Below are positions 1-64,000 of a stretch of DNA of 64,000 bases, in pieces. How positions within the stretch are numbered: the stretch's first letter is position 1; the number at the start of each line of letters is the position of its first letter. The notes under the pieces were generated by a model that did not search any database, was not told where the DNA came from, and worked only from the letters and a program-made list of their open reading frames with translations. The DNA comes from Anaeromyxobacter paludicola (GTDB lineage Bacteria; Myxococcota; Myxococcia; Myxococcales; Anaeromyxobacteraceae). The stretch lies in the NCBI RefSeq assembly GCF_023169965.1, contig NZ_AP025592.1, positions 2,666,001 to 2,730,000 of the forward strand. The letters run 5' to 3'. A program made the translations under genes and the position numbers.

Positions 1-1044
1 GACCGTGAGCCTGCTCGGGATGGCGGGATGCGGCGAGGGCGGCGGCAGCCCGTGGCACGCGTCGCAGGCGAGGGTCGTGGTGCCCCAGACCGGCGAGCCG
101 CCCGGGCCGTGACAGTAGGCGGCGCAGGTACCCGTGCTCGCGTCGTACGTGCCGAGCGCGGCCGGGAGCTGGCCCGAGCCGGTGAGCGCGACGGTGGCCC
201 GCGCGTTCTGGCCGCCGACGTGATCGTAGGTGCTCGGCACGGCGTGGCAGGTGCCGCACGGGAACGGCGCCGCCAGCGCGGTCCCGTCGGCGGCGACGCC
301 GGTGAGGTGCGCCTGGTGCGCGCCGGTGCGGGCCGGGTTCATCGCGCTCCCGAGCCGCTGCCGGACGTCGTCGGGCGGCGCGGCCCAGGTCGGGTGGACG
401 GCGACGTCGTAGCCCGCCTTGGACTGCGCGGTCCGCGCGCCGTGGCAGAACGAGCAGTCGGTCCGCCAGCTCACGTACCCGGCGGTCTGGTGGCAGCCGT
501 CGCAGCCGGGCGCGATGCCGACGCCGGTGAGGTTGGGGCCGTGGCAGCTCGAGGCGGTGCAGCCCGGCGCGCCCGCCACCTTGCCCAGGAAGTCGAGGAA
601 GGCGGGCCCGTGCTGCGCCGGGTCGGAGAAGTTCCCCGAGTGCCCGACCTGCGTGAAGACGGCGAAGAAGGCGTAGACCGTCCGGTCGGCGCCGCTCGCG
701 AGGACGCAGCCGGCGCTGCCGCCGCAGTCCCCGGCCCAGGACTGGAAGGCGTAGCCGGCCTTCGGCGTCGCGGTGAGCGTCGCGCGCTCGGACCAGCCGT
801 AGGTCGCGCTGCAGGCGGTGGCGGCCGTGGGGTAGCCGCAGTTGATCCGCCCGTCGCTCGAGCTGACGATCCCGTTGGCGGGCCGGCTGCCGACCCGGAC
901 GTTGAAGCTGACGCCGAAGACCATCTCCTGGGCGGCCTGCTCGGCCGCTCCCTGGGTGGTGCCCTCGCGCCCGCACGCCAGCAGGGCGAGCAGGCTGACG
1001 ACGGGGGCGAGGAGACGCTGCACTCGACCGCGCGCACCGGACAT
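1..1044 (-). CDS. Multihaem c-type cytochrome lipoprotein with InlB-like repeat (3' end cut by window)
   Basis: The frame is open from ATG 1044 to the window edge, 348 codons, so the C-terminus is missing. The N-terminus is a lipoprotein signal (LALLAC, Cys about residue 24). Residues about 42-120 look like a divergent InlB B-repeat, with G-V-S...I-C-G, TLTATP and the SWAGDCGG signature. Haem motifs follow: one CX4CH (CTASSCH), then CDGCH, CSFCH, CGTCH, one CX3CH (CAAYCH) and CDACH. Mixed CX4CH/CXXCH spacing is typical of large Geobacter/Anaeromyxobacter outer-surface cytochromes. It is probably lipid-anchored on the outer membrane and involved in extracellular electron transfer (inference). 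It is transcribed divergently from the hexahaem operon that starts at 1413. Confidence 0.85.
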   Translation of the reverse strand, partial: MSGARGRVQRLLAPVVSLLALLACGREGTTQGAAEQAAQEMVFGVSFNVRVGSRPANGIVSSSDGRINCGYPTAATACSATYGWSERATLTATPKAGYAFQSWAGDCGGSAGCVLASGADRTVYAFFAVFTQVGHSGNFSDPAQHGPAFLDFLGKVAGAPGCTASSCHGPNLTGVGIAPGCDGCHQTAGYVSWRTDCSFCHGARTAQSKAGYDVAVHPTWAAPPDDVRQRLGSAMNPARTGAHQAHLTGVAADGTALAAPFPCGTCHAVPSTYDHVGGQNARATVALTGSGQLPAALGTYDASTGTCAAYCHGPGGSPVWGTTTLACDACHGLPPPSPHPAIPSRLTV

Positions 1045-1366
1045 CGTGACCTCCCTGCTCGCCCTCCGGCAAGACGATCGCCGGACGAGGCCGGCGAGCG
1101 TCCGGCGACGATGCAAAGGTAACGCCCTCACCCATACCGCGGGTGCGTCTCACTCCAAGTGCGCGCGCGGACGGGCGGGGCTGCGCCGTGTTGCCCCTTA
1201 CGACGCAAGCCCCGATCCACGCAGATTGTGCGGAAGCGGCGGGCGCGAGACAGATTTTGCGGCGCCGCGGCGGGCCTGCCGGGGGCGCCTCTGCCGCTCC
1301 CGCGCGCGCCCATGGCACTCAATTGGATTGCGACCGGCGCCTCGAGCCCGCGCCGGGCGCGCAATC

Positions 1367-1400
1367 TGCTAACGTCCCCAGCCGTTCCGCGGTCCGGAAC
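1367..1400 (+). promoter_or_regulatory. Candidate extended -10 promoter and inverted repeat before the hexahaem operon
   Basis: TG-C-TAACGT (1367-1375) fits an extended -10 with no clear -35 box. Just downstream, GTTCCG (1384-1389) and CGGAAC (1395-1400) form a 6-bp inverted repeat with a 5-nt spacer in the would-be leader, a possible operator or leader hairpin. The remainder of the 1045-1412 gap shows nothing else I can support. Confidence 0.35.
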
Positions 1401-1412
1401 GGGGGGACCCAC

Positions 1413-2213
1413 ATGAAGCGATCGATCGCGTTCGCGGCGCTCGTCCTGTTCGCCGCCACGGCCGCCCAGGCCCAGTCGGGCCCGGCCAAGAAGCGCCGCC
1501 CGCTGCCGTACGAGTTCGGCCGGGTGGTCATCGCGAACCAGTCGGAGAAGGCCGGCTTCGCGCCGGTGGTCTTCGAGCACTGGTTCCACCGCACGAAGTA
1601 CACCTGCCGCGTCTGCCACGTGGACATCGGCTTCGCCATGAAGCCCGGCGGCACCAACATCCGCGCGGCCGACAACGCGAACGGCTTCTACTGCGGCGCC
1701 TGCCACAACAAGAAGCTGGTCTCCGACGGGCACCCGGTCTTCGAGGCCTGCACCAAGGCCGCGACCGGCGACCGCCGCACCTGCGTCCGCTGTCACTCGC
1801 TCGGCATGAACGTGAAGCCGGAGCACGACTTCGCCTCGGTGACGGCCAAGCTGCCCCGGGGCCGCTTCGGCAACGGCGTCGACTGGGAGAAGGCGGAGGA
1901 GGACCACCTCATCAACCCCTCCGACCACCTCGAGGGCGTCTCCATCGCCCGCACCTCGATCTCGGCGCAGAAGGACTTCGCCCTCTCGCCCAAGCTCGCC
2001 GGCATGCCGGACATCATCTTCTCCCACAAGAAGCACACCGTCTGGAACGGCTGCGAGCTCTGCCACCCCGAGATCTTCGTGGGCGTGAAGCGGGGCGCCT
2101 CGAAGTACACCATGGTCGAGATCTTCGAGGGGCGCTCCTGCGGCGCCTGCCACGTCACGGTGGCGTTCCCGCTGACGGACTGCCAGCGCTGCCACTCGAA
2201 GCCGGTGCAGTGA
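1413..2213 (+). CDS. Periplasmic hexahaem cytochrome, c7/c3-like
   Basis: A 266-residue protein with a Sec signal peptide (residues about 1-20, ending AAQAQ). There are six CXXCH sites: CRVCH, CGACH and CVRCH in the N-terminal half, and CELCH, CGACH and CQRCH in the C-terminal half. Two groups of three haems suggest two fused c7-type (PF14522-like) trihaem modules. Start ATG 1413 follows a purine-rich GGGGGGA. The stop overlaps the next start by one base (TGATG), so translation is probably coupled. It is a clear paralogue of the protein at 2569-3369, sharing motifs such as YTCR-CHVD-GFAM and HTVWNGCE-CHPEIF and the same length. The role is probably periplasmic electron transfer; partner proteins are unknown. 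Confidence 0.9.
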   Translation: MKRSIAFAALVLFAATAAQAQSGPAKKRRPLPYEFGRVVIANQSEKAGFAPVVFEHWFHRTKYTCRVCHVDIGFAMKPGGTNIRAADNANGFYCGACHNKKLVSDGHPVFEACTKAATGDRRTCVRCHSLGMNVKPEHDFASVTAKLPRGRFGNGVDWEKAEEDHLINPSDHLEGVSIARTSISAQKDFALSPKLAGMPDIIFSHKKHTVWNGCELCHPEIFVGVKRGASKYTMVEIFEGRSCGACHVTVAFPLTDCQRCHSKPVQ

Positions 2214-2569
2214 TGCGCACCGTCCGGAGGTGGACGCTCGCGCTCGGGGCCGGCGCGATCCTCGCGCTGCTCGCCCCGGCCGCCCGCGCGGCGCCGGGCG
2301 CGAAGGCGGCGAAGGCCGGGCCGGCCCGCGCCGGGCCCGCGGACTGGCAGCAGGAGTTCGCGGACGTCTGCTCGAAGACGCAGGACGCGATGACCCTCTC
2401 CGAGCCCGAGCTCCGCTCGCTCGTCACCCGCTGCGACGCCCTCGAGCCGCGGCTCGAGGCGCTCGAGGAGTCGGGCCGCAAGGTCTGGCTGAAGCGGCTG
2501 CAGCTCTGCCGCGACCTCTACCAGTTCGTGCTCGAGACGAAGGAGCAGGAGCGGAAGGACAAGTCCTGA
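2213..2569 (+). CDS. Small periplasmic protein between two hexahaem cytochromes
   Basis: A 118-residue protein. A signal peptide (residues about 1-27, ending ARAAP) is followed by an Ala/Gly/Lys-rich linker and then a mostly helical acidic/basic segment with three Cys (in ADVCS, TRCD and QLCR). No haem motif is present and I do not recognise a family. Start ATG 2213 overlaps the upstream stop, and its own stop overlaps the next ATG at 2569. It is therefore translationally locked between two paralogous hexahaem cytochromes, which suggests a dedicated partner, assembly factor or third subunit. GTG 2210 is an alternative start, but the overlapping ATG is more usual. Confidence 0.75.
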   Translation: MRTVRRWTLALGAGAILALLAPAARAAPGAKAAKAGPARAGPADWQQEFADVCSKTQDAMTLSEPELRSLVTRCDALEPRLEALEESGRKVWLKRLQLCRDLYQFVLETKEQERKDKS

Positions 2570-3369
2570 TGCGGATCCCCGGCGCCCTCCTCCCCGCGCT
2601 GCTGCTCCTCTCCCCGCTCGCCGCCGCCGGCATGGAGCTGCCGCCGCCGCACACCTACGGCCGGGTGATCATGGGCCGCCGCGCCGGGGCGGCGGGGGTG
2701 CCGCCGGTGGCCTTCGACCACTGGCGCCACCGCGCCCGGTACACCTGCCGGCTCTGCCACGTGGACGTCGGCTTCGCCATGACGGCCGGCGCCTCCCAGG
2801 TCTCGGCGGAGACCAACCGCGGCGGCTTCCACTGCGGCGCCTGCCACAACGGCAAGACCATCTCCGAGGGCAAGCCGATCTTCGCCGCCTGCTCGGGCTC
2901 CGCCGACGTGGGCTCGTCGCCCGCCTGCGTCCGCTGCCACGCCGGCGTGGACGGCGACCGGCTCCGCCGGGACTGGGACGCGTTCGCGGCGAAGCTCCCG
3001 CGGGCCCGCGGCGGCCACGTGGACTGGGAGAAGGCCGAGGCGCAGGGGCTCGTGATCCCGGCGGACTTCCTCCCCGGCGTCTCCTTCGAGCGGCGCAAGC
3101 TGCAGATGTCGAAGGAGGTCCCCTTCGAGTCGAAGGGCTGGATGCAGGGGAACATCGTCTTCTCGCACCCGAAGCACACCGTCTGGAACGGGTGCGAGGT
3201 CTGCCACCCGGAGATCTTCCCCAGCACCTCGCAGGGCGCGGCCCGCACCTCGATGCTGCAGATCGCGAGCGGCGAGACCTGCGGGGCGTGCCACGGCAAG
3301 GTCGCGTTCCCGATCGCCGAGTGCGAGAAGTGCCACGCCAACCGGCGCCCGGGCGGCGGCGGGCCCTAG
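2569..3369 (+). CDS. Periplasmic hexahaem cytochrome, paralogue of the 1413 gene
   Basis: A 266-residue protein with a signal peptide (residues about 1-21, LLLLSPLAAA). Six CXXCH motifs (CRLCH, CGACH, CVRCH, CEVCH, CGACH, CEKCH) sit at the same relative places as in the 1413-2213 protein. The shared motifs VDWEKAE and FSHPKHTVWNGCE point to a tandem duplication of a two-module c7-like cytochrome. It is the last gene of the operon. Start ATG 2569 overlaps the preceding stop. No T-rich terminator is evident after it; about 140 nt of GC-rich sequence precede the next gene. Probable periplasmic electron carrier. Confidence 0.9.
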   Translation: MRIPGALLPALLLLSPLAAAGMELPPPHTYGRVIMGRRAGAAGVPPVAFDHWRHRARYTCRLCHVDVGFAMTAGASQVSAETNRGGFHCGACHNGKTISEGKPIFAACSGSADVGSSPACVRCHAGVDGDRLRRDWDAFAAKLPRARGGHVDWEKAEAQGLVIPADFLPGVSFERRKLQMSKEVPFESKGWMQGNIVFSHPKHTVWNGCEVCHPEIFPSTSQGAARTSMLQIASGETCGACHGKVAFPIAECEKCHANRRPGGGGP

Positions 3370-3513
3370 CGAGCGAGCGCTCCGCCGCTCGCCGGCCCGC
3401 TCGTGGTGCGGGCGGGCCCGCTCCCCCCATTCGCCGCCTTGGCGGCATTGAAACCGCCGCTTACCTGAAGCATCTTGCCCCCGGACCGCGGGGGCGAGAG
3501 AGGTGAGCGCGAG

Positions 3514-4098
3514 GTGGAGATCCGCACCGCGTCGGGCGTGAAGCTCGTCCCGCTGCCGTACAGCCCGAGCCCCGACTTCATGGCCGGCGAGGACGGCCGG
3601 GTCTGGTCGCGCCTGCGCCACAAGGGCTTCGGGAGCTGGGAGTACGTGGACTGGCACCCGGTCGGCGGCGCACCGGGGAAGCGGCGCACGGTCGAGATCG
3701 AGGTCGAGGGGCGGCGGCTCTCGCTCTCCCTGCCGGCGGTGATCTGCGGCGCCTTCCACGGGCTCCCGCCGGAGGACAAGCCGGTGGTCCGCCACCTCGA
3801 CGGCGACCGCGAGAACAACCGCCCCGAGAACCTGGCGTGGGGCACGCAGGAGGAGGCCTGGGCCGACGAGTACCGGCGGCGCCGCCCCTCCGGCCCGTCC
3901 CGCCGCGCCCGCCGCTTCTCGCGCGAGGACCGGGAGCACCTGCGCTGGGCGCTCGCGGTCGGGCTCTGCAGCCAGCGCGAGGCGGCGCGCCGGCTCGGCG
4001 TCGCGCTCTCGACGGTGCAGTCGGTGCTGCGGCCGGGGCCCTCCGGCGCGAACGGCGCGAACGGCCGGGACGACGACGGCCCGGACGCGGAGCCCTGA
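3514..4098 (+). CDS. HNH-type endonuclease-like protein with C-terminal helix-turn-helix
   Basis: GTG 3514 is chosen because AGAGAGG lies 10 nt upstream; TTG 3475 in the same frame would add 13 unlikely residues. The product is 194 aa. The N-terminal third contains a NUMOD4-like stretch (DFMAGEDGRVWS), followed by an HNH core ending HLDGDRENNRPENLAWGT, typical of phage and homing HNH proteins. The C-terminal part (residues about 140-180, SQREAARRLGVALSTVQSV) is a helix-turn-helix. It may be a free-standing homing-type nuclease or a regulator derived from one. No intron or phage genes flank it. Confidence 0.7.
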   Translation: MEIRTASGVKLVPLPYSPSPDFMAGEDGRVWSRLRHKGFGSWEYVDWHPVGGAPGKRRTVEIEVEGRRLSLSLPAVICGAFHGLPPEDKPVVRHLDGDRENNRPENLAWGTQEEAWADEYRRRRPSGPSRRARRFSREDREHLRWALAVGLCSQREAARRLGVALSTVQSVLRPGPSGANGANGRDDDGPDAEP

Positions 4099-4117
4099 GC
4101 GGCGCGCGCGCCGCCCG

Positions 4118-4480
4118 TCACCGCTCGGCGAAGATCCCCTTCTCCTGCGCGCAGGTCTGCCGCGCCTTGTCGAGCGTGGTGGGCGGGTAGAAGAAGAGCT
4201 TCGAGCCGGGCACGCCCTGCCCGGCCGGATAGGTGCAGGTCCCGACGCGCTTCTTCTGGGGGCACGGCGCCATCGCGAGCTTGCCCCGCGAGTACTTGCA
4301 GGCGCTCTCCAGCCGCGGCTGCAGCTGGGGCCCCGCCGACATCACGTCCCACTCGCTGCAGGTCGCACCGGAGCGCGAGGTGCAGCTCTGCAGGTGGCCG
4401 GCCATGCCGGCGGCGCGCGCGGCCCCGGACAGGAGCAGCGTGAAGGCCGCGGCGGCGGCGCGGGTTCCGGCATGGGTCAT
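4118..4480 (-). CDS. Small secreted Cys-rich protein, function unknown
   Basis: A 120-residue protein with a signal peptide (residues about 1-23, ending ARAAG) and six Cys in the mature part, which probably form disulfides; none is in a CXXCH motif. I do not recognise the family. Start ATG 4480. It converges on the HNH/HTH gene that ends at 4098, and a GC palindrome (about 4101-4116) lies between them. Other small secreted Cys-rich proteins in the window (20976-21260 and the lipoproteins at 55521-56113) are similar in general style only. Confidence 0.65.
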   Translation of the reverse strand: MTHAGTRAAAAAFTLLLSGAARAAGMAGHLQSCTSRSGATCSEWDVMSAGPQLQPRLESACKYSRGKLAMAPCPQKKRVGTCTYPAGQGVPGSKLFFYPPTTLDKARQTCAQEKGIFAER

Positions 4481-4587
4481 GGCTGAGCCTCCTCGCGGTT
4501 CCTATAACCGTAAGGCCAGCACTCGCCCTGACCGGTGCTCGCTCGGGTGTCTTGCGTCGGAGAGCCCGCTTCGCGGAGGGTGGCGTC

Positions 4588-6252
4588 ATGACGCTCGATC
4601 GGGCCCGCTCCGCTTCCCCCCGCCGCCTCGCCGGGCTCCTGCTCCTCCCGGCGCTCCTCGCCGCCGCGGGCTGCGGCTCGAAGAGCGCGGCCGGCGCGAC
4701 CCGGCCGGTGCCGGTCGGCGCCGGCTCGCCCGCCGGCGCGGCGGTGGCCGCCACCCTCGACGGCCGCGGCGGCTCGATCTCCAGCGCCGACGGCCGGCTC
4801 ACGCTGCACGTGCCGCCCGGCGCGCTCGCGGCCTCGACCACCGTGTCGGTCCAGGCGATCACCAACACGGCGCCGCGCGGGCTCGGGGCGGCGTACCGGC
4901 TCGAGCCGGCGGGCGCGCGGTTCGCGGCGCCGGTCTCCATCACCTTCCGCGCCGACCCGTCGTCGCCGGCGGCGCGCCAGGCGATCCGCACCCAGGACGC
5001 GACCGGCTACTGGGTGACGGCGCCGTCGGTGCTCCTCAACCCGGCCGCGGGGCTCCTCACCGCCTCGAGCCCGCACTTCAGCGACTGGGCGCTGGTGGCG
5101 GCCGATCCCACCCAGGACCTCGCGGGCACCTTCACGGTGAGCTCGACGCTCAACGCGAGCTCGGCGTTCGCCGCCAACGGCAACGTCTCGCTCGCGTACG
5201 CGGGCGCCGACAGCGTCGAGCGCGTCTACCTCCTCTCCGGCACGAGCACGCTCCAGCCGGTCACCGCCCCCTCCGGCGCCGCCTGCACCGCCGACGCCGA
5301 CACCAAGGCGCTCACCCCGAACGTCGCCGAGGGCTTCCTCTCCCCGGCCAGCTTCTCCTGGGGCGGGAGCGCCACCTGGAGCCTCTCCTGCGGCGGCGCG
5401 CCGGGCTTCGTGGAGATGGTCTTCGACACCGCCGGGATCAGCCACGTGGGCTGCGCCCGGGGGCCGACGGCGGGCGCGCCGGCGGCGATCACCACCGCCG
5501 ACGAGGTCCAGGGCGACTACACCATCGACTGCACCAGCCTCGGCACCGGCGCGCTGCGCGTGGTCTGGCACTTCGTCCGCTGCGGCGGCACCTGCGCGCC
5601 GAGCGGCCCGTGCGCCACCGCGGCGTCCACCTCCTGCGCGAGCGGCTCGCCGGTCTGCTCCGACGGCGCCTTCGCCGCCGCCGGCACCGCCTGCACCACG
5701 ACCGCGGGCGGCGCCGGGGTCTGCAGCGGCTCCTCGGCGAGCTGCGTGGACTGCGTCCAGGGGGCGGCCTGCCCCTCCACGAACCCGTGCGCGGCGACGG
5801 CCACCCTCGAGTGCGCGAGCGGCGCGCCGGTCTGCACCGACCGCACCTTCGTCGCCGCGGGCACCGCCTGCACCTCGGGCGCGACCTCCGGGGTCTGCGA
5901 CGCCGCGGGCGCGTGCACCGCCTGCGCCCAGGGCACCGCCTGCACCTCCGCCAACCCGTGCGCCACCTCCGCCGTCATCGCCTGCGGCACCGGCGGGCCG
6001 GTCTGCACCGACGTGGCCTTCCAGCCCGACGCCACCGCCTGCGCCTCCGTCACCGGCGGCGTCTGCCTGGGCGGCACCTGCCAGGCGTGCGTCGCCGGCG
6101 CGAGCTGCGCGCCGGCGAACCCGTGCGACGTGGGCACCGTGAGCTGCGGCGATCCGGCCGCGCTGCCGCCCACCGGCCCGTCCTGCGTGGACACCGGCGT
6201 GCCGGTCACCTGCCCCACCGGGCAGACCTGCACCGCGGGCAAGTGCGCCTGA
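4588..6252 (+). CDS. Large Cys-rich surface lipoprotein with a ZU5-like beta domain
   Basis: Start ATG 4588 has GGAGGG 7 nt upstream; in-frame starts before it lack this. The product is 554 aa with lipobox AAGC (Cys about residue 30). Residues about 55-140 (GGSISSADGRLTLHVPPGAL...) resemble the ZU5-like beta-sandwich found in myxobacterial surface lipoproteins. The C-terminal 220 residues hold about four imperfect Cys-rich modules of the pattern C-x2-C-x3-A-C-x4-NPC, with Cys spaced for disulfides, common in myxobacterial secreted proteins. There is no haem motif. Probably displayed on the outer membrane; the role is unknown. Confidence 0.75.
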   Translation: MTLDRARSASPRRLAGLLLLPALLAAAGCGSKSAAGATRPVPVGAGSPAGAAVAATLDGRGGSISSADGRLTLHVPPGALAASTTVSVQAITNTAPRGLGAAYRLEPAGARFAAPVSITFRADPSSPAARQAIRTQDATGYWVTAPSVLLNPAAGLLTASSPHFSDWALVAADPTQDLAGTFTVSSTLNASSAFAANGNVSLAYAGADSVERVYLLSGTSTLQPVTAPSGAACTADADTKALTPNVAEGFLSPASFSWGGSATWSLSCGGAPGFVEMVFDTAGISHVGCARGPTAGAPAAITTADEVQGDYTIDCTSLGTGALRVVWHFVRCGGTCAPSGPCATAASTSCASGSPVCSDGAFAAAGTACTTTAGGAGVCSGSSASCVDCVQGAACPSTNPCAATATLECASGAPVCTDRTFVAAGTACTSGATSGVCDAAGACTACAQGTACTSANPCATSAVIACGTGGPVCTDVAFQPDATACASVTGGVCLGGTCQACVAGASCAPANPCDVGTVSCGDPAALPPTGPSCVDTGVPVTCPTGQTCTAGKCA

Positions 6253-6277
6253 GCGCAGCGGCAGGAGGCCGACGCGA

Positions 6278-6330
6278 GGCACCGCTGGCCGCCCCTCCCC
6301 TGCCCTCCCCGCCCGGGCGGGGAGGGAGCG
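6278..6330. repeat. Dispersed GC-rich intergenic repeat, copy 1
   Basis: This lies between two convergent genes. It begins with a 22-nt block that recurs exactly at 55349-55370 and continues with a hairpin, CTCCCCGCCC/GGGCGGGGAG. Related hairpins occur at 28020-28180 and 55380-55450. It is placed where a bidirectional terminator would be expected, but has no T-tract. Confidence 0.55.
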
Positions 6331-6369
6331 CAGCGGGGATTCAGCGGCTCAGGGGTGCGACGCGCGGCC

Positions 6370-7254
6370 TCAGCGCGTCACCGAGAACAGGTCCACCCGG
6401 TTGTTCCCGCGGTCGGCCACCACCATCTCGCCGCCCGGCGTGAGGCAGAGCTGCGCCGGGTAGTAGACCGCGCCCTCGGTCCAGCCGAGCGCGAGCCGCC
6501 GGCCGAGGTAGCTGCCGTCGATGCCGAGCAGCACCACGCCCATCCCGTTCTGGTCCACCACCAGCAGCGTCCCCTTCCCGTCGTGCGTCAGGTACGCGGG
6601 GAAGTTCATGCTCTCCTTCAGCCCCTTCGAGAGGAGCTTGAAGGCGGCGCCGCCCTTCTCCACCGACCAGACCTCCGCCCCGCGCGCGTCGAGCGCGTAG
6701 ACGGTCCCGGCGGCGTCCACGGTGAGGTCCACGAAGATCCCGCCCTTCGGCAGCTCCACCTTGCTCTTGAGCGCGCCGGTCGGGTCGAGCGCCAGCACGG
6801 CGTTGGAGGTCTGGTCGAGGACCCAGACGTCGCCGGCGGCGTCGAGCTTGAAGGCTTGCGGCACCACTCCCGCGGCGCCCTTGGGCTCGAGCCAGCCCTG
6901 GAAGGCGCCCTTGGGATCGAGCCGCGCGATCTTCTTCGCCTTGCGATCGAGGACGAGGAGGTTGCCCTGCCCGTCGAGCTGCACGCGCACCGGGTGCGTG
7001 ACCTGGGCGAGCTTGATCTCCGTCCCGCCGCTCACCACCCCGTCGCGCCACTCGTAGGAGACGAGCCGCCCGTTGCCGGTGTCGGCCACCACCAGCGTCC
7101 CGTCGGCGCACCCCACCCCCTCCGGCGCCTTGAGCGGCGCGTTCTTGGAGTCGGCGTAGACCGGTCCGCGCGAGACGAAGGCCAGCTCGGCCCGGGCCGC
7201 CGGGGCGGCGGCGAGGAGCGCCAGCACCAGGACGTTCTTCATGGACGTGGGCAC
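6370..7254 (-). CDS. Secreted NHL-repeat beta-propeller, last gene of the nanowire operon
   Basis: About 294 aa. Signal peptide MKNVLVLALLAAAPAARA, then repeated NHL-type blades (for example VADTGNGRLVSYEW, VLDRKAKKIARLD, VVADRGNNRVDLF) covering the mature protein, consistent with a six-bladed propeller. GTG 7254 is preferred because AGAGGTGATC, an extended match to the anti-SD, ends 3 nt before it; ATG 7242 in the same frame is the alternative. It starts 5 nt after the 16-haem gene stops. NHL propellers recur beside nanowire cytochrome genes, probably as extracytoplasmic scaffolds or protein-binding partners (inference). It has no haem sites. Confidence 0.8.
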   Translation of the reverse strand: MPTSMKNVLVLALLAAAPAARAELAFVSRGPVYADSKNAPLKAPEGVGCADGTLVVADTGNGRLVSYEWRDGVVSGGTEIKLAQVTHPVRVQLDGQGNLLVLDRKAKKIARLDPKGAFQGWLEPKGAAGVVPQAFKLDAAGDVWVLDQTSNAVLALDPTGALKSKVELPKGGIFVDLTVDAAGTVYALDARGAEVWSVEKGGAAFKLLSKGLKESMNFPAYLTHDGKGTLLVVDQNGMGVVLLGIDGSYLGRRLALGWTEGAVYYPAQLCLTPGGEMVVADRGNNRVDLFSVTR

Positions 7255-7259
7255 GGTGA

Positions 7260-8528
7260 TCACCTCTTGAACTTCTCGTGACACTTGGTGCAGAGCTCGG
7301 TCGTCGTCGGGAACGGGTTCATGTGCTTGTACTCGGTGCCGTGCGCCCGGTGGCAGGAGAGGCAGTCGAGGATCAGGTTCGGGTTGCGCGGGTCCTTGTG
7401 CTTGGCGCCGATCGGGTGGGTCGAGTGCTTCTGCCAGTCGTGGCAGGTGCCGCAGAGCTCGATGGTCTCGGGCCGCTGCATCATCAGCGCGGCGGGGGCG
7501 CCGTGCGGGTCGTGGCAGCGCGTGCACTGGCCGTCGGCGATGGGCTTGTGCTTGGTCTCGGAGAGCGCCTGGCGCTTCACGGTGTCGGCGTGGCAGCTGC
7601 CGCAGACCGTCACCATGTTCGCCTTCAGCATCCCCTTCTGCTTGCCGGCGTGCGGGCTGTGGCAGGAGAGGCAGGCGTCGCCGTTCGACACCGCCCAGTG
7701 CACGCGGGTGCGGTCGAGCATGCCCGCCACCTTCTGCGCGTGGCAGCCCTTGCAGAGCGTCACCCCGGCCTGCTTCGGCTGGAACTTCCTCGCCGAGCCG
7801 GGCGGCTCGTGGCACTGCGCGCACATCGCCTTCGCCACCGGCGGGTGGACGTTGTCGTAGAGCATGCCGCGCACGTTCGAGCCGTGCGGGTCGTGGCAGG
7901 AGGTGCAGCGCGCGCCGGCCACCGGGTAGTTCTGGTGCTTCGCCACCAGCGCCGGCCGCTCCATCTTGTGGCAGCCGACGCAGAGCTCCGGGACGCCGCC
8001 CTTGAGGAGGCGCTCGCCCCTGGCCGAGCCGTGCGGGTCGTGGCAGGTGGCGCAGTCCTGCTCCACCGGCCGGTGCTTGAACTTCACGCTCGCCGCCGCT
8101 GTGACCACCGCCTTGTGGCAGCCCGCGCAGAGGTCCTTGGGCGCCTTCACGAGGTTGTTCTTGAAGCCGGAGGCGTGGGGGTCGTGGCAGGTGAGGCAGC
8201 CGCCGTCGGCCACCGGCTTGTGCGTGCTCCGCGGCTTCTCGGGCACCACCTGGTGGCAGGCCGCGCAGGTCCGGCCCGGCTCGGCCGAGAGCATCTTGCC
8301 GTGGTTGGAGGCGTGCGGGCTGTGGCAGCCGGTGCAGTCGCGCGACCGGACCGGCGTGTGGACGAACTTCCGCTTCAGCACGGCGTCGAAGTCGCCGGAG
8401 TGGCAGTCGAGGCAGACCTTGCCGTTGGCGCCGGGCTTCAGCTTGAGCTTGTCCGGGCCGGCGGCGCGGGCGGCGCCGGCGGCGAGGAGCGCGGCGGCGA
8501 GGAGGACCAGGGGGGTACGCGAGCGCAT
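7260..8528 (-). CDS. 16-haem periplasmic cytochrome (doubled CXXCH repeats)
   Basis: A 422-residue protein with signal peptide (ends ARAAG). I count sixteen CXXCH motifs, arranged as repeating pairs: one site followed by DPHGS/SPHAS-type residues, then a second site about 20-30 residues on. This is the 'doubled CXXCH' architecture (PF09699/TIGR01905). Such proteins behave as linear haem wires. Start ATG 8528 lies 11 nt after the stop of the 26-haem gene, and the stop is 5 nt before the NHL gene. It probably carries electrons across the periplasm or along the outer membrane to the OmcS export or assembly site (inference). Confidence 0.9.
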   Translation of the reverse strand: MRSRTPLVLLAAALLAAGAARAAGPDKLKLKPGANGKVCLDCHSGDFDAVLKRKFVHTPVRSRDCTGCHSPHASNHGKMLSAEPGRTCAACHQVVPEKPRSTHKPVADGGCLTCHDPHASGFKNNLVKAPKDLCAGCHKAVVTAAASVKFKHRPVEQDCATCHDPHGSARGERLLKGGVPELCVGCHKMERPALVAKHQNYPVAGARCTSCHDPHGSNVRGMLYDNVHPPVAKAMCAQCHEPPGSARKFQPKQAGVTLCKGCHAQKVAGMLDRTRVHWAVSNGDACLSCHSPHAGKQKGMLKANMVTVCGSCHADTVKRQALSETKHKPIADGQCTRCHDPHGAPAALMMQRPETIELCGTCHDWQKHSTHPIGAKHKDPRNPNLILDCLSCHRAHGTEYKHMNPFPTTTELCTKCHEKFKR

Positions 8529-8539
8529 GGGGTCTCCCG

Positions 8540-10498
8540 CTACTTGGACGCGACGTGGCAGGCGTCGCACTGCCGCGACGCGAAGGGCGCGTGCTGGTTG
8601 ACCTTGAAGAGCTTCCCGTCCTTCGAGGCGTGGGGGTCGTGGCAGCTCACGCAGCGGATCGCCTTGGGGTCGATGCCGAGGTGCGAGCCCGAGAACGTCT
8701 TGTCGGTGACGTCGTGGCACTGGGCGCAGACCTCGCCCACCGGCCCGGCCACGAGCGACGGCTGCGCCGAGGCGTGGGGCTTGTGGCAGGTGAGGCAGTC
8801 GCTCGCCGGGGCGTGCGCCTTCTCCTTGCCGAGCCGCTCCTTCACCGGCTTGTGGCAGGCGAAGCAGAGGTCGGGCGGCGAGGTGAGCAGGAGCCGCTTC
8901 AGCTTCGAGCGGTGCGGGCTGTGGCAGCCGGTGCAGGAGCCCTTGGCGAAGGCCGGGTGGACGCTCGTCGCGCCGGCGAGCTCCTTGCCGGTCGCGGCGT
9001 GGCAGCCGAGGCAGAGCGTCTTCTGCTCGCTGCGCGCCATGCCGGGGGCGTTGGAGCCGTGCGGGTCGTGGCAGTCGAGGCACTTGCCCTCGCCGAACGG
9101 CTTGTGGGTCGTGCCGCCCTCCGGCGCCGCGGTGAAGAGCTGCGCGTGGCAGCCCTCGCAGAGCTTCGAGCCCTGGGCCTTGAGCAGCTTCGGGTTGTCG
9201 GAGGCGTGGCCGTCGTGGCAGGCGGTGCAGTTGCCGTCCTGCACCGGCCGGTGCGTGCGCACCTTGACGAAGCGGGTCTCGGCGTCGCGGTGGCAGGAGT
9301 AGCAGACCCGGTCCACGCGCGCCTTGAAGAGGTTCCGGGTGGAGGCGCCGTGGGGGTCGTGGCAGGCGCCGCAGTCGCCGGCCGCGAAGGCGGCGTGCAT
9401 CACCTTCTTCTTCGCGGCCTGCTCCTTCACCTTGCCGTGGCAGCTCGCGCAGATCTGCTCCGCCGGCACCTTGAGGAGCTTGGCGTTCCCGGAGGCGTGC
9501 GGCTGGTGGCACGAGGCGCAGCCCTGGGGCGAGGTCATCGGCTTGTGCTGCACCGCCGCCGGCTCGGCGAAGCGCTTGTGGCAGGTCTGGCAGAGCTTGG
9601 CGCCGGCGGCGCGGGCGAGCTTGGGCGCCGCCGAGCCGTGCGGGTCGTGGCAGGAGAGGCACTCGCCCTTCTTCACCGGGGCGTGCTGCACCTTGCCCGC
9701 GAAGGCCTTGGCGTCGTGGCAGCCCTCGCAGAGCTGCGCGCCCTTCGCCTGCACCGCGAACGGCTTGGGCGACTTCGGCGAGGCGTGGCAGGCCTCGCAG
9801 GACTGGGTGGCGACCGGGTTGTGCAGGCTGCCCCGGAGCAGCTTCGGCCCGTCCGACGAGTGCGGGTCGTGGCAGTTGGTGCAGGTGGTGACCGGGTAGC
9901 CGCCGTGCGCCTTCTGGAACGAGGCGTTCGACTGGTGGCAGCCGGCGCAGAGCTTCGACTGCTCGGACTTGAGGAGGTCCTTCACCGTGGAGGCGTGGGC
10001 GGCGTGGCAGGAGCCGCAGCCGTCCTTCAGCACCGCGTGCACGGTCTTGCGCTGGAACGGCTCACGCTGGTGGCAGCCGAAGCAGGCCTCCGCCCCCTCC
10101 GCCTTGAGGAAGTGCGGCGCCTTCGAGCCGTGCGGGTCGTGGCACTTGGTGCACTCGCCGGTGCGGAGCACCTTGTGGACGACCGGCTTGTCCATGCCGA
10201 TCGACTCCTTCTTGTGGCAGGAGTAGCAGAGCGCGTTCCCGGTCTGCTTCAGGAGGAGCTTGCCGGAGGTGCCGTGGCGCAGGTGGCAGGACTCGCACTT
10301 CTGCTCCTTCACCGCGGCGTGGGCGTACTTCGCCTCCTTGAACTTGTCGGCCGCCTTCTGGTGGCAGTCGATGCAGCTCTTGGTCTTGAACTTCCGCTCC
10401 GCCGCGCCGGCGCCGGCCGGCGCCAGGAGCGCCAGGGCCGCGCCGAGCGCGAGCGCCAGGGCGAGCAGGCTCCACCACCGATTCGAGAGCTCTTTCAA
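8540..10498 (-). CDS. 26-haem periplasmic cytochrome (doubled CXXCH repeats)
   Basis: A 652-residue protein. The N-terminal hydrophobic segment (residues about 9-33) is a signal peptide ending AGAGAAE. Twenty-six CXXCH motifs run from residue about 42 to four residues before the C-terminus, in alternating CXXCH-xPHxS and plain CXXCH units. The only available start is TTG 10498, preceded by GAGGTCACC; no ATG occurs before the haem repeats. Together with the 16-haem neighbour it could form a long conductive path. I recall that Geobacter omcS regions also carry a very large multihaem cytochrome, but this needs a synteny check. Confidence 0.9.
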   Translation of the reverse strand: MKELSNRWWSLLALALALGAALALLAPAGAGAAERKFKTKSCIDCHQKAADKFKEAKYAHAAVKEQKCESCHLRHGTSGKLLLKQTGNALCYSCHKKESIGMDKPVVHKVLRTGECTKCHDPHGSKAPHFLKAEGAEACFGCHQREPFQRKTVHAVLKDGCGSCHAAHASTVKDLLKSEQSKLCAGCHQSNASFQKAHGGYPVTTCTNCHDPHSSDGPKLLRGSLHNPVATQSCEACHASPKSPKPFAVQAKGAQLCEGCHDAKAFAGKVQHAPVKKGECLSCHDPHGSAAPKLARAAGAKLCQTCHKRFAEPAAVQHKPMTSPQGCASCHQPHASGNAKLLKVPAEQICASCHGKVKEQAAKKKVMHAAFAAGDCGACHDPHGASTRNLFKARVDRVCYSCHRDAETRFVKVRTHRPVQDGNCTACHDGHASDNPKLLKAQGSKLCEGCHAQLFTAAPEGGTTHKPFGEGKCLDCHDPHGSNAPGMARSEQKTLCLGCHAATGKELAGATSVHPAFAKGSCTGCHSPHRSKLKRLLLTSPPDLCFACHKPVKERLGKEKAHAPASDCLTCHKPHASAQPSLVAGPVGEVCAQCHDVTDKTFSGSHLGIDPKAIRCVSCHDPHASKDGKLFKVNQHAPFASRQCDACHVASK

Positions 10499-10520
10499 GG
10501 TGACCTCGGGCGCGGTCGCG

Positions 10521-12266
10521 CTAGTAGCCGATGCGGGTCAGGTAGACGGCCACGGCGTGGGACTTCCGGATCTTGGCGTTCGACGCGCGCAGCGCGCGGT
10601 TCAGGTTCTCGCCGATGAGCTTCTTCCCGATGACGGCGCGCGCCGCCTCGTAGGGCTGCTGCTGCCCCGGGGTGGCGCTCACGAGCCGCACCAGGAAGTA
10701 CTGCCCCTCGACCGCCTGCAGCCGGCAGTCGCCCGGGCGGGCCCCGGAGAGCTGGTTCGCGAGCTCGGGCGGGAGGGCGGTGGCGCTCACCACGGTGTTG
10801 TCGAGCTGGGCCTTGCGCTGGTCCTCCTTCACCTGCCCGGACGCGTTGGCGCGGAGCCAGCGGAAGTCGGTGCCGGCGCGGAGCTTGTCGAAGGCGGCCT
10901 GCGCGTCCTGGGCGCTCGAGAAGGTGAGGCTCTCGAGCTTGTACATGGCCGGGGTGGCGAAGTCGGCCTTGTGCTTCGCGTAGTAGGCGCGCCCCTCGTC
11001 CTCGGTGACCTTCACGTCGGGCATGATGGCGCGCTCGAGGTAGGCGCTGAACAGCGTGGCCTCCTTGAACTCGGCCATGTAGCGGCGGAACTCGGCGCTC
11101 TCGGCGATCTTCTGGCGGCGCGCCTCGGCCAGCACCAGCCGCTGCCGGAGCACCACCTGGAAGACGTGGGGCTTGGCGGCGTTGGCGCGGCGCTCCTTGA
11201 TGGGCGCGTCGATGCCGTGGAAGAACTTCTCCTCCATGCCGCGGATGAGGTCGGCCACCGTGAGCGGCTTGTCGCCCTCGATGGTCGCGAGCACCCGCTG
11301 GTCCTTGCGCAGCGCCGCGACGCCCGGCTTCCTCGCCTCGAGGTCGAGCTTCGCGAGGAGCTTCTTGTCGGTGCGCGCGTGCTGCTTCGCGAGCGCGTCG
11401 TAGTACTTGAAGGTGGCCGACTGCCGGGCGGCCTCGAGGGCCCGCTGCTCGGCCCTGGCCCGCTCGGCGGGGACCTCGGGGTAGCGCGCGCCGAGCACCT
11501 GCACCACCGTGAAGCCGTCCGCGAGCTTCACCACCCGCGCCGCGCCGGCGGGCGCCGTGGCGATCACCTTCGCCACCTCCGGCTTCACGCCGGCGGCGCC
11601 GGTGTAGCCCGCCTCGAGCCGGCCCTGGGCCTTCTTCGCGGCGACGAGCTTCGCCCCGAGCGCCTCGAAGCTGCCGCCGGCCGCGAGCGCCTTCTGGAAG
11701 GCCTTGGCGTCGGCCTCCTTGGCGAAGAGCAGCGAGCGGACCTGGTACTCGCGGACGGCGTCGCGGTAGAGCCGCTCGACGACCTTCGGGTCGGGCTTCA
11801 CGCCGGCGACCGCCCGGGCGCGGACGCGCACGAGGAGCTGCGTCGTCTCCTCGTCCTGGATGGCCTGCTTCACCTCCGGGAGGTCCTCGAGCCCCATCTC
11901 CCGGGCCTCGATGACGCAGAGCTTCATGTCCACCAGCCGGTCGAGGACCGGCTTGAAGTCGTGCTGGCTCGTGGGCGCGGCGTGGCCCTCCTCGTGGGCG
12001 GCGGCGAGCGCGTCGGTGACCTGCTGGAGCGTGATCTCCTCGTCGTCCACCCGCGCCACCGGCAGCGTCGCCGACTGCTCGGAGAAGAGCGGCGCCTGCA
12101 CCTCGCGCCCGTCGCGGACGAGGTACGCGCGCATCTCGCGCTGCGCCCCGGCGGGCGCGGCGGCGGGCGCGGGGGTCGGCGCGGCGGCGGGCGCGCCCTG
12201 GGCGCGCGCGAGCCCCGGCGTGGCGAAGGCGAGGAGGAGAGTGGCGGTTGCGGTCCGGTGGTTCAC
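10521..12266 (-). CDS. SurA/PpiC-like periplasmic chaperone with two parvulin-like domains
   Basis: About 581 aa, signal peptide ending ARAQ. A SurA-N-like helical region (VDDEEITLQQVTDALAAA onward, residues about 70-160) precedes a first parvulin-like unit (residues about 170-270) and a second (residues about 440-545). GTG 12266 has AAAGG 8 nt before it; GTG 12272, six bases upstream, is nearly as likely. It lies between outer-membrane components and the large cytochromes, which suggests it assists folding or export of the beta-barrel or of OmcS subunits. Whether the parvulin domains keep isomerase activity is not clear from sequence. Confidence 0.8.
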   Translation of the reverse strand: MNHRTATATLLLAFATPGLARAQGAPAAAPTPAPAAAPAGAQREMRAYLVRDGREVQAPLFSEQSATLPVARVDDEEITLQQVTDALAAAHEEGHAAPTSQHDFKPVLDRLVDMKLCVIEAREMGLEDLPEVKQAIQDEETTQLLVRVRARAVAGVKPDPKVVERLYRDAVREYQVRSLLFAKEADAKAFQKALAAGGSFEALGAKLVAAKKAQGRLEAGYTGAAGVKPEVAKVIATAPAGAARVVKLADGFTVVQVLGARYPEVPAERARAEQRALEAARQSATFKYYDALAKQHARTDKKLLAKLDLEARKPGVAALRKDQRVLATIEGDKPLTVADLIRGMEEKFFHGIDAPIKERRANAAKPHVFQVVLRQRLVLAEARRQKIAESAEFRRYMAEFKEATLFSAYLERAIMPDVKVTEDEGRAYYAKHKADFATPAMYKLESLTFSSAQDAQAAFDKLRAGTDFRWLRANASGQVKEDQRKAQLDNTVVSATALPPELANQLSGARPGDCRLQAVEGQYFLVRLVSATPGQQQPYEAARAVIGKKLIGENLNRALRASNAKIRKSHAVAVYLTRIGY

Positions 12267-12465
12267 GTTCACGTCCTTTCGCGGGCGGCCGGGCGATCGC
12301 CCGGTTGCTCGCTGCTCCGGTGGAGTACCGACTGCATCGCGTGTGCCTCGACCAAGGGACAGGGCGGACGCGCGGATCCGCGGCTTCTCGCGCCGCTCCG
12401 GCGCCGCGCGCACTCCGGGTCACGCAAGGGCTGCACGACCCCGCGCGCGCTGGTCCGATTTTGCG

Positions 12466-13629
12466 TCACGGCCTGCGCTCCTCGGTCGCCCGCGTGGGCG
12501 CCGACGAGGCGGGGGCCTGCTCGGTCGCTCCGAAGAGCGACACCGCCGCCGAGCGCGAGAGGCGGCAGGCGAGCGCGCTGGCGGTGCTCACCCTGCCCTG
12601 CTCGAAGAGCCAGACGCGGTCGTTGCCGGTGGCGTGCGAGGTCGCCTGCCAGACGAGCCGGCCGGCGCGATCGAGCGCCATGGCGGTGAAGTCCATCGAC
12701 GGGGCGTCCCCGTCCACCAGCTCGCGGACGTAGCCCGCGATCACCACGTCGGTCTGCAGCACCTCGATCATGGCGCGCGCGGTGTCGAGCGAGACGCCGC
12801 CCTCCATGATCACCCGGTAGCGGCGCAGCCGATCGCGGGTCACGCCCGGCTCGACGACCTGCAGGCGCCGGTACGCCGCGAGCTGGCGCGTGAGCTCGAG
12901 CGCGAGCAGCTCGCCGGCGCGGCGCCGCGAGGTCTCGTTGAAGAAGGGCAGCACCGCCACCGAGTAGCCGCCGCCCGGGTCGAACTGCGGCGAGCGGAAG
13001 GCGACCCGCGGCTCGAACCGCCCCTCGTCCGGGCACGGCGGCGCCGCCACGCCGGTCTCGAGCGCCCGCGCGAGCGAGCCGCGCAGCCGCGCCAGCTCGC
13101 GCGCCTCGAGGGCGCGCGGGTCGCGCACCAGCCCCAGGCCGAGCAGGCCGGGCGAGTCGTCGCCGGCCCGCGCCACGCCGTCGATCCAGAGGAGGCGCGC
13201 CTCGGGCGTCGCCGAGACGAGCCGCGCCGTGACCGCGAGCCGCGGGGCGGGCTGGCTCGCGTAGGCCTCCACCTCGGCGAGGAGGATCGCGTCCACCCCG
13301 AGCTCCTCCCGCGCCGCCGCGGCGGAGGTGGCGTCGATGCCGCCGGTGAAGCGGAGCCGGTGCTTCTCGAGGAAGTCCTCGACCGGCTCGCCGGAGACCA
13401 CCTGGAGGCCCGCGCCCTGCGCCACCCGCAGGAGCTCCCCGTCGAGCTCCCGCAGCGGCACCGGGCCGGCCGCCAGGTTGTCGGCCGGGAGCAGCGCCAC
13501 CTTGAGGACCCGCGCCGGCGGGCGCGCCGCGTCGCCGCCGGCCGCCCGCGGCCCCCCGCAGGCGGCGCCGAGCAGCGCCAGCAGCGCCAGCGCGGCGCTA
13601 CTGCTTGAAGAGCCGGTCGAGGAGGTCAT
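12466..13629 (-). CDS. Outer-membrane lipoprotein with two TolB-N/CsgG-like domains
   Basis: A 387-residue protein with a lipoprotein-like signal (LLGAAC, Cys about residue 24; the -3 residue is atypical). Two similar alpha/beta halves start VLKVALLPADNL and GYSVAVLPFFNET. The VAVLPF-N pattern is the hallmark of the TolB-N/CsgG/GNA1162 fold. Its start overlaps the end of the neighbouring GNA1162-like gene by 32 nt, implying coupled translation. A 199-nt gap separates it from the chaperone gene downstream, and I see no gene or terminator there. It may be a subunit or partner of an outer-membrane secretion channel for the filament (inference). Confidence 0.65.
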   Translation of the reverse strand: MTSSTGSSSSSAALALLALLGAACGGPRAAGGDAARPPARVLKVALLPADNLAAGPVPLRELDGELLRVAQGAGLQVVSGEPVEDFLEKHRLRFTGGIDATSAAAAREELGVDAILLAEVEAYASQPAPRLAVTARLVSATPEARLLWIDGVARAGDDSPGLLGLGLVRDPRALEARELARLRGSLARALETGVAAPPCPDEGRFEPRVAFRSPQFDPGGGYSVAVLPFFNETSRRRAGELLALELTRQLAAYRRLQVVEPGVTRDRLRRYRVIMEGGVSLDTARAMIEVLQTDVVIAGYVRELVDGDAPSMDFTAMALDRAGRLVWQATSHATGNDRVWLFEQGRVSTASALACRLSRSAAVSLFGATEQAPASSAPTRATEERRP

Positions 13630-14179
13630 TGACGAGGCTCTCCGTGACGTCGTTCACCGGCGCGCCGCCGCCGCCGAACATCCGGTCCATCATGGTGAGG
13701 CCGCCCTTGGTGGACGACGCCGACCAGATGACCCGCCCGCTCGAGGCCTCGAACATCTGCACGCTCGCCGAGACCACGTTCGCCGAGGCCGAGCCGGACC
13801 GCACCTCGCCGTACTCCTTCACCACGCCGCCGATCACCGCGTCGCACTTGATGAGCCCGCCGAGCTTGGTGATCTCCTCCGGGCTCGGGTTGATCGGGTT
13901 GGCCACGCCGAGCCGGCTCAGGCCGCGCGCCACCTCGCCGTTCGGCAGCACGTAGATGGAGCCGCTCGCGAGCAGCATGTTGGCGAAGACGTCGCGCACC
14001 CGCTCCGCGCCGGCCGAGTCGCGCGAGAGGTTGCCGAAGGGGAGCACCGCCACGACCTTCACCGAGCCGAAGTCCATGTTGGCGTCGTGGAACTTGTGCC
14101 CGCCGCCGCTGGCGCAGGCGCTCGCGAGCGCCGCGGTGGCGAGGACGAGGAGGGTCGGGAGCCGGAGCGGGGTTCTCAT
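13598..14179 (-). CDS. GNA1162/DUF799-like lipoprotein, CsgG-related
   Basis: A 193-residue protein with a classical lipobox (ALASAC, Cys about residue 22). The mature domain (VVAVLPFGNLSRDSAGA..., then IKCDAVIGGVVKEYGEV and a strand with ASSGRVIWSAS) is the GNA1162/CsgG-type fold. CsgG relatives form outer-membrane pores or pore-associated lipoproteins. It starts 9 nt after the beta-barrel gene and overlaps the next lipoprotein gene. That position beside a beta-barrel protein in an OmcS locus makes an export or assembly role likely but unproven. Confidence 0.7.
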   Translation of the reverse strand: MRTPLRLPTLLVLATAALASACASGGGHKFHDANMDFGSVKVVAVLPFGNLSRDSAGAERVRDVFANMLLASGSIYVLPNGEVARGLSRLGVANPINPSPEEITKLGGLIKCDAVIGGVVKEYGEVRSGSASANVVSASVQMFEASSGRVIWSASSTKGGLTMMDRMFGGGGAPVNDVTESLVNDLLDRLFKQ

Positions 14180-14188
14180 CGGAGGGTC

Positions 14189-16396
14189 CTAGAGCTGGAT
14201 TGCGAGGCTCGCGGTGAACGACCGCGTGTCGGTGGTCCCGGTCGGCGCGTCGGAGCCGAGCAGGCTGTAGTTGAGGTCGAGGTAGGCGTGAGGGGAGAAG
14301 TTCCAGCGCGCGCCCGCGGAGGCGGCGTGGGTCTTCGCGTCGAGCGCGGTGTCGAGGGACTCGGTGTACGCGAGCCGGAGCAGGAGCGAGCCGTCCGGGA
14401 ACGGGGTGAGCCCGCCGCTGAAGGTGGCGAGGGTGGTGGGGCGGGTGCCCTTGATGATCCGCTGCACGGCGGTCGAGAGGTACAACGCGGGGAACGGGCT
14501 GATCGACAGCGCGCCGTCCACGCGCTCGTTCTCCAGGCTGCTGTCGGGGAGGCCGCCGCCGGTCTGGCGCAGGCTCGAGTACGCGTAGGTGCTCGAGAGC
14601 GTCACCACGCGGTTCGGGATGAGCGAGGCGGTCGCGACCACGGTGGGCCCGCGCGCGACCGCGCCGGTCTCGAGCAGGTTGTAGGCGTAGCCGGTCGAGA
14701 GCAGCAGGTCCACGCCGCGGTAGAGCGCCGCCCGGTTCACCAGCGTGGCCGAGTTGAGCTCGGCGCTGCCGCGCGGCGTCTGGGTGAGCTGCCCGCTGTA
14801 GGTGAGGGCGTGGGTGAGCGTCGGGAGCGGCGTCGCCGCGAGCGAGGCCGAGTACTGCCAGGCGCCGTCGTGCTGCCCCGGGGTGCCGGAGGCGCTCACC
14901 CCGGTGTCCTGCCGGGCGACGCGCGCGGCGAGCTTGAGCCAGTCCCGCAGGGCCCGCTCGAGCGAGAGCCCGTTCTGCAGCGTGTAGGCGGTGTTGCCGC
15001 GGCTGTAGGAGAGGTTCCCGGCGAAGTCGTAGGCGAGGAGCGGGTCGGCGGTGAGCTGCTGGCGCATCGCCAGCGAGGCGCTGTGGGAGCTGAGGGTGGA
15101 GCGGCCGCGCACCTGCGCCGCCGGGACCACCTGGTAGGCCTGGAGCTCGGTGACGAGCACGTCGGCGTAGCGCCGGTCGGTGGTCAGGGCCGGCGGGAGC
15201 GGCTGCACCACCAGCTTCACGAACGGCGCCTGGACCTGCTGCAGGGTGAGCTCGTACCGGTTCAGGAGCGCGTTGAAGATCACCGTCCCGGCGAGCGCCA
15301 CCTGCGTCCAGTGCAGGTTGTCGTCGCTGCGCCAGGCGGTGAACGAGAGCGCGGTCGAGATCTCCGGCGGCAGCGGCCGCTGCACGTAGACGTAGAGGGT
15401 GTTGAGCTGCGTGGTCGGGTCGGCGAACTGGAGGCCGAGCTCGCGCGCGGCGGTGTCGCCGGCGATCGACGCCGACCAGCCCAGGTTCAGGTTGGCGGAG
15501 ACGTCGGTCTTCCCGTCCACCAGCAGGCCGTTCGGGCCGAGGGTGTCGCTCTGGGGCAGCGCGGCCGGGGGCTCGACGAGGGAGAGGCCGGCGGAGGGCA
15601 GCTGCTGCGTCGCCACCGTGCCGCCCGCGCCGGCCACGCTGGTGTCGGAGATCCGGTTCGAGAAGGCGTAGTTGGCCTGGACGCTGGTCCGCCCGCCGTG
15701 GAAGGTGTCGCCGTAGGTGACGTGCGCGCTGTTGAGGAGCCCGTCGGTGGTCGTGCCCGAGAGGTGATCGACCGAGTCCTGCGCCTCGAGCGTGTACTGC
15801 ACGCTGAGCTGCCGGACGGCGTTGTAGCTCCAGCTCGCGAGCAGGTCGTTGAGCGTCGAGTCGGCGAAGCGGCGCGACACGTCGTAGGTGTCGGCGCGCG
15901 TGAGGCGCAGCTCGAGGTTGGGCAGGTCGACCGGGTGCCAGCCGAGGTGCAGCGTGTAGGTGTCGTTCACCTCGTGGAGCCGGCCGCCGCCGAGCGAGGT
16001 CTGGGTGGACTCGTCCTGCCGCTGGTAGCTCAGGTCGCCGCCGAGCACCGGCGGCCCGAGGTGCAGGCGGACGAAGCCGGACCCGCGCCAGGCGTCGCCG
16101 CTCGCGGAGAGGCCGGTGCCCGAGCTCCACTGCCGGTCGTCCTCGAAGAGCCCGTTCCCCTCGAGCCGGACCAGCGGGGCGAAGGAGCGCGAGAAGCCGA
16201 GGCTGTAGCGCTGGGTGAGCTCGTCCACCGTGGAGGTGGTCACGTGCCCCTGCGCGTCGGTGGTCCGCGTGTCCACGTGCGAGTACCCGGGCTCCAGGTA
16301 GAGCGAGAGGCCGTCCGCGCCGGCCGGGCACGGCGCCAGGGCGAGCGCGAGCGCCAGGGCGACGGCCGGGAGGAGGTGGGGGGCGGCCCTCCGCAT
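14189..16396 (-). CDS. Outer-membrane beta-barrel protein of the nanowire locus
   Basis: A 735-residue protein. Signal peptide (about 1-27, ending PAGADG) is followed by continuous alternating hydrophobic/polar strands with aromatic girdles (for example LSLYLEPGYSH, YLDLNYSLLGS). The C-terminus, FTASLAIQL, suits a BAM-recognised last strand. No Cys-rich or haem motif is present. The ATG at 16396 shares one base with the stop of the propeller lipoprotein gene. Size and context fit either a conduit barrel around multihaem cytochromes or an export channel for OmcS. Residues about 280-470 look less barrel-like and may be an extra beta domain. Confidence 0.75.
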   Translation of the reverse strand: MRRAAPHLLPAVALALALALAPCPAGADGLSLYLEPGYSHVDTRTTDAQGHVTTSTVDELTQRYSLGFSRSFAPLVRLEGNGLFEDDRQWSSGTGLSASGDAWRGSGFVRLHLGPPVLGGDLSYQRQDESTQTSLGGGRLHEVNDTYTLHLGWHPVDLPNLELRLTRADTYDVSRRFADSTLNDLLASWSYNAVRQLSVQYTLEAQDSVDHLSGTTTDGLLNSAHVTYGDTFHGGRTSVQANYAFSNRISDTSVAGAGGTVATQQLPSAGLSLVEPPAALPQSDTLGPNGLLVDGKTDVSANLNLGWSASIAGDTAARELGLQFADPTTQLNTLYVYVQRPLPPEISTALSFTAWRSDDNLHWTQVALAGTVIFNALLNRYELTLQQVQAPFVKLVVQPLPPALTTDRRYADVLVTELQAYQVVPAAQVRGRSTLSSHSASLAMRQQLTADPLLAYDFAGNLSYSRGNTAYTLQNGLSLERALRDWLKLAARVARQDTGVSASGTPGQHDGAWQYSASLAATPLPTLTHALTYSGQLTQTPRGSAELNSATLVNRAALYRGVDLLLSTGYAYNLLETGAVARGPTVVATASLIPNRVVTLSSTYAYSSLRQTGGGLPDSSLENERVDGALSISPFPALYLSTAVQRIIKGTRPTTLATFSGGLTPFPDGSLLLRLAYTESLDTALDAKTHAASAGARWNFSPHAYLDLNYSLLGSDAPTGTTDTRSFTASLAIQL

Positions 16397-17808
16397 CAGA
16401 ACCGCTCACCCGCCACGGTCACCGCGTAGGGCTCCTCGCCCACCGGCACGGTCGAGAGGAGCTGGTGGCTGGCGAGGTCGAGCACGGCCAGGCCCGGCAG
16501 GGACGGCACGAGCGCCAGGAGCGCGTTCTCCGCGTCGTCGATGGCGAGCCAGGTGACGGTCCCGGGGACGGGGAAGAAGTCCACCGGGATGAGCGAGAAG
16601 GCGTCGTAGACGCGCAGCCGGCTCTCGCCGCGCAGCGCCACGTAGAGGAGATCGGTCCGCGGATCGACCTTGAGCGCGGTGGCCCCGAGCCCCACCGTGA
16701 CGCGGCCGGCCGGCGCGAGCGACGGCAGCGAGAAGGCGTCGAGCTGCGGCGAGCTCGAGTAGATCACGTAGAGCTTGTCGCCGGCCCGGTCGAGCTGGGC
16801 GCGGATGGGGCCGGCGCCGGTCGGGATCGAGCCCGCCACCGCGCGGTTGGCGACGTCCACCACCGTCACGCTGTTCGACCCCTCGTTGAGCACGTAGGCG
16901 CGGCGCCAGGCCCGATCGACCAGCAGCGACGCCGGGGCGGTGCCGGTCGGGAGCCGCGCCCGCTCCACGCCGGTGTCGGGATCGAGGAACGAGAGGGTGT
17001 TGGAGCCGGCGTTGAGGACGAGGAGCGTGCGGCCGTCGGGCGCGAGGGCGAGCTCGATGGGGCGGTCGCCCGGCGAGAGCCTGAGCCGCGGCTGCTCCAC
17101 GTCGCTCGTGAGGTCGTGCACCTGCACCTGGTCCTCGCCGGAGAGCGCGACGTAGAGCCGCGCGGAGGGGCCCTGGGAGAGCGCGAGGCCGCGCGGCTCG
17201 CGGCCGGTGGCGAGCACCGCGAACACCTCGCGGCGGCGCCGGTCGAAGAGGGTGAGATCGCTGCCGCCCGCGTTGGAGCAGACGCCGTCGAGCGCGGGGG
17301 GCGGGCGCGCCGGGGCGGCCACGGCGAACCGGGGCGTGAAGGCCACGCCGGCCTGGAACGAGGGCTCGTAGCGGAGCGTGAGGCCGAGCACGGTGGCCGC
17401 GCCCGCCTTCACCTCGAACGGGCCCTCGAGGGGCGACGGCTCCTTCGGGACCAGCAGCTGCGCCGGACCGTCCGGGGCGAGGACGGCGGCCTTCGTCACC
17501 TGCAGCTCGAAGCCGCGGTAGGCGCCCGGCGGGAGCCGGCCGGAGGCGAGCAGCCGCTGCCGCCTGGGCTCGGGGCCCGGGAGCTCGGCGAGGGCGAGCG
17601 CGAGCGGCACCGCGCCGCCGTCCTCCCGCACCGCCGCGAGCGAGGCGAGCGAGAGCGAGAGCCGGTCCGCGTCCTGGGGCCACCCTTGGAGGTAGAGGAA
17701 GACGGCGCCCTCCTCGGCGAGCGGCGGGCGCGCGGCGAGGCGCGGCGTGAGGAAGCCCGCGCAGCCCGTGAGGCCGAGCGACACGAGGGTGGCGAGCAGC
17801 GTCTTCAC
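16396..17808 (-). CDS. YVTN-type beta-propeller lipoprotein
   Basis: A 470-residue protein with lipobox LTGC (Cys 16). An N-terminal beta domain (residues about 35-170) precedes a seven-bladed YVTN-like propeller (from about residue 195; blades such as RLYVALSGEDQVQVHDL, RAYVLNEGSNSVTVVDV, LLYVALRGESRLRVYD). It is the first gene after the omcS terminator and probably opens the eight-gene assembly operon, either by readthrough or from a promoter not resolved here. It is predicted to be anchored in the outer membrane. There are no haem sites; a scaffold or adaptor role is inferred. Confidence 0.8.
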   Translation of the reverse strand: MKTLLATLVSLGLTGCAGFLTPRLAARPPLAEEGAVFLYLQGWPQDADRLSLSLASLAAVREDGGAVPLALALAELPGPEPRRQRLLASGRLPPGAYRGFELQVTKAAVLAPDGPAQLLVPKEPSPLEGPFEVKAGAATVLGLTLRYEPSFQAGVAFTPRFAVAAPARPPPALDGVCSNAGGSDLTLFDRRRREVFAVLATGREPRGLALSQGPSARLYVALSGEDQVQVHDLTSDVEQPRLRLSPGDRPIELALAPDGRTLLVLNAGSNTLSFLDPDTGVERARLPTGTAPASLLVDRAWRRAYVLNEGSNSVTVVDVANRAVAGSIPTGAGPIRAQLDRAGDKLYVIYSSSPQLDAFSLPSLAPAGRVTVGLGATALKVDPRTDLLYVALRGESRLRVYDAFSLIPVDFFPVPGTVTWLAIDDAENALLALVPSLPGLAVLDLASHQLLSTVPVGEEPYAVTVAGERF

Positions 17809-17839
17809 GGCTGGCCTCCGACTTCGCCGGGTGAGTGGA

Positions 17840-17876
17840 AATAAAGCAGGGAGGGGCCGCGCAGGCGGCCCCTCCC
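17840..17876 (-). terminator. Intrinsic terminator after omcS
   Basis: A perfect 12-bp stem (GGGAGGGGCCGC at 17849-17860 with its complement at 17865-17876, 4-nt loop) is followed on the minus strand by GCTTTATTT. It lies 32 nt after the omcS stop and before the propeller lipoprotein gene. It would limit readthrough and let the filament subunit be made in large excess over the export genes. Confidence 0.75.
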
Positions 17877-17907
17877 CCCGTTCACTACGACCTATGGCGC
17901 GACGGAA

Positions 17908-19305
17908 TTAATCCTTCGCGTGGCACTTGTTGCAGAGCGACCGCTGGGCGAACGCGAAGTTCGTCGCCGGGCGGTCGTACATGGCCGCCTGGTAGGTCGC
18001 CTGGTTCATGCCCATGCTGTACTGGCCGTAGGCGCCCTCCGCGACCGGGGAGTCGCTGCCCGGCCACTGCCCGCCGAGGGTGAGGAACTCGGCCTTGTTG
18101 TTCCAGCGGGTCATGCTGTCGAAGCCGCCGGCGTGGGCGCGGTGGCAGGAGAGGCAGGACACGTTCTCGGAGCCGAGCGACGGGCCGCCGGTCTGCGTGC
18201 CGTCGTTCACGGCGTGGCCGGCGAGGGTGGCGATGACGGTGGTGCCCTCCTCGTACGGGACGAGCGAGGTGTAGGAGCCGGCGCTCGTGCCGGTGAGGTC
18301 GCCCGACTTCTTGTAGGCGTTGTAGATGGCGGCGATGGTGGTGCCGTTCGCGGCGCCGGCCAGGTTGTTGGCGGTGGCGGTGAGCTTGGCGCCGTTGCCG
18401 GCCGGGTGGATGAGGGCGGTGTTGGCGGCGTTCACGTTGTCGTTGTGGATCGAGCGGTGGCAGTTGGAGCACCACTCGGACATGCCGGCGCCGTAGGCGA
18501 CGCGGGTCTCGGTGACGGCCTCGGTGCGGTTGTAGGTGGCGGGGGCGACGGCGACCGGCGGGTTGGCGTTGAACGCCATCACGCCCGGGACCGACATCTG
18601 GGAGTAGTTGCTGGGGGCGAGGAGGCGGTAGACGCCCACGGCCTCGTCGGCGGTCGGCGCGGCGCCGTAGGAGCCAGGGCCGCCGATGGGCAGCGTGGCG
18701 GAGCCGAAGGCGGTGTTGGTGATGGTGCCGTTCACGTCGGTGATGCGGGCGCGGCTGTGCGGGTCATGGCAGGAGGCGCAGCTCAGGCTGGCCGCGGGGT
18801 AGTTGCCGCCCGGGGCGGTGGTCAGGGTGGCGTCGGCGACGAGGCCGTAGTCCTGGGCCACGACGTTGTGGCCGTGGCGCTCGCCCTTGGAGGTGACCGG
18901 CGCGCCGTAGCTGGCCGTGCCCTTGTAGGTCTGCGTCAGCCAGGCGAAGTCGCCGCCCGGGGTGCGCTCCACCGGGGCGCTGCCGGCCGCGGGGGCCGGG
19001 AAGGTCATCACGTGGTAGCTGCTCGGGGCGGTGTCGGCGGCGGCGTGGCAGTTGAGGCAGGTGGAGCTGTTGTCCGAGCCCTGCAGCAGGTAGTTGTTGC
19101 CCTGGAACTGGACGGTCGAGGCCTTCCCGCCCGAGTTCCAGCCGGTGAGGCCGGTGTTCCGGCCGCCCGACATCGACTTGTTGCCGGACGAGTTGTGCAT
19201 CGAGTGACAGCCGTCGCAGTACGCGACGCCGCCGTCGTGGAAGGCCCAGGCGTTGCCGGCAGCGATCGTGGCAACGAGGGCCAGTGCGAATCTGAACGAC
19301 TTCAT
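17908..19305 (-). CDS. omcS: OmcS-family hexahaem cytochrome nanowire subunit
   Basis: A 465-residue protein. ATG 19305 follows GGAGGAG. Signal peptide ends NAWA; the mature protein starts FHDGGVAYCDGCHSMHNSS, nearly the start of Geobacter sulfurreducens OmcS as I recall it. Six CXXCH sites (CDGCH, CLNCH, CASCH, CSNCH, CLSCH, CNKCH) occur in the OmcS order. Landmark strings match too: ADTAPSSYHV, RTPGGDFAWL, GERHGHN, TTAPGG-YPA, SCHDPH, APATYNRTEA, TRVAYGAGMSEWC, SCHRAHA-GFDSMTR and the C-terminus LCNKCHAKD. OmcS polymerises into extracellular micrometre-long haem filaments. Similarity over the full length and conserved His residues support the same bis-His filament fold here. Confidence 0.95.
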   Translation of the reverse strand: MKSFRFALALVATIAAGNAWAFHDGGVAYCDGCHSMHNSSGNKSMSGGRNTGLTGWNSGGKASTVQFQGNNYLLQGSDNSSTCLNCHAAADTAPSSYHVMTFPAPAAGSAPVERTPGGDFAWLTQTYKGTASYGAPVTSKGERHGHNVVAQDYGLVADATLTTAPGGNYPAASLSCASCHDPHSRARITDVNGTITNTAFGSATLPIGGPGSYGAAPTADEAVGVYRLLAPSNYSQMSVPGVMAFNANPPVAVAPATYNRTEAVTETRVAYGAGMSEWCSNCHRSIHNDNVNAANTALIHPAGNGAKLTATANNLAGAANGTTIAAIYNAYKKSGDLTGTSAGSYTSLVPYEEGTTVIATLAGHAVNDGTQTGGPSLGSENVSCLSCHRAHAGGFDSMTRWNNKAEFLTLGGQWPGSDSPVAEGAYGQYSMGMNQATYQAAMYDRPATNFAFAQRSLCNKCHAKD

Positions 19306-19387
19306 GTGTGTGCTCCTCCAGGCTGCTGTTTTTGCGCCGACCGGCGAACTTCCTCGGAGACCGGTACGGCGCGCACCCGGGGCACCT

Positions 19388-19403
19388 AGCATCGGCTGTG
19401 CCA
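19388..19403 (-). promoter_or_regulatory. Sigma-54 (-24/-12) promoter candidate for omcS
   Basis: The minus strand reads TGGCACAGCCGATGCT. GG and GC have exactly the spacing of the TGGCACG-N4-TTGCW consensus, with TGGCAC fully matched and one mismatch in the -12 TTGC. The start site would fall near 19377, giving a leader of about 72 nt with a good Shine-Dalgarno sequence. omcS-type genes are reported to depend on RpoN in Geobacter. Confidence 0.65.
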
Positions 19404-19442
19404 CGATATTTGCCTGGAATCGCTGGCTTTTCGCCGATCGGC

Positions 19443-19462
19443 GGTGGGTGAGAAGACCCACC
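19443..19462. promoter_or_regulatory. Inverted repeat upstream of the omcS promoter (possible activator site)
   Basis: GGTGGGT-N6-ACCCACC (7-bp arms) is centred about 50 bp upstream of the -24 element. A 12-bp palindrome CGCCGATCGGCG (19432-19443) abuts it. The position suits an enhancer-binding-protein site, though these sites usually lie farther upstream. The rest of the 19306-19740 gap shows no gene. Confidence 0.4.
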
Positions 19463-19740
19463 CGCCTCGTGCGGCCCGAGGCCGACCTCCCCCTCCCCTG
19501 CCGATGATGCAGTCGGTAAGGACCCGTCCATGAGGTCAAATCGAAGTCACCCGTTCACGGGACAAACCGAGCCGGAACTGCGGTCCGCCGGACCCGGTCC
19601 GTGCATCCCCCGTTCGTAGGGTCCGACCGCTCCCGCGCGCCATGGGGCGCTCGCTTGCACGTCGATGGACGTGGGTGGCTGTAGGTGGTGGTGAGTGACC
19701 CAGCCGCCAGCCGGGCCCGGCGTGGGCCGCGCGCCGCCCT

Positions 19741-20781
19741 TCAGCGCTGCCCGGAGGCGGCGGCCGGCTCGCTGGAAGCGGCGGCGCCCTCCGCCGGCGG
19801 CGCCGGCGGGTCCTGCACCGAGTACTGGAAGACGCTCACGCCCCTGCGCGCGCTCTGCGACACGAAGACGCGGTCCCCCGCGACCGCGAGGTCGAGCGGG
19901 GCCACGAGCTGCCCGGGCCCCCAGCCGCGGCCGCCGAACTCGCCGCGGAACTCGAGCTCGGGCGTGAAGACCATCACCACCGAGCGCAGCACGTCGCCCA
20001 CCAGGAACCGCCCCTGGGCGTCGCGCGTGATCCCCCCGACCACGTTGAACTTGCCGGGCGAGCTGCCGCGGTCGCCGAAGCTCGTGACCTTGCCGGAGGG
20101 GGAGACGACGAAGACGGTGAAGAGCGGGGCGACCGTGAAGAGGTAGTCGCCCGCCTCGTCCACGTTGAAGGCCTGCATGGCCGGGTTGCCGGCGCGGACC
20201 CCCTTGCCGATCTTGCCGAGCTCCTTCTCGAGCTCGTGGAAGAAGTCGTGCGTCTCCTCGACGCGCCCCTGGAGGTCGGCCACGAGCACCTTCATGGTCC
20301 CGCGCTGGGCGAGGAAGATGCGCCGCCCGCGGCTCACGAGGACGTCGGGCGAGAAGTCCTTGGCGAAGTCGTCCGGCACCTGCGTGAGCTCGACCCGCGC
20401 GCGCGGCTCGCCGCGGAAGTTGCAGCGGGTGAGCACCTGCTTGCCCTTCTCGCTCGCCAGCACCAGCAGCTCGCCCGTGGGGAGCGGCGCCACCGCGAGC
20501 ACGTTGCCGAGCTCCGCGTCCTGGCCGAACCGGTAGAGCTCCATCCCGTTCTCGTCGAAGACGCCGACGCTGCCGTCGGTCCGGTCCACGACGTACAGCT
20601 CGCGGTGCGCCGGATCCCAGACGAGCGAGGCCCAGCTCGAGGGGACCGGCCCGTCGCTGTCGGAGAGGTCGTAGAGGAACGTGCCCTTCGCGGCCTTCCC
20701 CGGATCGTACGGGGCGGGCGGCAGGGGCGGCGCCGCGAGCGCGGCCGCGAGGAGCGCGGAGGTGAGCGCCTGGAGGAGCAT
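19741..20781 (-). CDS. Secreted NHL-type six-bladed beta-propeller upstream of omcS
   Basis: A 346-residue protein with signal peptide (residues about 1-17) and propeller blades throughout (ELYVVDRTDGSVGVFDENG, FLVGDVLRSVVMVF, RVFVSQSARRGVSVFQY). The C-terminal tail is Pro/Ala/Ser-rich. It precedes omcS on the same strand with a 435-nt gap that contains the omcS promoter, so it is probably a separate transcript. A TTATGGT sequence about 10 nt upstream of the SD region may be its -10. I recall an NHL protein next to omcS in Geobacter as well, which would support a conserved role, but synteny must be checked. Confidence 0.8.
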   Translation of the reverse strand: MLLQALTSALLAAALAAPPLPPAPYDPGKAAKGTFLYDLSDSDGPVPSSWASLVWDPAHRELYVVDRTDGSVGVFDENGMELYRFGQDAELGNVLAVAPLPTGELLVLASEKGKQVLTRCNFRGEPRARVELTQVPDDFAKDFSPDVLVSRGRRIFLAQRGTMKVLVADLQGRVEETHDFFHELEKELGKIGKGVRAGNPAMQAFNVDEAGDYLFTVAPLFTVFVVSPSGKVTSFGDRGSSPGKFNVVGGITRDAQGRFLVGDVLRSVVMVFTPELEFRGEFGGRGWGPGQLVAPLDLAVAGDRVFVSQSARRGVSVFQYSVQDPPAPPAEGAAASSEPAAASGQR

Positions 20782-20876
20782 GGAGGGGCCGTCACCATAA
20801 CACCCGGCCCCCGGCGCCCGCTTCCGCCGGCAGGGGCCGGGCGGGCGGCAGGGCGATCGCCTCGCCGGCGACGATC

Positions 20877-20896
20877 GGGCGGGCGGGCGGGCGGGC
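20877..20896 (+). repeat. (GGGC)5 tandem repeat, G-quadruplex motif
   Basis: Five GGG runs with one-base loops on the plus strand, in the 194-bp divergent spacer between the NHL gene (minus, start 20781) and the small secreted protein (plus, 20976). Such tracts can form a very stable G-quadruplex. Confidence 0.7.
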
Positions 20897-20938
20897 GAGC
20901 GGCGGGGCGGCCGCCCGGCCGGCGCCGCGCCGGGCTGG

Positions 20939-20947
20939 TGCTACATT
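20939..20947 (+). promoter_or_regulatory. Extended -10 candidate (TGCTACATT)
   Basis: TG-C-TACATT lies 29 nt before the start of the 20976 gene, followed by an SD (GGGAG). The same TGCTACATT occurs at 50819-50827 before the AAA ATPase gene. Confidence 0.4.
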
Positions 20948-20975
20948 GTCCGCGGCCCGTGCCGGGAGCTCCCCC

Positions 20976-21260
20976 ATGCGCAACCTCCTGCAGCTCGCCA
21001 CGCTCGCCGCCGTCCTCCTCATCGTCGCGACCGACGTGGCGCGGGCCCGGCCCAACGAGACCTTCACGCTGCAGGACCAGGACAAGCTCCTCGTCGAGGC
21101 GCCGGGCTGCCACGCGTTCTGCGGGATCCAGACGCCGCAGCGGCGCGAGTGCGCGGTGCGCGAGCCCGACTGCAGCGTGGTCTGCGAGCCCATCCCCGAG
21201 TGCAAGCCCGACGGCATCCGGCCGATGCGGGTCTGCGCGGTGGTGCGCGACCGGCGCTAG
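20976..21260 (+). CDS. Small secreted Cys-rich protein
   Basis: A 94-residue protein; ATG 20976 follows GGGAG at 7-nt spacing. Signal peptide (residues about 1-24, ending ARA) precedes a compact domain with seven Cys (GCHAFCG, RECA, PDCSVVC, PECK, RVCA). There is no CXXCH motif. I do not recognise the family. It is divergent from the NHL gene of the omcS region. Confidence 0.65.
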   Translation: MRNLLQLATLAAVLLIVATDVARARPNETFTLQDQDKLLVEAPGCHAFCGIQTPQRRECAVREPDCSVVCEPIPECKPDGIRPMRVCAVVRDRR

Positions 21261-21329
21261 GGACAATGCCAGTCACTTGACGAGCCTTCCTCGGTCACAC
21301 GGGCTCGGCGCTCGCGCGACCAACCCGTG

Positions 21330-21470
21330 AGCTTCTTCGGGCCCTGACGCGAGCGGAGGGGGCACGCGCGAGCGATCTCGCCGAGCTCGGCGGCGGCGCC
21401 GCCGCCTCGCCGGACGTGTCCGAACGCACTGGGCCAGGGGCGCGCGAAACGAGGCCGCGCCCGCGAGGAG
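21330..21470. repeat. Left arm of a long inverted repeat flanking the HNH pseudogene
   Basis: Read in reverse complement, this matches 23033-23170. It includes an exact 33-nt block (21383-21415 against 23092-23124), which itself contains the palindrome GGCGGCGGCGCCGCCGCC, and a 20-nt block around 21451-21470. The rest of the 21261-21780 gap has no gene I can support. Confidence 0.7.
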
Positions 21471-21484
21471 GGGCCGGCCAGGAG

Positions 21485-21502
21485 CCGTCCCCGGGGACGG
21501 CT
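21485..21502. repeat. 18-bp palindrome, copy 1
   Basis: GCCGTCCCCGGGGACGGC, a perfect palindrome. An identical copy lies at 22894-22911, inside the last codons of the HNH pseudogene, so the gene is bracketed by both the long inverted repeat and this short one. Confidence 0.75.
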
Positions 21503-21780
21503 CGGGCCAGGAGCTCCGCGCAGCCTGTCCCATTGCTGCCGGCCCATTTCGTTACCCATGTACCCCGTACGGCCTCCGTTTTCGCTTGACCGGGCCGTGG
21601 GCTTTTCCGCCTCGCAACGGTCCCGCGCGCTGGGCATGCCCCTCCCGACGCGCCCGGCGTCCCCTGCGCGGCGCGCGCGCCGTCTCCGGGGGAGCGCGGA
21701 GGCTGCTCCGGGAAAGCCCGGCCACGGGCCGCCCAGACCCCTTCCCGGAGGGCTCGAAAACCGCTGGTACAACGGAGCGT

Positions 21781-22948
21781 ATGAACGCCCTGCTCTCCAC
21801 CGATCTGGCCGCGCTGTCCGACCGCGCGCTCCTCGATGCCCTCACCTCCCTCGTCCGGCGCGAGCGCGAGGCCACCGCCGACGTCCTCGCGCACCTCGCC
21901 GAGGTCGATGCCCGCAGGCTCTACCGCGACCACGCCTGCCCCTCGATGCACGCCTATTGCGTGGACGTGCTCCACCTCTCCGACGAAGCCGCCTACAAGC
22001 GCATCAACGCCGCCCGCGCGGCGCGCCGCTTCCCCGTCATCCTGGAGATGCTCGCCGATGGCAGGCTCCACCTCTCCGCCGTGTGCCTCCTCGCGCAGCA
22101 CCTCACGGAGGAGAACCACGGCCCTCTCCTCGACGCCGCCGTCCACCGCAGCAAGCGCGACGTCGAGCAGCTCCTCGCGGAGCGATTCCCCAGGCCGGAC
22201 GTGCCCGAGGCGCTGCGCAAGCTCCCGAGCCCCTCGCCGCGCTTCCTGCCATCGGCGCCGCCCGAAGCGCGATCTCTCCTTGCTGCCGCCCGAACCGCCG
22301 CCGCTCCTCGCTCCTCCCGCTGCGCTTGCGCCCGCCCCCACACCGGTCGTAGCGCCTCCTCCGCCGCCACGACCCGCGCTCGCCCCGCTCGCGCCCGAGC
22401 GCTACAAGCTCCAGCTCACCATCTCTCGCCAGACCCGCGACCGGCTGGAGGAGGCCCGGGACCTGCTCGGCCATCAGCTGCCGGCCGGAGACCTCGCCGA
22501 GGTCGTCGACCGGGCGCTCGAGCTCCTGGTCCGCGAGCTTCGCAAGCGGAAGTTCGCCGAGACCCGAAGGCCGCGGGCACCCAGGTCCGCCCCGGCGACC
22601 GAGGGCTCGCGGCACATCCCCAGCCACGTGCGGCGCGAGGTGGCCCTGCGCGACGGCCACCAGTGCACCTTCGTCGCCGAGGACGGACGGCGCTGCCCGG
22701 CTCGCCGCAGGCTCGAGTTCCACCACCAGCGGGTCGCCTTCGCGAAGCGCGGGGAGGCGACCGCCGCCAACATCTCCCTTTGCTGCACCGCCCACCATGG
22801 GCTCGCGACGGAGCAGGAGTTCGGCCGCGAGCACGTCGCCCGACGCGTCGCCGAGGCCCGGCAAGCGCGCGAGCGCCGCCGCGTTGCCAAGGCGCCGTCC
22901 CCGGGGACGGCGTTCACCACCTCATCTTTCGCGTTCGGCCCGACCTGA
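21781..22948 (+). pseudogene. HNH endonuclease gene with one frameshift
   Basis: ATG 21781 opens a frame with the helical N-terminal domain typical of DUF222-like HNH proteins (LSDRALLDALTSLVRRE...). This frame loses sense after about 22255. The C-terminal half continues one base over: a Pro-rich linker, then YKLQLTISRQTRDRLEEA and an HNH core (CTFVAEDGRRCPARRRLEFH, HH, ANISLCCTAHH) to the stop at 22948. One extra base (or two missing) between about 22250 and 22290 explains it. A TACAAC -10 candidate lies 7 nt before the ATG. It could also be a sequencing error; either way it is not intact as given. Confidence 0.75.
22894..22911. repeat. 18-bp palindrome, copy 2
   Basis: Identical to 21485-21502. 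It lies within the 3' end of the HNH reading frame and encodes the KAPSPGTA part of the tail, suggesting that the repeat was captured into the coding sequence. Confidence 0.75.
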
Positions 22949-23032
22949 CCGATGACCGGCGGGGCAAGCCGTTCCGTGCTCCACCCGGCCGGTCTCCCAC
23001 CGCGCGCGGTGCGGCGAGCTTCCGTGAGGGTT

Positions 23033-23170
23033 CCTCCTCTCGCGGGCGCGGCCTCGTTGCACGGGCCCCCACGTTCGCGCGGGCAGACTCCGTCCGGCGA
23101 GGCGGCGGCGCCGCCGCCGAGCTCCGCGAGAACGCTCGCGCGCGCCCCCCCTCGTCGTCTCGGCCCGAAC
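23033..23170. repeat. Right arm of the long inverted repeat
   Basis: Partner of 21330-21470 in opposite orientation; the 33-nt identical core is 23092-23124. It occupies the gap between the HNH pseudogene and the TPR membrane protein gene. The rest of the 22949-23308 gap contains no supported gene. Confidence 0.7.
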
Positions 23171-23308
23171 GCCGCTCGCTGGACGGGGCCATCGGTCGAG
23201 AGGCGGACTGGCCCCGGCCGACTGGCCGGCGCCCGGGTCGCAGTACGCGCGCGACCCGCCCCCTGACAGAGAGGCACGCCGGAAGTGGCCAAGTGAGAGG
23301 CACTGGCA

Positions 23309-24976
23309 CTAGGGCGCGGCCGGCGCGGCGCCGGGCTGGAGCTGCATGCCGCGCCGCATCTCCTCGGTCGCCTCGCGGAGGAGCCCCTTGCGCGCGTAGG
23401 CCATGCCGAGGTTCGTGTGGGCGTCGGCGTAGTCCGGCGCGAGCTGCACCGCGAGCCGGAGCTGCGCGATCGCCTCGTCGTAGCGGCCGAGCTGGAGGAG
23501 CGCGACCCCGAGGTCGTTGCGCAGGTCCGGGGAGCCGGGGTCGAGCCGGAGCGCGGCGGCGTACTCCGGCAGCGCGTCGCCGGGGCGCCCCGCCTCGACG
23601 AGCGCCTTGCCGAGGTTGAGCCGCGCCCGCGCCTTCGCCGGCGACTTCGCCGCGGCGTCGGTCCAGAGCGAGACGGCGCTCGACCAGGTGCGGTTGCGCA
23701 GGAAGGTGGCGGTCGCGAGCGCGAGCACCACCGCGACGAGCGCCGCCGCGCCGGCCCGGCGCCACGCGGGCCGCAGCCGCGAGACCCCGAGGACGGCCGC
23801 GGCGGCGGCGCCGGCGAGCAGGCCCGCGCTCGGCAGGTAGACGCGGTGCTCGAAGATCAGGTCGTCGATGGGCACCACGCTCGACTCGACCGCGAGCGCG
23901 AGGAAGAACCAGAGGATCCCGAAGCCCACGAGCCGCCAGGCCGGATCGAGGCCGCGCGCCGCGCGCGGGCCGGTGCGCCGGTAGAGCGCGGCGGCGAGCC
24001 CGAGCAGCCCGGCGATGGCGGCGACCGGCCCGGCCAGCGCGGGGGCGAAGAGGGTCGTCTGGAGCGGGTAGTCGTGGTCGAGGTTCTGCCCCACCGGCAG
24101 CACGAGGAGCCGCAGGTACGTCCCGACCACCGCGACCTGGGTGACGAGGTAGTCGTGCCGGGACCAGGCGCCGGCGCGGACCGCCGCCTCCGCGCCCGCG
24201 AGCCCCGCGCCGCCCGCCGGGGCGAGCAGGGTCAGCGGGATCACCGCCAGGGTGAGGAGGAACGGCGCGAGCCCGAGCCACGCCCGCCGCCCGGGGCGGC
24301 CGAAGAAGCTCGCCTCGAGGAGCAGGAGCGCGAGCGGCAGCGTGAAGGCGATCTCCTTCGTCTTCATCGCCACGAGCGTCGCGAGGAGCGCGCCGAGGTA
24401 GCGACCCGGCGCGGCGAGGCCCGCCTCCCGGCGCAGGCGCCACGAGAGGTAGAGCGCCGCCGCGAGCAGGTAGAAGAGCGTGGCGAGCGAGGCGAGGCGC
24501 TGGACGACGTAGGTGACCGCGCCCGTCTGGAGCGGGTGGGCGACGAAGAGCGCGGCGGCGAGGAGCGCCACCGCGTCGCGCCGGGGCGCGAGCGCCGAGC
24601 GCGCGAGCCGCGGCGCGAGGAAGAGCCCCCGCACCAGCGCGAAGAGGAGCGCCGCGTTGGCGAGGTGCACGAGGAGGTTCACCAGGTGGTAGCCGGCCAC
24701 CTCGAGCCCGCCGAGCCGGTAGTTGAGCGCGAAGGTGAGGTACGTCACGTACCGGTGGCGCGCCGCCGCGTAGCCGCCGCCGCCCGGCAGGTAGCTCGCG
24801 AGGTCGCGGACGAGCCCGTTGTCCACGATCGACGAGAGGTCGTCGGCGACGAACGGGACCTGGAATGTGTTGGCGTAGGCGGCCGCGCCGAGCAGGGCGA
24901 CGCCGAGCAGCGCCAGCGCGCCGCGCCCCGAGCCCCGGGGATCTTCGCTCGCGCCGGCGACGCCCACGCGCCGCAT
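23309..24976 (-). CDS. Polytopic membrane protein with C-terminal TPR repeats
   Basis: A 555-residue protein. About ten or more hydrophobic segments span residues 20-430, in the style of TMTC/O-mannosyltransferase-like (GT-C fold) proteins. The first loop carries a DDL motif (VPFVADDLSSIVDN), as expected for GT-C enzymes. Three TPR units follow at residues about 445-550 (ARLNLGKALVEAGRPGDAL, LRNDLGVALLQLGRYDEAI, AHTNLGMAYARKGLLREAT). Start ATG 24976. Proteins of this type are common in Geobacter and Anaeromyxobacter near pilus and cytochrome genes; protein glycosylation is a plausible but unproven role. Confidence 0.75.
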   Translation of the reverse strand: MRRVGVAGASEDPRGSGRGALALLGVALLGAAAYANTFQVPFVADDLSSIVDNGLVRDLASYLPGGGGYAAARHRYVTYLTFALNYRLGGLEVAGYHLVNLLVHLANAALLFALVRGLFLAPRLARSALAPRRDAVALLAAALFVAHPLQTGAVTYVVQRLASLATLFYLLAAALYLSWRLRREAGLAAPGRYLGALLATLVAMKTKEIAFTLPLALLLLEASFFGRPGRRAWLGLAPFLLTLAVIPLTLLAPAGGAGLAGAEAAVRAGAWSRHDYLVTQVAVVGTYLRLLVLPVGQNLDHDYPLQTTLFAPALAGPVAAIAGLLGLAAALYRRTGPRAARGLDPAWRLVGFGILWFFLALAVESSVVPIDDLIFEHRVYLPSAGLLAGAAAAAVLGVSRLRPAWRRAGAAALVAVVLALATATFLRNRTWSSAVSLWTDAAAKSPAKARARLNLGKALVEAGRPGDALPEYAAALRLDPGSPDLRNDLGVALLQLGRYDEAIAQLRLAVQLAPDYADAHTNLGMAYARKGLLREATEEMRRGMQLQPGAAPAAP

Positions 24977-25033
24977 TCTCCGCGACCACCCACCGGCCGA
25001 GTCAAGCCGCGGCCCCGGCGGCCCGGAAGGGCG

Positions 25034-25092
25034 AGAAAAAAAGTGCGCCGGAACCAGTGCGGCCTGGAGGAGCCACTCACTGCTTCCGGCGC
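25034..25092 (-). terminator. Intrinsic terminator after the trihaem cytochrome gene
   Basis: The minus strand shows a stem of GCGCCGGAA pairing with TTCCGGCGC (25084-25092 and 25045-25053), with extra AGTG/CACT pairing inside, then seven T residues. It separates the trihaem gene from the TPR protein gene. A second inverted repeat, GTTCCGT-N9-ACGGAAC (25133-25155), lies between it and the trihaem stop. Confidence 0.7.
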
Positions 25093-25220
25093 TGCGCCAG
25101 CCTCCGAAGCCGGCGCGAATCCGACGCTACCAGTTCCGTATCAAACTGACGGAACAATTCAGGAAAGACAACCCTCGGCGCGTCCCCGGTTCGAGGGATG
25201 GGGCGAGGTCGGTGCGGCGC

Positions 25221-25715
25221 TCACCCATCATAGGCATGGCAGCTCAGGCAGAGCGGCGTGGGGGTCACGTCACCCGAGGCCGGGGCCGGCGCGGTCGCGC
25301 GCGTCGCCCGGCGCGACGACGCCGCGGTGACGGGACCGACCTTCACGGCCGGGGCGACCTGCGCTCCCGGCGGGATGGCGAGCCGGTACCGGTAGGGCGA
25401 GGCGCCGTCGTGGCAGGTGCCGCAGCGGATCATCCCGTCGGGCAGGAAGACGCCGCGACGCACCGCCTCGTCGGGGGTGCGGAGCGACGGGCTGCGCGAG
25501 AACGCCGGGTACGGGTACGGGAAGTCCACCGGGTGCGTGCGGTGCAGCTCGTGGCAGACGAGGCAGTCGTCGGCCGCGGCCGCCTCGCGCCCCGCGACGA
25601 GGAGCGAGCAGCGCGCGGGCTCCGCCGCGGGCGCCGGCTCCACGGCGGTGTCGGCCGCGGCGGCGGCGAACCAGACGAAGGCGGCGATGGCGACCGGGAC
25701 GCGGGCAGACCTCAT
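25221..25715 (-). CDS. Small trihaem c-type cytochrome
   Basis: A 164-residue protein. ATG 25715 is chosen because GGAGGGG directly precedes it; longer in-frame extensions lack a signal peptide. Signal peptide ends about residue 22 (AAAAAD). Three CXXCH motifs (CLVCH, CGTCH, CLSCH) occur with additional His (ELHRTHP) for distal ligation. The last haem site is six residues from the C-terminus (CLSCHAYDG). A periplasmic electron carrier; the family beyond 'multihaem c-type' is not recognised. It is divergent from glmS. Confidence 0.8.
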   Translation of the reverse strand: MRSARVPVAIAAFVWFAAAAADTAVEPAPAAEPARCSLLVAGREAAAADDCLVCHELHRTHPVDFPYPYPAFSRSPSLRTPDEAVRRGVFLPDGMIRCGTCHDGASPYRYRLAIPPGAQVAPAVKVGPVTAASSRRATRATAPAPASGDVTPTPLCLSCHAYDG

Positions 25716-26141
25716 GCCCCTCCGCCAGAGCGAGCCGCGCGCCAAGCGCCGCGCCGCGTGGATTTCCCGGTGTTGGCGGCAGGTTGAGCGATGCGGCCGG
25801 CGCCGCGTGGCGGGTCCTCGCCGCCCCAGCCGTTTCGCGCCGCCGGGCAGGAATGGCCGGGTACCCGCCGGTTTCGCGTTTCGGGTCCACCCCGCCTCGC
25901 GGGTACCTCCCACCTCTGTGAAGCGACACCCCGGGTAAAGCGCGCGAGGTCGCCCGGGACTTGCCGTGACGCGGCGTCACCGGACCGAGGGTCAAGCGCG
26001 CGGCGCGATCGGGGCGCGGGGGCGGGGCTCGCCGGGCGCCACTTGCAGAATGCCGGGCAAGCGCCCGGCGCGCGTGGGGTTTTCGCGTTCCGGGCGGCGC
26101 GGCCGCCTACCACACCCCGGGTCGTTCTTCTCCGGGACCCC
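25716..26141. other. Intergenic region between the trihaem gene and glmS
   Basis: No gene is seen. It contains a perfect palindrome GTGACGCGGCGTCAC (25966-25980), a possible operator, and a hairpin GCCGGGC-AAGC-GCCCGGC (26052-26069) followed by GCGCGTGGGGTTTT. The function of neither is known. Confidence 0.4.
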
Positions 26142-26150
26142 TGCTATAAG
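26142..26150 (+). promoter_or_regulatory. Extended -10 promoter for glmS, possibly leaderless
   Basis: TG-C-TATAAG ends 8 nt before the glmS ATG at 26159, so transcription would start at or within 1-2 nt of the start codon. No Shine-Dalgarno sequence is present. Confidence 0.5.
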
Positions 26151-26158
26151 TTTCCGGC

Positions 26159-27991
<1,833 letters not shown>

Positions 27992-28019
27992 GGGCGCCGG
28001 GGCGGGGGCCACGCGTCTC

Positions 28020-28180
28020 ACCTCTCCCTCGCCCTCCCCCGCTCCGCGGGAGAGGGAAGCTGCGTTGCACTCCCGCTCCGCGGGAGGGGGAAGCGGCCCG
28101 CCACTCCCCGCGAGAGGAACGTTGCGCGGCGCTCCCTCCCCACCGCGCGGGGAGGGTCGGGGAGGGGCGGCCAGGAGGAT
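28020..28180. repeat. Cluster of GC-rich hairpin repeats (dispersed family, copy 2)
   Basis: Several stem-loops of the CCTCCCC/GGGGAGG type lie between glmS and thpR. A 15-nt unit CCCGCTCCGCGGGAG occurs twice (28038-28052 and 28072-28086). The 3' end (GGGGAGGGTCGGGGAGGGGCGG) resembles the 55380-55450 element. Confidence 0.55.
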
Positions 28181-28185
28181 CCGGG

Positions 28186-28773
28186 ATGTCGTCGCTCCGC
28201 CTCTTCGTCGCCCTCGACCTCCCCGCGCCGGTGCGCGAGGACCTCCGCGCCTTCCAGGCCGCGCTGCGGCGCGAGGCCGGCGCGCAGGCGGCCGACGTGA
28301 GGTGGGTGGACCCCGACTCCGTCCACCTCACGCTGCAGTTCCTCGGCGCGGTGCCGGAGGAGCGGCGCGGCGAGGTGGAGGCGGCGGTCGCCGCCGCGGC
28401 CGCGCAGGCCGCTCCCGCGACGCTGCGGCTCGCCGGGGCCGGCGCCTTCCCCTCGCCGTCGCGCCCGCGCGTGCTCTGGGCCGGCGTCGCCGGCGAGGTC
28501 GAGCCGCTCCGCGGGCTCGTGGCCGCGCTCGGGGCCGGGCTCGCGCCGCTCGGCTACCCTCCCGAGGAGCGCCGCTTCTCGCCGCACCTCACGCTGGGCC
28601 GGGCCCGCGATCCGCGCGGCGCCCGCGGCCTCGCGCCGCTCCTCTCGCGCGCGCCCCCGCCGTCGAGCGCGCCGTGGCGCGCCGAGGAGGTCACGCTCTT
28701 CCGCTCCCACCTGTCGCCGGGCGGCGCCCGCTACGAGCCGCTGCTCCGGGCGCGGCTCGGCCCCGGCGGGTAG
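28186..28773 (+). CDS. thpR: RNA 2',3'-cyclic phosphodiesterase (2H family)
   Basis: A 195-residue protein. ATG 28186 follows AGGAGG (28173-28178). The two catalytic HXTX motifs of the 2H phosphoesterase superfamily are present: HLTLQFLG (about residue 46) and HLTLGRAR (about residue 131). Residues at the start (LRLFVALDLP) are typical of ThpR/LigT. It opens or handles 2',3'-cyclic phosphate ends of RNA; the physiological role is unclear in most bacteria. Confidence 0.93.
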   Translation: MSSLRLFVALDLPAPVREDLRAFQAALRREAGAQAADVRWVDPDSVHLTLQFLGAVPEERRGEVEAAVAAAAAQAAPATLRLAGAGAFPSPSRPRVLWAGVAGEVEPLRGLVAALGAGLAPLGYPPEERRFSPHLTLGRARDPRGARGLAPLLSRAPPPSSAPWRAEEVTLFRSHLSPGGARYEPLLRARLGPGG

Positions 28774-28902
28774 GGTCCGCCCGCGCGTACTGGCGCCACC
28801 TCGACCTACGCCTGAACACCTGGGCGGCGCGGGCGTGCCTCGGATCAAGAAAAGCGTCCGCTTACGCTGGCCGCCGGTTCAGCACGGGCGGGAATTCCTC
28901 GC

Positions 28903-28944
28903 TGAAAACAGCGGCGGCGCCGCGAGAGGGCTCGCGACGCCGCC
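28903..28944 (-). terminator. Intrinsic terminator after the 28971 lipoprotein gene
   Basis: A 14-bp stem (28931-28944 with 28913-28926, one G-U pair) with a 4-nt loop is followed on the minus strand by GCTGTTTTC. Confidence 0.65.
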
Positions 28945-28970
28945 TTCGACCGGCCGATATGGCCGACGCG

Positions 28971-29834
28971 CTACTTGGAGTACTGGATGTTGGCCTGGCC
29001 GCAGCCCGTCCAGGTGATCTTCACGGCCTTGTCGGTGAGGTCGAGCTTGGACGCGTCCGCGCCGACCGGCCGCGTCGCCCAGACGCGCTTCGCCTCGAGC
29101 GTGCCCGAGGTCACGCAGCCGTTCGCGTAGGTGAGGTCGATGATGACCGACTCGCCGACGCTGAAGGTGTACGCCGTCCCGTTGTGGGTCAGGCCGCCGT
29201 AGAGCCCCTGACCGAAGTCGCCCTTCACGGTGCTGGCGGTCACGGTCAGGTTCCCGGCGCGCGAGTAGGTGATGTCGATGCCGGTGAGGTTCTCGTCGTT
29301 GCCCTTCACGTTGACGGTGAGGGTCCACGTGAGCGTGTCGGTCGCGGCGGTCAGCACGAAGGAGCCGTTGACCGTGCCGGTGAGGTTGGTGTTGGTGCTT
29401 GCGTTGGTGATGGTCACGGTGCAGTTGGTGAACTTGACGGAGCTCTGGTCGCTCGCGACCTGCACGCAGCTGTCGTCGTTGAAGCCGTAGGTGGAGCCGG
29501 AGGTCGTGAGCGCCTGGCCGACCTTCTGCAGCGCGGCGGTCTGCGACGCGTTCACCGGCAGGCTGAAGTCGATGCCGGTCGAGCCGAGCAGGCCGGTGGT
29601 GATCTCCCCGGTGTCGCCGGGCGCGGTGGCGACGCCGCCGGAGCGGAGCGCCGCGAGGCCCGACATGGCGCTGTCCACCACGGCCGTCTGGGTGGGGCTC
29701 GCCGCCTGGCCCGTGTCGTAGTTGAACGTGGCCGCCTTCGCGGCGGAGCCGTCGTTGGTAGCAGGAGTGCTGCTGCTCGAGCTTCCGCACGCCGCGAGCG
29801 CGGCGACGGCGACCACCATCGCAATCCGCTTCAT
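28971..29834 (-). CDS. Secreted lipoprotein, beta-rich, function unknown
   Basis: A 287-residue protein with lipobox LAAC (Cys about residue 16) followed by a Ser-rich linker. The mature part is rich in Thr, Ser, Asn and short beta strands (LTGTVNGSFVLTAATDTLTW, NLTVTASTVKGDFGQ), with five further Cys. ATG 29834 follows GGGAGGAACACAC, a leader nearly the same as that of omcS (GGAGGAGCACACAC). It has its own terminator and is probably monocistronic and well expressed. No domain is recognised. Confidence 0.7.
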   Translation of the reverse strand: MKRIAMVVAVAALAACGSSSSSTPATNDGSAAKAATFNYDTGQAASPTQTAVVDSAMSGLAALRSGGVATAPGDTGEITTGLLGSTGIDFSLPVNASQTAALQKVGQALTTSGSTYGFNDDSCVQVASDQSSVKFTNCTVTITNASTNTNLTGTVNGSFVLTAATDTLTWTLTVNVKGNDENLTGIDITYSRAGNLTVTASTVKGDFGQGLYGGLTHNGTAYTFSVGESVIIDLTYANGCVTSGTLEAKRVWATRPVGADASKLDLTDKAVKITWTGCGQANIQYSK

Positions 29835-30007
29835 GTGTGTTCCTCCCTTTGGAATTCGCGGCGAGACCCCCCGCCGTGACGCGCAGTCTACCGTGCGGGG
29901 GCTCGCTCGCACGCCCCGTGAACGGGTGAGCTACCTTGGGGGGAACTCCATTTTGCATTCGCTGGTCTCGAGTCGCCGGCTCGGCGGGGAGACAGGCGTC
30001 CAGTTGA

Positions 30008-30036
30008 TTGACACCTGACCTTTCGTTCAGTATCGG
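30008..30036 (+). promoter_or_regulatory. recA promoter with embedded LexA (SOS) box
   Basis: TTGACA (30008-30013), a 17-nt spacer and TATCGG (30031-30036) form a sigma-70 type promoter. The spacer holds CTGACCTTTCGTTCAG (30015-30030), matching the Myxococcus LexA consensus CTRHAMRYBYGTTCAGS (as I recall it) at 14 of 17 positions. LexA bound here would block RNA polymerase directly. Confidence 0.7.
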
Positions 30037-30118
30037 TGTGGTTGTCAGAGCCCGCTGTTAGAAGCACCCCCACGCTGAGAACGGGGCGGCGCCCCGCCCC
30101 GCAAAGGAGAAGACCGAC

Positions 30119-31207
<1,089 letters not shown>

Positions 31208-31221
31208 CCGCCGACGCGCCC

Positions 31222-31245
31222 CCACGGCGGCGCTCGCCGCCGTGG
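31222..31245. terminator. Stem-loop after recA
   Basis: CCACGGCGGCG (31222-31232) pairs with CGCCGCCGTGG (31235-31245). There is no T-tract, so it could be a Rho-assisted terminator or a 3'-end stabiliser. Confidence 0.4.
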
Positions 31246-31306
31246 TCCCGGAGGCGCGGGTGCGCTAGCATGGCCCGCCTTCACGCCTGCCCGAAACCCC
31301 GCTTCC

Positions 31307-32653
31307 GTGAGCATCGACCTCTCCAAGAAGAACTGGCTCTCCGCGCTCGTGGAGGCGGAGCTCGCCGGCTACGACCCGGCCCAGGCGCGCCTGCGGCTCC
31401 CGCCCGAGCTGCGCCTCCAGGACGCCGACGGGCCCGACCTCGAGGCGCGGGCCCGGCTGGTGGTGCTCCGCTCGGTGCGGCAGCGCATCGACCCGCCGGA
31501 GGGCGGCCGCCCCGACGAGGCGTTCCTCTCGCCGATCCGGGGGCACATCGACCTCGTCCTCGACCTCGCGCTCCTGCAGGCCGGCACCTTCGAGCCGGGC
31601 AAGCGGCGCGCCGAGATCGCCACCTTCTTCGCCGCGGCCTGCGGCGACGTGGCCGGCGCGCTCGACGCCGACCCCGGGGAGATCGACGAGCCGGACGAGG
31701 GGCCGGTGCGCCGGGGGCTGGCGCGCGCCGGCGTGATCCTGAAGAAGCGCACCTACCCCGCCGGCGATCCGGTGGACGGCCTGCCGCTCTACCCCTGCGT
31801 GCTCTCGGTGCAGCGCCGGCTCCTGGCGCGGCTCGCCATCGGCTACTACGCGCGCGGGCACCTCGAGAAGGAGGCCGCCCGGCGCCAGCTCCTGGCGGCG
31901 AGCCGCGAGCTCGCGCTCCTCGCCGAGATGCTCGCCGGCATGTTCACCGCGGGCGCGCCGCTCGACGCGGCCCGGCGGCGCACCTGGCGCCGGCAGGTGA
32001 CCCGGCTCGGCCTCCAGAAGCTCGACGAGAAGGAGCTCCTCGAGCGCGTCTCCACGCCGCGCTCCCCCGCCCAGCTCGCCCGCGTCGTGCTGCCGGTCGC
32101 CGCCCAGACCTTCGTCGAGCACCTCGCCCTCGCCGAGGTGGCCGCCGGCGCCTCGCCGGAGCGCGCCGCCTGGCTCGAGGCGCTCGCCGCCGCCGCCGGG
32201 ATCCAGCCCGAGGAGCTGGTGGAGCTGCGCGCGCGCGCCGCCATCGTCCACGCCGACTACCGCCACCTGTTCCAGCCGAGCGGCGACGGCGACGACCTCT
32301 CCCCCGCCGACTGGGAGGACGCCGCCGACGAGATGCTGGAGAAGGTCTCGCAGGCCGTCTCCGACAACCTCGACGCGGTCGTGGCCGAGCTCAAGGAGAC
32401 CGGCTCGGTGAGCGGGCTCGTCGCCAAGGCCGCCGCCGGCACGCCGCTCACCGCCGACGAGAAGCGGCGGGTGAAGGTGATCCTCATCGACCTCGCCAAG
32501 GCCGTGCCGGCGCTCGCCATCTTCGCCGCCCCGGGCGGCATGCTGCTCCTGCCGCTCCTCGCGAAGCTCCTGCCGTTCGACGTGCTCCCCTCCGCTTGGT
32601 CGCGCGAGGGGAAGCCCGGGCGCAAGTCGGCGCGGGCGCGCGAGAAGGCCTGA
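31307..32653 (+). CDS. LETM1-like domain protein
   Basis: A 448-residue protein from GTG 31307 (no strong SD; a TAGCAT -10 candidate lies about 40 nt upstream). The body is helical and charged. The C-terminal 60 residues ([20 protein letters not shown], then [20 protein letters not shown]) match the LETM1-like segment found in a 'LETM1-related biofilm-associated' family of proteobacteria and Bacteroidota. The one hydrophobic stretch near the C-terminus could be a membrane anchor. Function uncertain. Confidence 0.65.
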
Positions 32654-32696
32654 GCGCCTTTCATCTCAAGAGACCCCCTCCCCTGGAGCGCCTCCG

Positions 32697-33626
32697 TTGA
32701 AGATCGCCTTCCTCGGCACCCCTCCGTTCGCCGTTGCCGCCCTCGAGGCGCTCGCCGCCGCCGGCCACGAGCTCGCCTGCGTGGTGGCGCAGCCCGACCG
32801 CCCCGCCGGCCGCGGCCAGGAGCTGCGCGCCCCCGCCACCAAGGTCTGGGCCGAGGCCCGCGGCGTCCCGGTGCTGCAGCCTGAGAAGGTCCGCGACGGC
32901 CAGCTCGCCGCCGCCCTCGGGGCCCTCGCGCCCGACGTGCTCGTGGTGGTCGCCTACGGCCGCATCCTCGGGAAGGATCTCCTCGAGCTCGCGCCGCACG
33001 GCGCCGTGAACGTGCACGCCTCGCTGCTCCCGCGGCTCCGCGGCGCCGCGCCCATCCAGTGGTCGCTCGCCGAGGGCGACCGCGAGACCGGCGTCAGCAT
33101 CATGCAGATGGACGAGGGGCTCGACACGGGCGACGTGCTCCTGCAGCGGGTCCTCCCCATCGAGCCGGCCGACACCGCCGAGACCCTCTCCGAGCGGCTC
33201 TCGCGGCTCGGGGGCGCGGCGCTGGTCGAGGCGCTCGGGCTGCTCGCCGAGGGGCGCATCGTGCCGGCCCCTCAGGATCATACCCAAGCGACGCTCGCGC
33301 CCATCATCCAGAAGGAGCACGGGCGGCTCGACTTCCAGCTCCCGGCCGAGAAGCTCGTGTGCCGGCTCCGCGGCTTCACGCCCTGGCCCGGCGCCTACAC
33401 CACGCTCGGCGGCAAGACGCTCAAGGTCCACGCCGCGCGCGCCACCCACGGCGACCCGGTGATGCGCCCCGGCACCGCGCAGGCGATGTCGAGCGGGCTC
33501 TTCGTGGCCTGCGGCGGAGGCACCGCCATCCTGGTAACCGAGCTGCAGCTCGAGGGGCGCAAGCGCATGTCGGCCGCCGACTTCCTCAAGGGCCAGCCGG
33601 TGCCCGCCGGCACGGTGCTCGGGTGA
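32697..33626 (+). CDS. fmt: Methionyl-tRNA formyltransferase
   Basis: A 309-residue protein, usual length. TTG 32697 is the start, with GGAG 9 nt upstream and the family-typical first residues [11 protein letters not shown]. The catalytic segment [18 protein letters not shown] and the folate-site [11 protein letters not shown] are present, followed by the C-terminal OB-like domain. Formylates Met-tRNAfMet for initiation. It is followed 19 nt later by rsmB, the usual pairing with other translation genes. Confidence 0.96.
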
Positions 33627-33645
33627 GAGGGCTCCGGGCAACCCC

Positions 33646-34974
33646 ATGAGCGCGCGCCGGATCGCCTTCGAGGTCCTGCGCCGCGTCGAGGAGGGGGGCG
33701 CCTTCGCCTCCCGCGCCCTCGACGCCGCGCTCGAGGCCGCCGGCGCCATCGACCCGCGCGAGGCCGGGCTCGCCACCGAGCTCACCTACGGCACGCTCCG
33801 CCGGGCCCTCACCCTGGACGCGGCCCTCGCCCCGCACTCGCGCCGCGCCATCGGGACCCTCGATCCCGCCGCGCGGGTGGCGCTCCGGCTCGGCGCCTAC
33901 CAGCTCCTCTTCCTCGGCACCGCGGCGCACGCCGCCGTGGGCGAGACGGTGGGGCTCGTGAAGGCGGTGGACGCCGGCCGCGCCGCCGGCTTCGTGAACG
34001 CGGTGCTGCGCGCCCTCTCCCGCGCCCCCAGGCTCCCGGAGCCGCCGCCGCTCGGGGACGATCCGGCCGGCCACGTGGCCGTCGCCGAGTCGCTGCCGCG
34101 CTTCGTCGCCGAGGAGTGGGTGGCCTGGCTCGGCGCGGAGGAGGCGCTGGCGCTCGCCCGCGCCATGAACCAGCCGGCGCCGCTCTGCGTCCGCAGCCCG
34201 CGGCGCGACGAGCTCCTCGAGAAGGCGCGCGCGGCGGGGCTCGCGGCGCGGCCCGCGGCCCGCTCGCCGCACGGCGCCATCCTGTCCGGCGCGCCGGTGC
34301 GGGCGCTGGCGCGCGCGGCCCAGGGCGTGCCGTTCCAGGTGCAGGACGAGGGGGCGCAGCTCGCCGGGCTCTACGCGGCCGGCCACCTCGCCGGCAGCAC
34401 CGGGGCGCGCGTGCTCGACGCCTGCGCCGCGCCCGGGGGGAAGACCTTCCACCTCGCCGAGCTGGTGGGGCCGCACGGCGAGGTGGTCGCGGTGGAGCTC
34501 CACCCGCGCAAGGCCGACCAGCTCCGCGACGAGGCGGCGCGCCGCGGCTACCGCCAGGTGAAGGTGATCTGCGCCGACGCCTCGCAGCCCCTGCCCGGCC
34601 TCGCGCCCGCGAGCTTCGACGCCGTCCTCTGCGACGCGCCATGCGCGGGGCTGGGCACGCTCCGCCGCCACCCCGAGCTGAAGCTCCGCCGGACCGCCGA
34701 GGACCTCGCCCGCGCCGCCGGGCTGCAGCGCGCCATCGCCGCCAACGCGCTCCGCTACGCCAGGCCGGGCGCGCCGTTCACCTACGCCATCTGCTCGCTC
34801 TCGCGGGCGGAGGGGCCCGCGCTGGTGCAGGCGCTCGTGGACCTCGGCTTCTCGCGGCTGCCGCCGCCCGCCGGCTTCCCGGCCGACGCGCTCACCGCCG
34901 AGGGCGACCTCCTCACCCTGCCCAGCCGCCACGACTGCGACGGCTTCTACGCGGCGCGGCTCGCGGCCCGCTGA
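33646..34974 (+). CDS. rsmB: 16S rRNA (cytosine967-C5)-methyltransferase
   Basis: A 442-residue protein with an N-terminal NusB-like domain (RRIAFEVLRRVEEGGAF) and a C-terminal Rossmann methyltransferase. The SAM motif LDACAAPGGKTFHLAEL and the Cys-bearing DAPCAGLGTLRRHPE are intact. The second motif, usually TCSL, reads AICSLSRAEG and keeps the catalytic-region Cys. It modifies C967 of 16S rRNA. It lies in the same operon as fmt. Confidence 0.93.
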   Translation: MSARRIAFEVLRRVEEGGAFASRALDAALEAAGAIDPREAGLATELTYGTLRRALTLDAALAPHSRRAIGTLDPAARVALRLGAYQLLFLGTAAHAAVGETVGLVKAVDAGRAAGFVNAVLRALSRAPRLPEPPPLGDDPAGHVAVAESLPRFVAEEWVAWLGAEEALALARAMNQPAPLCVRSPRRDELLEKARAAGLAARPAARSPHGAILSGAPVRALARAAQGVPFQVQDEGAQLAGLYAAGHLAGSTGARVLDACAAPGGKTFHLAELVGPHGEVVAVELHPRKADQLRDEAARRGYRQVKVICADASQPLPGLAPASFDAVLCDAPCAGLGTLRRHPELKLRRTAEDLARAAGLQRAIAANALRYARPGAPFTYAICSLSRAEGPALVQALVDLGFSRLPPPAGFPADALTAEGDLLTLPSRHDCDGFYAARLAAR

Positions 34975-35033
34975 GCGGTGCCGGCGAGGCGGCCCTCCCG
35001 CCCGGCGAGGCGAGCGGTCCCTTCACCGGCGCC

Positions 35034-36338
35034 TCAGCCGGCCAGGAGCTCCTTCGCGGCCAGGTAGGCCCGGTGGACGCCGGGGATCCGCTTGCCGGCG
35101 CGGACGAGCCGCACCGCCACCGAGCGGGCCAGGGCGTCGAGCCGCGCCTGCGCCTCGGCGCGCCGCCGCTCGGCCGCGGCGGCCCGGGTCTCCGCCTCCG
35201 CGAGCGCCGCGCTCACGCGGTCGAGGATCTGCTGGAGCCGGTGCGCGTCCTCCTCGGCGCCGGCGAGCCGGGCCCGGGCCTCCTCGAGCGCGCGCCCGCG
35301 CCGCGCCCCGTCCTCGTGGCGCGCCGCCGCGTAGCCGTCGCGGAGCGCCTCGCCGAGCCGCCCGAAGACGGCGCGGCTCCGCGCGCCCAGCCGCGGGCCG
35401 GCGCGCCGGGCCTCGGCGTAGAGCGCCTCCAGCTCCTCGCAGCGGCGGCCCAGCCGGAAGCGGGACCAGCAGGCCTCGGCCACCGCCGAGAGGTCGAGCG
35501 CCGGGCAGGCCTCGAAGAGGAGCGCCTCGAGCTCCGCGTCCGAGGGCCGCCGGCCCTCGAGCCGGCCCGAGAAGTTGCGGGCCGCGAGCGCGTCGAGCCG
35601 CCCCGCCTCGAGCCAGCCGTCGCAGCCGTGGACGTCGAGGAGCAGGCAGGGCACCCCGAGCGCGCCCGCGAGCAGCGCGGTGCGGCCGATGGTGATCACC
35701 GCGTCGAAGGCGGCGAGGCGCGCCGGGTCGATGGGCATCGAGGCGGCCGGCAGCCCCCAGTGCGTCCAGCGGAAGCCGGGGCGCGCCGCCGCGATCCGGT
35801 CGAGCGCCGCCCCGAGGGCCGGGGCGAGGTGGTTCGTCACCACGAGCAGCTCGCGCACCGGGCGGGGCCGGGGCGCGGCCGGCCGGACCAGCCCGTGGTC
35901 GTCGAACCAGTTGCGGGCGATCCGGAGCGGGACCGCGCGGCCGAACGGCGTGGCCGCGAGCCCGTCGCGCACCTCCTCCGAGACCGCGAGGCCGAGCGAC
36001 ACGCCCTCCCAGAGCGGCGGCGCCGCCTCGAGCGCCGGCCGGGGCCCGAGCGAGGAGAAGATCGCCGCCGCGTCGAGCCGCAGCCCCGCCAGGAAGCACA
36101 GGCAGGGGACGTGCTGGACGTGCACCACCTCGGGCGCGAAGGCCTCCACCGCCTCGCCGTCCGCGGGCGTGAGCACCGGCACGCCGGCCGCGCGGAGCTC
36201 GTCGGCGATCGCGCCCGGGACGAAGGTGAAGGCGGCGACCTCGTGCCCGCGCCGCGAGAGCGCCGTCGCGAGCTCCTTCGTGTAGAGCTCGGAGCCGGCG
36301 CGCTCCGCGAGGTGGTGGTTCGCGATCAGGATCTTCAC
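35034..36338 (-). CDS. Glycosyltransferase-like protein with C-terminal coiled coil
   Basis: A 434-residue protein from GTG 36338 (GGAG 5 nt upstream). The N-terminus (KILIANHHLAERAGSELYTK) is a GT4-type glycosyltransferase N-domain. The middle retains a GT-B-like layout (VITIGRTALLAGALGVPCLL), but I do not see a clear E-X7-E catalytic motif. Residues about 310-415 form a long Ala/Glu/Arg coiled coil. Possibly an envelope polysaccharide enzyme. It is isolated, with no neighbouring polysaccharide genes. Confidence 0.7.
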   Translation of the reverse strand: MKILIANHHLAERAGSELYTKELATALSRRGHEVAAFTFVPGAIADELRAAGVPVLTPADGEAVEAFAPEVVHVQHVPCLCFLAGLRLDAAAIFSSLGPRPALEAAPPLWEGVSLGLAVSEEVRDGLAATPFGRAVPLRIARNWFDDHGLVRPAAPRPRPVRELLVVTNHLAPALGAALDRIAAARPGFRWTHWGLPAASMPIDPARLAAFDAVITIGRTALLAGALGVPCLLLDVHGCDGWLEAGRLDALAARNFSGRLEGRRPSDAELEALLFEACPALDLSAVAEACWSRFRLGRRCEELEALYAEARRAGPRLGARSRAVFGRLGEALRDGYAAARHEDGARRGRALEEARARLAGAEEDAHRLQQILDRVSAALAEAETRAAAAERRRAEAQARLDALARSVAVRLVRAGKRIPGVHRAYLAAKELLAG

Positions 36339-36432
36339 GTGGGCTCCGGGAGAGGCGATCCCTCGACCGGCTGAACCCACGAAGGGCGCGCACGTTAAAC
36401 GTGTGCTTACCGCCGCCGCGGCCGCGGCGCCC

Positions 36433-37797
36433 TCACTCCTTCTTCTCTCCCGAGACGAGCCCCATCTTCGCGAGCTTCTCGTAGAGCGTGCTCCGGTGCA
36501 GCCCGGCGAGCTCGGCCGCCTTCCCGACCGAGCCGCCCGCCTCGCGCAGGAGGTCCTCGAACCAGCGCCGCTCCCAGGCCTCGCGCGCCCGCTTGTACCG
36601 GCCGCCCTCGGCGGCGTCGGCCGGCTCCGGCGGGGTGAGCTCCGGCGGCAGGTCGGCGAGCGTGATCGCGTCGCCGCGCGCCAGCAGGAGCGCCCGCTCG
36701 ATGGCGTGCTCGAGCTCGCGGATGTTGCCGGGCCAGGGGTGGTCGAGGAGCGCCCGCATCGCCTCGGCGTCGGGCGCGAGCGGCGGCCGGCCGAGGCGCA
36801 GGGCGTGCTTCTTCACGAGGTGCTCGACGAGGAGCGGGACGTCCTCGCGCCGCTCGCGCAGGGGCGGCAGCCGGAGCGGCACCACCCGCAGGCGGAAGTA
36901 GAGGTCCTCGCGGAAGCGCCCGGCGTCCACCGCCTTGCGCAGCTGCTCGTTGGTGGCCGCGATCACGCGCACGTTCGCCTTGCGCGGCTTGCGGGAGCCG
37001 ACCGGGATGTAGTCGCCGTCCTGGAGCACCCGCAGGAGCTTCGCCTGCACCGTCAGCGGCAGGGTCCCGATCTCGTCGAGGAAGAGCGTGCCGCCCTCCG
37101 CCTCGGCGAAGAACCCCTCGCGCGCCACGTCGGCGCCGGAGAACGCCCCCTTCTCGTGGCCGAAGAGCTCCGACTCGGCGAGCGTCTCGGGGATCGCGCT
37201 CATGTTGAGCGCCAGGTACGGCCCGGCGGCGCGCCGGCTCATGGCGTGCGCGGCCCGCGCGACGAGGTCCTTGCCGGTGCCGCTCTCGCCCTCGACGAGG
37301 ATGGGCACGTCGGACGGGGCCACGCGCTCGAGCAGCGCCGCCACGTCGCGCATGGCCGGCGACCTCCCCACGATCCCGTGCAGTTGGTAGCCGCCCGCGA
37401 GCGCGGTCTTGAGCTGGGCGTTCTCGCGCCGGAGCCGCGCGTGCTCCACCGCCCGCTCCACCAGCAGCTCCAGCTCCTCCGGGTCGAAGGGCTTCTTGAG
37501 GTAGTCGAAGGCGCCCGCCTTCATCGCCGCCACGGCGGTCTCCACGGTGGCGAAGGCGGTCATGATCACGACCGGGATCTCGGGCGTCTTCTGCTTGAAC
37601 CGCTTCAGCCCCTCGAGCCCGTCGATCCCGGGCATCCGCAGGTCGGTGACGATCACGTCGAAGGCGGCCCGCTCCACCGCCGGCAGCGCCTCGGCCACCG
37701 AGGCGAAGTCGTAGACGTCGTAGCTGCGCGACAGCGTGCGCTTCACCATCTGGCGCGCCGAGTCGAGGTCGTCGATGACCATCACGTTGGGCTTCAC
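36433..37797 (-). CDS. NtrC-family sigma-54 response regulator
   Basis: A 454-residue protein from GTG 37797, whose GTGA overlaps the stop of the upstream small gene. It has a receiver domain (phospho-acceptor Asp 52 in VTDLRMPGIDG), an AAA+ domain with Walker A GESGTGKD and the sigma-54 contact loop reading GAFSGA (Thr to Ser), and Walker B TLFLDEIG. A C-terminal Fis-type HTH follows (SVGKAAELAGLHRSTLYEKL). It is operonic with the sensor kinase at 38049-39545. It is a natural candidate to activate sigma-54 promoters in this window, but its targets are unknown. Confidence 0.93.
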   Translation of the reverse strand: MKPNVMVIDDLDSARQMVKRTLSRSYDVYDFASVAEALPAVERAAFDVIVTDLRMPGIDGLEGLKRFKQKTPEIPVVIMTAFATVETAVAAMKAGAFDYLKKPFDPEELELLVERAVEHARLRRENAQLKTALAGGYQLHGIVGRSPAMRDVAALLERVAPSDVPILVEGESGTGKDLVARAAHAMSRRAAGPYLALNMSAIPETLAESELFGHEKGAFSGADVAREGFFAEAEGGTLFLDEIGTLPLTVQAKLLRVLQDGDYIPVGSRKPRKANVRVIAATNEQLRKAVDAGRFREDLYFRLRVVPLRLPPLRERREDVPLLVEHLVKKHALRLGRPPLAPDAEAMRALLDHPWPGNIRELEHAIERALLLARGDAITLADLPPELTPPEPADAAEGGRYKRAREAWERRWFEDLLREAGGSVGKAAELAGLHRSTLYEKLAKMGLVSGEKKE

Positions 37798-38039
37798 CGC
37801 TCGCCTCCCTCGCCGTCTCGCCGGCCCGCCTCGCGCGCCCGCCGCTCCGCCGCCTCCCGCTCCGCCTTCTTCTCCGCCGCCGCGCGCTCCTCCGCCTGGC
37901 CGGGGAGCAGGCCCTTCCGGTCCATCCAGGAGACGATCCGGTACACCGCGTAGAAGATGCCGGCGACGAGCAGCAGCGACACCGGGAGCATCACCTTCAT
38001 GGCGTCGCCGAGGACGTCGGGCGCTGCGGGAGCGGCCAT
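37794..38039 (-). CDS. Small single-pass membrane protein in a two-component operon
   Basis: An 81-residue protein. One transmembrane helix (residues about 14-34, MKVMLPVSLLLVAGIFYAVY), then a highly charged Glu/Lys/Arg cytoplasmic helix. It starts 9 nt after the sensor kinase and overlaps the response regulator start by 4 nt. It may be an accessory to the signalling pair; no family is recognised. Confidence 0.7.
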   Translation of the reverse strand: MAAPAAPDVLGDAMKVMLPVSLLLVAGIFYAVYRIVSWMDRKGLLPGQAEERAAAEKKAEREAAERRAREAGRRDGEGGER

Positions 38040-38048
38040 CCCTGGAGT

Positions 38049-39545
38049 CTACACCGGGGCGGCCCGGGCCCCACCCCCGGCCCCGGCGGCGGCCCCGGCG
38101 ACCGGCAGCCGCATCCGGAACAGGGCCCCGCCGCCCGGCGGGCTCTCCACCTCCACCGCGCCCCCGTGGGTCTCGGCGGCCTGGCGGACGATGGCGAGGC
38201 CGAGCCCGGTCCCGCTCGCCTTGGTCGTGTAGAAGGGCTCGAAGACGTGCGCCGCCACCTCGGGCGGGATCCCCGGGCCCGAGTCGCGGACCTCGACCAG
38301 CACCTCGCCCCCCTCGGCGCGGGCGCTCGCCCGGAGCGCCCCGCCCTCGGGCATGGCCTGGAGCGCGTTGACGCACAGGTTCAGGAAGGCCTGGCGGAGC
38401 ATGTCGGCGTCGGCGTTCACCTCGGGCAGGTCCGGGGCCACCTCCACCGAGGTCGCGACCCGCGCCTGCGCCGCCGCCGGGCCGACCACCTCGACCGCCT
38501 CCCGCAGCACGGGCTCGATCGACTGCGGCTGCGTGACCGCGTCGCGCGAGCGGGCGAAGACCAGGAACCGCTCGAGGAGCCCGGCCGCGCGCTGGGTCTC
38601 GCGCCGCACCGCCTCGAGGTCGGGCCGGTTCGGGTGCTCGTCCGGGAGCTCGCGCAGCGCCACCGCGGTGAAGCCGCGGATCACGTTGAGCGAGTTGCCG
38701 AGCTCGTGCGCGAACCCGGCGGCGATGCCGCCCAGGGTGGCGAGCCGGTCGGCCCGCAGCACGTCCCGGGTCTTCTGGGCGACGCGCGCCTCCAGCCCCT
38801 CGATGAGCCGCTCGTTCTCGACCCGCCGCTCGGCGAGCCGCTGCGACATGGCGTTGAAGGCCTTCACCACCTCGGCGAGCTCGCGCTCCTGCGGCACCTC
38901 GAGCTGCCGGCCCGCCTCGTCGCGCGCCAGCGCCTCGGAGGCCTCGCTCACCTCGGTGAGCGGCCGGGTGATGGTGCGGAGCAGGACCACCGCGAGCACG
39001 TGGCCGAGGAAGATCCAGACCGCCGCCAGCGCCGAGGCGGTCCAGGCGAGCCGCCAGGCGCTCCCGAGCACCTGCTCGTGCTCGAACTCGACCCGCACCG
39101 CGCCGACGAGCTGGCCGTCGCGCAGGATGGGCGCGCCGGCGACGATCCCCTCCGGCTCGACCAGCCGCGTCACCACCTCGAGCGGGCTCTGCGCCGGGGT
39201 GAAGACGGTCGGGGCGCCCTCGGGGCACCCCTTCCCCGACGGATCGGCGCAGGCGAGCACCTTGCCGAAGCGGTCCACCACCCAGGCGCGCGCCACCGGC
39301 GCGCCGGTCACGAGCTGGTTGACGAGCAGCGCGAGGGCGGCCCGGCCGGCGGGCGCGGCCCCGTCGGGGTTCACCCATCGCGTGGCCGCCGGTGCCACAC
39401 TGGCGGCCAGGGCGGCGCCCTCGCGGGCGAGCAGCTCCTGCGAGCGCTGCAGGTCCCGCCAGAGGGCCACCGCGGTCACGCCGGTGGTCGAGAAGATGGT
39501 GATGCCCGCGATGAGGGCGAAGAGCTTGACCCGGAGCGTGATCAC
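38049..39545 (-). CDS. Membrane sensor histidine kinase
   Basis: A 498-residue protein from GTG 39545 (GAGGTG upstream). TM1 is at about 7-30, followed by a periplasmic sensor (about 31-170) with two Cys (LACADPSGKGC) that could be a redox or ligand site. TM2 is at about 172-195, then HAMP. The HisKA H-box reads FAHELGNSLNVIRGF (phospho-accepting His). HATPase motifs NLCVNALQAM, DSGPGIP and GTGLGLAI are intact. It pairs with the NtrC-type regulator and is only 26 nt from the divergent decahaem gene. Confidence 0.93.
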   Translation of the reverse strand: MITLRVKLFALIAGITIFSTTGVTAVALWRDLQRSQELLAREGAALAASVAPAATRWVNPDGAAPAGRAALALLVNQLVTGAPVARAWVVDRFGKVLACADPSGKGCPEGAPTVFTPAQSPLEVVTRLVEPEGIVAGAPILRDGQLVGAVRVEFEHEQVLGSAWRLAWTASALAAVWIFLGHVLAVVLLRTITRPLTEVSEASEALARDEAGRQLEVPQERELAEVVKAFNAMSQRLAERRVENERLIEGLEARVAQKTRDVLRADRLATLGGIAAGFAHELGNSLNVIRGFTAVALRELPDEHPNRPDLEAVRRETQRAAGLLERFLVFARSRDAVTQPQSIEPVLREAVEVVGPAAAQARVATSVEVAPDLPEVNADADMLRQAFLNLCVNALQAMPEGGALRASARAEGGEVLVEVRDSGPGIPPEVAAHVFEPFYTTKASGTGLGLAIVRQAAETHGGAVEVESPPGGGALFRMRLPVAGAAAGAGGGARAAPV

Positions 39546-39571
39546 GGGAACACCTCGTCACGGGAGGCGGA

Positions 39572-40375
39572 ATGGGCGAGCGGCGGCGACGGATCCTGTA
39601 CGCGGCGGCGAGCGTGGCGGTGGTGCTCGCCGCGGCCGCCGTGGCCGGCGCCGTCCGCATGAAGCGGTTCATGGAGGAGGACCCGCGGCTCTGCGCCTAC
39701 TGCCACCGGGCCAGCCCCGAGTTCGCGCTCTGGAACCGCGGCAGCCACCGGATGGTGGCCTGCCAGCGCTGCCACCACAACACGCAGGAGCAGCAGGTCG
39801 CCATGCTGCGCGGCTTCCTCGCCGGGACCCGGCCCGGCGGCAAGGGCGGGCACGGCGAGGTGGAGGTGGGCGCCTGCGCCGCCTGCCACCTCTCGCACGA
39901 CCCGCGCTGGCCGCAGGTGGGCGGCTCGCGCGGCCACAGGATCCACGTGGACCAGCAGCGGATCGCCTGCGTCCGCTGCCACGCCGCGAGCGTGCACGGG
40001 TTCGAGCCGGTGCAGGCGAGCTGCCGCGCGTGCCACGGGCAGCACGCGGTGAGCGTGTCCGGGATGCAGCAGCTCCACTGCTTCGCCTGCCACGACTTCC
40101 TCTCCCAGGACCCGGGCCTCAAGCCCACCCGCCGCGACTGCCTGCGCTGCCACAGCGCCGAGGGGGTCCTGCCGTCCCGCTTCTCCGACCAGGCGCCGAT
40201 GCAGTTCGCCTGCGGAGCTTGTCACAAGCCGCACGCCAAGACCAAGGAAGAGGCGCTCGTGGCGTGCACCTCCTGCCACAAGGACGTCGCGAAGGCGCCG
40301 GTCCACGCCCGGGCGCGCGGGCGCCGCTGCGTGGAGTGCCACGAGCCGCACCTGTGGAAGGCGAAGCGGGGCTAA
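39572..40375 (+). CDS. Membrane-anchored decahaem c-type cytochrome
   Basis: A 267-residue protein from ATG 39572 (GGGAGG upstream). One N-terminal transmembrane anchor (residues about 7-28) is followed by ten CXXCH motifs: CAYCH, CQRCH, CAACH, CVRCH, CRACH, CFACH, CLRCH, CGACH, CTSCH and CVECH. The first haem region resembles the NapC/NirT style of quinol-linked cytochromes. It faces a CbcL-like gene (40434-42164), sharing the intervening terminator region. It probably accepts electrons from the inner-membrane quinol oxidase and passes them to periplasmic carriers (inference). Confidence 0.88.
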   Translation: MGERRRRILYAAASVAVVLAAAAVAGAVRMKRFMEEDPRLCAYCHRASPEFALWNRGSHRMVACQRCHHNTQEQQVAMLRGFLAGTRPGGKGGHGEVEVGACAACHLSHDPRWPQVGGSRGHRIHVDQQRIACVRCHAASVHGFEPVQASCRACHGQHAVSVSGMQQLHCFACHDFLSQDPGLKPTRRDCLRCHSAEGVLPSRFSDQAPMQFACGACHKPHAKTKEEALVACTSCHKDVAKAPVHARARGRRCVECHEPHLWKAKRG

Positions 40376-40405
40376 AGAAAAGGCGGCGGGCCGGAGCCCG
40401 CCGCC
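40373..40405 (-). terminator. Intrinsic terminator after the CbcL-like gene
   Basis: GGCGGCGGGC (40382-40391) pairs with GCCCGCCGCC (40396-40405), 4-nt loop, followed on the minus strand by TTTTCTTT. It lies between the convergent decahaem and CbcL-like genes. The plus-strand direction has no T-tract. Confidence 0.8.
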
Positions 40406-40433
40406 GTGAGCAGCCTCGAGGTGCGCTGCCTTC

Positions 40434-42164
40434 CTACGGCAGCTCCTTCTTCTCCTCGGCCTTCTCGTACTCGAGCGGGTGCTCGTCCTTCATGAACTCG
40501 AGCGTGGTCTCACCGGTGAGCCAGGTCCAGTTCATGGGGAAGATCGAGGGGCGCAGGTGCACGTTGTAGAAGTGCACCACGAAGAGGAAGAGGATCGCGA
40601 GCGTCGCCTCCTCGCCGTGGATGATCTGCGCCACCGACAGGGCCCAGTGCGGCAGGAACTTCGCGAACGTCACCGGGAACCAGAAGATGAACCCGGTGCC
40701 GATCATCATCGCGCAGCCCCAGAACACGGCCCAGTAGTCGAACTTCTCCATGTAATTGAAGCGCTCGAACCTGGGGCGCTCCTTCTTCAGGCCGAGCATG
40801 TGGAGGATGTTGTCGCGGATGTCGAGCGCGTCCTTCGGCATCGGCAGCATGCTGAAGGGGAGCGCGCGCTTCTGGGCGAGGAACGCCAGGTAGAGGACGT
40901 GGTAGACGCCCGACACGATGAGCAGCACGGCCGCGAAGCGGTGCCACAGGCCGGCCGCGTGCGCGCCGCCGAAGAGCGCCAGCGCCTTGCGCGACGACTC
41001 GAGCGCCTCCGGCTTCTCGAGGTAGCCGGCGCCGCGGAGCGGCCAGCCGGTGAGCCCGAGCAGGATGCAGCCCGAGAGCAACAGCCAGTGCTGGATGCGC
41101 TGGTGGATGTCGAAGCGCTTCACCGTCTTCTCGGCCAGCTCCGGCTCGACGTGGTGCCCCGCCTTGCGGGAGAGGCGGCGGCGGATCTCCCAGAGGAAGT
41201 CGATGAGCACGTGGAAGCCGAAGAAGAGCAGCGTCAGGGTGGTGAGCCAGGAGAAGGCGAGGTGGACGTAGTGCGGGATCGGGCTCCGCGGGTCCTCCTG
41301 CAGCTCGCGGTGGGCGATGACCGAGGCGAAGGTGTCGTTCGCGCCGGGGTGGCACTTGCCGCAGGTGAGGGCGCGGTTGTGGCCGGCCACCGTGGAGGCC
41401 GGGTCGGCCTTGGCGAGGATGCCGTGGCCGCCGTGGCAGTCCGAGCAGTTCGGCGCGCGCGGGTTGCCGACCGCCACCTGGCGGCCGTGGATCGAGTCGC
41501 GGTAGGTGACGCCCACCTCGGGGTTCAGGCCGGCCGCCTTCGCGTACTCCTCGTTGGCGTGGCACTTCTCGCAGCGCGTCGCCAGGGCGCGCATGCTGGC
41601 GTCGCCCTGCGGGCGGTGGCCCTTCGCGTCCTTGGCGACGAGCGGCTGCACCGCGTGGATGGCGCCGTGGCAGGAGACGCAGGTCGCGCCCGCCACCTTG
41701 CCCGGCTCGAGGATCGACTTCGCGTGGACCGAGCCCCAGTACTGGTCGGCCACCTCGGAGTGGCAGTTGCCGCAGGCGACGAAGGCGCGCGGCGAGACCG
41801 TGACCGGCTCGCCCGGGCCACGCTCGCCGGTCGGCTTCGGCTCGCCCGGACGGCGGGCGGCGGCGAGCTTGGCGACGCGGTCGGCGTCGGGGCCGGTGAG
41901 CTGCGGCAGCCCCTCGGAGTGCATGCCGTCGGGCTTGTAGCCCTGGTGGCAGTCGGTGCAGTCGGCGATGCCGGCGTGGACCGAGCCGAGGAACGCCTTG
42001 GCGTCGATGGCCGGCTTGTCGGTGCCCTGCGCCTCCGCGTGGCAGCCGAGGCAGGCCTGGGCGTCGGCGGAGAGCTGGTTGTCGGACTTCTTCGCCTCGC
42101 CGGCGCGGGCGGGGGCGGCCGCGGCGGAGAGACAGAGGACGATGGCGATGAGCGTAGGACGCAT
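40434..42164 (-). CDS. CbcL-like inner-membrane quinol oxidase (heptahaem cytochrome c fused to cytochrome b)
   Basis: A 576-residue protein from ATG 42164; TTG 42200 upstream would add 12 residues and overlaps a candidate promoter. Signal peptide, then seven CXXCH sites in the periplasmic half (CLGCH, CTDCH, CGNCH, CVSCH, CEKCH, CSDCH, CGKCH). Residues about 300-560 hold four or five membrane helices with paired His (HQRIQHW, LWHRFAAVLL, HVLYL, VVHFYNVHLRP), as in FdnI/HydC b-type domains. Geobacter CbcL has this same b/c fusion and is needed for low-potential Fe(III) reduction. The haem count here is seven. Confidence 0.85.
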   Translation of the reverse strand: MRPTLIAIVLCLSAAAAPARAGEAKKSDNQLSADAQACLGCHAEAQGTDKPAIDAKAFLGSVHAGIADCTDCHQGYKPDGMHSEGLPQLTGPDADRVAKLAAARRPGEPKPTGERGPGEPVTVSPRAFVACGNCHSEVADQYWGSVHAKSILEPGKVAGATCVSCHGAIHAVQPLVAKDAKGHRPQGDASMRALATRCEKCHANEEYAKAAGLNPEVGVTYRDSIHGRQVAVGNPRAPNCSDCHGGHGILAKADPASTVAGHNRALTCGKCHPGANDTFASVIAHRELQEDPRSPIPHYVHLAFSWLTTLTLLFFGFHVLIDFLWEIRRRLSRKAGHHVEPELAEKTVKRFDIHQRIQHWLLLSGCILLGLTGWPLRGAGYLEKPEALESSRKALALFGGAHAAGLWHRFAAVLLIVSGVYHVLYLAFLAQKRALPFSMLPMPKDALDIRDNILHMLGLKKERPRFERFNYMEKFDYWAVFWGCAMMIGTGFIFWFPVTFAKFLPHWALSVAQIIHGEEATLAILFLFVVHFYNVHLRPSIFPMNWTWLTGETTLEFMKDEHPLEYEKAEEKKELP

Positions 42165-42196
42165 TTCGGGGTGGGCCGTGTGCAACGGTTGTGCCC

Positions 42197-42210
42197 GCAA
42201 CCCCGTGGCC
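42197..42210 (-). promoter_or_regulatory. Possible sigma-54 promoter of the CbcL-like gene
   Basis: The minus strand reads GGCCACGGGGTTGC. GG to GC spacing is exactly that of -24/-12 elements and the -12 TTGC is perfect; the CAC of the -24 box is shifted. A start near 42185 would leave a 20-nt leader. Weaker than the omcS element. Confidence 0.4.
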
Positions 42211-42354
42211 GTTGGCGGAGAAAAGTGGCTTCAACTCCCCGGGTTTCGAACCACTTTGCCCTACGTCAATTTACTGCGACCGCAAAACCTGCGTCCCGGC
42301 AACCAGACCGGTTAAGGTTGCGCGTCAGGCCCCTGACGACCCAACTGTGCGTCC

Positions 42355-42393
42355 GGAAAGCAGAAAGCGGACGACCGGTCGGTCGTCCGCTTT
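42355..42393 (-). terminator. Intrinsic terminator after mreB
   Basis: A 13-bp perfect stem (42364-42376 with 42381-42393, AAAGCGGACGACC arms) with a 4-nt loop is followed on the minus strand by CTGCTTTCC. Confidence 0.7.
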
Positions 42394-42434
42394 CGGGGGA
42401 GGATGCGGATGTGCGCGGGGATGCGACAGGGATG

Positions 42435-45499
<3,065 letters not shown>

Positions 45500-45511
45500 G
45501 GAGCGCCTCCG

Positions 45512-45543
45512 AAAAGGAGAAGGGCCGGCTCATCGCCGGCCCT
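45512..45543 (-). terminator. Intrinsic terminator of the rpsF-rpsR-rplI operon
   Basis: AGGGCCGGC (45521-45529) pairs with GCCGGCCCT (45535-45543), followed on the minus strand by TCTCCTTTTC. The tail runs up to the SD of the S9 peptidase gene. Confidence 0.75.
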
Positions 45544-45568
45544 CCTCGGGGTTCACGTCGGGTCCGGC

Positions 45569-46018
45569 CTAGGAGGCCTCGGCCTCGACCTTGACCTTCA
45601 CCTTGGCGTCCACCTCGCGGTGGAGCTTCACCGGCACCTCGAAGTCGCCCAGGGTCTTGATGGGGTCCTTGAGGTCGATGAGGCGGCGGTCGAGCTGCAG
45701 GCCGCGGGCGGCGAGCGCCTCGACGACGTCGAGGGCGGTGACCGACCCGTAGAGCTTGTCCTGCTCGCCGACCTTGCGCTGCAGGGTGACCGGCGTCTCG
45801 TTGATGCGCTTGGCGACCGCCTGGGCGGAGGCCTTGAGCTTGGCGGCCTTGGCCTCGGCCACGGCCTTCTGGTGCTCGAGCTCCCGGACGTTCTTCGGGT
45901 TGGCGAGGACCGCCAGCCCGCGGGGGAGCAGGTAGTTGCGGCCGTAGCCGGGCTTCACCTCGACGAGCTCTCCGCCCTTGCCGAGGTTGTCCACGTCTTC
46001 GCGAAGGATGAGCTTCAT
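45569..46018 (-). CDS. rplI: 50S ribosomal protein L9
   Basis: A 149-residue protein. [36 protein letters not shown] is diagnostic of L9, cited here in part: [19 protein letters not shown] (about residues 12-30). The central helix and C-terminal rRNA-binding domain are complete. It is the last gene of the S6-S18-L9 operon, 9 nt after rpsR. Confidence 0.98.
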
Positions 46019-46027
46019 GTGGTTCTC

Positions 46028-46411
<384 letters not shown>

Positions 46412-46414
46412 GGC

Positions 46415-46876
46415 TTACTCCTCCCCTCGCTCGAACTCGGGACCGGCCTCGAAGCCGTCCTCGCCGCGCTCGCCGAACTCGCCGCGCTCCTCGCGGGGAC
46501 GCGGCTCGTCCTCGACCGGCGTGACCTTCACGTCGGCCTCGACCTGCCGGGCCTCGAAGTCGACGTCGTCGGCGACCTTCACCGACTGGAACTTGGTGAC
46601 GCTGTCGATCATCTTGAGGTTGCGCTCGAACTCCGCGACCAGGCCGGGCTTGCCGACGTAGAGCGCGTGCATGTAGAGCGCCTTCGGGTTCTTGCCGACC
46701 GGGAAGGCGGTCTTGCGCTTGCCCTGGTTGGTGAACCGGATGACCTTGCCGCCCTCGCGCGAGACCACCGCGCGGAGCCGCTCCTTGATCTCGTCCACCT
46801 GCTCGTCGGCCGTCTCGGCCTTGAGCAGGTAGATGGTCTCGTACTCGCGCACGAGCTTCTTCTGCGTTTCCGCCAT
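46415..46876 (-). CDS. rpsF: 30S ribosomal protein S6
   Basis: A 153-residue protein; the S6 core (REYETIYLLKAETADEQVDE, then KRKTAFPVGKNPKALYMHALY) is followed by an acidic C-terminal tail of about 40 residues rich in Glu, Arg and Gly. Start ATG 46876. It is the first gene of the S6-S18-L9 operon; the 132-nt upstream gap holds its promoter, which I could not define. Confidence 0.97.
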   Translation of the reverse strand: MAETQKKLVREYETIYLLKAETADEQVDEIKERLRAVVSREGGKVIRFTNQGKRKTAFPVGKNPKALYMHALYVGKPGLVAEFERNLKMIDSVTKFQSVKVADDVDFEARQVEADVKVTPVEDEPRPREERGEFGERGEDGFEAGPEFERGEE

Positions 46877-47008
46877 CTGAACTCCCCTCGGGTCTGAGGA
46901 GGCGCCCTGCTGCGCGCCACCATTAAAGCGGCGGTTCGCCCGCCGCGAGGAGCTGCCGGTGCCGCCGGGCCCATCCCGGTGGTCACCCTCTGTGCTGCCT
47001 TGCCGCGA

Positions 47009-47587
47009 CTACCCCGGCGACTTCACCCGCCGGTTGAACTCGTTCATCGCCTTCACCGCGCCCTGCTCGACGATGGTGCGCGCGGCCGCGGTGGCCCACT
47101 CCACGCACTCGGCGAGCCGGGGCTCGTCGCCCTTCCCGAACCGCCCCAGGACCCAGTCGGCCGGGTCCATCTGCGGCGGCGGCCGCCCCACGCCCACGCG
47201 GACGCGGGCGTACTCGGGGCTGCCGAGGTGGGCGTTCAGGCTCTTCAGGCCGTTGTGGCCGGCGTGGCCACCTCCGACCTTCACCTGCACCCGGAACGGC
47301 TCGAGCTCCAGGTCGTCGTGGACCACCGCCAGGTCCGCGAGCTCCGCCTTCCAGAAGCGGAGCAGCGGGCCCACGGCCTCGCCGGAGTGGTTCATGAAGG
47401 TCCTCGGCTTCACGACGAGGACCCTCTCTCCGGCGATCCGGCCCTCCGCCACGTCCGCGGCGAACTTGCCCGCCGCGAACGAGGCGCCGAGGTCGCGCGC
47501 CAGCGCGTCGGCCACCAGGTAGCCGACGTTGTGGCGCGTGCGCGCGTACTCGGGACCGGGGTTCCCAAGGCCGACGACCAGCTTCAA
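47009..47587 (-). CDS. pth: Peptidyl-tRNA hydrolase
   Basis: A 192-residue protein, normal length. [20 protein letters not shown] carries the substrate-binding Asn and catalytic His (residue about 20); the Asp of [11 protein letters not shown] and GHNGLKSL are present. Recycles peptidyl-tRNA that drops off ribosomes. It starts 9 nt after rplY, the usual rplY-pth pairing. Confidence 0.97.
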
Positions 47588-47596
47588 GGCGTCGCC

Positions 47597-48322
47597 CTAC
47601 TTCTTGGCGGCGCCCTTGGCCGGAGCGGCGGCGGCCGGAGCCGCGCCACCCTTGGCCGGAGCCGCGCCGGCGGCCGGAGCCGCGCCAGCGGCCGGAGCCG
47701 CGCCAGCGGCAGGAGCCGCGCCCTCCGCGCCCGCGACGGCGGCGACCGGAGCGGCCACCTCCTCCTTCTCGGGCACGGCGACCACGGCGACCGTGTAGTT
47801 GGTCGCGAACTTGAGCTTGACGCCCTCGGGCGCCTTCACGTCGGCGATGTGGATCGAGGCGCCGATCTTGAGCGGGGTGACGTCCACCTCGATCTTCTCG
47901 GGGATCGCCGCCGGGAGGGCGAGGACCTCGATCTCGTGCGCGCTCACCTGGAGGATGCCGCCGGAGGCGACGCCCTCGGCGCGGCCGACGATGGCGACCG
48001 GCACGTGGGCCTTCACCGGCTTGTCGAGCTGCACCTCGAGGAAGTCGGCGTGCAGGAGCTTCCGGGTGACCGGATCGACCTGGTAGTCCTTGAAGAGCAC
48101 CTGCTTGTCGCCGCCGTCGAGGGCGAGCGTCAGCAGCGTGTTGAACTTCTTGGGGGTCGCGATGGCCTTCTGCAGCGCGGCCGGATCGACGGCCAGGTTC
48201 GAAGGCTCGCCGTGGGGCGCGTAGACGACCGCGGGGATGAGACCCTGGGCGCGCAGGCGGCGGGCCGGGCCCTTGCCCTTGCCCTCGCGGCGCTGCGCGG
48301 AAAGAACGCTCGTGTCAGCCAT
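47597..48322 (-). CDS. rplY: 50S ribosomal protein L25 (general stress protein CTC type) with Ala/Pro tail
   Basis: A 241-residue protein. ATG 48322 (MADTSVLSAQRREGKGKGPA) is preceded by GGGAGAT. The N-terminal 5S-rRNA-binding domain and the TL5/CTC C-terminal beta domain are complete. The last about 45 residues are a repeated GAAPAA unit ending KGAAKK. It is first in the rplY-pth operon, and prs precedes it by 184 nt. Confidence 0.95.
   Translation of the reverse strand: MADTSVLSAQRREGKGKGPARRLRAQGLIPAVVYAPHGEPSNLAVDPAALQKAIATPKKFNTLLTLALDGGDKQVLFKDYQVDPVTRKLLHADFLEVQLDKPVKAHVPVAIVGRAEGVASGGILQVSAHEIEVLALPAAIPEKIEVDVTPLKIGASIHIADVKAPEGVKLKFATNYTVAVVAVPEKEEVAAPVAAVAGAEGAAPAAGAAPAAGAAPAAGAAPAKGGAAPAAAAPAKGAAKK
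47629..47721 (-). repeat. 18-nt tandem repeat in rplY (GAAPAA units)
   Basis: Imperfect tandem copies of an 18-nt unit (GCCGGAGCCGCGCCAGCG on the plus strand) encode the Ala/Pro tail of L25. Such repeats vary in copy number between strains. Confidence 0.7.
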
Positions 48323-48505
48323 GTGATCTCCCAACGGACTCACCGATGACGGCCGGCGAGGGGACGGTGGCGGTGCCCCGTCCCTGGGGGTGTTTGCCAA
48401 TGGAACCGCGGGCTTTTAGCGGAAAGGGCGGCCGCGGTCAAGCCGCCCTTCGAGGATCAGCGAGGATCAGGAACCAGCTCGGGACGGCATGTCCCGTCCA
48501 CACGC

Positions 48506-49474
48506 TCAGACGAAGAGGCTCGAAAGGCTGTCCCCCGTGTGGATCCGGCGGATCGCCTCCCCGAACAGCTTCGCGACGCTGAGGGTCTTGATCTTGGGGC
48601 AGGCCTGGGCCTGCGGCGAGAGCGCGATGGTGTCGGTGATCACCACCTCCTCGATCGGGCTCTTCTGGATCCGCTCCACCGCCGGGCCGGAGAGCACGCC
48701 GTGGGTGGCGTACGCGTAGACCTTGGCCGCGCCCTTGTCCATGAGGGCGTTGGCGGCCTGCGTGAGGGTGCCGGCGGTGTCGATCATGTCGTCGAGCAGC
48801 ACCGCGGTCTTGCCGCTCACCTCGCCGATCACGTTCATGATCTCGGCGACGTTCGGCTTGGTGCGGCGCTTGTCCACGATGCCGAGGGTCGAGCCGAGCC
48901 GCTTCGAGTAGGCGCGGGCGCGCTCCACGCCGCCGGCGTCGGGCGAGACCACCACCACGTCCTGGGCCTGGCCGTCGAAGCGCTTGCGCATGTGGTCGAG
49001 CAGCACCGGCGCGGCGTACAGGTGGTCGAAGGGGATGTTGAAGAAGCCCTGGATCTGCCCGGCGTGCATGTCCATCGACACCACGCGGGTGGCGCCGGCG
49101 GCCTCGATGAGGTCGGCCACGAGCTTGGCCGTGATGGGCGTGCGCGGGGCGACCTTCCGGTCCTGCCGGGCGTAGCCGTAGTAGGGGATCACCGCGGTGA
49201 TGGAGCCGGCCGACGCGCGCTTGAGCGCGTCGATCATGATGAGCAGCTCCATGAGCCGGTTGTTGGCGTCCGGCGCGGTGGACTGGACGATGAAGGCGTC
49301 GAGCCCGCGGACGTTCTCGCCGATCTCGACCTGGATCTCGCCGTCGGAGAAGCGGCCGACGAGCGCCTTCGAGAGCGGCCCCTCGAGCTGCGCGGCGACG
49401 GCCTGCGCGAGGGCGGTGTTCGAGTTTCCGGAAAAGATCTTGTACCCGGGCCGGAGCCCGTGCTCGCTGCTCAT
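48506..49474 (-). CDS. prs: Ribose-phosphate pyrophosphokinase (PRPP synthase)
   Basis: A 322-residue protein. ATG 49474 follows GGAGG (CCCGGAGGCACACCAG); a longer upstream frame is not needed. [16 protein letters not shown], the ATP loop [10 protein letters not shown], the catalytic flexible loop and the PRPP motif [12 protein letters not shown] are all intact. Makes PRPP for nucleotide, His and Trp synthesis. spoVG and ispE lie upstream, an arrangement also common in Gram-positives. Confidence 0.97.
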
Positions 49475-49570
49475 CTGGTGTGCCTCCGGGAAGAAGCGCT
49501 GCATACCACTCCGGGGGCGCTCCGTCGACCGGTGCGCTCCGGACCCGCCGCCGTCACCCGGAGCGGCGGC

Positions 49571-49882
49571 TCAGAGCCCCTGGCCGGCGGCGAGCGAGGA
49601 GGCGCCCGCGTCGGCGGCCGGCGCGCCCTTCTTCACCTCGCGCTCGTACTCCGCGAGGATGATGCGCTCCATCCGGTCGCGCGTCTCCGAGTTGAGCGGG
49701 TGGGCGATGTCCTTGAAGGTGCCGTCCTTGCGCCGCTTCGCCGGCATGGCGACGAAGAGCCCGGTGTTGCCGTGGATCACCTTGAGGTCGCGCACGACGA
49801 AGCAGCGGTCGAGCGTGATGGTCACGTACGCCTTGAGCTTGTCCTCGTTGACCGGGAAGACGCGGACGTCCGTGATTTCCAT
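49571..49882 (-). CDS. spoVG: SpoVG-family regulator
   Basis: A 103-residue protein. MEITDVRVFPVNEDKLKAY, then HGNTGLFVAMPAKRRKDGTF and DIAHPLN are diagnostic of SpoVG. In other bacteria SpoVG is a nucleic-acid-binding regulator. Its first 61 nt overlap the 3' end of ispE in another frame. The conserved order ispE-spoVG-prs matches that in many bacteria. Confidence 0.95.
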   Translation of the reverse strand: MEITDVRVFPVNEDKLKAYVTITLDRCFVVRDLKVIHGNTGLFVAMPAKRRKDGTFKDIAHPLNSETRDRMERIILAEYEREVKKGAPAADAGASSLAAGQGL

Positions 49883-50766
49883 GGCGAGACCCCCGGCAAC
49901 CGCTGCAGTGTCCGCACGACGAAGACCTCCACCGCCCCCCGCTCCCCCAGGCCCCGCGACGCGCGCCTCGCCTCCGCCCGGCCAGCGAAGAGGCCGAAGA
50001 TGGTCGGCCCGCTCCCGGACATTATAGCCGGGCGTGCCCCGGCCCCTTCAAGACGGGCGGCGAGCGCCGCAAGGGGCGTGTGACGGCCGAAGCAGGGGCC
50101 CTGCAGGTCGTTGTGCAGGGCGGCCGCGTCGAACCCCGACGGGGATCCCGTCCCACGCTCGAGCCCGCGCGGCGCGGGGGCGCGGCCGGCCTCCCGGTCC
50201 TCGTCGAGGAAGCGGTAGGCGTCGCCGGCCCGGATCGCGAGCGCCGGATCGCGCGGGTAGAGGAGCACCAGGTCGAGCGGCGCGACCCGGGCCGGCTCGA
50301 GCCGCTCGCCGCGCCCCGCCGCCCAGGCGGGCCCGCGCCCGAGGAAGAAGGGCACGTCCGAGCCGACCGAGAGCGCCACCTCGGCGAGGGCGGCCCGGTC
50401 CGCGAGGTGGTACGCCCGGGCGAGGCAGCGCAGCGCCGCGGCGGCGTCGGAGCTGCCGCCGCCCAGGCCGGCGACCACCGGGATCCGCTTGCGCACCACG
50501 ATGTGGCAGCGGTCGCGCCGGCCGAGCCGGAGCATGAGCGCGCGGGCGGCGCGGGCGGCCAGGTTGTCCGGGCCCTCGAGCGCCGGGTGGCCGGGGCACT
50601 CGCAGGTGAGCTCGCCCGCGCGCCCGGGGAAGACCTGGACCTCCACCTCGTCGGCGAGGTCGAGCGGCACCATCAGCGTGGCGAGGTCGTGGTATCCGTC
50701 CGCGCGGCGGGGGCCGACGCGCAGCACGAGGTTCACCTTGGCCGGGGCGCGGGAGACGAGGATCAT
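49822..50766 (-). CDS. ispE: 4-diphosphocytidyl-2-C-methyl-D-erythritol kinase
   Basis: A 314-residue protein from ATG 50766. GHMP-kinase motifs: RAPAKVNLVLRVGPRRADGY, the ATP loop PVVAGLGGGSSDAAAAL (about residue 95) and a C-terminal glycine motif MSGSGPTIFGLF. Fourth step of the MEP isoprenoid pathway. The last about 20 residues (Ser/Arg/Thr-rich) are encoded in the overlap with spoVG and are probably not functional. Confidence 0.95.
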   Translation of the reverse strand: MILVSRAPAKVNLVLRVGPRRADGYHDLATLMVPLDLADEVEVQVFPGRAGELTCECPGHPALEGPDNLAARAARALMLRLGRRDRCHIVVRKRIPVVAGLGGGSSDAAAALRCLARAYHLADRAALAEVALSVGSDVPFFLGRGPAWAAGRGERLEPARVAPLDLVLLYPRDPALAIRAGDAYRFLDEDREAGRAPAPRGLERGTGSPSGFDAAALHNDLQGPCFGRHTPLAALAARLEGAGARPAIMSGSGPTIFGLFAGRAEARRASRGLGERGAVEVFVVRTLQRLPGVSPWKSRTSASSRSTRTSSRRT

Positions 50767-50818
50767 GGGGTGGGCACTGTAACCGAACGAGCATTCAGAA
50801 ACGGCCTGGGCATCGAAC

Positions 50819-50827
50819 TGCTACATT
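50819..50827 (+). promoter_or_regulatory. Extended -10 candidate before the AAA/TOPRIM pair
   Basis: TG-C-TACATT within an AT-rich patch (CTACATTATATTCG), 45 nt upstream of the AAA gene start, in the 106-nt divergent gap with ispE. Confidence 0.4.
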
Positions 50828-50872
50828 ATATTCGCCAGTTCTCGCCCTCTTTGCTGGACTTGAGTTCTCCCC

Positions 50873-52072
50873 ATGACTGTTTCCGATCACATCAGATCTC
50901 AGTTTCTCACTCGTGTGGTCGTCCGTAACTTCCGAAGCATCGGAGGATGCGACGTCAGTCTCGACCCCTTGACTTTCTTGGTCGGGCCGAACGGCTCAGG
51001 GAAGAGCAACTTCCTTGATGCGCTGCGCCTGATCGCGGACTCCTTGCGCACTTCACTCGATCATGCGCTCCGTGACCGCGGAGGCATCAATGAGGTGAGG
51101 CGGCGCTCAAGTGGCCACCCAACCAACTTTGGAATTAGGCTGGAGTTTCGGCTGAGCGACGGCCTATTCGGCGCCTATGCTTTTGAAGTGGGCGCTCAGC
51201 GTGGCTCGTACGAGATTACAAAAGAGGAATGCACAACTGGCCACGCAAGGTACGTCGTAAGGTCAGGCGAGGTGGTCGTTGCCCCCTCGGAAGTCTTTCC
51301 CCCCGCTTCAAGCGATCGTCTTTACCTCGTAAACGCCGCTGGATTGCCCGCATTTCGGCCCGTGTTCGATGCACTTTCCCGAATGGGCTTCTATAGTCTG
51401 AACCCTGATCACGTTCGCGCGCTGCAGCCCCCGGACAAGGGAGACATCCTGGCGCGAGATGGAAGTAATCTCGCGAGCGTTCTCGAACGATTGGAGAAGA
51501 GCTCTCCTCAGGTAAAGACCCGTGTCGAGGAGTACCTTCGAATGGTCGTGCCCGGCATCGAAGGGGTCAGCCGGGTCGCGGCGGGCCACATGGAAACTCT
51601 GCAGTTTCGTCAGTCCATCGCTGGAGCAAAGGACCCATGGCGGTTTCCTGCCATCAACATGTCAGATGGCACCCTGCGCGCCCTCGGGCTGTTGGTGGCT
51701 CTCTTCCAGTCAAATGGTTCAGGGCGTGTGCCGCTGGTCGGGATCGAGGAACCTGAGGTGGCACTACATCCAGCCGCTGCTGGAGTGTTGCGCGACGCAC
51801 TACGAGACGCAAGCCGACATACCCAGGTTCTGGTAACCAGCCACAGTCCGGAACTCCTTGATGACCCGAGCATTCCAGACGAAGCTATTATCGCGGTAGC
51901 CTCCGACCATGGCCGAACGAGAATGGCTCGTTTGGACGATGCTGGGCGTTCCGCGCTGCGGGAGCGTCTGTACACTGCGGGCGAACTCCTCCGCGTGGAC
52001 CAGCTAAGACCGGACGAAACCGCTGTCCCGAGCGAGAGTCAGCTGCACCTTTTCGAATCGGACGGACGATGA
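50873..52072 (+). CDS. AAA ATPase (RecF/OLD-like), first gene of a probable defence pair
   Basis: A 399-residue protein. VRNFRSIGGCDVSLDPLTFL leads into Walker A GPNGSGKSN (about residue 39). A signature-like MSDGTLRALGLL precedes Walker B GIEEPEVALHP and the switch His in VLVTSHSPELLDD. This is the ABC-type AAA_21/AAA_15 fold of OLD-like ATPases. The TOPRIM part found in single-chain OLD proteins is absent but supplied by the next gene, whose start overlaps this stop. Base composition is clearly less GC-rich than its neighbours. The start lacks a good SD. Confidence 0.85.
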   Translation: MTVSDHIRSQFLTRVVVRNFRSIGGCDVSLDPLTFLVGPNGSGKSNFLDALRLIADSLRTSLDHALRDRGGINEVRRRSSGHPTNFGIRLEFRLSDGLFGAYAFEVGAQRGSYEITKEECTTGHARYVVRSGEVVVAPSEVFPPASSDRLYLVNAAGLPAFRPVFDALSRMGFYSLNPDHVRALQPPDKGDILARDGSNLASVLERLEKSSPQVKTRVEEYLRMVVPGIEGVSRVAAGHMETLQFRQSIAGAKDPWRFPAINMSDGTLRALGLLVALFQSNGSGRVPLVGIEEPEVALHPAAAGVLRDALRDASRHTQVLVTSHSPELLDDPSIPDEAIIAVASDHGRTRMARLDDAGRSALRERLYTAGELLRVDQLRPDETAVPSESQLHLFESDGR

Positions 52073-52650
52073 TGCGACTCGGGATCATCGTCGAGGGACA
52101 CGGAGACGAATCAGCGGCACCCGTGCTGATTCGGAGAATTCTCGGCAGGGAACGTCCCGCCCTAAGTGTCCAGTTGATTCCGTTTCGACTCGCTCGCACT
52201 CGCATGCTGAAGAGCAGGGAACTCGAACGTGCCGTCGATTTTCTCGCCCGGCGGGTTGGACTAGAGGGGTCTATTCTCGTGCTGCTGGATGCCGACGACG
52301 ACTGCCCAGCTATCCTTGGCGACACGCTTACCAACATAGCTCGCACTGCGCGGCCGGACCTGAGAATTGCGGTAGTCGCAGCAGTTCGTGAGTACGAAGC
52401 TTGGTTCTTGGGTTCCGTGCTCTCCCTGCGCGGGCAGCGAGGCCTGTCTACAGAGGCCGTGCCGCCTGCTGATCCGGAATCCATCAGAGGGGCTAAGGAA
52501 TGGCTCGGCGCGCGAATGCAGAACGGATACTCAGAAACGCTGGACCAACCCGCGTTCAGCGCTCTCTTGGATCTCGACTTGACGGGGAAGCTTCCATCCT
52601 TCGGTAAGCTGGTAAGAGAAGTATGCCGACTGGCCGACCGGTCGGCCTGA
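52069..52650 (+). CDS. DUF4276-like (TOPRIM-fold) protein, partner of the AAA ATPase
   Basis: A 193-residue protein. ATG 52069 overlaps the ATPase stop by 4 nt (ATG 52072 is also possible). The glutamate motif LGIIVEGHGDESAAPVLIRR and the acidic motif ILVLLDADDDCPAILG fit the DUF4276 family, predicted TOPRIM-like nucleases. ATPase plus TOPRIM in two genes resembles a split OLD system, in the manner of PARIS or Gabija-type defence. It has the same low-GC codon use as its partner and ends 12 nt before the convergent ybaK. Confidence 0.75.
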   Translation: MMRLGIIVEGHGDESAAPVLIRRILGRERPALSVQLIPFRLARTRMLKSRELERAVDFLARRVGLEGSILVLLDADDDCPAILGDTLTNIARTARPDLRIAVVAAVREYEAWFLGSVLSLRGQRGLSTEAVPPADPESIRGAKEWLGARMQNGYSETLDQPAFSALLDLDLTGKLPSFGKLVREVCRLADRSA

Positions 52651-52662
52651 CTCCGTCTACCC

Positions 52663-53142
52663 TCAGTCGCCCACGGCGAGGGCGCCCACCCTGGCCTGGG
52701 TCGCCCGGAGATAGTCGCTCGGCGCGACGAGGAGCTGCTCCCCCTTCGCGCCGGCGGAGACGCTGATCACGTCGAAGAGCTCGATGGTCTCGTCCACGAA
52801 CACCGGGTAGTCCTTCCTGGCGGCGAGGGCGGTGACGCCGCCGCGCACGTAGCCGGTGAGCGGCTGGACCTCCTTGAGCGGCACCACGTCCACCCCCTTG
52901 TCGCCGGCCAGGCGGGCGAGCGCCTTGAGGTCGAGCCGGAGCGCGAGCGGGATGACCGCGAACATCACCCCGGTGCGCTCGCCGCGCACCACCAGCGTCT
53001 TGAAGATCTGCTCGGGGGGCAGCGAGAGCTCGCGGGAGAGCCGCTCGGGGGAGAGGTCGTCGGGCTCGGGCGGATAGGTCTTGAGCTGGTAGGGCAGCCC
53101 CAGCTTCTCCAGGAGGCGCGCGGCGTTGGTCTTGTGGCTCAC
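52663..53142 (-). CDS. ybaK: YbaK/EbsC-type aminoacyl-tRNA deacylase
   Basis: About 159 aa from GTG 53142; TTG 53151 is an in-frame alternative with a weak SD. The YbaK fold signatures QIFKTLVVRGERTGVMFAVI and PLTGYVRGGVTALAARKDYP are intact. Hydrolyses mis-charged Cys-tRNAPro. TAATCT lies 8 nt before the GTG, a possible leaderless promoter. It abuts the probable defence pair. Confidence 0.9.
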   Translation of the reverse strand: MSHKTNAARLLEKLGLPYQLKTYPPEPDDLSPERLSRELSLPPEQIFKTLVVRGERTGVMFAVIPLALRLDLKALARLAGDKGVDVVPLKEVQPLTGYVRGGVTALAARKDYPVFVDETIELFDVISVSAGAKGEQLLVAPSDYLRATQARVGALAVGD

Positions 53143-53220
53143 GGCAGGCAAGATTAGCCCCTTTTGCCGGGCGCGCGGGGCGAGTACCCTGTCGCGACCT
53201 CACGCCTCCCGGAGCACCCC

Positions 53221-54036
53221 TTGCCCGACCACCTGTACGAGAAGATCCCCTACCGCACGCCCGAGATCGAGCACCGCTACGGTCCGAACGTCCACCTGCT
53301 CGCGGATCCGTTCCTGCTGACGCAGCTCGCGACGCTCTGCGCGAAGGGCACGGTCCAGCCGACCATCAACCGCCTCGTGGCGCAGCTCTACGGCGAGCTC
53401 TTCAAGGTGGTGCTCAACAACGAGTTCCCGCGGCGGATGGTCAACGTCCCGACCCGCATGATCGAGAGCGCGCCGCAGGCGGTCTTCCACGGCGAGAACA
53501 TCGACCCCACCACCCGCGTGGTCACGGTCAACATCGCCCGCGCCGGCGCCCTCCCCTCGCAGACGGTCTACGACCTCGCCAACATGACGCTCCAGCCGGA
53601 GCAGGTGCGGCAGGACCACATCATCATGAGCCGCATGCTGGGCGACGGGCAGCAGGTGGTCGGCTCGGGGATCGGCGGCGCCAAGATCGGCGGCGACGTC
53701 CACGACGCCTTCCTCCTCTTCCCCGACCCGATGGGCGCGACCGGCGGCTCGCTCGACGTCGCCATCGACACCTACAAGCACAAGGTGGAGGGGACGCCGC
53801 GGCGCATCGTCAACATGCACCTCATCGTCACCCCCGAGTACCTGAAGACGATGACCACCAAGCACCCCGACGTGATGGTCTACGCCATCCGGCTCGACCG
53901 CGGCCTCTCGCCGGCCGAGGTGCTCGCCACGGTGCCGGGCACCCGCTGGGCCGAGGAGCGCGGGCTCGACGACCACCAGTACATCGTCCCGGGCGGCGGC
54001 GGCTTCGGGGAGATCATGAACAATGCCTACGTCTAG
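53221..54036 (+). CDS. upp: Uracil phosphoribosyltransferase-type protein
   Basis: About 271 aa from TTG 53221 (GGAG 6 nt upstream). TTG 53164 is possible but would give an unrelated N-terminus. The PRPP loop reads [16 protein letters not shown] and the uracil-binding end reads [15 protein letters not shown], both as in UPRT although the protein is longer than the usual 208 residues. Converts uracil and PRPP to UMP. It overlaps hpt by 14 nt, forming a purine/pyrimidine salvage operon. Confidence 0.85.
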
Positions 54037-54565
54037 GGAAGGGCCGTTCCGCGTCGAGACGCTCCTGTCCGCGGAGCAGATCCAGGCGCGCATCCAGGAG
54101 ATGGGCGCGCAGATCACGCGCGACTACCAGGGCAAGGACCTCGCGCTGGTGGCGGTGCTGAAGGGGAGCTACGTCTTCCTCGCCGACCTGGCGCGCGCCA
54201 TCGACCTGCCGCTCACCATCGACTTCATGGGCATCAGCTCCTACGTGGGCACCAAGTCCACCGGCGTGGTGCGGGTGACCTCCGACCTCAACCGGCCGAT
54301 CGAGGGGCTCGACGTGCTGCTCGTCGAGGACATCATCGACACGGGGCTCACCATGCAGTACCTGCTCGAGAACCTCGGCACCCGCCGCCCCGCGAGCCTC
54401 AAGCTCGCCGCCTTCCTCGAGAAGCCGTCGCGGGCCAAGGTGAAGATCCCCATCGACTACAAGGGCTTCGTCGTCGAGGACCAGTTCCTCGTGGGCTACG
54501 GGCTCGACGTGGACGGCAAGCTGCGCAACCTGCCCTACGTGGGCGTCCTCCGCGGGGGGCTCTAG
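54023..54565 (+). CDS. hpt: Hypoxanthine phosphoribosyltransferase
   Basis: A 180-residue protein. The start overlaps the upp stop. [14 protein letters not shown] and the PRPP motif [14 protein letters not shown] are diagnostic, and the C-terminal [20 protein letters not shown] is complete. Salvages hypoxanthine and guanine. Its stop directly abuts the start of the next gene. Confidence 0.96.
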
Positions 54566-55342
54566 GTGGCCGAGGAACAGAAGCCTGAGCAGGCCGAGGC
54601 GGCGAAGGCCGAGAAGCGCTGGGAGAAGAAGCCGGCCACCGGCGGGAAGCTCACGCTCGCGGGGCTGGTCATCGTGGCGCTGGCGGGCGTGGTGCTCTGG
54701 CTCGCCTCGGAGCGGAACGCGCGCACCTGGTTCCTCACCCCCGAGAGCGGCGCCCTGGTGGTGAAGAAGGGGATGTTCCTGCCGGTGGGGCGCCAGGCCT
54801 TCAAGAGCAGCGACCCGGGCCTCGTGGCCGCCTACGCCCCCATCCCGATCCCGGCCGGCGCCGAGGTGAAGGACGAGCAGGCCTTCGACGACCGCGCCCA
54901 GCTCGACGAGGCGATCTTCGCCCTGCTCGCGAAGTGGGCCACGGCGGACATCGCCACCGGCCGCCCCGAGGGGCTCGAGCGCGCCGCCGCCGGCGTGGCC
55001 CGGGCCGAGAAGCTGCCCTCGATGTCGAGCGCGCAGCGGGACGAGCTGCGGGCGCTGCGGGCCGAGGTGGGCTTCTTCGAGGCGAAGCAGCTGCTCGACA
55101 AGGCCGCGGAGTCGCTGCGCGCCGCGCGCGAGAAGCTGCGCACCACCGCCGACTCGAGCTCGCCCCGCGCCGCCGACGCCTTCCTCCTGCTCCGGCAGGT
55201 GGAGCCGATGGTGGAGGACCTCTACCGGGCGCAGCGGACCGCCGGCAGCGTGGGCACGCCGACCAAGCCGCCGGAGGGCGCCGCCCAGGCCGCGCCGACC
55301 CCGGCCACCTCGCCGGCGCCGGCGCCGTCCGCGACGCCGTAG
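54566..55342 (+). CDS. Single-pass membrane protein with helical periplasmic domain
   Basis: A 258-residue protein from GTG 54566, the base after the hpt stop. One transmembrane helix (residues about 28-47, LTLAGLVIVALAGVVLWLAS). A helical, Ala/Leu/Arg-rich region with coiled-coil character (about 120-215, AEVGFFEAKQLLDKAAESL) follows, then a disordered Pro/Ala tail. I do not recognise the family. It is probably co-transcribed with hpt. Confidence 0.7.
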   Translation: MAEEQKPEQAEAAKAEKRWEKKPATGGKLTLAGLVIVALAGVVLWLASERNARTWFLTPESGALVVKKGMFLPVGRQAFKSSDPGLVAAYAPIPIPAGAEVKDEQAFDDRAQLDEAIFALLAKWATADIATGRPEGLERAAAGVARAEKLPSMSSAQRDELRALRAEVGFFEAKQLLDKAAESLRAAREKLRTTADSSSPRAADAFLLLRQVEPMVEDLYRAQRTAGSVGTPTKPPEGAAQAAPTPATSPAPAPSATP

Positions 55343-55348
55343 GCGCTC

Positions 55349-55450
55349 GGCACCGCTGGCCGCCCCTCCCTATCCCTCCCCGCCCGAGCGGGGAGGGGAT
55401 TCCTCGAGGCGCACCTCCCCACCGCGTGGGGTGGGCCGGGGAGGGGCCGC
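55349..55450. repeat. Dispersed GC-rich intergenic repeat, copy 3
   Basis: It begins with the 22-nt block shared with 6278-6299, then has hairpins CTCCCCGCCCGAGCGGGGAG and CCTCCCCACCGCGTGGGGTG. The GGGCCGGGGAGGGGCCGCC end resembles the 28150-28172 part of the thpR leader region. Confidence 0.55.
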
Positions 55451-55520
55451 CACGAGCACCCCGAAGTTTGACGCCGCCTCCCCGCGGCCTTACCGTCCGG
55501 CTCCGAAGGAGCACGTCACG

Positions 55521-55802
55521 ATGAAGCGGTTCCTCGCCCTCGCCCTCGCCGCCCCGCTGCTGCTCGCCGGCTGCGGCATCGACTGCGACAAGTTCTGCCA
55601 GAAGTGGAACGACTGCCAGCTCCTGGAGTGGTCGCAGACCGACCCGTCCCAGCGCACGCCGACGTTCCAGTCCACCCAGGCGCAGTGCGTCTCGAGCTGC
55701 AACGCCACCGGCTCCGACAACTCGGCCTTCATCGCCTGCGTGCAGGACAAGGCCTGCGCCGACGTGAACGCCGGCGCCTGCGCCCTCCCGGTGCCGAAGT
55801 AG
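55521..55802 (+). CDS. Small Cys-rich lipoprotein A
   Basis: A 93-residue protein from ATG 55521 (AAGGAG upstream). Lipobox LAGC (Cys 18). The mature part has eight further Cys in a disulfide-style pattern (GIDCDKFCQKWNDC, QCVSSC, ACVQDKAC, ACAL). There is no haem motif. Its paralogue follows 8 nt downstream. Confidence 0.75.
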   Translation: MKRFLALALAAPLLLAGCGIDCDKFCQKWNDCQLLEWSQTDPSQRTPTFQSTQAQCVSSCNATGSDNSAFIACVQDKACADVNAGACALPVPK

Positions 55803-55810
55803 GAGGGGCC

Positions 55811-56113
55811 ATGACGCGCGCGCTCCCCCTCGCCCTCGTCGCCGCGGCGCTCACCCTCGCCGGCTGCGGCCCCGACTGCGCCCGCTACTGCGCCAAGGTC
55901 GCCTCCTGCGAGGCGGCCCGGGCGGCGGCCGGCCAGACCTCGATCTTCGAGAACTGGGACCAGGCCGATCCGGCCAAGGCGGAGGCGGCCTGCAACTCGG
56001 CCTGCGACGTCACCGGCGGCGAGAAGAGCCACACCATCGACTGCGTGCTCGGCCACGACTGCGCCGCCATCGCCGGCGGCGCCTGCGAGGTCACCGGCAC
56101 CGCGGCGCCGTAG
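55811..56113 (+). CDS. Small Cys-rich lipoprotein B
   Basis: A 100-residue protein from ATG 55811 directly after AGGAGGGG. Lipobox LAGC, then the same spacing as lipoprotein A (GPDCARYCAKVASC, ACNSAC, DCVLGHDC, ACEV). A tandem duplicate; role unknown, probably on the outer membrane. Confidence 0.75.
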   Translation: MTRALPLALVAAALTLAGCGPDCARYCAKVASCEAARAAAGQTSIFENWDQADPAKAEAACNSACDVTGGEKSHTIDCVLGHDCAAIAGGACEVTGTAAP

Positions 56114-56174
56114 CCTCCTGGCCGCCCGCGGGCAATCCCGGGCGGCCCGCCGCCGCCGCAGTTAAGGCAGGAGC

Positions 56175-56576
56175 ATGCCCGCGCCCCCCACCCTGGGCCT
56201 GCGCCACGTCGCCCTGCGCTTCGCCGATCTGCCCGCCGCCGAGGCCTTCTTCGTGGACGTGCTCGGCTACGAGGTGGAGTGGCGGCCCGATCCCCAGAAC
56301 GTCTACCTGCGCCGCGCCGGCGACAACGTGGCGCTGCACCGGATGGACCGTCCCGCGAGCCCGTCGGAGGCCGCGGCGGGGCTGCTGGACCACGTCGGCC
56401 TCCTGGTGGGCCGGCCGGCCGACGTGGACGCCTGGGCCGACTGGCTCGCCGCGCGCGGCGCCCGCCTCCTCGCCGGTCCGCGCACGCACCGCGACGGGGC
56501 GCGTTCACTCTACGTCTCGGGTCCGGAGGGGCTCGTGGTGCAGGTCATCCACCACCCGCCCATCGCCCCGCCCTGA
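56175..56576 (+). CDS. VOC (glyoxalase-fold) family protein
   Basis: A 133-residue protein from ATG 56175 (AGGAG upstream). One VOC module pair: LRHVALRFADLPAAEAFFVDVLGYEVE in the first half (cited in part, LPAAEAFFVDVLGYEVE) and LDHVGLLVGRPADVD in the second, ending EGLVVQVI. Metal-ligand His and Glu candidates are at the expected places. The reaction is unknown. Confidence 0.85.
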   Translation: MPAPPTLGLRHVALRFADLPAAEAFFVDVLGYEVEWRPDPQNVYLRRAGDNVALHRMDRPASPSEAAAGLLDHVGLLVGRPADVDAWADWLAARGARLLAGPRTHRDGARSLYVSGPEGLVVQVIHHPPIAPP

Positions 56577-56634
56577 CGACACCCGCGGTCCCTTGTCGCC
56601 GCCCGCCGCGCGCTGCTAGCTTTTGCGACCCCTC

Positions 56635-58797
56635 ATGGCCAAGACCCGCGTCGCCTTCCTCTGGCACATGCACCAGCCCCTCTACCGGGAGCCGGAGACG
56701 GGCGAGTACCTCATGCCCTGGGTGCGGCTCCACGCGACGCGCGCCTACTACGACATGGCCTGGATGCTGGAGCGCCACCCGGGCGTGCGCTGCACCGTCA
56801 ACTTCACCCCGGTGCTCCTCGAGCAGCTCGAGGACTACGCCCGCGGCACCGCGCGCGACCGCTTCCTCGACCTCACCGCCCGCCCCGCCGAGGAGCTCGG
56901 CCCGGAGGAGCGGCAGCAGCTCCTCAAGAGCTTCTTCATGGTGGACTGGGAGACGGTGATCCGCCCCCTCCCGCGCTACTGGAGCCTCCTCCACCAGCGC
57001 GGGCGCGACATCCGGCAGATCGACCTCGCCCGCACCGCCGAGCGCTTCACCACCGCCGACCTGACCGACCTGCAGGTGCTCTTCAACCTCGGCTGGATGG
57101 GCTTCGGCGCACTCGCCGACGACGAGGGGCTGCGCGCGCTGCGCGAGAAGGGCCGCGACTTCGGCCGGGCCGACGTGGACTACCTCCTCGCGGCGCAGCG
57201 CCGCATCGTGGGCGAGATCGCGCCGCGCTGGCGGCGCCTCGCCGAGCGCGGGCAGGTGGAGCTCTCGACCACCCCGTACTTCCACCCCATCCTCCCGCTC
57301 GTCTGCGACACCGACGTGGCCCGCCGCGCCCTGCCGGGCCTGCCGCTCCCGCAGCGCTTCGCCTGGCCCGAGGACGCCCGCTGGCACGTGCGCGAGGCGA
57401 TCGCGGTCCACGAGCGGATCTTCGGCCGCCGGCCGGACGGGATGTGGCCCGCCGAGGGCTCCGTCTCCCCCGAGGCGCTCGAGGTCTTCGCCTCCGAGGG
57501 CGTCGGCTGGCTCTGCACCGACGAGGCGGTCCTCTTCCGGTCCCTCTCTCCCGACCCGCCGCGGCTCCGCACCCTCTACCGGCCCTGGCTCGCCGAGGCC
57601 GGCGCCGGCCGGGCGGTGCGGATGCTCTTCCGCGACCGCGGCCTCTCCGACCTCATCGGCTTCACCTACGCGCGCACGCCGGCCCGGGAGGCGGTGGCCG
57701 ACCTCGTCTCCCACCTCGAGAGCATCGGCACGGCCTGGACCGACGCGGAGCTCGACGGCCCGGCCACCGTGGGCGTCTTCCTCGACGGCGAGAACCCCTG
57801 GGAGCACTTCCAGGGCTCCGGCTTCGAGTTCCTCGACGAGCTCTACCGGCAGCTCGAGGGCTCCCAGACCCTCGCGACGGCCACGGTGTCGGAGGCGACC
57901 GCCGCGCCCGCCGGCCCCGCCATCGCGCGGATCCACTCCGGCTCCTGGATCGAGGGGAGCTACCGGATCTGGATCGGCCACCAGGAGGATCGCCAGGCCT
58001 GGACCGCGCTCGCCAAGGCGCGCGAGGCGCTCGAGCAGGTGCGGGACGTCCCGCCGGAGCGGCTCGACCGGGCGCGGCGCCACCTCTACGCGGCCGAGGG
58101 CTCCGACTGGTACTGGTGGTACGGCGAGGACTTCACCACCGAGCTCGCGGCCGAGTTCGACAGCCTCTTCCGCGGCCACGTCCTCGCCGCCTGCCACCTC
58201 GTGGGCGCGCCGCCGCCGCCGGAGGCGCTCGAGCCCATCAAGCGCGTCGGCCCCACCGCCGCCGCCGCGCTCAAGCCGCTGCGCGAGCCCACCCTGCTCC
58301 TCTCGCCGCGCCTCGACGGCCAGGAGACCACCTACTTCGAGTGGCAGGGGGCGGGGCTCTACCGGCCCGGCCAGCACCGCGGCTCGATGTTCGGCGGCGC
58401 GCAGGCCTTCAACGTGCTGCACTTCGGCTTCGACCTCGGCCGGCTCTACCTCCGGCTCGACCCGGCCGAGTCGCCGGAGCGGTCGCGCGAGGTGGCGAGC
58501 TCGGTCCGGGTCGAGCTCACCTGCGACGGCCGCACGGAGCGGGTGGAGTTCGCGCTCACCGACGGCGGCCCCTTCGCGGGCCGCTGGCGGGAGGGGCCCC
58601 TCGGCGAGGCCGCCTTCGCGCGCATCCTCGAGCTCGGGGTCCCGTTCGCCCCGCTGCAGCTCGCGCCCCGCGCCAGGGTGGCGGTCGCGGTCCACGTCCT
58701 GCGCGGTGGCGTGGCGGTCGAGCGCCTGCCCCGCTACGGGTACCTCGACGTGCAGGTGCCGGACGAGGACTTCGAGCGCGTCCACTGGCGCGTGTAG
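56635..58797 (+). CDS. GH57-family glycoside hydrolase (alpha-amylase/glucanotransferase type)
   Basis: A 720-residue protein from ATG 56635. It starts with the GH57 motif FLWHMHQPLY. Motif 3 GMWPAEGSVSPE carries the likely nucleophile Glu and motif 4 DGENPWEHF the acid Asp. Acts on alpha-1,4 or alpha-1,6 glucans. Downstream MFS, galT and glgA genes suggest glycogen or storage-glucan turnover. A TAGCTT -10 candidate (56617-56622) sits only 12 nt upstream of the ATG and no SD is visible. Confidence 0.9.
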   Translation: MAKTRVAFLWHMHQPLYREPETGEYLMPWVRLHATRAYYDMAWMLERHPGVRCTVNFTPVLLEQLEDYARGTARDRFLDLTARPAEELGPEERQQLLKSFFMVDWETVIRPLPRYWSLLHQRGRDIRQIDLARTAERFTTADLTDLQVLFNLGWMGFGALADDEGLRALREKGRDFGRADVDYLLAAQRRIVGEIAPRWRRLAERGQVELSTTPYFHPILPLVCDTDVARRALPGLPLPQRFAWPEDARWHVREAIAVHERIFGRRPDGMWPAEGSVSPEALEVFASEGVGWLCTDEAVLFRSLSPDPPRLRTLYRPWLAEAGAGRAVRMLFRDRGLSDLIGFTYARTPAREAVADLVSHLESIGTAWTDAELDGPATVGVFLDGENPWEHFQGSGFEFLDELYRQLEGSQTLATATVSEATAAPAGPAIARIHSGSWIEGSYRIWIGHQEDRQAWTALAKAREALEQVRDVPPERLDRARRHLYAAEGSDWYWWYGEDFTTELAAEFDSLFRGHVLAACHLVGAPPPPEALEPIKRVGPTAAAALKPLREPTLLLSPRLDGQETTYFEWQGAGLYRPGQHRGSMFGGAQAFNVLHFGFDLGRLYLRLDPAESPERSREVASSVRVELTCDGRTERVEFALTDGGPFAGRWREGPLGEAAFARILELGVPFAPLQLAPRARVAVAVHVLRGGVAVERLPRYGYLDVQVPDEDFERVHWRV

Positions 58798-58881
58798 GCG
58801 CGGGTGCGCCCGCCGCCGGCGGCCTCGCCGGGGCCCGGGTTGCTCGGCAGCGGGGCTTGATCCGGGTTAGATTCGGCGCGC

Positions 58882-60054
58882 GTGAAGAAACCCAGCCCTC
58901 TGCCCATCCTCTTCATCATCGTCTTCATCGACCTGCTCGGGTTCGGGATGGTGATGCCGCTCATGTCCCGCTACGCGCGGGAGCTGGGCGCGCCGGTCGA
59001 GTACATCGGGCTCCTGTTCACCGGCTACTCCGCCATGCAGTTCGTCTTCGCGCCGCTCTGGGGGCGGCTCTCGGACCGGGTCGGGCGGCGGCCGGTGCTG
59101 CTCGCGTCGATCGTCCTCTCGGCGGTGGCCTTCCTCTTCTCGGGGCTCGCCCGCACCTTCCTGGCGCTGCTCCTCACCCGCCTGTTCGCCGGCGCCGCCA
59201 CCGCCAACGTGGCCATCGCGCAGGCCTACGTGGCCGACGTCACCACCCCCGAGGACCGGGCCCGCGGCATGGGCATCATCGGCGCGGCCTTCGGCCTCGG
59301 GTTCGTGCTCGGGCCGCCGGTGGGCGGGCTCCTCGCCGGCGTGCACCTCGGGGCGCCCTTCTTCGGCGCCGCCGGGCTCTCGCTCCTCAACGGGGTGGCG
59401 GCGTTCTTCATCCTGCCCGAGCCGCACCAGCGCCGGGAGGGCGCCCACGCGCCCGGCGTGCGCCGGCTCGAGGAGCTGCGGGAGGCCTTCAGCCGCCCCG
59501 GCTTCGCGCGGCTGCTGGTCTTCTACTTCCTCGTCATCTTCGCCTTCAGCGCCATGGAGAGCACCTTCACCCTGCTCGCCGCCGACCGCTACGGCCTCAC
59601 CGACCGGCAGGTGGGCTACGTGTTCGGCTTCATCGGCGTGGTGATGGTGGTCGTGCAGGGCGGCCTCGTGGGCCGGCTCTCGCGCCGCTTCGGCGAGGTG
59701 CCCATGCTCGGCACCGGCGCCGCGCTCATGGTGGTGGGGCTCGGCGCGCTGCCGTACGCCGGCGGCGTCCCCGGGCTCCTCGCCGCCTGCGTGCCGCTCG
59801 CGGTGGGCCAGGGCTTCGCGCAGCCGGCGGTGTCGAGCCTCATCTCGCGGCTCGCCGCCCAGGAGGCCCAGGGCGGCTCGCTCGGCATCGGCCAGTCGGT
59901 GGCGGCCATCGGCCGGATCGTCGGGCCCGAGACCGGGACCTACACCTTCAAGCAGTCGATGGCCTGGCCGTACCTCGGCGGCGCGGCGGTGATGCTGGTG
60001 GCGACCGTCATCGGCTGGACCATCAAGGGGCCGGGACCGGCGCGGAGCGCTTGA
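58882..60054 (+). CDS. MFS transporter (drug or sugar efflux type)
   Basis: A 390-residue protein with 12 predicted membrane segments from GTG 58882. MFS motif A appears as GRLSDRVGRRPVL (about residue 65), and motif C-like GAAFGLGFVLGPPVGG (about residue 130) suggests an antiporter of the TetA class. TAGATT lies 8 nt before the GTG, with no SD. The substrate is unknown; it lies between GH57 and galT. Confidence 0.9.
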   Translation: MKKPSPLPILFIIVFIDLLGFGMVMPLMSRYARELGAPVEYIGLLFTGYSAMQFVFAPLWGRLSDRVGRRPVLLASIVLSAVAFLFSGLARTFLALLLTRLFAGAATANVAIAQAYVADVTTPEDRARGMGIIGAAFGLGFVLGPPVGGLLAGVHLGAPFFGAAGLSLLNGVAAFFILPEPHQRREGAHAPGVRRLEELREAFSRPGFARLLVFYFLVIFAFSAMESTFTLLAADRYGLTDRQVGYVFGFIGVVMVVVQGGLVGRLSRRFGEVPMLGTGAALMVVGLGALPYAGGVPGLLAACVPLAVGQGFAQPAVSSLISRLAAQEAQGGSLGIGQSVAAIGRIVGPETGTYTFKQSMAWPYLGGAAVMLVATVIGWTIKGPGPARSA

Positions 60055-60108
60055 GAACCGTTCCCCGCCGCGGTACGAGCGGGGACGGCGGCGGAGGACT
60101 CGTAGACC

Positions 60109-61110
60109 ATGCCCGAACTTCGCAGGGACCCCATCGTCGGCCGCTGGGTGATCATCGCCACCGAGCGGGCCCACCGGCCCCAGCAGCCGCGCAGCGCGCC
60201 CGCGCCGGCCGGCGGCCTCTGCCCCTTCTGCCCGGGGCAGGAGGACAAGACGCCGCACGAGGTCTACGTCAGCGGGCGCGGGCCCGGCGGCCCCCCCGAC
60301 GGGCCGGGCTGGAAGGTCCGGGTGGTCCCGAACCGCTTCCCGGCGCTCATGATCGAGGGCGAGCTGGAGCGGCAGGCGGAGGGGATCTACGACCGCATGA
60401 ACGGGGTCGGCGCCCACGAGGTGATCGTGGAGACGCCCGAGCACGGGAAGAGCCTCGCCGACCTCACGGACGAGGAGGTCACCGAGGTGCTCTTCGCCTT
60501 CAAGGCGCGGATCCTCGACCTGCGCAACGACCTGCGCTTCCGCTACGTCCTGCTCTTCAAGAACAGCGGCGCCGCCGCCGGCGCGAGCCTGGAGCACGCC
60601 CACTCGCAGCTCATCGCGCTGCCCATCACGCCGCGGCAGGTGACCGAGGAGATCGAGGGGGCCCGCCGCCACTTCGAGCACCGCGAGCGCTGCATCTTCT
60701 GCGACATCGTCGGCCAGGAGCGGAAGGAGCGCAGCCGGCTGGTGTTCGAGAACGAGGAGTTCGTGGCCTTCGCGCCCTGGGCCCCGCGCAGCCCCTTCGA
60801 GACCTGGATCGTGCCGAAGCGGCACGAGTCGAACTTCGAGGCCGAGCCGAAGGCGCGGCTCGGGTACTGCGCCCAGGCGCTGCGCACCACGCTCCGCCGC
60901 ATCGGCGCGGCGCTCGGGCACCCGGCCTACAACTTCATGGTCCACTCGAACCCGCTGCGCGACCCCTCGAGCCCGAGCTACCACTGGCACGTCGAGGTGA
61001 TGCCGGCCTCGACGCAGTCGGTGGCCGGCTTCGAGTGGGGCAGCGGCTTCCACATCAACCCGGTGCCGCCCGAGGACGCCGCCGAGTTCCTGCGCAAGGT
61101 CTCCGGGTAG
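60109..61110 (+). CDS. galT: Galactose-1-phosphate uridylyltransferase
   Basis: A 333-residue protein from ATG 60109. Zn sites CPFC (about residue 38) and CIFC (about residue 198) and the active-site triad HAHSQ (HXHXQ type, about residue 165) are intact. The C-terminal YHWHVEVMP is present. Transfers UMP between UDP-glucose and Gal-1-P. It is followed 10 nt later by glgA. In organisms lacking Leloir genes it may instead act on other sugar-1-phosphates. Confidence 0.93.
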   Translation: MPELRRDPIVGRWVIIATERAHRPQQPRSAPAPAGGLCPFCPGQEDKTPHEVYVSGRGPGGPPDGPGWKVRVVPNRFPALMIEGELERQAEGIYDRMNGVGAHEVIVETPEHGKSLADLTDEEVTEVLFAFKARILDLRNDLRFRYVLLFKNSGAAAGASLEHAHSQLIALPITPRQVTEEIEGARRHFEHRERCIFCDIVGQERKERSRLVFENEEFVAFAPWAPRSPFETWIVPKRHESNFEAEPKARLGYCAQALRTTLRRIGAALGHPAYNFMVHSNPLRDPSSPSYHWHVEVMPASTQSVAGFEWGSGFHINPVPPEDAAEFLRKVSG

Positions 61111-61120
61111 GACCGCCCCG

Positions 61121-62551
61121 ATGGACCTGCTCTTCCTCGCGTCCGAGGTGGCGCCCTGGTCGAAGACCGGCGGCCTCGGCGACGTGGCGGGCGCGCTGCC
61201 CCGGGCGCTGGCGGCGCGGGGCCACCGGGTGGTGGTGGCGACGCCGCGCTACGGGTCGATCGACCCCGCGGGGCGCGGGCTGCGGCGGGTGGACCTGACC
61301 CTGCACGCCCGCGGGGAGCGGGCCGGCGCCTACGTCGCCGACGGGCCGGCCCCGGTCTACTTCATCGAGCACGAGCGGCTCTTCGGCCACCGCCGCGGGC
61401 TCTACGGCGAGCACGGGCGCGACTACCCCGACAACGCCGCCCGCTTCGCCTTCTTCACCCGGGCCGCGCTCGACCTGCCGGCCGCCCTCGGCTTCTCGCC
61501 GCGCGTGGTCCACCTCAACGACTGGCAGACCGCGCTCGGCGCCTGGCTCGTGCGCCACGAGAAGCAGGAGCTCGCCTGGGCCCGCGGCGCGCGCACGGTG
61601 CTCACCATCCACAACCTCGCCTACCAGGGGGTCTTCGGGAAGCACGAGGTCCCGGCGGTGGGGCTGCCCTGGGAGGTCTTCCGCTACGAGGCGATGGAGT
61701 TCTACGACCAGCTCAACTTCATGAAGGCCGGGCTGGTCTTCGCCGACGCCCTCACCACCGTCTCGCCCACCTACGCGCGCGAGATCCTCACGCCCGAGTC
61801 GGGCAACGGGCTCGACCCGCAGCTGCGCCACCGCGCCCGCGACCTGCACGGCATCCTCAACGGCATCGACGTGCGGGAGTGGGACCCGGCCGCCGACCCC
61901 CACCTGCCGGCCCGCTTCTCGCGCGACGACCTCTCCGGCAAGGCGGCCTGCAAGGAGGCGCTGCAGCGCGAGCTCCGGCTGCCGGTGCGGCCGGGCGTGC
62001 CGCTCGTCGGGATGGTCGGCCGGCTCGCCGAGCAGAAGGGGCTCGACCTGGTGGCCGCGGCGCTCCCCGACCTCCTGCGCCAGGACGTGCAGGTCGCGGT
62101 GCTCGGGAGCGGGCGGCACGACTACGAGGAGCTCTTCCGGCGGGTGGCGCGCGAGCAGCCCGACCGGCTCGCCGCCCACGTCGGCTTCGACGAGGGGCTG
62201 GCGCACCGGATCGAGGCCGGCGCCGACGTGTTCCTCATGCCGAGCCGGTTCGAGCCCTGCGGCCTCAACCAGATGTACAGCCTGCGGTACGGCACCGTGC
62301 CGGTGGTCCGGGCGGTGGGCGGGCTCGAGGACACGGTCGAGGACTACGACGGGTTCCGCAGCGGCACCGGCTTCAAGTTCCGGGAGTACCAGCCGCGGGC
62401 GCTCCTCACCGCCGTGCGCCGGGCCCTCGACCTCTACCGCGATCGGCGCGCCTGGGCGGGGCTCCAGGCGCGGGGCATGGCCCAGGACTTCAGCTGGGAC
62501 CGGAGCGCGCAGACGTACGAGCGGCTGTTCGAGTCGCTCGCCGCGCGCTGA
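61121..62551 (+). CDS. glgA: Glycogen synthase (ADP-glucose type)
   Basis: A 476-residue protein, normal GT5 length. KTGGLGDVAGALPRAL (residue about 15) binds the nucleotide sugar. VHLNDWQTAL, the second Rossmann loop VGMVGRLAEQKGLDLV and the catalytic Glu region PSRFEPCGLNQMYSL are intact. Extends alpha-1,4-glucan. It is in the same operon as galT and fits a storage-glucan module with the GH57. Confidence 0.96.
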   Translation: MDLLFLASEVAPWSKTGGLGDVAGALPRALAARGHRVVVATPRYGSIDPAGRGLRRVDLTLHARGERAGAYVADGPAPVYFIEHERLFGHRRGLYGEHGRDYPDNAARFAFFTRAALDLPAALGFSPRVVHLNDWQTALGAWLVRHEKQELAWARGARTVLTIHNLAYQGVFGKHEVPAVGLPWEVFRYEAMEFYDQLNFMKAGLVFADALTTVSPTYAREILTPESGNGLDPQLRHRARDLHGILNGIDVREWDPAADPHLPARFSRDDLSGKAACKEALQRELRLPVRPGVPLVGMVGRLAEQKGLDLVAAALPDLLRQDVQVAVLGSGRHDYEELFRRVAREQPDRLAAHVGFDEGLAHRIEAGADVFLMPSRFEPCGLNQMYSLRYGTVPVVRAVGGLEDTVEDYDGFRSGTGFKFREYQPRALLTAVRRALDLYRDRRAWAGLQARGMAQDFSWDRSAQTYERLFESLAAR

Positions 62552-62645
62552 CCGGGCCGCCGGCGGCGGGCGCGCCCGCGCGGCCATTAGCCCCTCTTCG
62601 CGGCCCCCCATTGGCCCCGGGCGCGCGCGTGGCCATGTTCCCCCC

Positions 62646-62936
62646 GTGCCCAAGAGAACCCGCCCCTTCGACGACGACGAGACCGCGCTCGGCGAGGAGC
62701 CGACCGCCCAGCCTTCCCAGCGCCCGCGCTACGACGACGACGCCGAGGACCGGGTGGTGCCCACGGCCAACGTGGGCGGCGCCGCGCCCACCGAGCTCGG
62801 CGGCGACTCGGGCGGCGACCTCCCCGGCTCCATCGACGACCTCTCGAGCCTCTCCGAGCCCGAGCCCCCCGAGCCGCCCGAGGTGGACGCGCTGCACGTG
62901 AGCCGCTCGGTCGAGAGCGACCGGCGCCGAGGCTAG
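62646..62936 (+). CDS. Small acidic disordered protein
   Basis: A 96-residue protein from GTG 62646 (no clear SD). Highly charged and low complexity: Asp/Glu-rich, Pro-rich centre, no predicted helix or Cys. Codon phasing and position between glgA and rpe support a real gene, but it could be spurious. No family recognised. Confidence 0.5.
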   Translation: MPKRTRPFDDDETALGEEPTAQPSQRPRYDDDAEDRVVPTANVGGAAPTELGGDSGGDLPGSIDDLSSLSEPEPPEPPEVDALHVSRSVESDRRRG

Positions 62937-62944
62937 CCCGCGGG

Positions 62945-62953
62945 TGGTATCCT
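62945..62953 (+). promoter_or_regulatory. Extended -10 for rpe, possibly leaderless
   Basis: TG-G-TATCCT ends 6 nt before the rpe ATG at 62960, so the start codon would be at or next to +1. No SD is present. Confidence 0.45.
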
Positions 62954-62959
62954 CGCCGG

Positions 62960-63643
62960 ATGGCGCTCCCCATCCGCATCGCTCCCTCCATCCTGTCCGC
63001 CGACTTCGGCCGCCTGGCCGAGGAGGTGCGGGCCGTCGAGGCGGCCGGCGCCGACGTGGTCCACGTGGACGTGATGGACGGCCGCTTCGTCCCGAACATC
63101 ACCATCGGCCCGCTCGTGGTCGAGGCGGTCCGCAAGGTGACGAAGCTCCCCATCGACTGCCACCTCATGATCGTGGAGCCGGAGCGGTACGTCGCCGACT
63201 TCGCCCGGGCCGGCGCCGACCTCGTGAGCGTCCACGCCGAGGTCTCGCCCCACCTCCACCGCACCCTGCAGGCCATCCGCGACGCCGGGGCCAGGCCGGC
63301 GGTGGCGCTCAACCCCTCCACGCCCCTCGACTGCCTCGACTACGTGCTCGGGGACTGCGAGATGGTGCTCCTCATGACGGTCAACCCGGGGTTCGGGGGG
63401 CAGAAGTACATCGCCGCCTGCACCGAGAAGGTGCGCCGCCTGCGGGCCCTGGCCGACGCGCGCGGCCAGGCGCTCGAGATCGAGGTGGACGGCGGCGTGA
63501 AGCCCGACACCATCGCCGAGGTGGCGGCCGCCGGGGCCAACGTGTTCGTGGCCGGGTCGGCGGTGTTCGGGGCGAAGGACTACCGGCAGGTCATCGCGGC
63601 GCTGCGGGGGAACGCGGAAGCGGCGCGCGGGCGGGTCGTCTAG
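62960..63643 (+). CDS. rpe: Ribulose-phosphate 3-epimerase
   Basis: A 227-residue protein. RIAPSILSADFGRLAEE, VHVDVMDGRFVPNITIG, HLMIVEP, the phosphate-binding NPGFGGQKY and VDGGVKPD are all intact; metal His and Asp are present. Interconverts ribulose-5-P and xylulose-5-P. It converges on rlpA. Confidence 0.97.
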   Translation: MALPIRIAPSILSADFGRLAEEVRAVEAAGADVVHVDVMDGRFVPNITIGPLVVEAVRKVTKLPIDCHLMIVEPERYVADFARAGADLVSVHAEVSPHLHRTLQAIRDAGARPAVALNPSTPLDCLDYVLGDCEMVLLMTVNPGFGGQKYIAACTEKVRRLRALADARGQALEIEVDGGVKPDTIAEVAAAGANVFVAGSAVFGAKDYRQVIAALRGNAEAARGRVV

Positions 63644-63668
63644 CGCAAGCGGCGCGGGCGCAGATCGT

Positions 63669-64000
63669 CTAGCGCGCCGCCTCCACCTTCACCCGCGCCA
63701 CCCCGCGCTCCAGGATCCCGAGCGCGCGGGCGGCGGCGAGGGAGAGGTCCACCACCCGCCCCTTCACCCACGGCCCGCGGTCGTTCACGGTCGCCTCCAC
63801 GCTGCGACCGGTCTCGAGGTCGGTGACGCGGACGCGGCTGCCGATCGGGAAGGTCCGGCTGGCGCAGGTGAGCGCGGCCGGGTCGTAGCGCTCGCCGCTG
63901 GCGGTCCGCTTGCCGTGGAAGTCGCGGCCGTAGAAGCTCGCCAGCCCCACGTCCACCGGGGCCTCGCGCTCGGGGCGGGCGTGCGCGCAGGCCGAGAGGG
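63669..64000 (-). CDS. rlpA: RlpA-like lytic transglycosylase lipoprotein (N-terminus cut by window)
   Basis: The frame remains open to the window end; the visible N-terminal codons spell LSAC, a lipobox, so only the first part of the signal peptide is missing. The double-psi beta-barrel domain (GLASFYGRDFHGKRTASGER, VTDLETGRSVEATVNDRGPW, GRVVDLSLAAARALG) is complete, with the catalytic Asp in NDRGP. RlpA cleaves denuded septal glycan. No SPOR domain follows; the C-terminus ends at EAAR. A GTG at 63956 would give a soluble form but is less likely. Confidence 0.9.
   Translation of the reverse strand, partial: LSACAHARPEREAPVDVGLASFYGRDFHGKRTASGERYDPAALTCASRTFPIGSRVRVTDLETGRSVEATVNDRGPWVKGRVVDLSLAAARALGILERGVARVKVEAAR

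Follow-up and report, generated by a model that had tools for sequence, protein, structure and literature searches.

An osc-type locus in Anaeromyxobacter paludicola with a candidate cytochrome nanowire subunit, probably exchanged independently of its export machinery

Genes and features of the locus

The locus lies on the minus strand of the A. paludicola genome, which is a single contig of 4.59 Mb, within a window of 64,000 nucleotides (the whole stretch of DNA that was analysed, genome positions 2666001-2730000). All ten genes that an earlier note on this DNA had placed on one strand are present, in the order given there and with open frames. They are listed here from 5' to 3', in window positions:

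19741..20781, minus strand: NHL/propeller-type secreted protein (NHLup) 5' of the proposed subunit gene; full-length homologues adjoin the hexahaem gene in most relatives
17908..19305, minus strand: hexahaem cytochrome of the OmcS family and proposed filament subunit, with a signal peptide, 6 CXXCH and conservation of 12 His ligands
17848..17877, minus strand: terminator-like hairpin in the gap between subunit gene and machinery genes; 13-pair stem
16396..17808, minus strand: OscD-type beta-propeller lipoprotein; lipobox LTGC, YNCE propeller (E 1.3e-12), synteny
14189..16396, minus strand: OscE-type outer-membrane beta-barrel; AlphaFold model with pLDDT 85
13598..14179, minus strand: OscF-type PelC/GNA1162-like lipoprotein of one domain; profile matches to PDB chains
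12466..13629, minus strand: OscG-type lipoprotein with two PelC/GNA1162-like halves; profile matches
10521..12266, minus strand: OscH-type chaperone of the periplasm, with a pair of parvulin domains; two Rotamase_2 stretches (E 2.4e-25)
8540..10498, minus strand: OscI-type 26-haem cytochrome; 26 CXXCH
7260..8528, minus strand: OscJ-type 16-haem cytochrome; 16 CXXCH
6370..7242, minus strand: NHL propeller that closes the eight-gene block at the GSU2493 position; NHL E 2.2e-12

Counting of CXXCH motifs confirmed the six, 26 and 16 haems that the note had assigned to 17908-19305, 8540-10498 and 7260-8528, respectively; the start codon of the 16-haem gene is the ATG at 8528. The Pfam matches listed above bear out its propeller lipoprotein, its NHL propeller and its two-parvulin SurA-like chaperone, and a GNA1162-like assignment of 13598-14179 is also supported. 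Matches of OscG and of OscH (EpsD-like PPIase) remained below cut-off, and NHLup has a weak ScyF-like NHL match. A terminator had been proposed before the eight-gene block, and a hairpin is indeed found at 17877-17848, with 11 G-C pairs among the 13 of its stem. A search of the locus for sigma-70-like promoters found none, and no Rfam families were found in the window.

The hexahaem cytochrome

The product of 17908-19305, a protein of 465 residues, matches OmcS (6ef8, 6nef) from residue 22 to its C-terminal end (phmmer, E 3.7e-113) and is 56% identical to OmcS of G. sulfurreducens (PDB 6ef8) over 403 aligned positions. A signal peptide precedes the mature start FHDGG, which aligns with FHSGG of OmcS, and the C-terminus QRSLCNKCHAKD corresponds to QRALCNKCHAKD of OmcS, so that the two proteins have both mature ends and the order of the six CXXCH motifs in common, as had been noticed earlier. 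An insert soon after His16 sets the window protein apart.

OmcS has 12 His ligands, of which 11 come from its own chain and one, that of haem 5, from the neighbouring subunit (PMC6584659). The window protein keeps 12 out of 12, i.e. those of the six CXXCH motifs and six further histidines at OmcS positions. Across 76 aligned relatives, essentially no variation is seen at 11 of the 17 OmcS histidines, and His16, which from the OmcS structure papers we take to be the inter-subunit ligand, is retained in 67 and absent in nine; together, the 11 invariant histidines and His16 would account for the 12 axial ligands of OmcS. Of the hexahaems at the 5' end of a block, 27 were checked and every one retains His16. 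The nine proteins lacking it fall in two clades; where the surroundings were read, their genes lie downstream of the block or in the opposite orientation.

The AlphaFold model of the hexahaem protein has low confidence (pLDDT 44), as expected without haem, and when this low-confidence model was used for a fold search of the PDB, 6ef8_A was the sole match with Z > 2 (Z 16.4, rmsd 4.4, 310 residues). This fold match and the complete set of ligands agree with the structural likeness to OmcS that had been claimed. Judged by its ligands and modelled fold, the protein is a member of the OmcS hexahaem family (OmcS, OmcT, GSU2501 and relatives).

A family tree was made from a searched set that lies outside the G. 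sulfurreducens genome (best match to 6ef8 72%), and thus without GSU2501, OmcT and OmcJ. In this tree, the window hexahaem belongs to a clade (support 100/98) with proteins of A. oryzae, A. oryzisoli, a Myxococcales MAG and three Geobacteraceae (H2geo, AOG1 and G057), and falls outside the 31-row group (99/89) that holds 6ef8 and its close Geobacter orthologues. It is therefore not assigned to OmcS sensu stricto, the orthologue of GSU2504, and the designation OmcS-type in the earlier note is right for the family (identity, ligands, fold) but not for orthology. OmcS is used here as a family name.

The assembly and export block

OscF gave profile matches to the PelC chain 9h80_C (E 5e-6, covering positions 32-150 of 179), to 5t11 (E 9e-7) and to GNA1162 (4hrv, E 6e-6) and has a lipobox-like SAC; it is PelC-like in both profile similarity over the domain and lipobox, with GNA1162 scoring about equally. 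In OscG, the C-terminal half matches 5t11/5t0z/PelC (E 0.001-0.005) and the N-terminal half GNA1162 (E 0.1). Among the matches of OscF and OscG to solved structures with E up to 1, PelC, GNA1162 and LpoB are listed and no CsgG chain. The GNA1162 part of the earlier description as CsgG/GNA1162-like stands, now with PelC beside it, and a CsgG-like channel is ranked behind a PelC-like exporter.

The model of OscE is well predicted (pLDDT 85) and forms a barrel of about 28 strands, as counted by hand from the strands listed for the model, 11 of which precede and 17 follow a beta-rich inserted domain at residues ~260-410. Its fold matches are general to barrels (TonB receptors, LptD, ushers, MtrB). 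An outer-membrane barrel together with a PelC-like lipoprotein is reminiscent of the PelB/PelC exporter of Pel polysaccharide. However, the window has two lipoprotein genes, one of them for a two-domain protein, the substrate would be a cytochrome, and the barrels were compared by fold search alone.

Relation to the osc cluster of Geobacter

In G. sulfurreducens, the omcS-companion (osc) cluster comprises GSU2493-2504 (Shen et al. 2025, as presented in PMC12977616 and PMC13194489), and its eight-gene block GSU2500-2493 has been implicated in maturing and secreting OmcS (PMC12977616; PMC13194489). According to the latter source, Geobacter genetics has assigned roles to OscH, OscEFG and OscD, with OscEFG tied to OmcS secretion. 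OmcS homologues have already been noted in Anaeromyxobacter dehalogenans (PMC10954620). The window locus is an osc-type cluster and its kind is thus already known, because it has the same eight genes in the same order as the cluster of Geobacteraceae, with the haem counts, the upstream hexahaem, the PPIase chaperone, the barrel, two lipoproteins and the propellers. It differs in having one hexahaem instead of omcS-omcT-GSU2501, in the sequences of the block proteins (~26-60% identical to the Geobacteraceae proteins compared), in its host, which belongs to the Myxococcota, and in the presence of a second full copy in the genome.

Conservation of the neighbourhood extends past Geobacter and Anaeromyxobacter. 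Neither of the two refuting outcomes named in the earlier note, lack of a structural match to OmcS or of a conserved neighbourhood, was thus observed. The ten-gene order is kept in Anaeromyxobacteraceae (A. oryzae, G003, is among the genomes of the same family), Geobacteraceae, deltaproteobacterial MAGs (Desulfuromonadaceae) and one Acidobacteriota MAG, of the Thermoanaerobaculia. In all fully read loci the order within the block is constant, with 26 haems in OscI and 15-16 in OscJ, and the NHL gene closes the block in relatives too. Among 195 Myxococcota genomes, hexahaem and OscF occur together in 16, the hexahaem alone in two and OscF alone in two. Since this synteny extends over ten genes in many genomes and the match to 6ef8 is so strong, chance can be excluded on sequence grounds as the source of the locus. 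Tandem OmcS-like hexahaems also occur in two Nitrospirota MAGs (L024, L023), with no osc block within the fetched stretch.

Similar in layout are the clade 3A loci (Geobacter daltonii, uraniireducens, luticola and H2geo; PMC12977616), which likewise have one hexahaem gene immediately before the block. The hexahaem of H2geo is in the same clade as that of the window and 69% identical to it. The authors of that study consider the H2geo-type protein either an uncharacterised nanowire or a user of the secretion block before OmcS arose (PMC12977616). A filament from this clade has never been seen so far, and among the G. sulfurreducens paralogues OmcS alone is known to polymerise (PMC12977616).

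The hairpin behind the subunit gene

Two scans found a hairpin 3' of the hexahaem gene in nearly all relatives, and in most of them none of the 40 shuffles equals it; after OscG such a hairpin is rare. Two genomes, G032 and G041, have two hexahaem genes before the block, and there the hairpin follows the OmcS orthologue, not the second hexahaem, so that its position suggests a subunit role for the window gene. It is no specific proof of such a role, because orphan hexahaems can have terminators too. Probably the hairpin is a partial terminator that sets the dosage of subunit versus machinery.

Export and polymerisation of the hexahaem protein

The earlier note had seen a candidate for each of subunit, export channel, chaperone and electron feed. 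That reading is supported by homology, ligands, modelled fold and synteny, and we consider it likely that this is a nanowire locus of the osc type whose hexahaem is exported and polymerised in the following way. The protein would leave the cytoplasm by Sec and receive its haems in the periplasm, as its signal peptide and CXXCH motifs indicate, and the two-parvulin chaperone would help it fold. It would then pass a PelC-like lipoprotein ring, presumably formed by OscF/OscG, and enter the wide barrel of OscE. Polymerisation would take place outside the cell, His16 of one subunit ligating haem 5 of the next, so that the haems form one uninterrupted chain. OscI and OscJ may serve as periplasmic electron feeders or stores, the propellers may act in assembly or filament shape, and the hairpin would cause the subunit to be made in excess over the machinery. 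What the analysis shows is homology, fold, ligands, synteny and the hairpin; that the window protein forms a filament is inferred.

A non-polymerising protein is the main competitor. The hexahaem could be a surface or tip cytochrome of the GSU2501 (OscC) type, and secretion of such a protein could have been the block's first role, an alternative raised in the mBio paper (PMC12977616) and compatible with the position of the window hexahaem outside OmcS proper, together with single-hexahaem Geobacter loci. We regard this as unlikely, though worth keeping in mind: His16 is kept here and lost in two paralogue clades that are not 5' of the block, the gene has the hairpin that in two-hexahaem loci belongs to OmcS and not to its neighbour, and it is the sole hexahaem at its block, as in most relatives. 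It is very improbable that the block is mainly an MtrCAB-like porin-cytochrome conduit across the outer membrane, with the hexahaem at the outer face and OscI and OscJ within the barrel or next to it; this would suit a wide barrel with multihaem partners and a weak fold match of OscE to MtrB (6r2q_B, rank 32), but MtrB is not the best barrel match, MtrCAB has no place for a parvulin chaperone or for a pair of PelC-like lipoproteins, and the Geobacter genetics cited in PMC13194489 connects OscEFG with OmcS secretion, so that the conduit ranks behind the PelC-like exporter.

With polymerisation as the preferred reading, A. paludicola would represent a myxobacterial family outside Geobacter that has a complete and even duplicated nanowire kit. 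How to distinguish wire subunits from look-alike hexahaems has been named an open problem (PMC12977616), and His16, hairpin position and adjacency to the block offer sequence tests for this purpose.

Exchange of the subunit gene

The history of the hexahaem gene seems to differ from that of the machinery. In trees of concatenated OscD-OscJ (FastTree and a quick LG+G4 tree), AOG1 and H2geo group with Geobacteraceae-type loci and all Anaeromyxobacteraceae stay together. The constraint groups for the topology tests were chosen after inspection of the trees and the p values are thus indicative: imposing the grouping of the hexahaems on the machinery was rejected (lnL 992 lower, p-AU 1e-76), as were uniting the single-hexahaem genes of Geobacteraceae (p-AU 1e-47) and a single clade for the upstream hexahaems of Anaeromyxobacteraceae (p-AU 3e-11). 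The hexahaems of three Anaeromyxobacteraceae (G006, G010, G017) nest within the Geobacter OmcS clade (100/90). The hexahaems shared by Myxococcota and Geobacteraceae are ~75% identical in Geobacter sp. AOG1 and G057, and the assembly machinery is 29-56% identical.

Gene order agrees with this conflict, since the three Geobacteraceae carriers (H2geo, AOG1, G057), whose machinery is of the Geobacteraceae type, have the order hexahaem-NHL-OscD instead of NHL-hexahaem-OscD. At locus L107 of G057, NHL-like matches flank the hexahaem on both sides, a pattern that would result if an NHL-hexahaem pair were inserted in front of NHL and OscD genes already in place.

Because the two trees conflict so strongly, exchange of the subunit gene between Myxococcota and Geobacteraceae, without the machinery, is probable; the wire gene seems to have changed places across bacterial phyla, with the exporter genes remaining where they were. 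A less likely history is ancient duplication followed by differential loss. A test bearing on the direction of transfer did not reject a single clade of Myxococcota carriers (p-AU 0.18), and the gene may have moved either way. We lean, with some reserve, towards an exchangeable subunit, in which the transferred gene was set before a resident, deeply diverged machine that still exports its product. If so, the machinery recognises a generic hexahaem fold, different wires could plug into one exporter, and, as the tree conflict suggests, wires may be exchangeable between export machines. Four points go beyond the literature consulted: the subunit exchange, the hairpin, the likeness to PelC and the pattern of His16 retention.

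A second locus and other cytochromes

Another full osc block with its own hexahaem lies outside the window at genome positions 2628000-2640818 (L049, L050). This hexahaem is 48% identical to that of the window and keeps His16, and the two hexahaem genes are ~44 kb apart. A. oryzae likewise has two loci.

Several further cytochrome genes were observed. In the window, 1143-3369 (plus strand) encodes, next to each other, two six-haem proteins that both contain a pair of triheme c7 'nanowire_3heme' (TIGR04257) domains. Two more products, a ten-haem protein with an NrfH-like N-terminus (39572-40375, plus strand) and a fusion of a seven-haem protein to a formate-dehydrogenase-gamma-like cytochrome b (40434-42200, minus strand), are a possible quinol-linked electron input. 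In Geobacter, OmcS wires are charged by PpcA-like triheme c7 proteins (PMC10954620). The A. paludicola genome has two PpcA-like cytochromes of the triheme c7 type elsewhere, at 832034-832291 and 4120467-4120727, with scores of ~80 bits that are below the curated cut-off.
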